Assembly (NCBI GenBank): GCA_946803715.1
Contig: CAMPET010000297.1
Location: 1,961 to 65,960, forward strand
DNA: 64,000 nt
Direction: 5' to 3'
Source of the DNA: Beroe ovata
Taxonomy: Eukaryota > Ctenophora > Nuda > Beroida > Beroidae
How positions within the stretch are numbered: the stretch's first letter is position 1; each line of letters opens with the position of its first letter. The notes under the pieces are model-generated. The model searched no databases. It saw only the letters and a list, made by a program, of their open reading frames with translations, and was not told where the DNA came from. Positions 1-64,000 of the stretch are shown piece by piece. Position numbers and translations under genes: made by a program.

Positions 1-125
1 CAACATCTAGCCTCTGGCACTCTGTTCACCCCTCCAATAAATCCAACATCCAGCCTCTCATGGCACTCTGGATTCCAGACTGCTACATGAGTACATCCAG
101 GAATAATGACGTCAATCGCCCACAG

Positions 126-3100
126 GAAGGGGAAGTGGAAGACTCGGGATGTATCTGGCTTCCTTCACAGGGGGATTTGCGGGGTGGCCCAAGATGCCCA
201 TATTCGCTCCCATGACTTACCCATCCTTGAAAGGACTGACCACCCTGTCTGGTAAACCCACTCTTGAGTTTCATGCCATGTACAGTCCGAATCGTTTGAA
301 CTTTTTGAACTGATTCCTATTTCTCTGTCCAGGAGTGACGTTTGCCAACTTTGACCGGTGTGACGATACTGCTATAATGGACATGAGAGTGCAGGGTGAC
401 GTGTTCTACCCCACTGACATGACGGGAATAACATTTGTCAACACGGACAAGACGTCCAGCTCCTTCTTATCGATGAACAACCCTTCACTGGGCTTTGTGA
501 ACTCTGCTGACTGCGTGGACATGCCTTGTGATGCGAAGAAGAAGATCCTCATCACTGATTTGGATGGGTCTGTCCTTGGCAAGGTAATAGCAATGATGTG
601 ACAGTTTTAATAGCATACAACTGTAACAATTACTGTAACAGCTCTATCAGTAACAAAAATACATTAACAAATGATTTGACGTCTATCACCATGATATTGG
701 CTAGGCTGGTGATAGTCTGACTTCGAGATCAGAGTTCCAATGGGATAGTGAGGATCAGCGGTGGGGTATGGGAGACTACAGACTCCCCAACACCATGACA
801 ACCACATTGGCCGGGGTGAATGTACCCACTTCAACATGGCCCTACAAGGGAATCGACAGAAATGAGGATCAGGTTTATATTCCTTATTACCAGTTCTGGC
901 CATTCTTCAGTTATTCAATGCCCATATCCGATATCTATTGACTACCATATAAAGTATCCTGACGGGGATCCCCGATTCTCAGGCATGTACTTACAAAGAG
1001 GCATTCAACATGTACCATTGCACCGGAGTCACGTACAGAATGCTGGTAATTGAGAGCATGGACGGTGACACGGAAGTGAGACGACTGTCCCCACTGGCCC
1101 TGGTGACAGATGACGGCAGTGTGGACCTCATTAACGGTCCCATGGATCACGGCTGGTGTGGAGGGTAAGTCAGTAAGCCGGGGGAAATGAGGTTCGATCC
1201 ACAACTCTCACCTCAACTTCTTATCTTTATTTTGGCACGAATTCAACTTTCACTCAACAACCACCTCGTTATCTCTCAGGTACACATGTCAAGAACGTAT
1301 ATCCACGTTCTATGCAATGGTCATTGTCGGCAAGACATACAAACTATACCTGACCAGCACTCAGCCTCAGAGCATGAGATACATGCTGATCGATGCAGCC
1401 GCCGGTGAGAAGATAAGACTCGACATTTGGTATGCCAAATCACAGAGATTGGACCTTTACTACCAGGTACGCGGTGTCTCTCATGTAGTCAAACTCTTTG
1501 AGCAGAATTCTGTTATGTCTAAAACGAGGAAAGGTAACCGTAAATGCATGTAAAATCAAAATGATATTCAACAATAACCTCTCTTAATATGCGTAGGGAA
1601 GTTACATGCCACCCACACACGCTACAAAGAAGGGAGATGGCACATATTCTTATGTGACAGACAAACCAGCCGCCGAGTTGTATCCCGAGCTGAGTGACCC
1701 TGCCGGAACCAACTTCTTCGACTCAAAAGCCCATTGGATGTCAATGCTGATAAAGGGACCCAACCCTTTCACCATCAAAACATCGCCTAAGGTGAGCAAA
1801 ATAACTCATTATATGATTTCCAACCTGACATATTCGACTTGATATTACGATAAACTATCATACTGTTGTTTCCAGATTGTTCTATCCCTTACGCTGGAGT
1901 CGGTTGATGGAAGCAACTTCTTCGATGAGGATAAGATTGTAGGCAACCTGGCTGCTCTGCTGGGTGTACCCAAGGAGAAGATTAAGATTGCAAAGATTGT
2001 TGCTGAAGGTAAGGTGTGGAGGATAAAGCTCATGATTAGACTGTTCATATGTAGGATGACTCGATCTGCAGGTATCGGCTACTGTTTTACCGACTTACAA
2101 ATTCCAGCTGCATTGCTGATAACAATCTTCTCAGGGAGGAGGAAACGATCAGGCCAGGAGTTTGAAGTTGAGATCAGCAATCCACCTGTGGAGGATGAAG
2201 CTGGTATGGATGATGCTGCTGTCACGACCATGGCAGAGGAACTGACCAAGGCTTCCGAGAAACTGGTCGATGTAAGAATTCATTGATTTGTCGATGAAAA
2301 AAATGACTGAATATCATCATCTATTGAAAACCTTATCTCTTGCTCGAACGATGAACAAGTGCCCCCTCCCCCAGTCTGTCCAGCAAGGAACAATCAGTGA
2401 CGCTCTGGAAGCAGAGGTGTCAGACGTTGCCGTGGAGATACCGGAAATTCCCCCCGCCGCTCCGGAAAAGCTATCCCAAGAGGAGGCAGAGAGAATCACA
2501 GACATTACCTACGCTGAGAAACAGGCCGATGAGCTGGCGGCAAAGTCAGCCGGCATGGTGGCTGTTGTCATTCCCAGCGCTTACAAACTCATCGACAAGT
2601 CGGATGTGAGTTTCTAATCATCCGACAGCAGTTCTTGACTATAATCACACCTGCTCACACCTGCTTTTTGCTAAACTATGCTTTTGCCACCTTGAATCAT
2701 GAAAAAAGAGCGAACTGACAATAATTTCAGGAGGTTGAAATGCTGTCTAATGTGGCTGTCCGGAGTAAAGTGGTGACAAGTGATGGAGGAGTAGTGCCTC
2801 TCCTCGGGGCTGGAGATGGCACATGGAGAGCGAGGATATCGGTTAAATCGGGACCATCAAACGGCAGAATTCTCGGAACACAGGAGGTATCTACAAAATC
2901 TGTAGAACTAGACTCAATAGTATCTAGAACTGAACTCGAGGTATTCCTAAAACTCGATCAAACATCAAGGTATCACCAAACACCACGCCTCTATCTCAGG
3001 TTCTGTTCACCAACGGTTACGGTAATCTTACCGATGTACGATTGTCGAGGGCAGGGTCCTACAAGATGAGTCTCAAAGTCAGCCACCCCAAAACGGTACC

Positions 3101-5029
3101 TATATAATGACATGATCAAATGTGCGGTGTGCCAAGTATTACCTCTCTGAAACTCATTTCAATCCGATGTCTATTTTTCATTGAATTACAGGTGGAGTAC
3201 GAGATTGATGATCTCGAGATAAAGATAACAGATCAAGCGGACAACAGTCCTCTAAAGAGGGTGATCTTCAAGTTTGATGGGAACTACAAAGAAATGATTG
3301 GGGACGATGTGGATGGTGGGTACGGATATCATACACAGACCTGATCAGTGATCACGTCACATCAACATTCCCATCACATGGATAATGGATATTGAATCTG
3401 AATCATACTGCTCCTTCATCAAAACACCCATGAATCATGGAGCCCCATGACTCCCCAGGTTTCCGACGGTACGTCAAGACCAAGCTAACAACTCGATTCC
3501 CCGACTACTACTTTGACGATATTGATCACTACTCCGGCTCAATAGTGGTTGAGACTACTGTTTCAACTAAGTCTGGAACAAAAGAAGGTAAGGGAAAGGC
3601 GGGATGTGTGCCGAGGTTCGGATTAGAACCATGTCTGATGATGTCCAATTAGAAAGGATGTCGAGAAATAAGGAGAATGCTAAAAAACCTCTACATTCGC
3701 TAACAGATACGGACATAGCTGTATCTAAGATCTCTGAGGATACAAGTGCGGCTGGCATGACACTGGAATACAACGGGAAGACAGCTTCATTCTATTCGTT
3801 CTCTGGAGACTTGGAGAGTGAGTAGAAACAAGATGTTCTGTTGCCTTAGAAACGATCAAAAATCATGCTTGTTGCCATGGCAACATCCGAGCAACATATA
3901 CTCCCCTCTCCAGGTGGTGGAACAAATGTGACAGCAATAGTTGTACCGATTGTCGTGATTCTAGTCCTGTTGGGAACTGCTGTTGGGGGCTGGTACCACT
4001 ACAACACCAACATCAAAAACAACGTTAGTAATTCAACTGAAATGGGATACAACCATATTGTTGTAGACAACCTCAGTCATGATCTCAATTACGGGTTGAT
4101 TTTGCATCATCCACAGGATTCAAAGTCATGTTCATGGCCGTTCAAGAAGCAGAGTGCAAACGAAGAGAAGATAACTGGGAAGAAAACTGAAGATGAGGAT
4201 AAGTTAGTTCACCTCTGAAACTTGATTTACTATCATCAAGACGTTTTCTAATAACGCGTTGCGATGGCAACGTGTTTTACAATAACGAGTTGCTATGGTA
4301 ACCGCACGTTCTCAGGGAGGAGGGTAACGTGTACTCGAACGCGAACGCTGTCGCAGTAACTGTAGAGTGTGAGTCTAATTCTCCTGGTGGGGGGCGACAA
4401 CCCATGGGGACAACAGCTGCTACCGCAGTAGGGCACGTGTCTCAGGGAGATGAATTTGCTTCTTTCGCCAAGGAAAACAGTGCGGACAGGCTTATAACAG
4501 CTACATCTCAATCTAACACGCTATCGCAGCAGCACAAAGGTATACAATGTTGTGAGGGTGAAGCTGTCAGTGTGAGATTGTGGAAAATGTGTTTGAAAGC
4601 CAAAATTTAGTCGCATTCATGATGTGAACAGCAAGATGGGTTGAAATTAGTGTGTCAAAAGCATGGATGTCGAGTTGAAAGGGTGGCTTCATGTTGTGGT
4701 AATATGATGCTATGTTGCTAGCAACCTTTCAAGCAACTTTCAAAATCCTTGCTAACTTACCAGCTATACCTATGATATTATGACTCCAACCACGAAATAT
4801 CATCATGGCAACCATGCATGTTGCTAACTAGCAACCATGACGTATAACCCATGTCTCTACTTCAGAGTGTGAGATGTGTCGGCAGAAGAAGAAGACATGG
4901 CCGTGTCCTATCTGTCACGGACCTAGCTACTGTAGTAAGGAGTGCCTGGACAAACACTGGCCACAACATCACACTTCATGCCGGCCACGGTCGCCAGGCA
5001 ACCATGCCATGATAGAGAGTGACATGTGA
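126..5029 (+). CDS. PKHD1L1-like: Fibrocystin-L-like transmembrane protein, paralogue A (3' part, 5' end outside window)
   Basis: Single-pass surface protein of the fibrocystin/fibrocystin-L family; the N-terminal ectodomain lies upstream of the window. I read 18 exons in continuous frame: 126-251, 333-583, 705-872, 983-1164, 1280-1466, 1597-1791, 1876-2008, 2135-2271, 2375-2605, 2731-2886, 3000-3095, 3192-3315, 3459-3587, 3707-3817, 3914-4023, 4117-4202, 4316-4539, 4866-5029, giving about 936 residues. Almost every exon aligns with the 3' exons of paralogue B (36610-41265), which supports the model. In order it encodes the end of the beta-helix region, a conserved extracellular block (1280-1791), a stalk with an RRKRS site, a SEA-like domain, a membrane helix, and a tail ending in a MYND finger. 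One intron (1467-1596) has no counterpart in B. Family membership rests on co-linearity with B, which has the diagnostic TIG and G8 domains. Confidence 0.85.
2137..2151 (+). other. Proprotein-convertase (furin-type) site in paralogue A
   Basis: The first codons of exon 2135-2271 read R-R-K-R-S, matching the furin consensus R-x-K/R-R. It lies in the extracellular stalk, well N-terminal of the SEA-like domain. Paralogue B has R-K-R-R-S at the same place (38318-38332). Proprotein-convertase processing of vertebrate fibrocystin is established; cleavage here is inferred. Confidence 0.6.
3192..3817 (+). other. SEA-like juxtamembrane domain of paralogue A, with GSIVV motif
   Basis: Exons 3192-3315, 3459-3587 and 3707-3817 encode about 120 residues just outside the membrane helix. 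The motif YSGSIVVETTV (GSIVV codons at 3536-3550) matches the G/S-[VI]-V-V autoproteolysis site of SEA domains. The preceding YYFDDI strand and the following helix-strand segment fit a SEA fold. Paralogue B keeps the motif as YAGSIVVETTV. Assignment is by motif and position only. Confidence 0.6.
3871..3884. promoter_or_regulatory. X-box-like palindrome GTTGCCATGGCAAC
   Basis: A perfect 14-bp palindrome inside an intron of paralogue A, matching the RFX-factor X-box consensus. Further members of the same motif family occur at 4289-4302, 5902-5915, 15255-15268, 36546-36559, 49243-49256 and 52048-52061. Binding is not shown. Confidence 0.4.
3914..4023 (+). other. Transmembrane segment of paralogue A
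   Basis: This exon encodes a hydrophobic run, TAIVVPIVVILVLLGTAVGG, followed by aromatic and polar residues (WYHYNTN). It is the only strongly hydrophobic segment in the sequenced part of the gene and aligns with the helix of paralogue B at 40075-40181. Confidence 0.85.
4866..5029 (+). other. MYND zinc finger ending the cytoplasmic tail of paralogue A
   Basis: The last exon starts with E-C-E-M-C and continues QKKKTWPCPIC, then YCSKEC, W-P-Q-H-H and a final cysteine. The spacing C-x2-C, C-x2-C, YC-x3-C, H-x3-C is that of a MYND finger (a protein-protein interaction zinc domain). About 16 residues follow before the TGA at 5027-5029. The MYND exon of paralogue B (41120-41265) is closely similar and starts in the same phase. 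Confidence 0.85.
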
Positions 5030-7842
5030 CATTTGTTGTCATGGAAACATGTTATTGGTGACGCTATGCTGGTAGAGATATCAAGCAGCTGACTCTATTG
5101 ACAGAACTGCACCCATTCCTATATACTGCTATTTATTAGAAAGACTGGACAGATTTTATTTTAATTTTATGACTTTACTATTACTGTTTGGCTGTTTAAG
5201 CATTTTACCGACGATTCAATATGATCATATTACCATTTTCAGTTTATCTTAGTTTTGATCAGGTTTATACACTGTACATAAGTGACCCAGGTAAAATGAG
5301 GAGTTATACCTCTCCAAAGACTATAAATTTCCCGAAAATTTTTCATTGCCTATCTGTTGTAAATAAAGAGATATTTGTAGTTTTACCTTCAAAGTGACTT
5401 CTTTCTCAATCGTGATTCTCGAATGATTCTTCACCAACCTCTTCCCAGTTCCTGAAAAGATATCTGAATTGACATTTATAGCCAGCAACTATTAGGGTAG
5501 GATTTAGATCTGACGCTAATTCTAAAGTCTTAAAAATCATGTTGGCGTTCTTTTCTTCCTGTCTTGTCACATAACCACGATCAAAAAAGTGAACCGCATT
5601 TCAACGTTAATCACGGGAATCATAACAAATATTTCATGCGTCACATGACAATGTTTTTCTCTCTCATTCATACGACCATTGACCACGTGCGAATGAACAT
5701 GACGCACGCGCATATGATGGAACCTGCGTCACACAAATCCTACGTGCAGATTTGCGTCACAAAATTCGTGGGAGTGATAATTTCTCCCATGTGTGTTGCT
5801 GAAGCTGTGGTCACATGAGCTACGATAAACCAACATATTGTATTTTAACGTAATTAAGATTCTCGGTGGAATAAGCCGCATGTTTTGTTGGTGGTGATAA
5901 GGTTACCATAGCAACCACCGTGTTTCTCGTCGAAATTAAAGTTATCACACCACAATAACAACACCGTGATTCTTATTAAATCTAAGCATTTTCTTTAGAC
6001 TAGTCTTCTGAGAAATCTGAAAGTTTATATTTCGTGATGGTTGTCGTTTCATATTTCCCTCAGCCAGCCCCCGTGTTTTTCTTTATTTATCACAGGTGCC
6101 GCGTTGCTTCTTCAACAAAATTCGGAGATTTTGTATATTTCTGCGTCCCCTGCTGCACAGTTAGCTGCAGAAAATAAGCTTCCAAATTGCACTAACTAAA
6201 GATTAAAGATAACAATCCCTCCTGATAATAATCTGGTAGCGAAGGAAGAATATGACTCCTGCTTCGGCCTAACTTTCCATGAATAACACCAATAGGACTC
6301 TGCGAGGCACATATATTATTTAGGATGCATCTCATGGAGCTGTTATTCCATGCCCCTTGGAGCACTAATCCACCATTTCAAATCATCTTCGGTTGGTCGA
6401 TTTCGTTTGCAAATAACATATTATTTGGCGGGCGACTTGCCAACGGATAAAAAATCAGATACCTTTTTGTCTCAGTACCCCAAGCGGTTTCTTCAGACTA
6501 TAATGGTCGACCAAAATTAGTCGAATTTCCATAATTCAACCCTCTTGCTATGCCCCTAGTTACTAATTCCTGGATATAACACCCAGCAAACAGGGTTTAA
6601 ATCCAGATTAATGCAGGGGTATTTTACAGAGGGAATCATTAGAGGACACACACACGCGTAGAGAAGACCGCGGCTCTTGTGTTATATAAGGGGTCTGTGA
6701 TTGAATTCCTCATTTTCCCTGCCACCAATTCTAAACACACGGCGGTTGTGCTGGCGCGGATTCACTGATCGTGGTACAATCCTTGGCACGGCGATCATTG
6801 GACATAGAATAATTCTAGGAATTGTTCGTCTGATGGTAGGAAGTAGTTTTAAGCTGAACAAATCCTTGAACTCCATCCCATCAGAACGATCTTCCATAAG
6901 AAGATAGAACACGTTGTGTTATAGGACGTTTATCGGGATTGAAAGTTTCCTTAAATCGCAACCCCGTCGTTTCTACCATTTCACCGTTCTTCCCATTCTA
7001 TTGCGCGGTTTTACTTCTCGATTTCTTGCGCTGAAGTACAGCACTGCCCACCACTTTCAGTCCCTCAGAGCATGAAATCACGCCAGTGCAGAACGCAGAT
7101 AACAAGCTTGTGAGATAAGACACAGGTGCACGTCTCATATTTCACAGCACTTCGTCTGGTAGGGACAGGCAAATCGAATATATTCCGTGCACGGGAATAT
7201 TGCAGTCGAGTTGGAATATTGCCAAGCAAGATAACGGCGACCTAGCAACCTGATTTTTTCGACATGTCCATATATGGCCATATAGGTAGCGCTGAGCGAT
7301 GACAAATACGATAAACGTCACGTGACCTATTACGTATAACAACATCACGCTAGATTAAAGGTATCATTATCAAGTCATCACCTGCAAATCCCTCATACCT
7401 CAGATGGGTAACAGGTGGTTCAGTCATATCATGTCTTCGTTTATGTGTGCCTATTATCCCCCTCCCCGTAATTTGATAGGCTCTATCACGCTTACATTTT
7501 ATAAGCGGGACGCCTATTAATCTGTTTGTGAGTAGCTTATACTTATAGTCCAAGTCATTCAGTTTATAGTCATTGTTCTACACATCATTGTTCTTACAGT
7601 AATGCCTATATTATGTCATTGCTCAACTCCCATTGTAGTCAGGAAATCTGATGAAGATCCATCTGGTGCTATTTTGTAACAATTTGGTTTGATTTTTCGT
7701 TGCGACACTGATGTCGAGATAACCATTCTTCTAACTTTTTGAGAATGTTTTTGTTTTTCTTTTCGCCATGAAACACAATTTTGTCCCAACTCACTCGACT
7801 CAATCGTCTGTAGGAAGAGTTCACAATTAGAGAGACCAGCTC
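5030..7842. other. Intergenic region between the paralogues
   Basis: It holds the 3' UTR of A and presumably the promoter of B. I see no exon-like segment flanked by convincing splice sites. It includes an X-box-like element, GTTACCATAGCAAC, at 5902-5915. Short open frames at 5564-5818 and 6682-6912 (both strands) lack recognisable protein character. Confidence 0.6.
5362..5367 (+). terminator. Polyadenylation signal AATAAA of paralogue A
   Basis: A canonical AATAAA about 330 bp after the stop codon of paralogue A, with T-rich sequence downstream. It is the first such hexamer I see after the stop. Confidence 0.5.
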
Positions 7843-7900
7843 ATGAAGTTTGGCACAGGATGTTTCCTGTTCTCTCTCTTACTATCACTGACAGCGGCTG
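7843..7900 (+). other. Signal peptide exon of paralogue B
   Basis: The exon encodes MKFGTGCFLFSLLLSLTAA, a short basic start and a hydrophobic core ending in small residues, then splices at GTAAGT in phase 1. This is a classical secretory signal and fixes the gene start. Confidence 0.85.
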
Positions 7901-10900
7901 GTAAGTGCCACGCCCTCTTTAAACCGGGAACAATGTGGAAACACGGACTCTGAATGCTGGTCTATTGATCACCAATCATAGTTACATCATTCTTGGAGGG
8001 GCATATGATCATTCATGACTAATTCTTGAGCTTTGATGAGGTTCCCATGAACCCCCTGCATAGAGACATCAGCTGAAACCCCCATGAATCCCCCAGAACT
8101 ACAGTGCGAATGGGAGTTCAAAGCAAAGTCGTATCTGCCGGGGTGGGCTAATTACCAGTTGAAAGGACGGGTGTACAAGACACTGGAGGAGGCACAGGCC
8201 GTGTGTCTCACACTCGGAGATGACTGCGGAGGAGTCACTTACCACGTGTCCGGGTAAATATATCACGTGACATATATATCACATGACATATATATCACGT
8301 GATTTCCTCTATCTCTCTTATAAAAATGGGAACAGCGGCGTGTGAGACGAAGAGCTGCTTATTCCAAGATATGCTGCTGATGTTTTCTGAAAATATTTAA
8401 AATCGACCTTCTCGGAAGTAAAACGCTGAGTAGCATAGCTGAACCACACTACTATCTCATAAAACAAAGAGTTTTGTTACTACCTATCTCATAAAACAAT
8501 AAGTTAATTAATGAGCCACGCGGCCCCTCACAGGAAGTACACTCTGAGACGAGGAAAAGACTTTGTGAGTAACAACCCGGAGCAAAGTTGGCGGAAAATC
8601 TGCAGTGAGTTATTCCACCACCTCTTCTTCGTACAGGGTCCATATATACAGCTTTCACTATAATGAACAATGAACATTGAGCAATCATCTATAGAACCTA
8701 ACCACGGCTAACTAAAAATAACACTATTGGAAGTGATTATTGTTTATTTCTGCAATATTCTAAATTCACCCCTCACCCCACTGTCTAGATGATGGAGCAC
8801 CACTGTTCCGAGTTACTGGTATCACACCAAGCAGCGGAAGTCGGGCAGGAGGGGCCAGAATCACCATCAACGGACAAGGTGTGTGATCAAGTGTGTGATT
8901 GTGTGATCAGGCGTGATCTAGTGTGCGATCATGTGCGATTAAGTGTGCGATCATGCGTGATTAAGTAGAGGAATGTGAAAATAATCATGTGGTAATCACA
9001 GATCAAGCGTGGGGAATTTGTCACTGGAAATGACTCAATGACTCATTACATAATTCCGTGTTCAGGGTTCAGCAGGAACAATCTCGACTTTTCCAAGGGG
9101 GCAGAGCAAGCCGCATCCGGTCTGGGTAACGAGGTGGTCTTCTACCATAGGAACGAGATGTATGCCCCGTCCAAGTGTAACGTTATTGCCTACTACACAA
9201 CACCTAGCCGTATTGTCTGCGATATTGTGTAAGTCTACAGTGAGATGATAGAATTTCCTGTAATGGTCTTTCCGTTGATAAAACGATGTTCTGGTAAGAC
9301 GTGATGCAATTGTCATTGGCAAGCTTATGATAACCTCATTACTCTTTCCAGTAAGCCTGAAGTGTACTGGGAAGACGCTATGGAATACAGGTTAAAGATA
9401 TCGGTTGATGGAACTTGGATGGAACCCAAAATGGGGACAATCTACTGCGGAGGCGCGTGCAAATTCTGGGTAAGCACGTGTGTATACACTTGCACGTTCC
9501 TATATTGACAATAATTGACCCTCGGCCCCTCTTCAGTTCACCGATGACGTCACGCCTGTCGTGTCTGGTGTCCCAGAGAGTCATATCAAAGTCGGATCTA
9601 TGATCTCCATGAATGCCAAGATGTGGACAGCTGAGTTCGAGGCATCCTCCGGTGCAGACAGTTCCAATGATTACATTTCCCGAGTCTATCTCAACTCCTT
9701 CACTTGTGATACTACCGACAAGGACGGGATATCGTGAGTAAAAGTTCTTTCTTTGCACCTTGCCCTTTTCTCGAAAAACTGGGGGACTTATGATCACAAT
9801 TTAGGAACAAAAGTCACTACCGAATCTCACACGACATTAATCAGATATGGAACAGAGCTTGATGTGGATGCTGACGGTAACGATAAGGCTACTGGGGAAA
9901 TCAAGTGTAAATCCAGCAAACCCGGGGCCACCAGTTACCGGCCATCTTTCTTCCACTCAAAGTGGGGCAGGTCAGTATACCAATCCTCGTGGGACTGTAG
10001 AAATCGTTATCATGTGTTGTAATAGTGGTGGGTACCAGTTTTATCATGAGATTAACTACCCTCATTATATATTATGGACATTGAACATGAACACTGAACT
10101 TATCAAGACGGCTGCCAACTTCATCTCAATTCTCAGATCAGAGATCAGTAGCACAGCGACCAAAGTGGACAGCCAGATGCAGCTATACGCGATACAGAGC
10201 TACAATGGTTAATAATTAGAGAAGCAATATATAGCCGCTGGAAAATGGTCAACGGAGAACTTTTTTTCCGCAATCAAAAATTTCGAAAATATTGACCCCT
10301 TTCATGTTTTTTCTCTCCTCTACAGAGATCAGTGGGATAACCCCTGCTATGGGGAGTGTCAATGGTGGCACCAAGGTAACCATCTCCAGTGAATACATCA
10401 CCGGTCCTAAAGATGACATCGAGGTCCAAGTTGGAGGTAAGACAAATAATTTTTCACTGAAGAGGAAGTTTGGACTGGATATTATGCACTTAGACTGCAG
10501 CACAATATGAAGTTTTCGATATTCCGACAAGCCCACCTACATTCGCTCACACGACCAACAACTATTAATAACCTCTCGATTTCGACATGTCCCACACCCA
10601 ACCCCCGNACTGAGGTGGTGTGCACGACACCCGCGCAGCGAGACGGCGCACTTTTCCCCGGTAACAGGTGATTATAAGTGCACACCACTGTGCACACTTG
10701 AGCAGATTGGTACCTAGTGCACACTGTACAGCGCACAACACAGTAGATACAGTGCACAACCTAGTGGATAGTGCCCAAAATAAACTGCTACTCAGGCAGA
10801 TCATAGTGCAAAATCTATCCCCGAATTTTTGCGAAGACCTCATCTTGAGAAAACTTATTATCACATAGCACGTCTCATAATCACGTTTTATATCAGGCGA

Positions 10901-13900
10901 GCTACAGTCGAATACTGGGCGAAGAACAGCTCTGACACCGACTTTGTGGCCAAGTCCACAGATCCGGAAAGTGTAAGGACCATGACTCAGGATGATGCTA
11001 ACTTTCTCCTCGAGCTAGACGCAGAGACCACTCATCCAGAGAGTTTGTTCGAGTGAGTAGCATCCTGCGTCCCAATCTATAGATGCACAATGAAAGTGGT
11101 GTCCCACCATCAGTGACTCATCACATGATTGAGAACCATTAAACTGACACACGCACGTACAGGATCAAGGATCTAGACACTGACGAACCCTACTACATCC
11201 GAATGAGATTCTACCTCAACATACAAGAGACAGATCTGTACGGTTTCCACATGATCAGTGATTTCAAGGGAAAACTGTTCGTCAGCACTGACAACAACCC
11301 ACAGAATGCGGTAAGATATTACTCCAGTGTGGAATTGTCAGTGGGTCTCCATACTCCCTAATGTAGCACTTAGTGCTAAATAGCAATGAAGTGCAAACTG
11401 TGTCATTTACAGGTGCTGAAACTGGAAACCAGTGAGAAGAGCACAAAGTGGGATGCCCTTCAGACACCCATTGACAGTCTCCTTGAGGCTGGGAGAGTCT
11501 ACTACGTGGAACTGGTCGGGGTTCTGGAAAACTATCAACAGCGAGTGGGTTTCGGGCTCACCAAGAAAACAACACCCTATCAACCGTATGAGGTGGCAGA
11601 CAGCAGGGTGGACAAACCGACTTGGACATGGGAGCAGGACTACCTCGATGAAGTGCAGGTACATGTGACTCTCTCATTGAGAGCTCTTCATGGAGATCTG
11701 CTGCACAAGCACTCTGCTCAAATTGGATGGGATGTAACTAGCCAGTATTTCATTGAAATACCGAAAAGGAAGTATTGAACAAAATGCAAATGATAATTTC
11801 CATGTCAGGAAATTTCACTTGGGGGACTGGTCAAGAAACCTGCAGTTGGAATCAAACTGAAAGTCGGAGAAAGGAAAACACCGCCACTTTTTGTCACTTC
11901 GACTCCTGACGAAATTGCTGCTGCAATCACAGGTATATAGGAATCTCGGGGACCGGAGTTGATCTCAAAATACCTTTGACCATAATAACCAGCGATCAAC
12001 TCCTGAATTTTGTGTAATCATTTGTTGAGTACTATTTTCTCTTCTCACACAGACACTGCCGTGTACAAGTGCCCCACACTCGATGAGACTGACAACTTCT
12101 GGTACTCGGAGGACTTTGAGAACAGGAATCTTGTCAGTTGGAGGGATTACAGGGAGCCTTACTGTGGACGAGCGTAAGTCAAATATATGGCTCGATGGGA
12201 TTCTGATTCATGAGCTATTTCTAAGCGCGATCAACTCATTTTTAAAGGGTTTGTAATACCTATACCGCGGCATATGTCATATTTTCCCGAAAAAAACTGC
12301 ATATCTAAAGCAACTCACAACACTGCAGGGTACAAATCAACGACCGTGTACTGTACCAGAGCAATGCTAAGAAGGGGGTCTACAACTGGGACCCAACCGG
12401 GGCTTACAAATATGTGAGTGGGAGCACCTGAGTGGGAGTAACTGATAGTGAACTTGGAATGCCGTTTAGTTTGAACAGAGTATATAGAAATCGTTCTTGC
12501 ACAGATACCTAGTTTTACGTCTTAGTTTTTGAATCGTTGATACTAAGCAGCCTATGATCAATGATCCTATCCCTATTCCCTTGTCAGGTGTGCTTTGCAC
12601 TGAAAACCACAAAGGAGCGGGTGAGTTTCTACTATGAGCTGGCATACCAAGACACCAGCTACAATTGGAAATCAAAGGGTCTCTGGATCGACGGAGATGA
12701 AATGGATGAGTGAGTGGAATGTGAGAGAAAAATGATTTGAAAATTCTCAAACTTATCATGATATATCATGATATATCAAACCGATACCCTGCAGGTTGCA
12801 AGACAATGACGGTACATGGAAGTACAACTGCATCAACATGGAGACTAGGATCACTCAGAGGGACTACAGTTTCTGGAAAAACCTTGTTGGAAACCGAAGG
12901 TGAGGTATTTCTAATCAGACACAGGAAACGTATCCGTGACGTCGTAATCTTCACAGTAGCCCCTAATGAGATTATCTCATTACCAATCATCCCCTCTTTC
13001 AGGTTCTCGGTGACTAAAATGTTCATTGGTATCGACATAGACACATTCGGAGAATACAACACAGACTCAATCCGAATCTCCAAGAAGCCTGTCACAGGTA
13101 TATTGATGGAGTTACGCACTTCTAAATAAGTAAATACGTCCCTTAACCAACAAATTTGACGAAAATACGGCGGTAAGCATACCTGGGTGCTGTGTCATTC
13201 AACCTAAACATTGCAATTTCAGAGGATGCCCGAGTGAGTGCATTCTCACTGAGTGGCGATGGAAAAGTGGGCGGTGTCACAGTGACAACATCTCATCTGT
13301 GTGACAATGGAGCGGGTGGAAAAGTTGAATGTGCAGCCGACAATACAGCAGCAGCTGTGGATCTGAAGTAAGTACTGCAGCCGCGGTACAATTGATGAGA
13401 GACGATGACCGAGCCTGTCCTGGACACACATATAATGAGTACTGTGGCCTGTATTCCACCCCACTTTCAGGTGGACGGTTACCATGGATACTCTGGGCTG
13501 TGGATATGACTTCCCTCTGATTGGAGTTGCTGACAAAACAGAGACAGTGGTGACAGCCAATGTAAGTGTGAAGCTCTAAGCAGGACAAAACATAACATGT
13601 GCTTCAAAAAACCAACTCAATGTGATCGATGCTTGCTTCCCTCAACTTACCTCACCCCGGCACAGGTAAAGTCAAGCTATCTAGTGGAGGGGCTGACTGT
13701 GGAGGTTGAGAGAGTTCAAGCCATCACCCCTGAGCTGCAAGGTATGGACACCGTCATACATCATTCCATGACTGAAACCATATGTTACCTTGGTTACTAT
13801 AATATAGGTTACCTAGGTTACTAGTGGTTATTTAGGTTACTATAATATTTGGTCCTAACAGGATACCATGTAACTCATTCTTCAGGAACATTTGACCTCA

Positions 13901-16900
13901 CAATTGATGGAATGACCCACACCGACATCGATGTTCACGGAATCGACTCGGATCTGGAAATGGTCAAACAGTATGGCGACTACTCCGACATCAAAACACA
14001 AGGAAACTGTTACAGTAAGAATGGAAACTCTAGAATTAATCTAGAATTGTTCTAGAATTACTCTAGATCAACTACTCTCAAATTGAGGATCTGATTCGTG
14101 AATGAGCAGGAACTCCTCATGCCTATCAATTTGCTCAGGTCGCCAGTGGCAGCTGACTCGAGCAAAATCTGGATATTTCGGTGATTTCTCCGTTGACAGT
14201 ACCAATGTTATCGGGGTTGGTACTGTGAAGACGATAACACAGTTCCCGGGACAGAATTTCAGGGGAGGTCTCGCACTTACACCTCTATACGGTGACTGGA
14301 TACGACAAGCAACAACCAAACCAGTGGTAGGAATCTAACAGTTTTAGGCAAATCCATGATATTTGTGAGGAATACTTCACGCTATCACCATAGCGAGTTT
14401 CGAGTTCAATCGCAGATCTCAATCACCTTTCACCATGGTAACCAGCTTTACTCAGGTATCTCTCAAAGTGAATGGGATACAAGCTTCTTGTGGTGCCACC
14501 GACTGTTCATACACCTACACATCCGATAAGACACCAGTCGTGACCGCTGCGTCACTCACAGGTATTGGTGTCAAGTGATGTTGTATTGGTGTCAAGTTTT
14601 GCTAAGTTTAGTGCGAAGACGCAGTTCATTCAGATAGGAATTATCATCGTAAAGAGGATCTCAAATTTACTTTTTCTAGGCACGAGGGGCAGTGACATCT
14701 CCATAGCGGGTTCCGGGTTCGGATCTGATAAGAGTCTCATAACCGTATCATTGGATGGCTTGCCACAAACTGTTACCTCGGCAACCGAGACCTCCATATC
14801 TGTAACTCTAACTGATGGCATCTCACAAGCATACAATGATATAGCTGTCGTTATAGAAGGTTTGTTTTTGAAAAAAGCAGTCTAACGACGAAGGAAAATC
14901 ATGCGACACTCAAAGTAACCGTGGCGACTCAAAGTAACCTTGGAGATTTGACCCGATCTTTGGCTCAGGAGTGGGAAGAGCAAAAGTGGAATCAGGTTTC
15001 CAACTGACATATGCTGGGGCTGCCAGAACAATATCACCAGCTTCCGGGAGCATCGGTGGAGGTAAATCTGTCAACAATCTGTCAACATGTGTCAACATGT
15101 GTCACTGTTAGCATTGTCACTCCATCAAAGATCTAATGATTAATTCCAACAATCACAGGAACCGTGGTAACCATTAGCGGTGAAGGATTTGACATTGACG
15201 ATGCTGGAGTGACATTCGGCGGGGCATCAGCTGAGGTAAGGATACCTCACCACTGTTACCATGGTAACACCCACACCCACACGTGGTAACAATGTACTCG
15301 TTGCTAGGTGATCAGTGCGACATACAGTGAGCTGGTTGTTGCTGCCCCCAGTGGAACAGCAGGGGTTGCACGAGTGGTGATAACTGGAGGAACTAGCTAC
15401 ATCCAACCCAACACTGATGCTCTCAGCTTCACTTGGGTCGACAACGGGGGACCAGTCGCGTCAAGGATAGAACCTGCAGCAGGATCTGTGGGTCAGTTGA
15501 TACTCATAATTACACTTCAACCAGCTTCATAGTTGAATAACTACCGCCATGAATGTTAGCTAAATATGCCATACTATAAATAAGTACAACAATTGTAGTG
15601 TGTGATGCATTGTCTTAGTCATGCTTGGTATATCACTCAACTAACACCTATCCCCAGTTGGAGGCACACCTGTGAAGATCAGTGGAAGTGGACTTTCAGT
15701 GATTGCTGACACTGGAGTAACAATCGGAGGAGTGCCTTGCACTAAGGTAATTATAGTCACAGAGCTAACTAGTAGAGAGAGAGAGTAGCCGGGGAGAGAG
15801 AGAGGAGACATGAAAACGACTGGGGAGACAGAGTGATAGGGATACAGCCACATCTCACTGGGGTATATCTCATAAAGTGAAGTATCCAATCATTGCTCAG
15901 GACGATTCCAAGACCTCGAACAACGACGAGTTCTACTGTATCACTGGACCGAGTGCTCCAGGCAGCCACGCAGTCGTTCTCGTGAAGAATGACGGAGAGA
16001 GATCAACGGGAAGGATTACATTCACCTACACCCTAACGGTACGATGGAGCGATGTGTTCAAAAATATAGCAGCTCCACAGAATAGGGAGTCGATATATTC
16101 AAAATCTAACATTTATTGTGATACACTCCTACTCGTGATATGCGTAACAAAAGCTCGAACTCTCAACTATAGAACATTATGATTGAGAACGATGCTAACT
16201 ATAGCTCTGATATCATGGAACATAGTCATGGCACATGTCGCAGGTGAACTCCATTGCCCCCGAGCAAGGTTCAGTTGTGGGGGGAACACGGGTGACACTC
16301 ACGGGAGCAGGATTCGGTACCGACAACTCCCTCATCTACGTCGAGATGGGAGATTTGCATTGTGATGTGGAGACTGTCGCTGATGATACTATCCTGTGTG
16401 TTGCTAAACCTTCAGCCAATGTAGACCAGATTTCTCCTGGCTACAGTAAGTACTCACATATACTAGTAGGCTTTACTCACAACCTCATCAACCTAAGTAC
16501 TATAGAGTGTGGAGAATGATTTTTGATAAGCAGCATCTATTCAAAATATGAAGAAAATTATTTTGTCCAATTTCCCTGCAAATACCATTGAATCCTACGT
16601 ATTTCTCGACGCTGAATCGATTCCCGATCGAATTTTGAGCCTACTTTGCTTCCCTGAGGGGCTGTGTGTCAAGAAACTTCGAACCGAGCAACTGAGAAGA
16701 AATGATAATTTTCACTCATTTCCCGAGGAGCTAGCTCAAAAATTTCTTCAGATTCGGATTCTACGTCAAAAAATAGGCCAGAAACATCTGTTACTAGTCT
16801 TCGTTCGGAGAAAAAATTTCTACCGATTTTGGTGTGTCCCATTGATTTTCGTGATTTTGCATGTTTTGCTCCCACATGTTTGAAATCGTGATTTGGGCGT

Positions 16901-19900
16901 GGTTTTACGGCGAGTATGAACTCGACATGATCGTAGAAAGGGTTGATACTTGTAGTGTAATAGTAGGAGAGATGATTTGATGAAAAATTAGTGTCGTAAG
17001 TGCCAGTAAAGCATGCATTACAGACCTCCAAAATCGGCGTATAAAAGTGTGGAGTTTATCGATTACATTTTCTACCACACTCCGATCTGAGATCAAAAAT
17101 ATGAAGAAAATTATTTTGCCCAATTTGCTTACAAATACCATCGATTCCTAGGTATTTTTGGACGCTGAATCGATTCCCGATCGAATCTTGGACCTATCTT
17201 GCTTCCCTGAGGTGTTTTCTGTCGTGCGACTTCGAACGATTTCTTAATGAAGAAACTTGAATTAACGCCTGTTGCCTTATGAGCTAGCTCAAAAATTTCT
17301 TCAGATTCGGATTCTACGTCAAAAAATAGGCCAGAAACATCTATTACTAGTGTTCGCTCGGAGAAAAAAATTCTACCGATTCTGGTGTGTCCCATTGATT
17401 TTCGAGATTTTGCATGTTTTGCTCCCACATGTTTGAAATCGTGATTTGGGCGTGGCTTTACGGCGAGTATGAACTCGACATGATCGTAAAAAGGGTTGAT
17501 ACTTGTAGTGTAATAGTAGGAGAGATGATTTGATGAAAAATTAGTTTCGTAAGTGCCAGTAAAGCNACCTCCAAAATCGGCGTATAAAAGTGTGGAGTTG
17601 ATCGATTACATTTTCTACCACACTCCGATCTGAGATCAAAAATATGAAGAAAATTATTTTGCCCAATTTGCTTACAAATACCATCGATTCCTAGGTATTT
17701 TTGGACGCTGAATCGATTCCCGATCGAATCTTGGGTCTATATGGCTTCCCTGAGGCGTTTTCTGTCGTGCGACTTCGAACGATTTCTTAATGAAGAAACT
17801 TGAATTTACTCCTGTTGCCTTATGAGCTAGCTCAAAAATTTATTCAGATTCAGATTCTACGTCAAAAAATAGGCCAGAAACATCTATTACTAGTCTTCGT
17901 TAGGAGAAAAAATTTCTACCGATTTTGGTGTGTCCCATTGATTTTCGTGATTTTGCATGTTTTGCTCCCACATGTTTGAAATCGTGATTTGGGCGTGGTT
18001 TTACGGCGAGTATGAACTCGACATGATCGTAGAAAGGGTTGATACTTGTAGTGTAATAGTAGGAGAGATGATTTGATGAAAAATTAGTGTCGTAAGTGCC
18101 AGTAAAGCATGCATTACAGACCTCCAAAATCGGCGTATAAAAGTGTGGAGTTTATCGATTACATTTTCTACCACACTCCGATCTGAGATCAAAAATATGA
18201 AGAAAATTATTTTGCCCAATTTGCTTACAAATACCATCGATTCCTAGGTATTTTTGGACGCTGAATCGATTCCCGATCGAATCTTGGNTATTTTGCCCAA
18301 TTTGCTTACAAATACCATCGATTCCTAGGTATTTTTGGACGCTGAATCGATTCCCGATCGATTCTTGGGTCTATATTGCTTCCCTGAGGCGTTATCTGTC
18401 GTGCGACTTCGAACGATTTCTTAATGAAGAAACTTGAATTTACGCCTGTTGCCTTATGAGCTAGCTCAAAAATTTCTTCAGATTCGGATTCTACGTCAAA
18501 AAATAGGCCAGAAACATCTATTACTAGTCTTCGTTCTGAGAATTTTTTTTTACCGATTTTGGTGTGTCCCATTGATTTTCATGATTTGTATGTTTTGCTT
18601 CCCACGGGTTTGAAATCGTGATTTGGGCGTGGTTTTATGGCGAGTATGAACTCGACATGATCGTATAAAGGGATGATACTTGTAGTATGATAGTAAGAGA
18701 GATGATCTGGTGAAAAATTAGTGTCGTAAGTGCCGTTAAAGACTTCATTAGAGACCTCTAAAAATGGAGTACAAAAGTGTGGAGTTCACCGATTACACTC
18801 AGATCTCGGATCGAAAGTACGAAAAAATATATTTGGACTATTTCCATACAAAAACATTGATTCCTATGTATTTTTGGACACTGAATCGATTCTCGGTCGA
18901 ATTTCAAGCCTATCTCACTTCCCTGAGGCTTTATTGAAATACTCAATGCTCATGATGTAAACAGTGGAATAATCCTAAATCCAGCTATCAATTTCAGATG
19001 AGAAAGCTGCGTGCCCTGGTCTAAAACTGTCTGGTATTGAGCAGATATCTCAGAACACTCACAACATGTACAGGAGAATGCATGAGAACACTCCGGACCT
19101 GTGCTACTCGCAGGAAGTGGCAAAAACTGCTAAGTCCTGGGCAAAGTATCTCATCGAGCAGGGAATGTTCAAGCCCAGTACCACCAGCTACAGAGCGGAT
19201 AGGGGAGAAAATCTCATGAAGTACGAACACTGGGATCTCCTGAGTGATGACTCCTACATAAACAACGCCATTGAGTCCTGGTACAACACAGGAGCACAGT
19301 ACTCTCATAGTGATCCTTCCAGCGCTCTCATGTTCACTCAAGTGAGTAGCTCATCGCAAATTGAAGTTCGAAATGTGATCCGAAAAAGATGAGAAGAAAG
19401 ATTATCCTCGCTTTTTTTAGATTCTCAGATCGTATAACTTATACCCTCAGGTTGTCTGGAAACTAACATCGAAAGTAGGTTGTGCAGTTGAGAGTAGCAG
19501 AGCGTCAGCAACAGATAAATACACAGTTGTTGTGGTGTGCCACTATGCAGCAGCAGGGAATGTCGAGGGCAAATTTACTGATTACGTCACAGACAGGAGT
19601 GAGCTTATCTTCAAAAAGTTGATCATCCCAGATAGTTAAGGGAGTTCATCGTCGGAGAACTCCTCATACGTATCTTGGGTCAATAAACTCTTATTTCAGA
19701 ATCACAACAACACAACGTAGCCAAGTCCATAGCATCAAGGAGTGTCTCGGTCAATGTGTTCGTTGATTCTCGAGCTGCTCAGATCGTCGCACAGGATGCC
19801 CCGGCAGATTCAGGTGAGAAGAACGTGAAATCCCACGGCTTTCGCCACCCATCATACCATCTTCCACAGATTTTACGGCTCCTCACACCCGCGTCCCTTA

Positions 19901-22900
19901 TATCATGCCACTTCGGAGTCATGACTTACAATCCCTAGCTCATCATTTCTCACATCATTCCCCTATGCGTAGCTTTACAGGTTCTTTTTTCAGGTTCTTG
20001 CACAAGAACAGCCAAACCTATCACGGGATGCACTGATAACACTCAAGTTGCTGATCCAGCTACTATCAGGTTTATGGATTGGAAAATTAGTTTCCAAAGA
20101 AGAGTTCCCTGCGGAGACCATATTGATTCAGCCCCTATTATTTACACATATTTTACCCCTCAGCTACATCTACAACGTTTGTCAAACTCCCAAGATAACC
20201 GGAGTCACTCCCAATGCGGCAGAAGGAGGATTCTTCTGGAACAATGCCATCACCATAACCGGATCAGGTAGCCATTGGCAGCTAGCCAAACACTAGGATC
20301 ACCATAGTGATTAGAATCTCCAATCTCTTTGGTGACCAAGAATTGATCAATATAGAGGAACAATTCTCGTAAAAATCATAATCATCTTGTCCAGGATTCG
20401 CAAAGAAGCTGTGTGGAAATACAGTTAAATTGGGAGAGTACAGTTGTGTTGTACAGACCTCATCAGACACTCAGATAACTTGTATACCGGACCAAACCAG
20501 TGAACCTCCCAGTAACACTAAGCTGCAAGCCAGTGTCAACGTGTATGGTACGTTGTCATAAGATGAAAAGAGACTTTCCTTATGTTGTGATTCTGACGAA
20601 TACAATAGCTTGGACTTCCTTGAACTAATTAATTAATNGGGGGACCAGTCGCGTCAAGGATAGAACCTGCATCAGGATCTGTTGGTCAGTTGATACTCAT
20701 AATTACACTTCAACCAGCTACATAGTTGAATAACTCCCGCTATGAGGGTATAAATGGGCCATACTATAAATAAGTACAACAATTGTAGTGTGTGATGCAT
20801 TGTCATAGTCATGCTCGGTATAACTCAACTAACACCAATGCCCAGTTGGAGGCACACCTGTGAAGATCAGTGGAAGTGGACTGTCAGTGATTGCTGACAC
20901 TGGAGTAACAATCGGAGGGGTGCCCTGCACCAAGGTAGAATAACAGAGTTACAGCATAATTACTCCAACTCAAATTACAGCATTTCCTTTGAAATTGAGG
21001 AACGGAGATATTGATCCAGCTCTCTGGGGAAGATGTCTGGGGTAGATATTACAACATAGTGAAGTATCCAATCATTGCTCAGGACGATTCCAAGACCTCG
21101 AACAACGATGAGTTCTACTGTATCACTGGACCGAGTGCTCCAGGCAGCCACGCGGTCGTTCTCGTGAAGAACGACGGAGAGAGATCAACGGGAGGGATTA
21201 CATTCACCTACACCCTAACGGTACGGTAGCGAGCGATGTGTTCAAAATAATAGCTCCACAGAATAGGGAGTCGATATTCAAAATCTAACATTTTGTGATA
21301 AACTCCTACTCATGATATGCGTAACAAAAGCTCGAACTCTCAACTATAGAACATTATGATTGAAATCGATCCTAACTATAGCTCTGATATCATGGAATAT
21401 AACCATGACACATGTCGCAGGTGAACTCCATTGCCCCCGAGCAAGGTTCAGTTGTGGGGGGAACACGGGTGACCATCACGGGAGCAGGATTCGGTACCGA
21501 CAACTCCCTCGTCTATGTCGAGATGGGAGATTTGAATTGTGATGTGGAGACAGTCGCTGATGATACTATCCTCTGTGTTGCTACACCTGCAATCAATGTA
21601 GACCAGATCTCTCCTGACTACAGTGAGTACTCACGTATACTAGAAGGCTTTACTCACAACCTCATCACCCTAAGATGTAAAGTACTCTAGAGTGTGGAGA
21701 ATGATTTTTAGTAAGCACCATCTATTCAAAATATGGAAAAATCCATTTTGGCCTATTTTCCTGCAAATACCAGTGATTCCCATGTATTTTTCGACGCTGA
21801 ATCGATTCCTGATCGAATTTTGGGCCTGCTTTGCTTCCCTGAGGGGCTGTGTGTCAAGTAACTCCGAACCGATCAACTGAGAAGAAATTGTAATTTTCAC
21901 TGATTTCCCGAGGAGCTAACCAAAAAATTCCACCGGATTTAGCGTTAAAAATAGGCCAGGAACAACTGTAAGTGTCAGTAAAGTCTTCATAAGAGACCTT
22001 CAAAAATGTATAAAAGTGTGGAGTTCATCGATAACACTTTCCACCACACTCCTATCAAGAATATGAAGAAAATTATTTTGCCCAATTTGCTCACAAATAC
22101 CATCGATTCCTAGGTATTTTTGGACGCTGAATCGATTCCCGATCGTATCTTGGGTCTATATTGCTTCCCTGAGGCGTTATCTGTCGTGCGACTTCGAACG
22201 ATTTCTTAATGAGGAACTTGAATTTACGCATATTTTTTGATGAGCTAGCTTAAAAACTCCATCAGATTCGGATTCTACGTCAAAAAATAGGCCAGAAACA
22301 TCTATTACTAGTGTTCGCTCGGAGAAAAAAATTCTACCGATTCTGGTGTGTCCCATTGATTTTCGAGATTTTGCATGTTTTGCTCCCACATGTTTGAAAT
22401 CGTGATTTGGGCGTGGCTTTACGGCGAGTATGAACTCGACATGATCGTAAAAAGGGTTGATACTTGTAGTGTAATAGTAGGAGAGATGATTTGATGAAAA
22501 ATTAGTTTCGTAAGTGCCAGTAAAGCATACATTACAGACCTCCAAAATCGGCGTATAAAACTGTGGAGTTTATCGATTACATTTTCTACCACACTCTGAT
22601 CTGAGATCAAAAATATGAAGAAAATTATTTTGCCCAATTTGCTTACAAATACCATCGATTCCTAGGTATTTTTGGACGCTGAATCGATTCCCGATCGATT
22701 CTTGGGTCTATATTGCTTCCCTGAGGCGTTATCTGTCGTGCGACTTCGAACGATTTCTTAATGAAGAAACTTGAATTTACGCCTGTTGCCTTATGAGCTA
22801 GCTCAAAAATTTCTTCAGATTCGGATTCTACGTCAAAAAATAGGCCAGAAACATCTATTACTAGTCTTCGTTCTGAGAATTTTTTTTTACCGATTTTGGT

Positions 22901-25900
22901 GTGTCCCATTGATTTTCATGATTTGTATGTTTTGCTTCCCACGGGTTTGAAATCGTGATTTGGGCGTGGTTTTATGGCGAGTATGAACTCGACATGATCG
23001 TATAAAGGGATGATACTTGTAGTATGATAGTAAGAGAGATGATCTGGTGAAAAATTAGTGTCGTAAGTGCCGTTAAAGACTTCATTAGAGACCTCTAAAA
23101 ATGGAGTACAAAAGTGTGGAGTTCACCGATTACACTCAGATCTCGGATCGAAAGTACGAAAAAATATATTTGGACTATTTCCATACAAAAACATTGATTC
23201 CTATGTATTTTTGGACACTGAATCGATTCTCGGTCGAATTTTAAGCCTATCTCACTTCCCTGAGGCTTTATTCAAATACGCAATGCTCATGATGTAAACA
23301 GTGGAATAATCCTAAATCCAGTATCAATTTCAGATGAGAAAGCTGCGTGTCCTGGTCTGAAACTTTCTGGTATTGAGCAGACATCTCAGAACACTCACAA
23401 CATGTACAGGAGAATGCATGAGAACACTCCGGACCTGTGCTACTCTCAGGAGGTGGCAAAAACTGCAAAGTCCTGGGCAAAGTATCTCGTAGAGAAGGGA
23501 ATGTTCAAGCCCAGTACCACCAGCTACAGAGCGGATAGGGGAGAAAACCTCATGAAGTACGAACACTGGGACCTCCTGAGTGATGACTCCTACATAAACA
23601 ACGCCATTGAGTCCTGGTACAACACAGGAGCACAGTACTCTCATAGTGATCCTTCCAGCGCTCTCATGTTCACTCAAGTGAGTAGCTAATCGCAAATTGT
23701 ACTCCTCAGAAGTTCAAAATGTGATCCGAAACAGATTATAAAAAAGATGGTCCTCGCTTTTTCCAGATTGTCAGATCATATAACTTATACACTCAGGTTG
23801 TCTGGAAACTAACATCGAAAGTTGGCTGTGCAGTCGAGAGTAGCAGAGCTTCAGCAACAGATAAATACACAGTTGTGGTGGTGTGCCACTATGCAGCAGC
23901 AGGGAATGTCGAGGGCAAATTCACTGATTACGTCACAGACAGGAGTGAGCTTATCTTCAAAAAGTTGATCATCCCAGAAAGTCGTCAGAGAACTCCTCAT
24001 ACATATCTTCGGTCAATAAACTCTTATTTCAGAATCACAGCAACACAGCGTAGCCAAGTCCATAACATCAAGGAGTGTTCCGGTCAATGTGTTCGTTGAT
24101 TCTCGAGCTGCTCAGATCGTCAAACAGGATGCCCCGTCAGACTCAGGTGAGAAGAACGTGAAATACGGTTTGTGTCACCCAACATACCATCTTCCACAGA
24201 TTTTACGGTTTCTGACACCCGCGTCCGTCTACTCCCTTATCATACCACCTCAGAATCATGAGGTTATGCTCTTACTCATCATTTCTCACATCAGTCCTCT
24301 ATGCGTATAGGTGCTTGTACAAGAACAGCCAAACCTATCACGGGATGCACCGATAACACTCAAGTTGCTGATCCAGCCACTATCAGGTTTATGGATTGGA
24401 AAATAACTTTCGAAAGAATCGAGTTCCGTGCGGAGACCGTACTGTTTCAGCCCCTATTATTTACACAAATTCTACCCCTCAGCTACATCTACAACGTCTG
24501 TCAAACTCCCAAGATAACCGGAGTCACTCCCAATGCGGCAGAGGGAGGATTCTTCTGGAACAATGTCATCACCATAACCGGATCAGGTAGCAATTGGCAG
24601 CTAGCCAAACACTAGGATCACCAAAGTGATAAGAATCTCTTATCTTTTTGGTGACCAAGAATTCATCAATATAGGGAAGGAGGATTCGTAAAAATCATAA
24701 TCATCATGCCCAGGATTCGCAAAGAAGCTGTGTGGAAATACTGTAAAATTGGGAGAGTACAGTTGTGTTGTACAGACCTCATCAGACACTCAGATAACCT
24801 GTCTACCGGACCAGACCAGCGAATCTCCCAGTAACACCAAGCTGCAAGCCAGTGTCCACGTGTATGGTACGATGTCATGAGATGAAAAGAGACTTTCCTT
24901 ATGTTATGTTTCTGACGAATACAGCAGCTTGACATTCCTTGAACTAGAATTAGTTCCTTGAACTAGAAGTGATAATTAATGCCATGGTCCAGGTCGAGGT
25001 GACGCTGTTTTTGAGGGCAAGGACGTTGAAGACACCTTCACCTACATCAAACCATCGATCACAGCTATGGACGTGACTGAGGGATCTCTGAAGGTGGGGA
25101 GTACAGAAAAATGCGAATGTATTTAAAATGACATGACAGAATAAAAACTACGTTTTAAAGCCACCTCTGAATGAAAACCATGTCTAATGTTGCAGGGAGG
25201 TCGAAACATCGTGGTCAGCGGAGGTGGATTCAAGGACAGCTCTGTTTTCTCCGATGGTAGGCAGATAATAAGAGTCATTGAGTTATGCAGAACACCTAAC
25301 TCTTAACTCTCTATTGACTTCACCGACATTTTGATAAAAAGAAGAGAGCAAAAGTTCGATCCCATCACACTCACAATCACTATCAGGAGTTACCGAATTC
25401 GAGGTTGTAGCCTTGTCATGGGGACAGGCAACTGTCAGAAGTAGAACTGGAGTCCCAGATACTGCTGATGTCACCAAAACAATCACCGTCAGTAAACATG
25501 CCAAATAATTTGAGTAAATTTGAGAAATAACTACGATGATCATTTATCGATGATCATTGATCAATGATCAAATATTTTGATGGTCAGAACTGTAAGTAGG
25601 ATTAAATATTTTGATGGTCAGAGCAGCTGTGGGCGGAGGCCGAAGTGTGCATATCATTCATTGATACCCAATATTCACTCTGACACGTCCTTGTTCAGAT
25701 GACACAAGATAGTGTGCCCGTAGCATGCCCGGAAACAGTCTGTGACTTCACTTACAAAGTGGACAAGACTGCTGTCATTAGTGTGGTTACAGTGACTAAG
25801 GGTGCAGCTGGTGACGACTTTACTGTGGCTCTTACTGGGGCTTATCTCTGCGGGTAGGTCTTTACTGAAGGAATCCAAATTCCAAAGTTTTCAGCAAAGT

Positions 25901-28900
25901 GCTGATGAATGAATTTCAACTATCTAATTCAATAATTATTCCAATTTATAATCTATCTACAGAGACGACGACCAAACTGTGAGCCTGTCCGGCAACTACC
26001 AAGGAACATGTTCAAACTGCGGTTCTACATCGGCTGAGTGTACTGTGGCCATCACATCATCTGGAAGCTACTCTCTGTCCTTTACAAACTCCAACGGATA
26101 CGCTAGAATCCCATCAAATCTGAGAAATATCGATATCCAATATGAGGTTTGTGCTCAGTAAACACAATTCACCCGTTTTTCGGATAAGATCAAATGAATG
26201 CTGGACATTTTATTGCGACATTATTATAGAGCACTGTACCCTCACAACGTTATTCTCAGGTCACTGAGATCACCCCGAGAGTTGGTAGTGTATACGGTGG
26301 AACAACTGTTCGCATACTGGGATCTACTCTCCCCGCTTCCACTACAGTTTCAACTGCTAATGACGTGGGAGTGGTGGCAGCAAGTTCGTCCAATGAGATT
26401 ACCTTCACAACAAGCTCAGCACGACAGGTATTGTTATTAAGAGCATGCCAGACCCAAAGACAGCTTTCCCAATCTATCTTTGTCAGTTTATCAATAATCA
26501 ATTCATCATGTTTTCAGGTGATGTCCGCATCGAGAAATAACATGAAGTTAAACGGTAATCCAATCGTAATTGCCGGAGCAAAGCAGGTGTTCGAGTTCAA
26601 CACAGAGAAAACCCCCACTATCACTTCCATCAGCCAGACATCAGGTTAGCATATCCAGCCATACCTTCCCTCAAGACGTTAGAGTTGACATCACTAACTA
26701 GACCTAGTCGTGACGTCACCCATAACAACTATATTTCTCAGTAACAAAAGATGACGTCATAACTATCACTGGATCCAAGTTCTCTGGGGTCAATACAACC
26801 GGAGTGTCAGTTGATCTGGGTGAGATATCTTACAAACTGACTTTCAATACAAACACAATCATGTCGCATAACTTCATTTCAATAAATCATTAAAATCCCC
26901 AGTTGAAAACCTGGAATCAGCGATCGCATGCTCGGGCTCAGTTCTATCAATTGATTGCGGAGATAAGTTCATCAGCTTACAGAAGGCTCACTATGGAATC
27001 CTACCGTTTACCTCAGCATGCAATGTTTTGTCAGATGGAAATCCAGGGTGCAGTGCACCAGACTCCTTTGCCGTGAGTCACGGAGACATCTCGGTTTTGC
27101 AACTGATCAAAAGTCTACAAGAATTGATTTGTGTCAGACCCAAGACATAGATGCTAAACTCAAAATGATATTTTGAATTCCCAATAATCTTCAGATCGTG
27201 AGAGACCAGTGTGACGGCAAGACATCCTGCTCGATCGGGGCATACAACTTCATCTTCTCGGACCCATGTACTGGAAACAGGAAGTATCTGTCAGCTTCCT
27301 GGGAATGCGTTGCTGTGCCCAGACCAGCTCTGGAAAACGAGAGTGAGTTTGCAGATCAAAGAGATCAGTACTGTGGATAGATCTTCATTGAGAAATCTCT
27401 GTCTTGAATGATCCCACATCTTATTGAGGTCAAGCTTGAAACTTCAAACCATTCAAATGTTTACAGGAGCAGAGTTGATATCAGAAAGTTGTGCTATCCA
27501 AAGTTCAACCGAAACGGAGATACAGTGCCAAGTTCCCAACTTGAGGAAGATAGGAGACTTCAAAGTTGTGGTAGGTGCAATGAGAAGGAACCTAGTTTTC
27601 TGACAGCTTGATAACATAACGTTTCCGACTTCATGACCCTGAGTTCTGACCAGGTCAAAGTTGATCCATGGGGATTCTCTAACTCAGACAAAACAGTTAC
27701 CTATGCCATGACATTGGATGAAACTGTACCAAGTAGTGTTGTAAGTGGGCACCTTGGTGGCCCAAAAGTTCAAATAAAGGGTAAGTCATGAGTCGAAAAT
27801 CTTGCACAAGAGGAATATGGAGTGATTCCTGTACCTCCTAAGATGAATTTGGAACTAAATCTCACAGTCAGCAACTAGGTAACCACTCCTGTACAGGCAC
27901 TGGATCAATGAGCATCGCTAGCATCGAAGTGTGCGACATCTCAGTGGAATACTCCTACGATGTGACTAGTGATGAGACTCGATTCTCGCTTCCAGCTTGT
28001 CCCAGTGACAAATGCCCTGGTGGAACAGGATCATGTTACATGAAGGTTTGTGTAATAAGATCAAGTGTTGATCATATGGAGGTTTGCACACAATGCTATG
28101 GTTGGAATGAGCTCAGAGTAGAATTCAATGATCATGATGATAATCGTCAAATTGGCAGCCATGTTTCCTGCTTATCTCGATATCAATGTCCAGGTTACAG
28201 ATTACAATGGAAATGTCATGCACAAGACAGATTATGTGTCGTATAAGTCCTCAGCTACCCCTGTCATCACATCCATCAGTCCTTCTGACGCAGGGACAGG
28301 CGGAGGAAAAGAGGTAGAAACCCTCCTCGCGTTATGCTAAACTTGGGAATCTTATTTCGCAAAGAATCAGGGATTAGCTACTGAATCACGGTGCTAGAGT
28401 CTGGTTTGTAATATATCACCTACTTTCAGATAACCATCTCTGGGTCAGCCTTCTCTTCTGACAAGACAAAGATAGAAGTCAGTTTCGATGGTGTTCCATG
28501 CACAGTGGTATCAGCATCCGGCAGCAAGGTTAGGATGATAAAACTTATCTTAACATTTCAAAAGCATTCATAGCTGAGTCATCACTCATCATCACAAACA
28601 TACTTTTATCAGATTGTCTGTACAACTGGAGCTAAGACCGACCTGTCGAACAAAGACGGGGTTCAGTTGACAGTTGGTGAAAGCGTAGCTGACAACAGTG
28701 TTGGAGCAACCATGACCTACATGGACAAGTGGAGTTCACCGTACACGTGGGGTGGAGATATCAACAACAAACCCGTGGAGGGAGACTTGGCAGTCATCCA
28801 GAAAGGTAATTTCAGAAGATTGTGGATCAAATCATGATAAGGAACGTGCAAGCTGATAAATCATGATTCGGTTTAAAATCACGCGATAAATATATAAACT

Positions 28901-31900
28901 TATCGCAGGTCAGATAGTGTACTTGGATGAGAGTCCACCACTTCTGAAGGGTATCCTGCTAAATGGGGGGCATCTCATATTCGATGATAATCAAGACATC
29001 AAACTCATGATGGAATACATGATCATCCTTGGCGGTGGTTCCCTAGTCGTGGGGACAGAAGAAAATCCGTTCCAACACAATGCTGAGATTGAGATGCATG
29101 GGCATCAGCAGTCAATCGAACTCCCTATGTATGGAGCGAAGACCATAGCAGTAAGGAATGGTGAGTTATCGTTCCTGAGGAGACGGCATATATCTTCAAA
29201 TCATCTTGGAGATGAATGTGTCCTACATATTCTGAGATGGTTCTTAATGTCTGTACTCACAGGTACCGTTGACCTACACGGAATGCCAGTAACGCCCACA
29301 TGGGGTGAACTTGGAGCAACTGTTGAGGCTGGAAGTGACACAATCACCATCAATCAGAGGACGAACTGGAAGGTACAGGAAGAATCCCATGCTGAAACCT
29401 CTGCTAATCCTCCATTTTCATTGATAAATCAGTTTTACCGACAAATTTCCTAGAATTACTTAATTCACTACCAATATAATATGCAACATTGCAGGTTGGA
29501 GACGAGATTGCCATTTCATCATCAAGCTTTGCCCCTGAAGAACACGAATATAACCAGATCAAGAGTATATCCTTTGATGAGACGTCTGGCATAACAACAA
29601 TCCAGCTTGAAGCTGCCCTCCTTTTCAAGCACATCTCAACGGAAACAACAGCAAATGGCCAGACCATCAAGACAGCAGCTAAGGTACTAGTGGATAAGCA
29701 ACAATTTCTAGATGCAAACGTATTGCCTTGTAATGGCGATGAAATAAACAATTGTTTTTCCTAAACTATTGTTTCTCCTTTTCTGGAAAGCAGTCACTAT
29801 TCACTCTCGTCCAACCAGATTGGACACTTGACGAGGAATGTTAAGATGAGGGGTAACGTGAATAAAGATCATCTNCATGGACAAGTGGAGTTCACCGTAC
29901 ACGTGGGGAGGAGATATCATCAACAAGCCAGTGGAGGGAGACTTGGCAGTCATCCAGAAAGGTATGGAGTAATTTCTGAAGTGCCATGGGGTTTGATCAT
30001 TATTCAATACTTCCAAGTTTATTTCATGAACAAACTTTTGTAGGTCAGATAGTGTACTTGGATGAAAGTCCACCACTTCTGAAGGGTATCCTGCTAAATG
30101 GGGGACATCTCATATTCGATGACAACCAGGACATCAAACTCATGATGGAATACATGATCATCCTTGGCGGTGGTTCCCTAGTCGTGGGAACAGAAGAAAG
30201 TCCATTCCAACACAATGCTGAGATTGAGATGCACGGGCATCAGCAGTCCATAGAGCTCCCTATGTATGGAGCGAAGACCATAGCAGTTAGGAATGGTGAG
30301 TTATCGTCCCTGAGCAGACGGCAGATATCTTCAAATGATCTTGAAGATGAATGTGTCCTACACATTCTGCGATGGTTCTCAATGTCTGCACTCACAGGTA
30401 CCGTTGACCTACACGGAATGCCAGTAACGCCCACATGGGGTGAACTTGGAGCAACTGTTGAGGCTGGAAGTGACACAATCACCATCAACCAGAGGACAAA
30501 CTGGAAGGTACAGGAAGAATCCCATGCTGAAACCTCTGCCAATCCTCCATTTTCATTGATAAATCAGTTTACCGACAAATTTCCTAGAATTACTTAATTC
30601 ACTACCAATATAATATGCAACATTGCAGGTTGGAGACGAGATTGCCATCTCATCATCAAGCTTTGCCCCTGAAGAGCATGAGTACAACCAGATCAAGAGT
30701 ATATCCTATGATGAGACATCTGGCATAACAACAATCCAGCTTGAGGCTGCCCTCCTTTTCAAGCACATTTCAACGGAAACAACAGCAAATGGCCAGACCA
30801 TCAAGACAGCAGCTAAGGTACTCGTGGATAAGCAACAATATCTAGATGCAAACGTATTGCCTTGTAATACAAGTGGGGATAAAATAAACTATTGTTTTTC
30901 CTTAACTATTGTTTCTCCTTTTCTGGAAAGAAGTCACTATTCTCTCTCGTCCCACCAGATTGGACACTTGACTAGGAATGTTAAGATGAGGGGTAACGTG
31001 AATAAAGATCATCTCGAGAAGATTGATGCATGTCCACAATCATTTAACCCCGACCAGTTTGCTACCCAAACCTGCTTCCAAGGGAGATATGGTGGGTTGA
31101 GACTTAGAATTTCACATTGAGAGGCTTGAGATTACCATATTGATGGGCAATTTCATATCTTACTTTGATTATTGTGACCATAACATCAAGTTATTATATA
31201 GGAGAGGAGATGGACAGTGACCAGTTCGGATCCCAGATCATGTTCCATGCAGCTGAGATTGGGACAAGAGAAGTCCATGGGAGACTGGAGAATGTTGAAG
31301 TCACATGGGCCGGTCAAGCTTTCAGACTTGGCAGATATCCAATCCATTTCCATATGAATGGGGATGTTTCTGGAAGCTATGTCAAGTATGTTGAAACCTG
31401 TAGATCATCTAACAGATGTTATGAGTCATCATCTTAATCAAAATTTTCCCCACGAATATGTCCTTCAACCACACGGCAGTCTCCTGCTTATAAACTCAAT
31501 TCCACAGAGGATGTGCTGTCCATCACACTTTCAACCGGGCTGTCACTGTCCACGGTGTAGACAACTTGCTGGTGGAGAACAATGTTGCTTACAACAACAT
31601 GGGGCATGCGTTCTTCTTGGAAGATGGCATCGAAGAGAACAACATCTTCAGGGGAAACCTGGCTATCTTCACAAGATCTAGTTCTTCTCTACTCAACGTT
31701 GATGTAACACCAGCATCCTTCTGGATTGTGAACCCTGTGAACACATTCGAGAACAACGTGGCTGCCGGATCAACTCACTTTGGATTCTGGTTCAACATGC
31801 CCAAGCATCCTGGTGGTCCATCATTTACTAAGGAAGTATGCCCGCGAAACAAGGGAATGCTGAAGTTTGATGGAAATGAGGCCCACTCTTGTGGACGTTA

Positions 31901-34900
31901 TGGCAAGTTCTATCATCGCTATTCAGCTAGAATTTGAATTGAATGTGCATATCAATATTAATTCGTCTAAACCTAACAAATTCAGGGATCTGGGTCTGGG
32001 AGTTCTGGAATCCGAAAGGAAATGGAAGCTGCGAGGCAACAGAACCACAAATGACAACACTCGAGAACTTCCACGGATGGCACAACTTGAAGGGAGTCGA
32101 GATTGAAGATGGTTTGTAGCCCAAGTTTGGACTAGAAACTTCAAATTAGAGGGCTGCTACTATGATGCTTGACCAAACAATTTCCAGGAAGCGGCATCGA
32201 AATGAAGGACTTCACTCTTCACGATAACTGGGAATCCCAAGTGGAGGTCCACAAGTGTCCGGATGCGTCATTCGAGGAAGGAAACACCAGGGTAAGGGAA
32301 CGGAAAAACATTTTCATATCATCATGCATGCCTCTCTTAGCTTGCGATGGGTAACAACAAAGTGAATCTCCCTGGCATCACCACTGATATCTACCTTTCA
32401 GTTGACAAACTCGCTCATCATTGCCAAGACGCCCTCGTCCGACGGAATGAACATGAGATACATGGGAGATGCTGTATACAAATGTGGTCTTGGTGTTCTC
32501 ATCCCTGGCAAGGGATACTTCTCGGTCCACGACACCTACTTCAAGGACTTCACAGAGTGTGATGTGTTCAGTGCTTGCGGTGGTTGCAGAGACGTAAATG
32601 TGGGAGGTGAGCAGTGCTCGGATGTGGGAATAAATATCATAGCTTTAACTTATCTGTGGGAATAAAATATCATAGCTATTTCCTTCAGCTTATCTTATCT
32701 GCTGCGAATGTTGTTCACCTACAATAACCGCCTGTCTTTAGGTTTCCCATCGGAATACAGGGGTATCCAATACGAGAACAGCCCTAGGAAGGGGTCATTC
32801 AAATGGGAATTCGAAGCCATCCTCAGAGATCTTGACGGAACTCTCTCTGGCACCAACACACCCAATGGTGTCATTACTCCTGACATGGCAGTCCTCGATA
32901 AGACTTCCTGCTCGGATGTTGTCGGGTGGAATGGAGGTGCTGTCAAGGGCGTGGTGTGTGATTCAACGGTAGGTTTTATACGTCTTTCAAATGTACTATT
33001 TTCATGAATATGATCGATGCGAGTAACCATTTCTCGTAAACTCAATATTACTCCCCCACCTAGACTGATCTCATCCGACTGTCCTGGAACAAGCCCAGTC
33101 TGGAATACCTCATGTTCAAGAACGTGTTCCTGTCCAATTCCCATGGAGAAGTCATGTCTCCGTACATCTTCAAGAGACTCACACATCAACAAGGATGGAT
33201 GGTCACTGTCCCATCAGGTAATCCGTCCTCATGAGTACTCATCCAAGTTAAATAAGTTCATGCTTTCGACGAAAGGGTCGGAAATGTAGCTTCTCATCAT
33301 GTGAAATATGGATAGCCGCAGAAACATAGCATCCTCACAGTAAACATGGTCGAATTAGCCTGGTTATAGTGATCTACTCCAGGGTATGAGTACGAGATGA
33401 GATGGGATACCGATCACAAGTTCACCAACACCTCATTCCAAATGAGCGCTTACTACCCCAAGAACGATGATTATCTCATTATCAAGCAGGAGCTCGCTGA
33501 TGTGAGTTCTATGAGCATATCATGACCAGAGAGAGTATGATGATACCTGGAAACATGGTGGTAGAGTTTGGTAATCCGCTAATTGGTGATAAGTACTATT
33601 ACGTCACATTTTCATTCCCCGCAGAAACCAGACTACATAACCGTTGGTGGAAGTTCCAACAAGAAACTCACTACAATTGAACCGAGCGATGATGCGGGAA
33701 CCTTCACATTCGATGATGAAACCAAGACCCTCTCTCATCTGATCACCGGGAAGGGGATCACAGGATCAAAAGAGTTGCCTATGGACTTGAAGGTGTACAA
33801 GTGCTACTACGCAAACTGTACAGATCCGCATCCAAAGCCTCTACCATCGAACCCTGCAATCAGCCAGAGACCCGAATCGGTAAGTGTAACATCCGGTATT
33901 TATAGTTCCCGATTTACGCATTCCTTATCGACATCAGGCAATATAGTACGTGCGTCGTGCAAGATCAACTCTTTATTTCCGATTATATCCAATTTTCATC
34001 GTGATACAAAGTTTCCCAATCTAACACAACCACCACTCACCAGCCCAAGAGATGGTCTCTCTCAGCTGACTGGATCGGAACAGAGCAAGGTTGGGGTGGA
34101 TTCAATGGCATCTTGCCAGGACCCGGAGATGACGTCATCATTCCGTCAAGCTGGTGGATGGTCTACGATGCTCAGATGGAGGGATTCGGAACGGTTGGTG
34201 ACTCTCATGAGAAATATAACCAGATCTTCAAACTCTAAAATATAGAAGAACAATCTCCGGAAATGAACAATTCTCCTCTGACAGATTTTCGTGTATGGTG
34301 TTCTCGAGTTCTCAAACGAGCGGGACACTCTCCTTGGAGCGAACAGAATTGTTGTTGTGGGCGGTAAGATTGTGTTGGGATGGAAAGAAGAACCTCTCAC
34401 AGTGAAAGCAACAATCAGACTTACTGGAAATAGGAATGACAAGGAATACACAATGAATGACGGCACCATAGTCGGATCTAAGGTAAGTGTCGAATCAAGC
34501 ATTGTCATGGAATTCGGGTTCTCACACTTTCGCTATTAAACCAATTCATTCCTGACGATTGTATCTCAATGATATCTGATTGAGAATCTCCGAATCTAGG
34601 CACTCGCTATCATGGGCTACACAGAGATGCACGCAAAGGTCCCAGACGTCCTCTGGACAACATTGACAGAGGAGGCAGCAGCTGGAACCACAACTATCGT
34701 CCTCAAGGACAATGTTGAAGGGAAATGGAACATCGGGGACGAGATTGCCATAGCGTCCACCTCGTCTCTCCCAGAACAAGCTGAGAAGAGGACGATTGTC
34801 AATGTCGATGGACACACTCTGACTCTTGACTCTCCACTGGTGCACAATCACGAATACTTTGTCGATGAGGTAAGAGTGGAGCAGAACTAGCTGGGTGACA

Positions 34901-37900
34901 TCTATTTTAACTATATTATAGAATAGCACCCGACCCTCTCATTTCTAATTCCATTCGTTGATCCATCAATGACTCATTACTAATTTTACTACTGCAGATT
35001 GATAGCCACAGATATGAGCGAACTGCAGAAGTTGGTCTGCTCACACGACCCATCACAATTGAAGGAGCTGAAGATCAAGGTAACACAAACATCTCATGTT
35101 TCGTCGGCCAAGCGGTCCATGGAATAGACAACAATAACCGATCAATCTCTCATCTCAGGTCATGGAACAAAGTATGGAGCCCGGGTTCTGGTATCAGACT
35201 ACTCCCAGAGGAATGCGGATGGCGATATGGAGTACTACATCCCAGAGGCCATGATCCAGGGAGTCGAGTTCAAGAACTCAGGACAGCAGGGATATCGAGA
35301 CTACTTTGATCCGAGATACTCACTCGCACTCCAAAACACAAACCATGCCAACCCGAGTTATGTAAAGGATTGCTCCGTCAATGTGGGATTCAACCATGGT
35401 ATCGGAATCATCAAGTCTCCAAATGTGGCAGTTTACAACAATGTGATCTATGCTCCACTGGGGTCTGGAGTCATAACCAACGCTCCAAATGTAAGTCCGA
35501 AAAATCAACAAATTGAGACAATTTTTCCAGAGCGATTCTCCAAGGCTCCTAAGTAGACGTGTCAACAATAACCATACTTTTTCCAACATCACAGGTCGAT
35601 ATCCAAGGAAATGCTGTTATCAACATGATATTCTACGGAAACCACGAAGACCCGATTGAAAATGACAACTACTATGTTGATGCCTGCTTCGAGACGTATG
35701 AAACTGACACTGCCATACTAAGGGTTGGTTGAAATGAATCTTATGATGTTACCATCGAATCTCTTGAGTACAAAGGTCCAATCAATCCTCAAGAATGCTC
35801 ATATTTCCCATTATTAATCTCTCTTTCCTATTCAGGGTAATAACTGCGGAGGGAGTGAGCGAGCTTGTTTCTCCACAATGGCCGGCTACGATGACCAATA
35901 CGTGTTCGATAACAATGTTGCTCACGGCTGTCTCTGGGGAATCTTCGTCAGAAAGTGAGTTATTATAGCATGACGTGTATTAGAGTTAGATTAACACCAG
36001 AGCTCTCACTCAGTTGGAATCTGATCTCGATTTGAGACTCGCAATATACTGCTAAGCTCACAGTTGGAAACACTCCAGATCCAACAAGGATGTGAGTAAG
36101 ATAACGAACAGCAAGATATGGCAGAATCACGACTACGGTCTGATCCACTGGTCGCAATCCTCACTACAAATTGAGAACAGCATCTTTGCTGACAACGGCT
36201 ACTCAATCTTCCCTCTTATTGTAGGACCTAACCCCAAGAGGTACACACCACGCTGCTCCTTTATAATTCTAATCACAACTTATATGTCCTTCCTGAACAG
36301 AAAGTACCCAATCTATGCTGAGTGTGACAGCATCTAACTGCAGTTGGTAAAATTTCAGTCACAGATACGCTGACAAGTTCTTCAAACTGACGGATACGCT
36401 CATGTACGGTCGTCATCCTGGTAGTCAGTGTAATGAGAGACAGAAAGACAAGCCCATCACTGCTACACTGTCAGGAGAAGCTTACAGTCCACCGCCAATG
36501 GGTAGGAAATATAAGCAGAATCTAGTGAATTCCGATGGCAAATGTGTTACCATGGTAACATGTTTCCGGCCATGATGAACTATGTCCAAATAGTTCACGT
36601 GTTTTTCAGGTCGTGGTCAGGGAAGACTAGGTTTGTATCTTCCAACATTCACCGGCGGTTTCACGCTGTGGCCCAAGATGGGAATCCACACCATTGCCTC
36701 GTACCCGTCCATCAGGGGTCTCACCACCATCTCAGGTAAGATAGTAGTGGAGAGAATTCTACTCAGACATGAAATGTTTCTAAAAATAGCATTGTCTGAC
36801 TCAATCTTATCTTCACAGGAGTAACCTTTGCCAACTTCCAAACCTGTGACGACACGGCCATGATGGATATGTCAAGCCAGGGTGACTTCTTCCACCCCAT
36901 CAAGATGGAAAACATCAACTTTGTCAACACCGATCGAACATCGGACAACTTCCTGTATCTGAGAAACCCCAAACTGGGACTCATTAACCCGTCCGATTGT
37001 GTGGACATGCCGTGTGATGCGAGGAAGAAAGTTCTCATCACAGATATGGATGGTTCTGTTCTCGGCAAGGTGACTATAGAGCTGGACACATGCCACTCCA
37101 TCATGTCTGAACATTCTCATGCCACTTCGCTAATTCCTCGTCAACTTTAGGCCGGAGACATGCTAACCTCGAGATCAGAGTACCAGTGGGATAGCTCTGA
37201 TCAGAGATGGGGCATGGGAGACTACAGACTTCCCAACCAGATGACAACAGCCATGGACGGGTCGAAAATCTCATCATCGACATGGCCATATAAGGGAATC
37301 GACAGAAACCAGAGGGTAAGTATATATCATATGCTGCGATTCGTTTAAAAAATATGGGAATTGACAATTGTCACGATTTCAGTCAATATCAGAACTGACC
37401 ATCGACCAATCAACAATCAGGACTCAGATTGCACATTCAACACAGTCTTCAACATGTACCAATGCTCCGGGATAAACTACAAGATCCTTGTTATTGAGAG
37501 CATGGACGGTGACACAGAAGTGAGACGACTTTCTCCACTGGCCCTGGTGACAGATGACGGCAGTGTGGACCTCATTAACGGTCCCATGGATCACGGCTGG
37601 TGTGGAGGGTGAGTGGGGAATTGTTCTGGAGAAATCATCGTCTGCAAAATCCAATCAAGTGGAGACAAATTACCACTCATGAGTTCCTGATTTGCACATC
37701 CCCCCAGCTACACCTGTCAAGAAAGACTCTCCACATTCTATGCGATGGTCATTGTCGGCAAGACATACAAACTCTACCTGAGCAGTACTCAGCCTCAGAG
37801 CATGAGATACATGCTGCTCGACGCAGCTGAGAATGAGAAGATCCGTCTGGACGTGTGGTATGCCAAGTCTCAGCGACTCGATCTCTACTACGCGGGGCGG

Positions 37901-40900
37901 TATGTTGCTCCGACCAACGCAAAGAAGAAGGCAGATGGAACTTACAGCTATGTAACGAGCAAAACTGTGGAACAGCTGTATCCTCAAATTGATGATAAGC
38001 CGGGAACTAACTACTTCGATTCTAAAGCTCACTGGTTGTCCATGGTCATCGATGGACCCGAGCCATACACCATCAAAACATCGCCCAAGGTAAGCACTGA
38101 TATTTGCCACATTTCAAGAGGTTCATACTTTTTCTATGAGTGTCAAGGACTCTGAAACTGACTATTCTCTATCATCCAGATTGTCCTGTCCCTCACCCTG
38201 GAACCAGTTGACGGCAGTGACTTCTTCGACGAGGACAAGATCGTTGAGAACCTCTCTGCTCTCCTGGGTGTTCCCAAAGAGAAGATCAAGCTGGTGAAGA
38301 TAGTATCGGAGGGCGGCAGGAAGAGGCGATCAGCTGCTCAGGAGTTTGAGGTTGAGATCAGCAATGCTCCTGTGGAGGATGAGGCTGGTATGGATGATGC
38401 CGCTGTCACGACCATGGCAGAGGAACTGACCAAGGCTTCCGAGAAACTCATTGAGGTATGCATGGCTGTTAACAGTCTGCTGACATGTTCAAATTGATGA
38501 ATATGATTCAGATTTGCTCGTATTACCATGGTAACACCTCTCACACCACTCACAGTCAGTACAACAAGGAACGCTGGGCACAGCTCTTGATGCCAATGTA
38601 GATGATGTAGCTGTGGAGGTACCTGAGGTCCCACCCAAAGCACCTGAGAAGATGAGTCAGGAAGATGCTGGTAGGGTGACGGGTGAGACATTCGCTGAGA
38701 AGCAGGAGAAGAAAAAGAAAGCGAAGGCTAAGTCTCAGGGTGTTGTAAAGATTCTGGTGCCTGATTCCTTCAACTTGGTGGATAAATCTGATGTAAGTGG
38801 ATCGAATTTCCACTAAAATTGTCCATTTTCTAGAACCACCATCCAGAATCTCCTATTCAATCTCTCCCTTATTTCAGCAAGCGGAGATGCTCACAAACGT
38901 GGCCGTCACATCCAAAGTTGTGACAAAGAGTGGGGAAGTCGTGCCTCTTCTTGGGGTTGGAGATGGAACGTGGAGAGCTCAGGTGTCGATCAAGTCGGGT
39001 CCAGCCAACGGGCGTCTCCTCGGAACTAAAGAGGTATACGCGGGGTGGAATTAATGCGACTGATTAAGAAACGGATGCCGTCTTATCTTATGACCAGTGC
39101 ACGAGAACTGTTGTTAAGATGCACTGAAAAGGATATTAATAACTTTATACTGTTCAAACAGGTTGAGTTCATCAGTGGATATGGAAACCTGACTGATCTA
39201 CGGATGTCAAGAGCTGGCGCCTACAAACTCAGTCTTCGAGTCGAAAATCAAGGCCCTGTGAGTCATTGCGAAGTCAATAAGGAATGAATTCAAGAACGAT
39301 AAAACTTTAAAGTGGTCCAAAGAGGACATCATTAACCTCCGCAATAAATCACGATTCCGCCTGCAGGTTCCATACGAGATCGACAACCTGGATATCGAGA
39401 TACTCGAGCAGTCCCTAGATAGTCCGTTGAAGAGGGTCATCTTCAACTTTGACGGAAACTATGCTGATGTTGTCGGTAACGATGTTGAAGGTGAGGGCCA
39501 AAACATTAAAACAATTCGAATCTTAATAATAGGAGATACACCGATCCGGAGGATTTATAATTGGGTCATTATAACTTCTCGATCCCAGGTTTCACTGCCT
39601 ATCTGAAAACCTACCTCCAATCCAAATACCCTGACTACTACTTTGATGATATTGATCACTACGCCGGGTCAATTGTAGTGGAGACCACTGTTTCCACCAG
39701 TGCAGCCACTCAGTCAGGTTCGATAGCAATACATAAGATATGTCCCGAAAACTCTGAATGAGAGACGAGAATCTCATCTCAGTCCTTAAAATTTAGTACT
39801 AGACTCTTGTGTCTAGACTAGACCTCAAGACCTGCATGGGCGTTATATCAACCTCTTTTCAGATACGGAAGAGGCAGTCTCTAGAATTAACGAGGACAGT
39901 CGAAACAACGGACTCCAACTCCAGTTTAACGGTCAATCTGTTAGCCTCTCCTCTTTCTCCAAAGACACAAAAGGTAAACGAGTTTTTGAAGTCGAAACTT
40001 TGAGCATACTAGCTAGAGGTTCATATTTTCAATTCTCCACAAGAATCCCCTCCCCCACACTTCTCATGCCCCAGTGAAATCACCCAATGTGGTCGGCATT
40101 GTGGTTCCGGTCCTCATAGCCATGGCTCTGGTCGGGGCTGCTGTCGGCGGTTACTACAAATACTCCACCAGAACTGTCCAGGTATATCATGATATATCCC
40201 ACAAACATGTGCCAAGTCAAAATATAGCGAGATATTTTCAGAAAAAACACCATCTTTTCTTCACAGGTGAATCTTCCTGTGAGAATGACCCACGTAGAGA
40301 AAGCTGCAGAGAAACAGTAAGTTTCTTCCTTGTTTTCATCCAAAATACAAAACTATTGAGTATGTTTCACCACCAAACAAACCCTTGCCCGAATCAAAAG
40401 CAAATACAAAACATGACCCCATCGTGCAGAAGCGGTGAGGGAAGTGTGTACTACAACAACTCAGCCGAGTCACAAGAGTTCACAGGGGTCAGCACTGGCC
40501 AAACATCAGGTGAGGTGGACAATTAATGATCTTGTTAAGAAGGGCGTGGTCAGTGGCAAACAATCAGCGAGATATTAACCCACGCCCTTCTTTCAGTGGC
40601 GAGTGAGCTACGAAGAAGATGTGAGTATTGAAACCTGTGATCGACAAAAACCAAACATCATCTCATCCAAACATATACACATTACACATTCTGTAAAACA
40701 GATTAATTGGCAACTGACCATTCTGTTCTCACCTCTCACGTCTCCCCTCTCCAGCTCTACAATTAGTTTGGGGAGCTATGGGTCGTCAGGAGACCCAGGC
40801 CAGCCCGACCTCGTACACCGATCTGCCTGAAATGGGAGAAACACACCCAGTGGCCGACGATGACGGATGGAGACTGAGGAAACACTCGCTTGCAGGTGAG

Positions 40901-41265
40901 AGTCAAAGTTAGGTGGGAGAGTGGAGAATCGTAGGGGGAGGGAGGGGACTCTTTCTCTCTTAGAGGGTCAGCCCATGACCGGAAAAGTGGAGGTTCATTC
41001 TGAACAGAGAGAAAAAGTCGATATTCAATTTTTTGTGACCTGAAGTAGATTATGAGATTTAGAATATATTAAAGGTAGGTCCTGACAATAAACACCACCT
41101 AATGCCCCCTACTTTCCAGCCTGCACGACCTGTCGACAGAAGAAGAAGACGTGGCCATGCCCCATTTGTCAGGGCCCGCTCTACTGCAGCAAGGAGTGCA
41201 TCGATGGGGACTGGCCCGAGCACCAAAACGTCTGCAGACCCCGGACATCGGGTAGTCAAACGTGA
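7843..41265 (+). CDS. PKHD1L1-like: Fibrocystin-L-like giant transmembrane protein, paralogue B
   Basis: Giant type I membrane protein of the fibrocystin-L (PKHD1L1) class. The start is the ATG at 7843 because it opens a signal peptide and is followed by an in-frame donor; the stop is TGA at 41263-41265. About 90 exons can be traced; with each apparent duplication counted once they give roughly 4,600-4,700 residues, near the vertebrate fibrocystin-L length. Domain order: signal peptide, PAN-like region, TIG, PA14-like, ConA-like region, TIG cluster, CAP, TIG, SUEL lectin, G8, beta-helix, G8, beta-helix, stalk with convertase site, SEA-like domain, membrane helix, MYND finger. TIG, PA14, two G8 and beta-helix repeats are typical of fibrocystin-L; CAP, SUEL and MYND are additions. 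Two blocks appear twice around N characters and are probably assembly overlaps. Exon coordinates are in the domain entries. Confidence 0.85.
8073..8604 (+). other. N-terminal PAN/apple-like region of paralogue B
   Basis: Exons 8073-8253 and 8534-8604 encode a region with EEAQAVC, GDDCGGVTYH, KYTLRRG and SWRKIC. The pattern of a Cys in a helix, then C-GGVTY, then a YTLR strand resembles PAN/apple-type modules of marine invertebrate surface proteins. Domain identity is tentative. Confidence 0.45.
8257..8303. repeat. Short intronic tandem repeat with CACGTG cores
   Basis: Three near-identical 16-bp units (ATATATCACGTGAC type) lie just after the donor at 8254. Two contain the palindromic E-box CACGTG and one has CACATG. 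Confidence 0.6.
8881..8972. repeat. Degenerate GTGTGATC-type tandem repeat in an intron
   Basis: Repeated variants of GTGTGATCA and GTGCGATTAAGT fill the start of the intron after the exon ending at 8878. No coding role is seen. Confidence 0.6.
10608..10608. other. Assembly gap (N) inside a TIG exon
   Basis: A single N lies between C-rich sequence and the exon segment reading TEVVCTTPA. The 5' part of this TIG exon may be missing or mis-joined here. Confidence 0.8.
10897..11932 (+). other. PA14-like domain of paralogue B
   Basis: Exons 10897-11052, 11163-11310, 11413-11658 and 11809-11932. The sequence has YYIRMRFYLNI, FKGKLFVSTDNNP and SLLEAGRVYYVELV followed by RVGFGL, the pattern of PA14 beta-barrel domains. 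Vertebrate fibrocystin-L carries a PA14 domain at a comparable N-terminal position. Assignment is by pattern. Confidence 0.6.
12053..13097 (+). other. Cys/Trp-rich extracellular region of paralogue B (possibly ConA-like)
   Basis: Exons 12053-12173, 12329-12413, 12588-12709, 12795-12899 and 13003-13097. It includes DFENRNLVSWRDYREPYCG, FYYELAYQDTSYNW and KMFIGIDIDTFG, alternating strand-like segments that suggest a beta-sandwich. I do not recognise the domain with confidence. Confidence 0.45.
13223..14561 (+). other. Extracellular linker region of paralogue B, exons 13223-14561
   Basis: Exons 13223-13367, 13471-13561, 13666-13741, 13886-14014, 14139-14326 and 14456-14561 keep one open frame. 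Features include paired cysteines (SHLCDN, VECAAD, LGCGYDFP) and strand-like stretches, with CGATDCSYTYTSDKTPVV leading into the TIG cluster. This may hold further Ig-like modules; no family is named. Confidence 0.5.
14680..16445 (+). other. TIG/IPT cluster of paralogue B
   Basis: Exons 14680-14859, 14969-15061, 15159-15235, 15308-15491, 15658-15746, 15901-16038 and 16244-16445. Repeated TIG signatures: SDISIAGSGFGSDKSLITV, RTISPASGSIGG then TVVTISGEGFD, RIEPAAGSV then GGTPVKISGSGL, and NSIAPEQGSVVGGTRVTL then GAGFGTDNSLI. Introns often split a TIG domain after the GG. The exons from 15308 on are repeated after the N at 20638. Confidence 0.8.
15255..15268. promoter_or_regulatory. X-box-like palindrome GTTACCATGGTAAC
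   Basis: A perfect 14-bp palindrome in the intron after the exon ending at 15235. It is the same sequence as 36546-36559 and 49243-49256. Confidence 0.4.
16548..18960. repeat. Intronic tandem array of ~553-bp units, first copy
   Basis: The motif ATGAAGAAAATTATTTTG recurs near 16548, 17101, 17644 and 18197, so the unit is about 543-553 bp with roughly four or five copies, the last diverged. The array fills the intron between the exons ending at 16445 and starting at 18998. Ns at 17566 and 18288 interrupt it; after 18288 about 80 bp of the preceding sequence is repeated. Each unit holds similar minus-strand open frames, which I treat as a by-product of the repeat. Confidence 0.85.
18998..19598 (+). 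other. CAP (SCP/TAPS) domain of paralogue B, first copy
   Basis: Exons 18998-19341 and 19451-19598. The domain opens with the helix HNMYRRMHENTPDLCYSQE, then AKSWAKYLIE, GENLMKYE and AIESWYNTGAQYSH. The spliced signature FTQVVWKLTSKVGCA matches CAP motif 1, and VVVVCHYAAAGNVEG matches CAP motif 2. CAP domains are usually secreted sterol- or protein-binding modules; here the domain lies between TIG domains of a membrane protein. The first His (H of HNMY) and E of GENL sit at the usual CAP tetrad places. Substrate unknown. Confidence 0.88.
19700..20547 (+). other. Post-CAP linker and TIG domain of paralogue B, first copy
   Basis: Exons 19700-19813, 19994-20069, 20164-20267 and 20395-20547. Joining 20069 to 20164 gives ATISYIYNVCQTPKITGV, leading into the TIG start PNAAEGGFFWNNAITITGSG. 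The last exon ends the module with CVVQTSSDTQITC. Confidence 0.7.
20638..20638. other. Assembly gap (N) at the duplication boundary
   Basis: The N cuts into the TIG exon homologous to 15308-15491: only its last part is present after the N, with no acceptor. The sequence before the N matches the end of the second block near 24945, as expected for unmerged overlapping contigs. Confidence 0.85.
22061..23250. repeat. Intronic ~553-bp array, second copy
   Basis: About two units plus a diverged one, with starts near 22063 and 22615. They lie in the intron between exons 21421-21622 and 23334-23677 and are homologous to the array at 16548-18960. Confidence 0.8.
23334..23944 (+). other. CAP domain, second copy
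   Basis: Exons 23334-23677 and 23797-23944 match the first CAP copy in length and phase and keep both CAP signatures. A few residues differ (for example YLVEKGMF in place of YLIEQGMF). If the block is an assembly overlap, this is the other allele. Confidence 0.8.
24993..26819 (+). other. Mid-ectodomain TIG region of paralogue B
   Basis: Exons 24993-25093, 25196-25256, 25387-25487, 25699-25853, 25963-26146, 26260-26427, 26518-26644 and 26742-26819. TIG signatures are SITAMDVTEGSLK then GGRNIVVSGGGFKD, VTEITPRVGSVYGGTTVRIL, and TPTITSISQTS then DDVITITGSKFSG. A Cys-containing stretch, CSNCGSTSAECTVAI, lies between them. Confidence 0.75.
25551..25570. repeat. Perfect 20-bp palindrome
   Basis: TGATCATTGATCAATGATCA equals its own reverse complement. 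It is intronic, just before a direct repeat of AATATTTTGATGGTCAG (near 25572 and 25605). Function unknown. Confidence 0.7.
26903..27342 (+). other. SUEL-type (galactose/rhamnose-binding) lectin domain of paralogue B
   Basis: Exons 26903-27072 and 27195-27342. The order SIDCGDKFISLQKAHYG, then C, then GCSAPDSFA, then DQCDGKTSCSI, then DPCTGNRKYLSASWEC fits the SUEL lectin family, including the AHYG strand and the DPC-G--KYL signature near the end. These domains bind D-galactose or L-rhamnose sugars; ligand not known here. Confidence 0.85.
27467..28528 (+). other. Exons between the SUEL lectin and the first G8 domain
   Basis: Exons 27467-27570, 27654-27780, 27897-28045, 28194-28313 and 28430-28528. 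The last two hold a TIG domain: PVITSISPSDAGTGGGKE joined to ITISGSAFSSDKTKIEV and ending GVPCTVVSASGSK. The earlier exons are Cys-containing and unassigned. Confidence 0.65.
28613..31091 (+). other. First G8 domain region of paralogue B (block seen twice)
   Basis: Exons 28613-28805, 28909-29160, 29263-29372, 29495-29683 and a start at 29818; then, after the N at 29875, repeated exons 29876-29961 (partial), 30044-30295, 30398-30507, 30629-30817 and 30959-31091. G8 features: WSSPYTWGGD with GDLAVIQKG, the run GILLNGGHLIFDD, then HGMPVTPTWGELGATV with VGDEIAISSSSF. G8 domains, named for eight conserved glycines, occur in fibrocystin-L, CEMIP and TMEM2. One G8 copy is expected here if the duplication is artefactual. 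Confidence 0.85.
28720..31015. repeat. Duplicated G8 block around the N at 29875
   Basis: 28720-29874 is repeated as 29876-31015, exons and introns together, with few substitutions. The first copy stops in mid-exon at the N and the second starts in mid-exon just after it. This is the pattern expected from two overlapping contigs abutted without merging. Confidence 0.88.
31202..33879 (+). other. First parallel beta-helix (PbH1-type) region of paralogue B
   Basis: Exons 31202-31385, 31508-31902, 31986-32111, 32188-32291, 32402-32606, 32742-32968, 33064-33217, 33383-33501 and 33625-33879. The short repeated strands with Asn ladders are typical: YPIHFHMNGD, CAVHHTFNRAVTVHGVDN, LLVENNVAYNNMGHAFFLED and EFWNPKG. 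The same arrangement follows G8 in fibrocystin-L and in CEMIP/TMEM2. The His-rich YPIHFHMNG segment is conserved in this superfamily. Confidence 0.8.
31903..31985 (+). other. Intron with a GC donor (GC-AG)
   Basis: The exon ends ...CGTTATG and the intron begins GCAAGT. Only this junction keeps the frame into GIWVWEFWNP at 31986. The rest of the donor matches consensus, typical of minor GC-AG introns. Confidence 0.75.
34044..35079 (+). other. Second G8 domain of paralogue B
   Basis: Exons 34044-34193, 34285-34482, 34600-34869 and 34998-35079. It shows the G8 order: WSLSADWIG, then GPGDDVIIPSSWWMVYD, then VYGVLEFSN with NRIVVVGGKIVLGW, ending with WNIGDEIAIASTS. Two G8 domains, each followed by beta-helix repeats, is the fibrocystin-L layout. 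Confidence 0.85.
35159..38089 (+). other. Second beta-helix region and conserved downstream block of paralogue B
   Basis: Exons 35159-35490, 35595-35723, 35836-35954, 36064-36240, 36359-36501, 36610-36735, 36819-37069, 37151-37315, 37421-37608 and 37708-38089. Beta-helix features include GIGIIKSPNVAVYNNVIY and DQYVFDNNVAHGCLWGIF. From 36610 on, each exon aligns with paralogue A (from 126). The stretch CVDMPCDA-KK is nearly identical in both. Exon 37708-38089 corresponds to two exons in A (1280-1466 and 1597-1791). Confidence 0.8.
36546..36559. promoter_or_regulatory. X-box-like palindrome GTTACCATGGTAAC
   Basis: Perfect 14-bp palindrome in the intron between exons 36359-36501 and 36610-36735. 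A close relative (ATTACCATGGTAAC) is at 38522-38535. Confidence 0.4.
38180..39257 (+). other. Extracellular stalk of paralogue B, with convertase site
   Basis: Exons 38180-38455, 38556-38792, 38878-39033 and 39162-39257. The first exon contains GGRKRRSAAQEF (RKRRS codons at 38318-38332), a furin-type site matching RRKRS of paralogue A. The second exon is rich in charge, with a KKKKAKAK run absent from A. The rest is strongly conserved between paralogues. Confidence 0.7.
39367..39973 (+). other. SEA-like domain of paralogue B, with GSIVV motif
   Basis: Exons 39367-39490, 39589-39718 and 39863-39973. YYFDDIDHYAGSIVVETTV contains GSIVV (codons 39666-39680), the SEA autoproteolysis pattern, in a domain directly before the membrane helix. 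Exon number and phases match paralogue A. Confidence 0.6.
40075..40895 (+). other. Transmembrane helix and proximal cytoplasmic tail of paralogue B
   Basis: Exon 40075-40181 encodes VVGIVVPVLIAMALVGAAVG followed by YYKYSTR, a membrane helix with a basic inner flank. Tail exons are 40267-40316, 40430-40509, 40597-40620 and 40755-40895, giving a short polar tail. This part differs strongly from the tail of paralogue A, although both end in MYND. Confidence 0.75.
41120..41265 (+). other. MYND zinc finger ending the cytoplasmic tail of paralogue B
   Basis: The last exon encodes A-C-T-T-C, then QKKKTWPCPIC, LYCSKEC, W-P-E-H and a terminal cysteine, a complete MYND ligand set. Ten residues after the last Cys the frame stops at 41263-41265. 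The QKKKTWPCPIC core is identical to that of paralogue A. Confidence 0.85.
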
Positions 41266-41830
41266 AGAAGAGAATGTGTGTCACGTGATGGTGTCACGTG
41301 TACAGGTGTCATATTGTGATATGTGAACACACGTGTTTTTATTACTGCGCCGTAATATATGGACGCAAAATCTGACTTGTACAGTTTATTAAGTAGTTTT
41401 AAATGTTATTGAGTTTGTATATAAATGAACGTATGTGAATACTGAATAATTATGATAGAATGAGACTCCTGATTCATTTTTTTTAGATTTTAATCAACAT
41501 TGATTTCTTTTTTCCTTATTTTTGTAGAATACTTGTTTTAATCATATTGATTTGATCAATTCAATGACCCGTACCTCTATCAGCCAATCATGTTGCTAAT
41601 CAACGTTACAATTATTAATATTTCTATTATGATCCGATTTTGGATCCGATTTTTGATTCTTTTTCTGATTTTTAAACCTTTTTCAAAAAGGCTGTTTTTA
41701 ATGAGTCTCAATCGCTGAAGACCAAAACCATCAACCAATTTCAACGATAAAACCATCTCTAAATGGGCTGAACCAGGGAAATAGCTCGGAACTCAAAGTA
41801 CCGTACCAAGCACAAAGCCGTTCCTCCCTA

Positions 41831-41920
41831 TTAAATGAGGGGAGAGTTTGTTTTTTCCCAACATGGATTCATTCGAGCATCATCCGCAGAAATAATGCCC
41901 GGATCTTCGCCATTTCCGTT
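41831..41920 (-). CDS. Possible last exon of an unrecognised minus-strand gene
   Basis: On the minus strand an acceptor (GCTATTTTAG) is followed by an open frame starting NGNGEDPGIISADD, with a stop at 41833-41831. It joins in phase to the candidate exon at 42029-42108. No family recognised; it may be chance. Confidence 0.25.
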   Translation of the reverse strand, partial: NGNGEDPGIISADDARMNPCWEKTNSPLI

Positions 41921-42028
41921 CTAAAATAGCTTATTCATGGGTGAATCCTGTTCGTCATAATCTTAGATCCAGTGGTTAGTTTTTTACCAATCTTATAACT
42001 AATCTAGTTTCGAGTAAAAACAACATAC

Positions 42029-42108
42029 CCTATCCGTGTAGTCTGAGGTCTTGCTTCGGTCTCTACTCTCTTGCGATCCCATGTTGCAATCCGAGAGCTC
42101 TTTACCGC
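42029..42108 (-). CDS. Possible internal exon of the same minus-strand gene
   Basis: Bounded on the minus strand by TTGTATTTCAG and the donor GTATGT. The frame reads GKELSDCNMGSQESRDRSK and joins in phase with 41920-41831. Upstream exons were not found with confidence; a further exon-like segment (44482-44418, minus) lies inside an NF-YA intron. Confidence 0.25.
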
Positions 42109-43794
42109 CTGAAATACAAATCATTTTAATCTTTTGTCTAAAATCATGAAATTTCAGTCAAAATGTAGTTTTCAAGCAATCAAGTAATTCATGCATCTAT
42201 CATCAGACATTCTCATCAGTTCAAATTACACGAAAAGATTCCTCCTCTAATGATGTTCTGCAGTATAACAGCTAATTAATAAAGATCATGTCAGTTAGAA
42301 ACTGACACCGCCCATTATCTAATTGGGTGATAACACATTATATCGACTTATATGTTGGTGTTCTAATTAATACTCGTGAGAATGAGACAACTTTCACAGC
42401 TCCTGTTCTATTCATTACATTCCAGATTTCCACACTTTAGGGTGTGTATTGATGTGTCCTGTGCTCTATTGTTTATTTCCGATGTTGTGCTTTCTGTCTC
42501 TTGATGATAGGGTTTTCAGTTCTATTCGATATCATCAGATACAACCGATTATTTGGAATCATTCACGACACAAACACATTACATTACAAAGGATCTGTCC
42601 AGCAAATAATGCAACATGCAGCGAGCTATCATATTCAGTGTGGCATAGTGATAAGGTTTCTCATTCCAAACCCCTGGCACACGTTAGCAAAGAGATTACC
42701 TACATAGGTACATTTATGACCCGTTAGGTTGACCACTGCCCTCGCATGATGCGAGACGCATCACTTCGTCTCCTCGAGCCATCCTTCTTTAACAGATTGT
42801 TACGTATCCAGCGCGCGCGGATACTTTATTGTGATGAAAGCTCCGGTCACGTGACATAACTCGCGACGCGCGCACGCACTTAAATGAAACCTGAGGGACA
42901 AAAGCAGATCATAAGATATCGCTAACATAGCAGAGAAGCATGAAGAAGAATCACCCAGAGCTAATCAAGATAGTCACCAAATCTCGATTGTTACTGAGAA
43001 ATGAGCAAGGACTTAGGACATTTATTGACCACATCAGTAGAGCTTGGACGTTTACCTCATTATCAATATCATTCCAGATCGGAAGATTGAAGGTCAACTA
43101 CAAATGCTAAGATAATGTAGTCATCTAGTATGGAATCTGTTTTCAATATTAATTTTTCCTCTGATGGGATTCTGCTCCTGACCTCAGTTGATTCGACCAT
43201 TCAGTGGTATTGACAAGACTGAGACAAAGTTTTTCATGAGTCTATATAGACTCATGAAATCATCTATCATGCGATAGCATTAGCGGTGTCGTTTTCAATT
43301 GATCGAAATGCAATACAAATATGAACCTCTCTGACTCTCTTAGTCTTTCATAGTCCTGATGGTGTAGTTTGCAGCATAGCAACATACGGAACTGCTACAA
43401 CTTAAGCCATAAAGCTTGCAGTTGCAAGAATGCAATCTAGATTTCTAAACAGTGAACAGTGAACACCGAAAATTGAACTTTTCAAAGGCTGCAAAGAATT
43501 CTGATTCTCATCGAATGAATTGAGAATTCCGGAAATCATCAGGGGCCTGAACTGTGACTCAACTTCTTATTGAGGACCGCTAAAACAGAATCATCGAAAT
43601 TTGGTGAATCTACGCCGCGCACAGGGGTGCGCGCGCGGCTTTACGAATATCTTCAATCCAAATCGTGTTGCACAGGAGTAATGGTTAGTGTTGCAGAGGG
43701 AGTATGTTTATTCCATATATGGCTAAATTCGGTCACGTGGGTCGATAGCGCCCTTTCCGTGCTCTCTGTGATTGTACGGCTGAGTTGTGTTTAG

Positions 43795-43799
43795 CCAAT
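43795..43799 (+). promoter_or_regulatory. CCAAT box upstream of NF-YA
   Basis: TTAGCCAATAGCAG lies about 100 bp before the NF-YA start codon. CCAAT is the binding sequence of the NF-Y complex, so this could be an autoregulatory site. The A/G context around it resembles NF-Y preferences. Confidence 0.4.
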
Positions 43800-43900
43800 A
43801 GCAGTTTGTAGTTTGTAGTGCATTGTACAATCAGAGTTATTCTGGCCAGGAGGAGGGATATTTGTTTAGATCTGGAGAAATTTAGATCGGGTGCAAAGTA

Positions 43901-45727
43901 ATGACAGAGAGCTGTCGAGAGGCGCAGCCACCCGTTAATTACGTCAGAGTCGCTGGTACCACGGCGGGCACTTTCCAGAACTTGACCGCAGTTCAGATCA
44001 TCGGAAATGGAAGTGGGGCCGACCAGCTCCAGCTATTCCAGACCACAGGCAGCGATCCGTCCCAAAGACAGATCTATGCTATCATCGACCCTAACTCGGC
44101 AACCGGACAGCAATTGGCCATGCTGACAGCGTCCAATACAGCAGTTGCTGTACCACTGGCCGGATCAATTGACAACAACCTAATTCAGGTAGCGAGGTCA
44201 TCTCAGCATGATCACAATCTCACACCACTAGGAGTAGTTTCATTCCTAGTACATTCTTAGTACATGTCAGTAAACAACAACTTGCTCATTGTACACTTAC
44301 TATACTGTATACACCTCGTTTTCTTACACAATGAAGTGTGTATCGAAATCCGAAACCTTCTACTTTCTACTTTCTACTTTCACACGATATACATGTTGGT
44401 AGATCTATAGTATGTACCTGATATGCTGGAGGTGGTCGTATAGCCTCGTCATAGGTTCTAATTCAACCTCACGGTCCCAATCCTGAAATTGAAATAGCTC
44501 ATGTCAACTTCCACACCACTATATTGACCATGTTAACCCCACTACACCCTGCATACTTGTGATGACCCTTTGATCTTACTACTTGCGTGTGTGTCAAGTA
44601 CCTACCTAGTATGCATGTGTGTTTGCATGTGTGTGTGTGTCAGTTGACACACCCAACCTTGATACTTTGATTGCAGCATTTCTATCTTCTTTGCTTCTTT
44701 CACCATCGTTCATAGTCAACTTTTGCCAATTTTCCATTTTCTCATCATACTTGATTCAGTCCCAGATGGTTAATCTAACAGGACAATACATCGAACAATC
44801 AGAGGTAACTATAATACCCACGTGTCCCAATCATACCATATAAGGAGTGTTGTATTACCATACAGAGAGTTTTGTTGATGGTATTTGCCCTTATATAGAA
44901 TTTAAATTACTTTTGCTTGTCGTATATTTGCGAATCTCCTGCGTTTATGTGACATAGCGAATGAGAATCGAGAATAAATGCTGCGTAGTCATTCGAGAAC
45001 TTTTTCTACTTAACCAAGTACACATTGAAATACTAACCACGATGTTTTCTGGCACACAAAAAGCGTGTAAGTACGCGGGATTATTCAGTTGGGGGCTAAG
45101 TAAATAAATTGTAATAATATTTCATAGTGGCAGAGTTATACAGACATTTACCATACAAAGGATAAAAGCAATCGCAATGCAGGAATCTAAATTGGAAAGA
45201 TGGGACTGGGACATGTTTCAAAAAACAGTAATTTTATGCGAGAAATTGCAAATTAACTATTGTGTTAATTTGATCCCTTAATGAGCTCGCTAATTGACTT
45301 AATTAACGTCATGTCAGAATGCTCCCTCAATTTCAATGCTCCCTGGAATTCGTGTTTTGAGATACCACGCAAGTCAAAACGTTTTTTCACTGTGGATTTA
45401 AACTCGCCTGTTCTCGCGAAAACAGTTTCCACCATGTCGAGTTTCAATCGATTGACCCATATCTGGGTAAGTTTTCGCATTATTGATAATTCAGACCCCT
45501 CACTCCTTCAATGGTCTCTCCCTCGAAGCTGGCTGTGGACCAATGTGATCCTATGATCATCAAATTGGTCTACAAACATTCGTCAAACTCACCGTAATGA
45601 CGAAATTGTGGTCATTAGTAAAACTATACGGGCGACAGTCGTGTACTCCATTCGCAGCAGACTTAAAATTTTCATGTCCCCCCAGTATTATAGATGTAGA
45701 GATGTCACATTGTGTGTGTGTTGGTGG

Positions 45728-45778
<51 letters not shown>

Positions 45779-48700
45779 TGTTTGTGAGTNTGTGTACAGT
45801 TAGAACAATTTATAAACCCGCTATGATAGAAGCCCTGTGGCATGGCGAATCTGGGCATGCCTTGTCTCCTGCAATCTGAACCCCGGATATGCAGTTTACA
45901 AATGATTCATAACCCGACACCCCAAGTTCCCATTCATAGTCCACACTTTCTTCTCTCCCCCACACCCCTCTCCCCTCTCCCTGACACCCCTCTCCTCCTC
46001 TCTTCCCTCTCTCTGACAGCTGACACCCCTCTCCTCGCCTCCGCCAAAACAATCCTCTCTCCTCCCCTCACCTAGACACACCCCTCCCTCCCCCACAAAT
46101 CCCCCCTCCCTCCTCAGAACTCGTTGGTTGGTAACGGTGACACAGATGAACCGCTCTACGTGAACGCCAAGCAGTATCACAGGATCATGAAGAGGAGACA
46201 GCAGAGAGCCAGACTGGAGGCTCAGGGGAAAATACCCAAGAGTAGACAGGTAAGATAATCATCTGGGAAATACCATGGCAACGCGTCATACAATGTCAAA
46301 TTCGAGGAAAACTGTAATTCTCCCTAGTGACAACTCTGTGAAAAACAAACAGAATTTTCTATCACTGTAATATACTAGATCAACATTCAAAGGACTATTC
46401 TTTGAAAAAACAACTCTCCCCACCCCTCAGAAATACCTGCACGAATCAAGACATCAGCACGCTCTGCGGAGGAGTCGTAACAACGGCGGGCGTTTCCTGG
46501 CCGGTCTCCCAGGCAGCGAGGAACTCGGCAGTCTCAGTCCTGACAAGGTTATTCCTTATATGGCATAATCATCATCAAATTATATTAACTTCTCATTGAT
46601 GACGTCATACGTTGACGTGCGTTAGTGAATTTTATACAATAACTGTACGGGAGTTGACAGTTCACGCTTACCTGTCACGGTGGGTGTGTGTAATAATAGC
46701 AGAGAGGGTATGTGTGTGTGTGAACATATCGGCTGTCAATATATTGAGACGCTCCAAATCGCCATATGCGTGTGCTTGTTATATTGGTCATGCTATGAAT
46801 GTTTTCGGGTTATGACAGCTATCAAATCAACAAATATTCGCAAAATATCAGTGTCAAATTCAGATAGAAATTCGCAGAAAATTGAGTTATTTTTCCAGAA
46901 TTTCCCTTCCACCTTTCAAACCACATCACCATCTTATCCCTGAATTTACACTTCAGAATCCATCAGACAATGGAACCAAGTCAGAACAGAACATCACCCT
47001 ACAAGTCAGATCAGAAACTCTGGGCCTCGCTGCAGCAGAGGGAATGAGTCAGATTAGCGCCCTGATGACGTCACAATTCAGGTATCCATGGTGATGTCAC
47101 TGTTGTCGTGTTGACGTCAGAATGACGTCATTCAACATTGTAGTCGTCCAAGTTCAGTTGATGTATTTGTGTGTGACGTGTGTGTTCAATGTTTGTAGTA
47201 GTTACTGTGTCGTCTAATGATGTCACGTAATTAGATCCAATTAAATCCCAACGAACTTATTGGAGCTTGAGGGCCATGAAACGAGTGTTGAGTGATGCAA
47301 TTTGTCATGACCCCTCGGCATCTTACATATTCGAGAGGATGAATGTTCAAAACTAAAGATCTCGATGTCACAATGACGTCATAATAATGGTATATCATGT
47401 CCTTTCAACCGATCTTATTATTATAAGAAGCAGTATATTCAACAGTGCCATTATTGCGTCAAGTATTGGATTAGAGTAACACTATGTCACATGACTTCTA
47501 TATTATGTGGCTGCATAACATACTCACAATTCTGAATTCAAAACCATGGGTACAGTACTTAATGCTTTTTCTGTAGAACCATGCTTGTATTTATCAGTTC
47601 ATTATAAATCGAGATCATGTTGTCGGAATGATGTCATGTTTTGAGAATATTTTCTCTCTATCTTTGAGATAGAGAGAAAATTAAATCCGCTACTGTTAAA
47701 GAAGTCATAGGATTGTATACGGAGATCAAATCTCGGATATATTGCCAAATATGAGATAAAGACAAAACCTTGGTCTATTCTTCTGTTGTGTCCCCGTTGA
47801 AATGTGCATAAATTATGCCCCGAACTCTAAAGAGGATCTTATTGTGTCCGCAAAAACCATGGGGGTCCTCGATTCAGGTACAAACTTGTAAAAATGGGAA
47901 GAATTTTGGGGTTTGGAATTGGACGCGTGAGATTACTGCATGATCCAGCTGTGTTGATGGGAAAATCGTTTGAACTAGTGTGACTAGAAAGGGAGATAAA
48001 TCTAAGCTGCCAAACTGAGTAGCTCCCACATGAGTTTTCTCAATAAGAGGGGAGGGAGGGGGGGCAATGCTCCGTTATAATCGGTCATTACTTGTAATGG
48101 GTGTGACACATTGTGGTTGTCTCTCTTGACCTAGTGTGTCAGTAAGTGTTACTAACATCCTCCTCTGTAACTAACATCCCAACTAACATCCCCCTCTGTA
48201 ACTAACATCCCAACTAACATCCTCCTCTGTAACTAACATCCCAACTAACATTCCCCCTCTGTAACTAACATCCCAACTAACACTCTCCTAATGTTGTTAT
48301 TTTCAGTAGTTCACCTGGCAGTAACCTAGCACACACCGTGACCCAGAGCATAGTCCAAGCTATAAACCACAACAATAACAACACCTCAGCACCTAACAAC
48401 CCCCCTAACAACAACACCGCCCCTAACAACCAACCCAGCAACAACAACAACGCCCCTAACAACAGCAATACTCGGCATCTCCAGGCTATCAACAACCAAC
48501 TTCCTTCCAACACTAACAACATCATGGTAAGAAAGGTGGTTGGGAATTTTGTTACCTACCGAATTCTCGAATTAAGATAACCAACAACTTCAATTAAACA
48601 ATTTAACAGTTATTTAAACGTGTCATTAAAATCTCACACAATTTCAAACATAGTTCAACAAGAAATATATACGCTAAAAACTCATAATCCACAACTTTAT

Positions 48701-49616
48701 GACAAAAGTACCTTTTCTAGCAAAGCAACATTACAGGTCATGATTCAATTTACCTTGCCATATAAAAATTCAAGACTCTACTCTTTCATAAATCATTCCA
48801 TCTGAAAAGAGCTAATTCAAACGTGACCTTACACCAGCAACAGCAGCTATGAACACCTTTCAAAGCATAATTGTTCCTAGTTTTTGAATATGGATAAAAT
48901 GTTTGAACATGTTTAAGGAGGCACTCAAATTTCCATTCATCACGGAAAAAGGAGGTTACCGGTTGTTTACATGTTGCCATGACAACTCCATCACGTTGCT
49001 ATAGCAACTAATTCCAATATGATATTCAGGGACTGAGGGTGATGTCCACAGATAGGAGCAAGTTGAATCACATGAACCAGCAACAACAACAACAACAACA
49101 ACAACAACACAACAACAACACGAACACCCTCGTTCATTTACAACCGGTCGCAGCTCAGATGTTCAGACAGGTAGATCCGTCAAAGTCACGCGTTAGCAAA
49201 CTAATAACAGTTCACGTGATGGTTTTACCATGGTAACAGGTTGTTACCATGGTAACAGGTGTGTTGGTTATATTCAAATCTTAGCGAGCAATTATTTCAG
49301 GGTGGTCAGGGAGAGAGGTATGTTACCACATCGCAACCAGGATACTACAACAACTCCTCTGAGAACAACGTGACCACTCCCGCACCTTCACTCGTCATAA
49401 GGTTGCTATAGCAACACAGCGACACTAATATTGTTTCCATGACAACAGGACTCTATATTGATTTGAATGCTCACACAAAGACCACATCACCATTATAAAT
49501 CTCGTATGATTTGTACGGTTAGACACTATATAACTCCGTGCATTTAGTGTGTCGTACATTGTGATTGTCACAGTAACTTGCACACACTTTGTAAGTTTAG
49601 CTTTGTATAGCATGTA

Positions 49617-49667
<51 letters not shown>

Positions 49668-49971
49668 ACTAACCCCTCGTCTCTCTCAGCAATACGAAAC
49701 ATGTGAGACCAGATGAGCCCGTCTTCGCCCACAAAGGTGTCAAACAGTACGGAGTAAAGGAGGCTGGCAAATCTATTCCGGTAAGTTGCCAAAGCGACCC
49801 ATAGTGGTCATAGCAACCCATAGTTCAAGTTGTCATAGCAACCCATCTTGGTTTCTGCAGCAACTGATCATAGTTTCTGATGATTGAGATTCCATCTGCT
49901 TAGTTACAGACCTCTAACAATATTCCCATATTCTTCAGAGCCGTTTAGCGTGGGAGGACTTTGGCAGATAA
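43901..49971 (+). CDS. NFYA: Nuclear transcription factor Y subunit alpha
   Basis: DNA-contacting subunit of the trimeric CCAAT-binding factor NF-Y, nuclear. Ten exons: 43901-44188, 44760-44804, 46118-46249, 46431-46547, 46957-47081, 48307-48526, 49030-49170, 49301-49401, 49690-49780 and 49939-49971, giving 430 residues. The core is at about residues 122-178: EPLYVNAKQYHRIMKRRQQR is the NF-YB/NF-YC-binding helix, and HESRHQHALRRSRNNGGRF the DNA-binding helix, near-identical to animal NF-YA. The linker and the second helix are split by an intron at KSRQ/KYLH. The N-terminal part is short (about 120 residues); the C-terminal part is long (about 250) and rich in Asn and Gln, with a poly-Gln run in exon 49030-49170. 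Usual animal NF-YA has the core near the C-terminus. The acceptor of exon 2 could also be at 44766. Confidence 0.93.
45711..45792. repeat. (TG)n microsatellite with an N
   Basis: Long GT/TG tract in an NF-YA intron, interrupted by GGTGGGGG near 45723 and an N at 45790. The repeat probably broke the assembly. Confidence 0.9.
47650..47680. repeat. Perfect hairpin in an NF-YA intron
   Basis: TTTTCTCTCTATCT and its exact reverse complement AGATAGAGAGAAAA are separated by TTG, giving a 14-bp stem with a 3-nt loop. It lies in the long intron between exons 46957-47081 and 48307-48526. Confidence 0.7.
48151..48284. repeat. 31-bp tandem repeat in an NF-YA intron
   Basis: About four copies of a 31-bp unit containing CTCTGTAACTAACATCCCAA end close to the acceptor of exon 48307-48526. 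The pyrimidine content may extend the polypyrimidine region. Confidence 0.8.
49078..49121 (+). repeat. CAA/AAC triplet run encoding poly-Gln and Asn
   Basis: In-frame (CAA)n inside NF-YA exon 49030-49170, encoding about ten glutamines followed by His and Asn residues. Such runs vary in length between alleles. Confidence 0.85.
49243..49256. promoter_or_regulatory. X-box-like palindrome pair in an NF-YA intron
   Basis: GTTACCATGGTAAC, with a near copy (TTTACCATGGTAAC) at 49224-49237, 19 bp apart. Same family as the palindromes in the fibrocystin-L genes. Confidence 0.4.
49619..49664. repeat. (AC)n microsatellite
   Basis: Uninterrupted AC dinucleotide tract in the NF-YA intron before exon 49690-49780. 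Confidence 0.9.
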
Positions 49972-51810
49972 GAGTACACACACACAGTACACACTGGGCC
50001 CAGTACGTGATGAGATAAGAAACTGCGTGATTGATAACGCGTCATCTATAACGCGCGTGAACTATAAAACGTGACTGTCAGAGAACAGGTGCTAGAACGG
50101 CAATCACTTTGAACTTGTTAAGGACATTATTAAACTCTTTATATCATGATGAAAAGCTACGGGATATTGTTGACAATAATTATAAGCTCCCGGTTCAGAC
50201 TTTTGAATGTTCGTGTTCACAGCAAGAGCTGATCGTGTGTTTGTGTTTGTTCGCGTGTGGTATGTTTTCCCTAGTTTACATGTTAGCTTCACTTTGTGTT
50301 GAGAGATTCACTCTTCATTTAGCTAAGATTGTTTTTTGTTCATTTTTCCTGAATGGGTGGTACAATGATTGTATGACATGATAACACCACGCAGTCCTGA
50401 ATTTCTAGATGATTTCTTAACTTTAACCACCGCTTGTACATGATTTACACCGTTAAAGTCGATTTAAATTGAATTTATTTTGAGCAAAATAGCACGGGAT
50501 TAAGATGGCATGTTCACAATTGTATTTATTTTTATTGATTTTAAATTGAATTTGTAGTCAAACTTAAATGTGTGTAGTTTCCTTTGGTTGACCCAGAACG
50601 CAATCCGGGAGAATCGTGAACGCTCCATCAGATGGTACCGTGAAAATATCTCATGTGTGAATGGACTTATGGGTGTGTCGCATCATGTGATTCATCCCAT
50701 GAAACTCTCTATTCTGAACACAATACCCAGGAACACGTACACACACATGTCACATACAAACACACAATTTGAACAAGATTGGAATTTCAATGCTGTAGGT
50801 ATCCGATATCACTCAGTATGATATATTCACTTCCAGGGCAGACAATAATTATGCAAAATATACAATTCCTGTTCATGTATAAAATGTTAGGGGAACAGTG
50901 TATCTATATATACAAGTTCGGTGTGCTTATCAGGCTTCATCGCGTGTTCTAGATCGTCATACTGATAACATCTCTCCCACTCAATGGACATGCATATTCA
51001 CATTGTAAAAATGTGTGAATATTAAAGTACCTACCCACTACCACTATCGCTCTCCATTTCACAGGGTATTCATGTATAAGTATACGCTGTACCCTTAAGC
51101 CAAACCAGTACCAATCAAATTAGACGAGGAAGTCACATGTTCTAACCCCACCAACCCTGGACAGGTATACAAGTCACGTGGTCTAATTTCTATGATTAAT
51201 AAAGGTCACATGACGAAGCTCTGTGCATGTAATATAGACCACGTGTGTGTGTGTCTCTCTCCATATATAAATGTAGCTACTTGTCATGCTTTGAGTTCCC
51301 TTTGTGCCATATATATATCTGTATCTAATCGTTTCAAAGACTCGGTTTAAGTGAGTGAAATTATTGAAATTACGGGAGATATGCAGGTGCTCTACCATGC
51401 CATCACAATGTAGGGAGGCTGGGCGGTCACCGACCATTGGGTTGTGGATATGGATTACAATCGACCAATGGCAACGCAAGAACGAGTGCTCTCCAGAATT
51501 CTTTGTCATATTTGCCGCGCGCGAAAACATTTTCTTGGACAGATCCAGAACACGCGCGTCTACGTTACGCGCGTTGTAGATTCACAACATTCCAATTGGG
51601 TGGTCCCTGGTCATTGGAAACCAAGCCATCTTTTGACGGTTACCGTAGCCACTACTTCTCAAACCCCTGTCTCTAATGATGAACATAAGATAACCTAATC
51701 TACTGGCAGAGTTACAGGAAAAGATCATTGCTATACCGAGCTATAATCATATCCCAATACCTAATTTACATTCCAATGCTTCTTGATAAATCCCTTCTGA
51801 CTGAAATCCC
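49972..51810. other. Region between NF-YA and the zinc-finger gene
   Basis: It holds the NF-YA 3' UTR and convergent downstream sequence. Open frames at 50109-50381, 50570-50821 and 51355-51698 overlap one another in several frames and show no recognisable domain. I see no supported gene. Confidence 0.5.
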
Positions 51811-54002
51811 TCACATCGCTTCAATCAGCTTTAGCAGCGCATGCATGTGTTGATAAAGCAGCATAACAAGTGATAAATCATCCAACAGTCGCATTTCCTG
51901 CTGGATAAGTATCAAAACAAAGTTCCTGATCTGCAAGAGGGATGTAGCAGCGATCAAATTAGCGACTGTTTCGTTTGTCATTGACTCCAATAACCGAGCT
52001 GGGAAGGGACGGTGCTGGCGGTTGATCACTCTTGGATAAGAGTTCTGGTTGCCATGGTAACTCAACCAGTTTCCATGGATACCGAGTGGGTAGTCGATTT
52101 TGTTCAGACGAGATAGAATGCGTAGTCGGAGTAGGTGTTTGGGTATTGATGCTGTCATGAGGGGATCCAAAGAGGAGACACCATTGGTCGAAGAGGAAAG
52201 GGATGTAATTTGTGGAGAAAGGGGTTCTTCTTTTCCACTGGTCGATCGCTCTGCCTCACTCTTCTCCATGGGAACTGGTTTTCGTTTGGGCGGTGACTTG
52301 GCATCCCTCTTTTCACGACACAGTTTCGCTGTCCCCTGCCCAATCCTGTCCCTGGACAGCATGGACAGAAAACACTCTGTCAGAGTGGACGAGGACAGAA
52401 CTGAGACCAGGCCAGGGTTTGATGCCCCACTTCGCACCTTCGCACGAGGTGGTGATGGTGACAAACTCTCCCCCTTCTCCTCTTTACACGGTGGTGGTAT
52501 CTCATGGGAGTCAGGGGGAATGTGGTAGAGAGCTTGTTCACCGTGTACGCTGTGACACTTCACATTGATTGTAGTGTCACTCCTGACAGACGAGAGACAG
52601 AACGTGTAAAGAATGAGGTGGAAAGTGACGCGCATCCACCATTTCACTTAAAAACTCTAACTATTTCACTAAAAACGTCCCTTCCCTCTCCTGTTTCCAT
52701 GGAAACTAACCTGAACATATCGCGTCTTGCGGAGTTGAACACACCATGCTCCTGCGCCATGTGCGCCACTAGGTACGGCACCGATCGGAACAGAACGCCG
52801 CACTTGGCGCACGTTTGACGGCGCATACGAGCGTGGTAGCGGAGATGGCGTTGTAGCGTGGAGTTCTGGTCGAACATCTTGCCACACTCGTCACAAATCT
52901 TCGGAGCTGAGGGAAAATGTCGTGAACTCGAGAAATGAGGAAATTAAGAACAAATGCGATTTTTAAAGTTCAAGCACAGCCGTACTCTTACTTTGAGGAG
53001 CTTCACTCTTTGGTCTTTCCTCAATTTTCTCCGACTGTTCAATCTTGGCTGGAGGTTGGCGATCGGTCATCTTGACGTGCAGCTGAAGAGCGCAAGAGTC
53101 GAAGACGTTTTTCATGGAAACTTCTTGAAAGAATTTTATGGATGAATTTTTCGTATTGTGAACTTACATCCTTGTGTGAGATGTTGTGTCGTCTAAGACG
53201 TCCAGCTGTACTAAACGATAGTTCACAATATCCACAAACCAGCTCTCCAGTACTGTTTTCTAGATGTCCTGAGCAAATGGGTTTGGTTATCCCCAGATTA
53301 TCTAATCTTTTCCGTCGTTCTAAAAGTAAGAAATTATTTAGTGGAAATAATTCCCATTTCCATTCATCCAAGTTGTGTGTAGGCTTTTTGAACAAGTGAG
53401 GTCCCCAGACCCTCTCTCCCATGATGTTTTTAATTGGTGAAAATTAAACTCGCATCAAAAAAGTTTGCTCACCCCTCATGGAAGCAATGGCAAATAGTTG
53501 TGTATATAGTAACCTAAGTGAATCTATAACAATCTCTTATTAAAACTGTGTAAAGTTATTTCACTAAGTTAAGTCTTTAGTGATAAGTGTAAATGTTATA
53601 AGTTCAGTGTGTTATCAACAGTGTGTGGGATGGAATTATCAGCTTTTGACCTTCATCATCGGAACATGATGGGCGAGGTCGTGAGAAAGTCGTTGGAAGG
53701 AAGCTTTCTCGGAATACAGAAAATCGGAAACTTGAGGCATATTCTATAGACACTTACCTTGCATGAGGCGTTTCCTCTTTCGACGCTGTTCCTTAATGTG
53801 CTCCTCGAAACTTATCCCTTTCTTGGCAGCCTGAGAGGGGAAATGTGGTCCGTGAGAACATGCCTGAGAGTTGTGTGCGGAGTTTAACGGCCGACACGGA
53901 TGCACAAACCTGTTTGTATGCGATAGTGTGGCGACGAAGTGCAGTGATATCAGGGAAGACAGTCGTGCAGTGGTCACACACCAAATCTGCAACACGATCC
54001 AT
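51811..54002 (-). CDS. C2H2 zinc-finger protein
   Basis: Probable nucleic-acid-binding nuclear protein. Six exons on the minus strand: 54002-53910, 53830-53758, 53319-53168, 53082-52992, 52906-52711 and 52582-51811, giving 458 residues in one frame. Finger 1 (CDHCTTVFPDITALRRH, residues about 9-25) has Tyr where the second His is expected. Finger 2 is CGYCELSFSTAGRLRRH plus NISH. Finger 3 is CDECGKMFDQNSTLQRHLRY with H, and finger 4 is CAKCGVLFRSVPYLVAH with MAQEH. A basic stretch (EQRRKRKRLMQ then ERRKRL) lies between fingers 1 and 2 and may act as a nuclear signal. The last exon (about 257 residues) is Ser/Pro-rich and ends in a hydrophobic helical segment (LLQIRNFVLILIQQEMRLL). No orthologue recognised. 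Confidence 0.8.
52048..52061. promoter_or_regulatory. X-box-like element GTTGCCATGGTAAC inside coding sequence
   Basis: The same motif family occurs here in the last exon of the zinc-finger gene. A related GTTTCCATGGAAAC is at 52693-52706 in its intron. Confidence 0.35.
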
Positions 54003-55765
54003 TGCTCACTGCTACCGAGGGAGGGGGTTATGAGCTTGAGAATGATAAAAAACTAGTCGGGTGTCAAGAAAAAGTGGTGTCAAGGGAAAATGGTGTCAAG
54101 GGAAAACGGTGTCAGTGAGTTACTGGATACTGGTGTCAAGAGTGGGATTATTGAGTCAACTCCTGTCATACGATTACAATGAACAACAGATTGTCGCATT
54201 CGCATCACCATAAATGTCAAAGCCCATGCTGTAAATCCCATGTTGAACAGATAACAATGATAACAATGAGGGGAGAATGAACTCCAACAATCGCGAGTTA
54301 CATTGAGACAAGTTGACAATTGCCCATGAGGAACTCTCGCTCCAACATACCAAATGTCACACAGCACAGAACAGACAATAGCAATTGATGCAGAACAATC
54401 GGAGAATTGAATTTGTACGGGGACAGAATATTTCACAATTCACACTATTATAGAGCGCCCGATGAAGGCATAGAAGTGACAACATGAATTGCCTCAACAG
54501 TGATTGATTGGACGCAGTCACGTGGTGACCACTGACCAGGCCATGTATGGGTGTCGTCATGGCAACAGGACTAATTATGAATGCCTCAATGAATATGCTC
54601 GAAATGAACTCATCAATAAAAATTGAGGCATTCATTAAGCCCAAGAACAATAATATCAAGCCCAAAAGATCCAGACATTGAAAAATAAAGATTATGTGCG
54701 CGATGGATTGTTGCTAGGGAAACAGTTTTTGAGGCACCATGGCGACACATGATCCTCAGGGAACAGCGTCTCATGAGGTGGGTGCCCGACTCTCTGGACT
54801 CACTATTGGATGGGAGCCGGGGACTAAAGATACAGACTGCGGCGACTCATGAGTGAGCCTTACTAATTGTTATACTTTTATTAACATTGTTGATGTATAG
54901 TGGAGTGAATATGAATCTGTTCTATAGATCAAAGGAGAATGGTGGTTTTGTGGGAAAACACTGCCAAATTCAGGACATGGGGAAACCATCAACCATACGA
55001 GAACAAACCACCCAAACCAGAGAAATGGTTGATCGCTATAACAGTCAGGAAGGAAGGCTCACATATTCGAACCCCACTCTTATGATTCCCCCCAAAATGT
55101 GAAATTCTAATTACAGGATTCTTTGAACGGGGCCACATGGAAATCAGGGGGGTAGGAGGGGGAAGGGGTAATCTACAATAGCTACAATAAATTGTAAAAC
55201 GGGGAAAACTTTGGTACACTCTCACATCCGTGCATTGATTAAATTACCTTTATTTCATGTTGAGAAGCCCTGAATAGAAGTATGTTGGGCGGCAGCATGA
55301 GAGTCTTGGAGAGCTGTAGCCTGGTCGCTGAATTAACTGCCAAATCCTGATCACTGCCACCACGTACCGTAGCTGAGGGTGGAAACCGTGGTTAGAGTTA
55401 GACTTAGATGATAGGTACTGATCGTCTCAAAATTACTGGACATAATAACTTTTTGTGGCAAAGTTTCGCGGGCGTTGGAATTTTTTTCAACATATCTCAT
55501 TAGGACGGGAATGGGGTGGAGGAGTACCCAATCATGTGTCTAATCAGATTTCTGGAGTTTTTACCGATGTCGTGTTATGACTGAAACACCATATGACCCA
55601 CCAGCTAAACTTTCCCGCATGCATCACCCTGCGTCTCAAGTATCACCCACATGTTTTGATAACACGAGACCCCGTCTGGCGTGTAACGGAGGCGTGTGCG
55701 AGGGATCACATCACTCGCATACCTCTTCATGAGACCCAGCCCCAGATAGGAGACCAGGGAGGTGT
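54003..55765. other. Intergenic region upstream of the zinc-finger gene and the 55881 gene
   Basis: Nothing firm. It contains a 37-codon open frame with good start context at 54739-54852 (listed separately) and shared upstream sequence for two divergent genes. Confidence 0.5.
54739..54852 (+). CDS. Small open reading frame of 37 codons
   Basis: GCACCATGG start context, then a frame reading MATHDPQGTASHEV onward and stopping at TGA 54850-54852. A GTGGGT donor-like site after HE would instead make it a first exon. No homologue recognised and no further exon found. Confidence 0.2.
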   Translation: MATHDPQGTASHEVGARLSGLTIGWEPGTKDTDCGDS

Positions 55766-55784
55766 CCAATCCAATGGTATATAA
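55766..55784 (+). promoter_or_regulatory. Double CCAAT box and TATA box of the 55881 gene
   Basis: Two CCAAT pentamers in direct succession (55766-55770, 55771-55775) are followed by TATATAA at 55778-55784, about 100 bp before the start codon. This is a compact focused-type core promoter. CCAAT this close to TATA is unusual. Confidence 0.6.
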
Positions 55785-55880
55785 CCGTCGCAACTCCAAT
55801 CCACTCATTATCAATCATTCTTCTCCTCTCTCTTACTACAATCTTCAACTGTCACTATTGTTTCTTTTCAACTGCCCACC

Positions 55881-56657
55881 ATGATGTTTGAGAGTTATCA
55901 CATGTTGGGGGACCCTGCTGGTTTCTTCCATTCCATCAAAGCAGCTACTTCGACAACAAAACCCACCGTTAATGATGACGATGTGGTTTTTGTCCACATG
56001 CTCAACTCAACGTCCAGCTCCGACTCCGAGCAGAGACCCAGCTCCCTCTCCCCCTCCAGTCTGTCTGATGATTTCTCAGGACTTGTCTCCCCTCTCATCT
56101 TCTCCCCGATGGATGCACTCATGTCGACATTCAAGGATGAGGACTGCTGCAGTCCCTCTTCATACGACCTGCTAATGAGCGCCCCACCATCCTCCCCATT
56201 CCACGGTTTCTACTTCCCCGATACTCCGACTTCCACAGACAGCATGATCACCTCAATCTCACTTGAACCTAGCTATCCTGGGTTCCGAACAACAACAACA
56301 ACCCGTCATGACTTGTCCGATGACTGTGTCTCGTGGGCAAGCAGTGGCAACTCCACTTTGTACGATTGTACCCCGTCTGAGGTTGCCAGATACAACCACC
56401 TGCACCTCCTGAAAAACACCCCGTGGCCGGGACGGTACAATTCCGTCAACATGACACACAGCTGCAGTGTTGCCATGACACCTGACGTTGCCATGACAAC
56501 CTTCACTCCTGATCGGGTTGATATGCTGGAGCTATGGAACTCGTCTTGTGACGGATCAGATGATGTTTTCTACTCTCCTCAACCAGTCACTAAGAACAAG
56601 AGCAGTACTAGTGTGGGGAAGAAGATAAAATCGTTTGTCAAAAGATTGACAAAATGA
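55881..56657 (+). CDS. Intronless Ser/Thr-rich protein of unknown function
   Basis: 258-residue frame in one exon, starting in CCACCATGATG context after a TATA box. The N-terminal half is very rich in Ser, Pro and Asp (SSSDSEQRPSSLSPSSLSDD) and looks disordered, with possible phosphodegron or activation-type segments (DEDCCSPSS, DTPTSTDS). The C-terminus is basic and helical: SVGKKIKSFVKRLTK. No cysteine ligand set, membrane segment or signal peptide. The TATA promoter, lack of introns and Ser/Pro-rich acidic composition recall small inducible regulators, but I recognise no family. Confidence 0.7.
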   Translation: MMFESYHMLGDPAGFFHSIKAATSTTKPTVNDDDVVFVHMLNSTSSSDSEQRPSSLSPSSLSDDFSGLVSPLIFSPMDALMSTFKDEDCCSPSSYDLLMSAPPSSPFHGFYFPDTPTSTDSMITSISLEPSYPGFRTTTTTRHDLSDDCVSWASSGNSTLYDCTPSEVARYNHLHLLKNTPWPGRYNSVNMTHSCSVAMTPDVAMTTFTPDRVDMLELWNSSCDGSDDVFYSPQPVTKNKSSTSVGKKIKSFVKRLTK

Positions 56658-57182
56658 AGTTTTTCGTAGATTTGTTTTGAATCATAATTTTATCTGGTTT
56701 CGTTGCAAGAAATCTTTATACTTTATCTTTCAATTTTTTTGATCGTCCAATTTTAATGGTTATAGTAAGCCCTGAGTCTGAATTATTCTGGGGATACAAT
56801 TGGACGGAGCTATATCAATATGCACTGATACAAATGTCGTAATTCTCGGGTTAATGAGAACAATTTTAATACCCGTCACCATAGCAACGACATATGAACA
56901 ATGGGTAAACTAACCGCTGATTAAATGAGATGCCACACCGAGAAATACATATTTTTCATCCCATTAGAATATCATGAGTTTAACTCAAACTGCAATTTCG
57001 CCTGTATAATGATGCTTTTCTCCGGTACATTGCCATTGCATACTATTACTAACAGTGCAGTAACAGCCATCTCATCATAACTATTAGTGATTTTGATTCA
57101 ACACTCAATTTCAAATCCAACGCAACAGATCGTCAGTAGAAATTGAACCAGGAATATGGCAACATGATTTAGATTAGAGAGC

Positions 57183-58259
57183 ATGGAAAAACGTAAGCTG
57201 GAACATGCGCTGAAGGATCTCAACGATGCTCTCTCAATCCTGAAAGATATGTCTAGGAAAATGGACCTCGAGCGCCCATCTACCTCTTCAACTAGTGGAT
57301 CCACCGATACCACAGGGTCCTCTGATCAGGCATGTACAGAACAAGGGTGTGACAAAGGGTCCTCCGCTCAACACAACTCAGAGGGAGTATGCACAGGTGG
57401 AACTCCAGATACAGACAGAGATGGTTGTCATGTGAACAATTCAGAGGGAGTATGCACAGGTGGAACTCGAGACAGAGATTGTTGTCATGTGAGTCGAGAA
57501 CAGAAGGAGGAGGGTGACTGTAATGCTGATCAGTCTCAAGAAGTTGACCAAAATGCAACTCATCTTGACTCTGCTAGTGCAAGCGAATTTGTCCCACTAT
57601 CGGACACGGTATTAACCTCACTCCCTGACACTAACTCAAATCCGGTGTCAAACTTAGCTGCTCATAATGACTGTGGTGACGTTGAATTGAGCACGATTCG
57701 AAGTGAAACATCTGACTTTGTCGAGGCGTCAGAATTCTTCGATTGTGAAGAATCTGGAAAATTGCCAGCTCAGATTGAGGAAATGGGTTACTCGGATGTG
57801 GATAATTTCTGTGATGTTTTCGAAGAGGCTCAGGAAGATATGACGCTTGATCAAAGTGTTTTTGACCATGACGGAACCGCTGATGCGACAGATGAATCCG
57901 AGGTTCAAACTAAAATTGTAGAACTAAATGTGGGTAAACTGAGCCCTGATTCAAACCTTGAAGAGGATCAGAAAATGGAAGGTGAACACAATATCGTGAT
58001 CAACCATGTGCCTGAGACTGAAATGAGGGAGGATCAAAGGGCAGAATCAGTCTCAGCCCCGGGTCAAATCATCAATCATTCGGAGAGTGAGGATACAAGG
58101 GTAGGAATCGAGAATGGGCAAAACAGACAGGTTGAGAATGACAGGACTGAGAGTGAATCATCCGATGTTTTCGAAGCCCCCACCCCACACATAATGCAGT
58201 CGAATATGTCGAAATCGGTGAACTATGATAATGAACCGAACGATGATTCGGTTTCATGA
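57183..58259 (+). CDS. Intronless acidic protein of unknown function with an internal repeat
   Basis: 358-residue frame in one exon. The first 30 residues (KRKLEHALKDLNDALSILKD) form a likely amphipathic helix or short coiled coil. The rest is acidic, rich in Asp, Glu and Ser, and apparently disordered. Residues about 65-105 contain two copies of NSEGVCTGGT followed by D-x-D-x-CHV, encoded by a 63-bp tandem repeat. Later segments repeat the themes FVEASEFFDCEESG and FCDVFEEAQED. No known domain. The long open frame in AT-rich sequence argues that it is a real gene. Confidence 0.65.
   Translation: MEKRKLEHALKDLNDALSILKDMSRKMDLERPSTSSTSGSTDTTGSSDQACTEQGCDKGSSAQHNSEGVCTGGTPDTDRDGCHVNNSEGVCTGGTRDRDCCHVSREQKEEGDCNADQSQEVDQNATHLDSASASEFVPLSDTVLTSLPDTNSNPVSNLAAHNDCGDVELSTIRSETSDFVEASEFFDCEESGKLPAQIEEMGYSDVDNFCDVFEEAQEDMTLDQSVFDHDGTADATDESEVQTKIVELNVGKLSPDSNLEEDQKMEGEHNIVINHVPETEMREDQRAESVSAPGQIINHSESEDTRVGIENGQNRQVENDRTESESSDVFEAPTPHIMQSNMSKSVNYDNEPNDDSVS
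57374..57493 (+). repeat. 63-bp coding tandem repeat
   Basis: Two in-frame units (57374-57436 and 57437-57493) in the acidic protein gene. The second is slightly shorter, so it arose by duplication followed by small deletions in frame. Confidence 0.75.
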
Positions 58260-59538
58260 TTTCTATGGTACTTCTCATTTCAGATGAGGTCATGAATGAA
58301 TTTTGAAAGCGGAAAAATGCGTGGAAATCCTTGAAAAATGAGAAATTGTGTAGTTGAATTTCGTTGACTGAATTTGATTTATTGTATTTTCTAAATTTTG
58401 AGGAAAACCGACATTTATAGAGTTTTGGACTCTTACTCTCGTCGTAATGGGGGGGGGGGGNCGACAATTAAACACAGAGTATCTAGGAATCAGTTAATCA
58501 TGTACTGAATATAGCAAGCCTCCATTTCATAATTTAAACTCCTTCAAAATGAACATGTTCATACATCGACTCCTTGAGAGTACTTCTAGAAGAGTCCTTC
58601 TCATGGTTTCCATGGAAACTCAGATTATTAAACCTATCTCAGGACCAATTAGTATTAATATTGGAACTATCCAAGCAGTCACTTTAGAGTTAGACTTAAT
58701 TGACCATTTAACATTACTTAAAGCTATTTAAAATTAAAGTCCCTAATCCTAGTTAAAAGTTTTGCAAGATTCGTAAAATCTCGTCTGCAGTTTCTAGAAA
58801 ATTTTGAATTACAAACAGCGATTATATCAAACTGATCAGTTTCATTATAGCAGCTAAACTTGACAATTGACCTAGGAGAATTGGTTACATACAAATAGAG
58901 ATCGAAGAAGCTAGCATGGAACTCCATTCACACGACCTATCCTAGAACCGAATAACAACCAATTTCAGTTTAATTCTCGAATGAACATTTCAACTCGTAT
59001 TTTGGTTTCCAGAAATTGGAGGTTACCCAGTCACAGTAAGGTCCTTACAATTTTCAGCAACTCTGCTTGCAAATTATCTATCACATGCTGCATGCCTGAT
59101 TTCTATACTTTACAGTTGAAATCGGACAACCGCGGGGCTAAAATCTCAAAATCTGGCAGATTTCTCGAGGTGAAGCAGGAACATAGTACGAATCAGGAGG
59201 TCTGATACTGTCCCCTCCTGATATTTCATACGTGCTGGCGGTGGGAGTAAAAACAAGCTTAATATACCACAACTCTGCCATGCAAATACAGAGCAGAGGC
59301 CATGGTTAATTATTTGAGGGTTTTCTTCTAGAGTTTTCGGCCAAATCCATTTGCGTGACAGAGTATTCCCAACACATTAGTTGAGCATGCTTATTGCGAT
59401 AATTAAAATATAAACTGTCCTGATATCATATCATCTGTAGAAATTAGTATAGGCTAGCTGTTCATGTGCAATAAAGTATTTCACATTCATCATGTATGAA
59501 CAGACTGGGATAAATATAATATTCAAGCTGACTATACC
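58260..59538. other. Convergent intergenic region
   Basis: It lies between two convergent genes. It holds a G-run with an N at 58461 and AT-rich sequence. I see no gene. GTTTCCATGGAAAC at 58606-58619 is a further member of the palindrome family. Confidence 0.5.
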
Positions 59539-61812
59539 CTAAAACAAATCAGTAAATCTTCTGGTTAAGGTTTTGGAGAGTCTACTCGTTCTTCGTTTTT
59601 GTTTCACGGGGATTTCTTTTGATTCACCGTCGTTCACCTTGCATTCTTTGGACACTTTTTCGCATAGTTTTGATTCATTGCACGTGTCACTGACAGCATC
59701 AGTGGTTGCCGTAGCAGCAGGATTTGTCACGTGCTCAATGGAATCATTGGAGTCACTGCTTCCCGATTGAGAGATGATTGTGATTCCTCCAGATTGCTCC
59801 TCAACGAGCTGCGATGAGAATAGGTCAGATTGCTATCGATTTGAGCTTAATTTGTGCTTCTATAAATGATCACGGACTTCATATAAAATAAAGAACAGAT
59901 TCACACTAACTATGTGAGTCGACCCCCTATCTGTACCTTATCATGCTTATGATGGTGTCGATGATGGTGGTGGTGGTGGTGGTTCCTGTTGTTCCTCCTC
60001 TTTCTACTGTGATGATGGGAATGATGGTTGCTGGTGGTCGGAGAACCATGATGAGCAGCTTGCATCGTGGCTACCGACACTCTCCGACCTATCTTCCCTC
60101 CGTTTGACATCACACTCACCCACTCCTTCTTCACCATCTTGAAATTGTCCTTTTCCTGGAAAAACAGTGCTCATCAGTCGGTAAAAGATTCAGAAAAACA
60201 CTTCCCCTGGCTCTTCCGTTTTCTTCAAGCACTGACGAAATGAGGCATGCCTCCAACCGAACTGAGCTCGGCAAAAAGTTTGTCCTAATCGAGCAGTTAT
60301 TCCAGTCATTTCTTACTTCCATGGTTTGGGGTCGTCGTATATTGACTGAGTATGAGATGTCCCATTCATCGTTGTCACCAATTGTGAGAATTCCTGAAGA
60401 AATACCAGGTTATAGAAAAAAAAAAACTTTTCCACCTCAACATTGCTCACGAATCAGGATGAAATAACAAATACAATGCCAGGTATGAGTTAAGTTTGGA
60501 TCTCCACGGTGGCTCCATTTTTCAATACCAACCGTCAACCATGGTTTCCAGATTGATTCCAGATTGGTACCTTTGATGGAAGACTCTTCGGAGAGAGGCT
60601 CGAGGGAAATGCGTTGGGGAAGTCCCACCAGGGACGGAGCTTTGAGTTTCTTCTCAGCGTAGAGTTCAACAGTCAGATAGCCCCTTCTCAGGGATTCCAT
60701 CATCTTCGGATCATTCCTGAGGAGACATGGTTCATCATTTACCAATCCGAGCAACTATATCAATTCCACCACAGTTTTCAATTGTTAATCAAAGAATAGG
60801 ATTCAAGTTTTGAGAGTCTTCTTACCTAGGATAGTTGAAAATTGTCTTGGACTCGACCTTCTGGATCTCATCAGTCTTGAAGAATCTTGTCTTTTGTTCT
60901 TGGAGAACAGTCTTTTGAAGGGGAAGACAAACCACGTATCGAATGAAGTACAGCTTTTTGGAGTTGGCAGCAGGTTTGAAACTGAGAGAATGGTTGTCAT
61001 AAAATCATGTGTCATGAAATACCAGGAAAGAACCATAAGTGAAATAGAGGTCACCATGACGATGAAAACACGCGTCACCATGGTGACAACACTTACTAGA
61101 TATCGGATGTGTTGAGTTCCAGCTGTTGCTCGTTAAGACGATCATTGGAATTAACAACTGGGACTGAACTGCAAAAGCGAGAGGGGTATCAGAGAACGAT
61201 ATCAATTCTCATCTTTCATTCTAATCAGTAATGAGGATGTATAAAGTTCTTGTAGCTTCGGTTGAGTAACTCACATAGTTTCGTGTTTGAGTTTTAAAAC
61301 TTCACCAGTGGTGTCAAAGTGCTTTTGAAGCTGAACAATCTGCCTGAAATGGATTATAATTCGTTAATCAGTGGCACTCCACGATTTCTGAAGAAATCTA
61401 CACGTGTATCATTGCATAGATAAGGGTGAAACTCGATACTGGAACATACCATTGGATTTCCTGGATTTTTCCAGCATAGAACACTGTAGAGTCCTCTGAA
61501 TGGCACTTGTTAAACCTTTCTTTCGCTTCCTTACAGAAAGAAAGTTGAGCTTCCAACTTTTCCACCGCTGCAATGATAGAGCACGTGAGTGGAGGCGATA
61601 TGACCAGTTTTTCGCGTGATCACAAGTTTTTGTGAAAAGATAATCAGGTCAGTGAAAAGCTTCCCAGGCGGGAACTTGACACGCACTCTAATAAGGAGAT
61701 GGCAGATAAGAATGGGAAAACGAAAAAAGAACTATAATCATTACCAGATTTCAGAGCACTAACCTGCTTTTAGGGTCACTCTCGGAGAATTGTCACAGTT
61801 GGATTGATCCAT
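59539..61812 (-). CDS. Coiled-coil, C2-like protein with a His-rich tract
   Basis: Nine exons on the minus strand: 61812-61764, 61567-61450, 61343-61275, 61168-61097, 60981-60826, 60716-60571, 60393-60317, 60155-59937 and 59808-59539, giving 391 residues in one frame from MDQSNCDNSPRVTLKA. Residues about 17-80 look like a coiled coil (VEKLEAQLSFCKEAKERFN, QIVQLQKHFD). The middle (YFIRYVVCLPLQKT, RRGYLTVELYAEKKL, GILTIGDNDEWDISYSVNI) has the strand order of a C2-type beta-sandwich; this is tentative and clear Ca2+-binding aspartates are not evident. Then follow a His-rich tract near 59950-60050 and a basic C-terminus (KRRTSRLSKTLTRRFTDLF). Cytoplasmic or membrane-associated by inference. No orthologue recognised. 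Confidence 0.7.
59950..60050 (-). repeat. His-codon-rich low-complexity tract
   Basis: Runs of CAC/CAT codons inside exon 60155-59937 encode clusters of up to about seven histidines with Arg, Asn and Lys between them. Possible metal binding or phase-separation segment; composition only. Confidence 0.7.
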
Positions 61813-64000
61813 ATTCTACCTGAGAGCTGTGGGAACCCTGGCTAATCTGAGCAGCGATTGGTCAGTGACTTGGTAATAAGACGAGTGGTTTGCACATGAG
61901 AATAGACAAGGATATGTAATGAGTGGTTTGCACATGAGAATGATTATGGATATTTCCGATAGTAGTATAGCATAGTAGAGAGCGACTGAAGGAGAGGCAA
62001 AGGAGGCAGGAGCAAAATCGGTACAGCTCAACCAGCAAAAGAATTTCAACATCAATATGTATCGACAGTCGACAAAACACCGCCCAATCAAGAAGATAAA
62101 GCCGCCATTTATCACAATCGGGCCCACGCAACAATATCTATCACTAAGGACTCATTAAGAGAGTCCGCAAGCTAAGTGTGACATCTAATTCTTAAATTCT
62201 TATATATGCTACGGATTTTTCAAACCAAACTCATTGCCTATTGCCCAAGCTTTTGATGACGAATTCACTCGAACCATGGCTTCAAAAGTAGTACTAGAGC
62301 TGCTGCAAGATTGAAAAAGGGAGACGCCCATGGGACTGTCAGAGCTCATTTTTTCGTGGAAGTCAGCTCTCTTACGAAAGCAAGAAAAACAATAACTCCA
62401 ACAGTCTCTCACTATAATGACTCGGGAATTGGTTGCAAATTGCAGCTAGCAACAGCGCACCGCTGCAAAATACACATATACATGCACGCTACTGCCTAGA
62501 ACAAGCCAACCTTATGTGCCATTATCGTAAATAGGTATGCCAACTGTAATGCCATGTTATTATTCCTCCACAAAAAGTTTGTAACCATGGTAAACACTTA
62601 GTACATACTCCACATTTCCATAACAACAAGATACAACCCTGCTTCCAGGATAGATATGGGGTGATTGTGAGATACAGTTCCTGCTACAGGGATAGGATAA
62701 TGGGTTTGTGATACGTGTGTACCGATTATAATGGTTAATGGGGTCCTGGGAGGGGTGGTAAGTAGCATGACTGAGAATGTATAATGTAGTATGTACATTG
62801 TACATTGTACAATGTATATTGTGTGTCTTATCATGCTATGTCCACTCGAGGTCTAGCAGGGTTCGAAAATGCACTATGCAAACGTCTGGGAAACTCATAA
62901 CACGTCAATGAAATCATCAGTATTTCACTGAAACTTGAAGTTTAGTAACACATGAGTCTTGCTAGCAGTTCCTAGGAAATCGCGTATACAATGCAGTACT
63001 GACATATCTAAGATTTCAGACCAGCGCGGTGAAAGTACCTCCACAATGAGGGATAAATCTCTCACTCTCAGACAAGCAAACGTGACAATTAAATCAAATG
63101 AGGTGGAAAGAGCTGGGCCTGGGAGACTAAAATTACTCAAAATGAGATGGAGAAATGATCAAAATATACTCATTCGCATAAGAGAGACGCACAAAACCGA
63201 TCTGGGCTCAGCAGTCTCATGTAATTAGATATGTGTTGCTGCAAATATTGAGCTGCAGTTTTAAATCATACATAATGACATTAACACAACTGCGAGAGTT
63301 GAGAAGGATTACGTAGCTGTCCAGCTGCGACTTAACGAGAAGAATGGAGGAAAAGACGGAAATAAAACTGCTACTAATTGCTGACAAGCTGTAAATAATG
63401 ACATTGAGTCACCCAAATATTGCCTCACATTTCCGGTGACAGCGCAGCTTACAGAACGCAGACTGCTCGCAATGGACCACGCTTTGCAACCACTCAGAAT
63501 AATATGGAAGAACGAAGAGAAATGGTTTGTGTTTGTCTTCCCCGAATGGGAAAATGATATTCCTAGTAGAGTGGAAAGTGCATAAATAATACTCCGCATA
63601 TTTCACGAAATTGCCCTACGTAACGCTGCTGAACAGGTAGCACAGGGACAGGACTGTATAGGTAGGACACAAAGGACAGTGACGTTGTTATTCCACGAGA
63701 GGGAGGGGGTTATAGCGACTATAATATGGGGTGGGTGGGGCCGGGCTCATTGTGTGGGGCACACTCCCTGTGTCAGCAGTGTCATCATGGTAACAAGCTG
63801 GTACCATAGCAACCATGGCCGTGGTGATATGATAGTTATGCAGAAACTCCAATCCAATCAACTCGGTGCACTAGAAGTGTGATACTGCACTAACAAACTC
63901 AGCAGGGCTGTACTTGTACTGCACTATAGTGTCCACAAGATACAGTGCTGGTCAGGAGAATTGGACGATGGCTTGTCATGCGAACAAGTGAGAGCCTGTA
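61813..64000. other. Terminal intergenic region
   Basis: I see no supported gene. It contains short inverted repeats around 62795-62822 (GTACATTGTACAATGTA type) and a cluster of half X-box motifs near 63786-63820. Open frames here are short and overlapping. Confidence 0.5.

What the first reader, a model, noticed from the sequence alone, without database searches (positions are those of the whole stretch)
40075..41265. MYND zinc finger fused to the cytoplasmic tail of a fibrocystin-L-like receptor
Directly after a single membrane helix and a short tail, the last exon encodes a full MYND ligand set. The gene upstream has the fibrocystin-L architecture (TIG, G8, beta-helix). I know of no MYND finger in PKHD1 or PKHD1L1 of vertebrates. 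MYND fingers normally recruit co-repressors or other partners in nucleus or cytoplasm, so this would link a giant adhesion or glycan-binding ectodomain to an intracellular adaptor.
Basis: partly seen in the sequence, partly recalled or inferred. Interest (0 to 1): 0.9.

Follow-up and report, generated by a model that had tools for sequence, protein, structure and literature searches.

The report
Fibrocystin-L receptor with MYND-finger tail
A giant cell-surface protein of a comb jelly, related to a vertebrate hearing and kidney protein family, ends inside the cell in a MYND zinc finger, and the same ending turns up in sea urchins, acorn worms and a sea anemone but not in the vertebrate relatives seen, so the family may once have signalled into the cell.

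Summary
The last exon (41120-41265) encodes a complete eight-ligand MYND finger. It splices in frame, through five GT-AG introns, to the membrane-helix exon of a fibrocystin-L-like gene (7843-41265, 93 exons after cleaning). (1) The window also holds the 3' half of a tandem paralogue (1-5029) with the same helix, final MYND exon and intron phases; the assembly search found two fibrocystin-L 3' ends, both with MYND. (2) Between the copies the MYND exon is conserved (pN 0.19) although its synonymous sites are saturated (pS 0.95) and the rest of the tail has drifted (pN 0.54). (3) By motif, 18 of 135 fetched fibrocystin-L proteins end in MYND: 17 of 18 named ambulacrarian entries and Nematostella, but no vertebrate, amphioxus, mollusc or nemertean entry. 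The organism is a ctenophore rather than a sponge: sister to Bolinopsis, 100/100 support. The likeliest mechanism is a convertase-cleaved adhesion receptor whose MYND tail binds a cytoplasmic or nuclear partner. The fusion is well supported; the mechanism is inferred. Whether the ctenophore MYND shares its origin with the others is unresolved, because the domain is too short and the tails differ.

The parts
7843..41265 (+). Fibrocystin-L-like gene (main copy); cleaned model of 93 exons, 4853 aa; some ectodomain exon ends are uncertain
   Evidence: Gene finder and hand correction; Pfam TIG x8, G8 x2, CEMIP beta-helix x2, SUEL lectin, CAP, MYND
7843..7900 (+). First exon, ATG and signal-peptide-like start MKFGTGCFLFSLLLSLTAA
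   Evidence: Sequence; no signal-peptide predictor was run
23334..23983 (+). CAP (cysteine-rich secretory) domain exons in the ectodomain
   Evidence: Pfam PF00188, E 1.6e-10; also listed for the Bolinopsis protein
26903..27342 (+). SUEL-type lectin domain exons
   Evidence: Pfam PF02140, E 1.9e-12
30044..30507 (+). First G8 domain exons (copy on the gap-free stretch)
   Evidence: Pfam G8
31225..31904 (+). First CEMIP beta-helix
   Evidence: PF24606 at C297:33185-33864
35245..35472 (+). Second CEMIP beta-helix segment
   Evidence: PF24606 at C297:37205-37432
38318..38329 (+). Proprotein-convertase-type site RKRR before the membrane helix
   Evidence: Motif 167 residues after a conserved anchor; at 166-172 in 18 of 18 MYND-tailed relatives; somewhere at 120-330 in 109 of 133 anchored family proteins versus 167 of 2740 random windows
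40075..40181 (+). Exon with the single membrane helix (in phase 1, out phase 0)
   Evidence: Hydropathy 2.77 over 19 residues; splice sites
40267..40895 (+). Four short tail exons (40267-40316, 40430-40509, 40597-40620, 40755-40895); GSVYYN at 40440-40457
   Evidence: pN 0.535 against the paralogue
41120..41265 (+). Last exon: MYND finger (41122-41235) and TGA stop
   Evidence: PF01753; pN 0.188, pS 0.953 against the paralogue
1..5029 (+). 3' half of a tandem fibrocystin-L paralogue (5' part not in this window; C297:1-1960 reads N)
   Evidence: tblastn of main frames within 36606-41262
3914..4023 (+). Paralogue TM exon (in phase 1, out phase 0)
   Evidence: first base read from its flank
4117..4539 (+). 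Paralogue tail exons 4117-4202 and 4316-4539; GNVYSN at 4323-4340
4866..5029 (+). Paralogue MYND exon (MYND 4868-4981) and TGA stop
   Evidence: PF01753 33.9 bits; 66% identical to main

Best explanation
This is a ctenophore fibrocystin-L (FPC-L) type receptor whose cytoplasmic tail ends in a conserved MYND zinc finger. Shown: one gene model encodes TIG repeats, two G8/beta-helix units, CAP and SUEL lectin domains, a convertase-type site, one membrane helix, a divergent tail and a C-terminal MYND; a tandem paralogue has the same end; the MYND is under purifying selection; MYND-ended FPC-L also exists in echinoderms, hemichordates and a sea anemone. Inferred: the ectodomain works as a matrix- or glycan-contacting coat or adhesion protein, is cut by a convertase and stays attached, and the tail uses MYND as a protein-binding module that recruits a partner at the membrane or, if the tail is released by intramembrane cleavage as reported for vertebrate FPC, in the nucleus. 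The family most likely had a MYND tail early in animal evolution and vertebrate FPC-L lost it.
For: In-frame GT-AG splicing from helix to MYND in two paralogues with identical phases. The assembly search found two FPC-L 3' ends and two such MYND exons, one each. MYND exon pN 0.188 at pS 0.953; tail pN 0.535, TM exon 0.425. C-terminal MYND motif in 18 of 135 fetched FPC-L proteins, 3-28 residues from the end and after a membrane helix. Convertase site at the same place in 18 of 18 MYND-tailed relatives and in this protein. Vertebrate FPC: convertase cut, gamma-secretase release, tail to the nucleus and mitochondria (review PMC13424714, passages seen).
Against: No transcript. The ctenophore tail lacks the ~80-residue domain that precedes MYND in ambulacrarians and Nematostella, and its first ligand pair is C-x2-C, not C-x-C. 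In a profile of the 18 other FPC-L MYNDs, main ranks sixth and copy1 last of eight test sequences, behind DEAF1 and four of five other MYNDs tested from this genome; independent gain is open. The glutamine that DEAF-1/ETO use to bind peptides (PMC3555993, passage seen) is Ile or Leu here, so canonical ligand binding is doubtful. The same review says that mice lacking the FPC tail show no histopathological phenotype, so tail release is a weak precedent. No partner, localisation or cleavage was tested.
Confidence: 0.6

Rival explanations
1. The fusion is real, but the ctenophore MYND was gained independently of the one in ambulacrarian and cnidarian FPC-L; a zinc-finger exon was captured at the same end of the protein twice.
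For: No pre-MYND domain in the ctenophore tail, different spacing of the first ligand pair; MYND profiles do not join the two groups to the exclusion of other MYNDs.
Against: Same protein family, same extreme C-terminal position; MYND is not common (13 matches found in this assembly, a lower bound); both paralogues here have it; a 40-column domain cannot carry a tree. The chance of repeated gain was not computed.
Confidence: 0.35
2. The MYND exon belongs to a separate gene or is an assembly joint.
For: No transcript; the assembly has single-N joins elsewhere in the gene, with allelic-looking blocks duplicated.
Against: No N between 29876 and 45789; no in-frame Met in either copy; the same arrangement in a tandem paralogue; the same domain order in other phyla.
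Confidence: 0.04
3. The tail is a passive stub: MYND folds and binds zinc but has no partner, and serves only to cap or stabilise the tail.
For: Peptide-contact glutamine replaced in both copies; rest of the tail unconserved.
Against: Positions beyond the ligands are conserved between copies (RQKKKTWPCPIC identical) after synonymous saturation.
Confidence: 0.1
4. The window is sponge DNA and the fusion is a sponge speciality.
For: None found; but no sponge sequence was among the named rows, so sponges were not compared directly.
Against: Bolinopsis is the nearest relative by far and sister at 100/100.
Confidence: 0.02

Closest known systems
Fibrocystin-L (PKHD1L1) of vertebrates
   Same: TIG/IPT repeats, two G8 and beta-helix units, one membrane helix; the listed vertebrate rows are 40-44% identical over the first G8/beta-helix part
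   Different: Human FPC-L has a cytoplasmic end of 8 or 9 residues (PMC11043200, PMC13424714; passages seen); no MYND motif in the vertebrate entries fetched; this protein adds CAP and SUEL lectin domains
Fibrocystin-L-like proteins of echinoderms, hemichordates and Nematostella
   Same: Same ectodomain, convertase site and a MYND finger at the extreme C-terminus
   Different: They have an undescribed ~80-residue domain before MYND and C-x-C spacing in the first ligand pair
Fibrocystin-L-like isoform X2 of Bolinopsis microptera (ctenophore)
   Same: 64% identity over 1459 residues, CAP domain
   Different: The public model (3494 aa) stops before the membrane helix, so its tail is unknown
MYND domains of DEAF-1 and ETO
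   Same: All eight ligands and the tryptophan that packs on the peptide proline
   Different: Peptide-contact Gln replaced by Ile/Leu in this genome; kept in 18 of 18 other MYND-tailed FPC-L
Fibrocystin (PKHD1/FPC)
   Same: Family member with a long tail and Notch-like processing
   Different: Its 192-residue tail has targeting signals; 'MYND' does not occur in the review PMC13424714

Membership tests
Fibrocystin-L (PKHD1L1) family | Multiple TIG/IPT repeats | tested here: met
   8 stretches, E 1.5e-80
Fibrocystin-L (PKHD1L1) family | Two G8 domains with CEMIP/PbH1 beta-helices | tested here: met
   G8 x2 E 1.8e-54, CEMIP beta-helix x2 E 9.3e-56
Fibrocystin-L (PKHD1L1) family | PA14 domain (present in many members) | tested here: not met
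   No PA14 at E 0.01 in the model; PF07691 is also missing from many rows, so I do not treat it as defining
Fibrocystin-L (PKHD1L1) family | Single membrane helix near the C-terminus | tested here: met
   Hydropathy, gene model
Fibrocystin-L (PKHD1L1) family | Very short cytoplasmic end (vertebrate trait) | tested here: not met
   About 160 residues after the helix; many invertebrate relatives also have long tails
MYND zinc finger (PF01753) | Eight Cys/His zinc ligands with MYND spacing | tested here: met
MYND zinc finger (PF01753) | Score above the curated cut-off | tested here: met
   27.0 and 33.3 bits versus 22.7
MYND zinc finger (PF01753) | MYND fold | tested here: inconclusive
   AlphaFold2 on two sequences, mean pLDDT 67.2, not searched further
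DEAF1/ETO-type peptide-binding MYND | Gln and Trp that contact the peptide | tested here: not met
   Trp present, Gln replaced by Ile/Leu (roles from PMC3555993; matching the residues to the columns is mine)
Ctenophore origin | Nearest sequence and tree place are ctenophore | tested here: met
   (one ctenophore relative available, no named sponge)
Notch-like processed receptor (as FPC) | Convertase site before the helix | tested here: met
   (motif only)
Notch-like processed receptor (as FPC) | Intramembrane cleavage and nuclear entry of the tail | not testable with these tools
   Needs protein experiments

The most novel reading that the evidence does not exclude
Fibrocystin-L was from the start of animals a Notch-like receptor: a giant cell-coat ectodomain clipped by a convertase and a releasable tail whose MYND finger docks on co-repressors or other partners; vertebrates discarded that tail from PKHD1L1, and the tail of PKHD1 is a later replacement for an ancestral signalling end.
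Probability: 0.22. Interest if true: 0.85.

Novelty: new variant of a known kind. Interest (0 to 1): 0.62.

Why it matters
The review PMC13424714 (passages seen) calls FPC-L, with its 9-residue end, the ancestral family member and the signalling tail of vertebrate FPC novel. A MYND-tailed FPC-L in a ctenophore, a cnidarian and ambulacrarians suggests instead that an intracellular adaptor end may be old and was lost in vertebrate FPC-L. It gives the family a concrete molecular handle (a zinc-binding protein-interaction module) that can be used to fish for partners in sea urchin or Nematostella, and it bears on what a hearing and kidney-disease protein family first did. Literature searches for MYND with PKHD1L1, fibrocystin-L or G8 domain gave 4, 1 and 0 papers; judged by listed title and the start of the abstract, none of those listed concerns such a fusion. 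One of the 4 was not listed. The library is open-licence papers only.

Tried and rejected
Stand-alone MYND gene: rejected, no in-frame Met in either copy, conserved phases. Assembly chimera at the tail: rejected, no N from 29876 to 45789. Two CAP domains and three G8 units, as the raw model suggests: rejected as real domains, because duplicated blocks (86-92% identical, introns included) meet at single-N joins at 18288, 20638 and 29875. Before the Pfam and homology searches I therefore dropped 12 of 105 exons, re-cut one, and corrected two exon ends near 39033 and 39162 by hand. At least one further exon end is probably wrong: the model ends an exon at 31812 while the CEMIP match runs on to 31904 in the open frame. 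Placing the ctenophore MYND by tree or profile: no answer; that test used only 5 of the 11 other MYND loci of this genome (those that I copied out after a motif match) plus DEAF1. Finding other ctenophore tails: a search with the last 754 residues gave 2 relatives, neither with a MYND. Identifying the pre-MYND domain of the relatives: nothing better than E 0.1 in Pfam or PDB. Fold search: not run, model too weak. The survey of relatives is by motif; only two of them were re-scanned with Pfam. The precomputed Pfam label gives fewer: 7 of the 120 rows listed and 0 of 19. Only 120 of 411 hits were listed, several entries without MYND are partial models without a helix, and no sponge was among the named rows, so the survey is partial. 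Broad paper searches gave no further paper on the fusion in their listings, apart from the review used here.

Full report
WHAT WAS CLAIMED.

A six-frame search of the whole assembly (77.8 Mb, 534 contigs) with PF01753 lists 13 MYND matches; one is at window 41122-41235 (36.2 bits, full profile) and, unexpectedly, another is at window 4868-4981 (33.9 bits) on the same contig. Reading the sequence and a dynamic-programming gene finder that was given the start codon and the stop gave the same exon chain from the helix to the end: 40075-40181, 40267-40316, 40430-40509, 40597-40620, 40755-40895, 41120-41265. Paralogue conservation guided the gene finder for the helix and MYND exons but not for the four between them. 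The five introns between these exons are GT-AG. The MYND frame holds no methionine upstream in either copy, so it needs an upstream exon. The stretch 29876-45789 contains no N, so a G8 domain and the MYND are physically linked without a scaffold joint.

THE GENE. The cleaned model runs from ATG 7843 to TGA 41265 in 93 exons and encodes 4853 residues. Pfam finds TIG (8 stretches, E 1.5e-80), G8 (2, E 1.8e-54), CEMIP beta-helix (2, E 9.3e-56), SUEL lectin (E 1.9e-12), CAP (E 1.6e-10), beta-helix, and MYND (27.0 bits, cut-off 22.7). The raw model (105 exons) had extra CAP and G8 copies, but these lie in blocks 86-92% identical that meet at single Ns (18288, 20638, 29875), which looks like uncollapsed alleles. 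I left 12 exons out and corrected others by hand. Some ectodomain exon ends remain uncertain, for example 31812.

A TANDEM PARALOGUE REPEATS THE ENDING. Window 1-5029 is the 3' half of a second FPC-L gene, matching frames of the main gene within 36606-41262 (whose long output was cut in the middle). Its last exons, 3914-4023 (helix), 4117-4202, 4316-4539 and 4866-5029 (MYND), splice in frame with the same phases: helix exon in 1 and out 0, next exon out 2, next out 1, MYND in 1. The main copy has two extra phase 1-1 exons between. A 282-residue query from the last part of the ectodomain matches only these two genes in the assembly, and the MYND exon matches only these two places: two of two FPC-L 3' ends found carry MYND. 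A third FPC-L stretch on contig C246 (63.6-85.3 kb) covers main 8087-35959 and stops at Ns. It may be the missing 5' part of the paralogue; I did not prove that.

SELECTION. Between the copies (Nei-Gojobori counts) the MYND exon has pS 0.953 and pN 0.188 (47 codons); the tail between helix and MYND has pS 0.76, pN 0.535 (75 aligned codons); the helix exon pS 0.58, pN 0.425 (35); ectodomain exon 38556 pS 0.863, pN 0.306 (77). A second ectodomain exon, 37421, has a lower pN than MYND (0.092, 60 codons) but also a much lower pS (0.331), as after gene conversion. The MYND is therefore kept while the rest of the tail drifts. Small exons give rough numbers, and saturated pS cannot be turned into a ratio.

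NOT A SPONGE. A search of 5.8 billion proteins with the first G8/beta-helix region has as top hit a FPC-L-like protein of the ctenophore Bolinopsis microptera (69% identity, 1222 bits); the next is 44% and 753 bits. The public Bolinopsis model also lists a CAP domain. In a tree of 38 rows (the window protein and 37 of the fetched proteins, chosen by me for breadth) the window protein and Bolinopsis are sisters at 100/100 with an inner branch of 1.35. Identity to Bolinopsis is 64% over 1459 and 42% over 2269 residues, so it is not that species. Only one ctenophore relative was available and no sponge was among the named rows.

MYND-TAILED FPC-L IN OTHER ANIMALS. Of the 135 proteins fetched show the complete motif, 3 to 28 residues from the C-terminus, after a membrane helix with 219-405 residues behind it. 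By the names the sources give, they are 17 of 18 ambulacrarian entries (starfish, urchins, crinoid, sea cucumbers, brittle star, acorn worms; the 18th, Amphiura P0041, ends in a damaged version) and 1 of 2 cnidarian entries (Nematostella; Clytia ends in a damaged version). The motif scan found none in the vertebrate, amphioxus, mollusc, nemertean or the single crustacean entry, nor in the unnamed ones; several of these are partial models without a helix, but helix-bearing mollusc and vertebrate entries also lack it. Seven rows carry PF01753 as a precomputed label; one search confirms it for Saccoglossus and Lytechinus (25.7 and 24.6 bits). In the tree the vertebrate, amphioxus, mollusc and nemertean sequences, with one unnamed long-branched row, form one side of a 100/100 split (13 rows, no MYND), and ambulacrarians, cnidarians, ctenophores and others form the opposite side (25 rows). 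The tree is unrooted, so whether these are two old paralogues is open.

ONE ORIGIN OR TWO? For one: same family, same extreme position. Against or neutral: ambulacrarian and Nematostella tails have a domain of about 80 residues before MYND (invariant R, F, E columns), also recognisable in Clytia by eye, with no Pfam or PDB match better than E 0.1, and C-x-C spacing in the first ligand pair; the ctenophore tail has neither. MYND profiles do not prefer the other FPC-L group: with a profile of the 18, DEAF1 and one of this genome's other MYNDs score 34.3 bits, three more 29.8-30.6, main 29.0, another 26.2, copy1 24.6. The two-sequence ctenophore profile puts ten FPC-L MYNDs on top but mixes the rest (5 of 11 other MYND loci of this genome used). 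I put common ancestry at about 0.6.

HOW IT PROBABLY WORKS. A convertase-type site (RKRR, 38318-38329) lies 167 residues after a conserved anchor; all 18 MYND-tailed relatives have such a site 166-172 residues after it, and 109 of 133 anchored family proteins (4 of 137 had no anchor) have one in the 120-330 range, against 167 of 2740 random windows of equal length. In vertebrate FPC a convertase cut, shedding and gamma-secretase release send the tail to the nucleus and mitochondria; the same review notes that mice lacking the tail show no histopathological phenotype (PMC13424714, passages). By analogy, and only by analogy, the MYND may act at the membrane or after release. MYND domains of DEAF-1 and ETO bind co-repressor peptides using a Gln and a Trp (PMC3555993, passage). 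The Trp is present here; the Gln is Ile or Leu in both copies and kept in 18 of 18 relatives (matching residues to columns is mine). So the relatives are better candidates for canonical peptide binding, and the ctenophore finger may bind something else. Both ctenophore tails also share a G-x-V-Y-x-N tyrosine motif; that it might be an SH2 site is recalled knowledge, untested.

KNOWN OR NEW. Human FPC-L has a cytoplasmic end of 8 (PMC11043200, passage) or 9 residues (PMC13424714, passage). Searches for MYND with PKHD1L1, fibrocystin-L and G8 domain gave 4, 1 and 0 papers; going by the listings alone, none listed concerns such a fusion (one of the 4 was not listed). The proteins themselves are public, so the architecture is present in databases but, as far as these searches reach, not described.

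LIMITS. No transcript; gene model by computation; one ctenophore relative, truncated; 120 of 411 hits listed; structure model of the MYND weak (pLDDT 67.2).

Noticed in passing
window 10608, 17566, 18288, 20638, 29875, 45790, 58461: Single Ns look like scaffold joints; blocks on either side of several of them are duplicated at 86-92% identity (15446-16791/20639-21969, 18289-20627/22626-24946, 28717-29874/29873-31014), most likely unmerged alleles that inflate the gene with false CAP and G8 copies.
   Followed up: yes
P0003, P0021, P0023-P0025, P0030, P0031, P0036, P0037, P0075, P0117, P0001 (C-terminal 145 residues): An undescribed domain of about 80 residues (pattern KLG...LR..L...KPF..L.ETL..IE...EK..V.E.Y..DC.L) precedes MYND in ambulacrarian and cnidarian FPC-L tails; no Pfam or PDB match better than E 0.1.
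   Followed up: partly
tree: FPC-L sequences fall into two groups at 100/100: vertebrates, amphioxus, molluscs and nemertean against ambulacrarians, cnidarians, ctenophores and others. Possible ancient paralogy.
   Followed up: partly
L020-L022 (C246:63600-86400): Third FPC-L stretch covering main 8087-35959 with CAP, breaking off at single Ns and a 1.2 kb gap; possibly the 5' part of the paralogue whose 3' half opens this window.
   Followed up: partly
window 23334-23983 and 26903-27342: CAP and SUEL lectin domains sit among the TIG repeats; CAP is also listed for Bolinopsis P0020 and an unnamed JGI protein P0069, and for no other row listed.
   Followed up: partly
window 16541-18930 and 21968-23271: A repeat family of several hundred bases, tandem here and in both orientations on C246, with a translatable minus-strand frame (CFTGTYETNFSSNHLSYYYTTSINPFYDHVEF...), lying in introns of the model.
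   Followed up: no
window 37421-37608 versus 983-1164: This exon is nearly identical between the two copies (pS 0.33 where the other stretches measured reach 0.58-0.95): a candidate for local gene conversion.
   Followed up: no
window 40440-40457 and 4323-4340: The tails share G(S/N)VY-x-N (GSVYYN, GNVYSN), the clearest shared motif outside MYND; it resembles a tyrosine SH2-type site (recalled).
   Followed up: no
window 43886-44260: Plus-strand open frame with an ATG at 43901, 2.6 kb downstream of the MYND stop: possibly the start of the next gene, unidentified.
   Followed up: no
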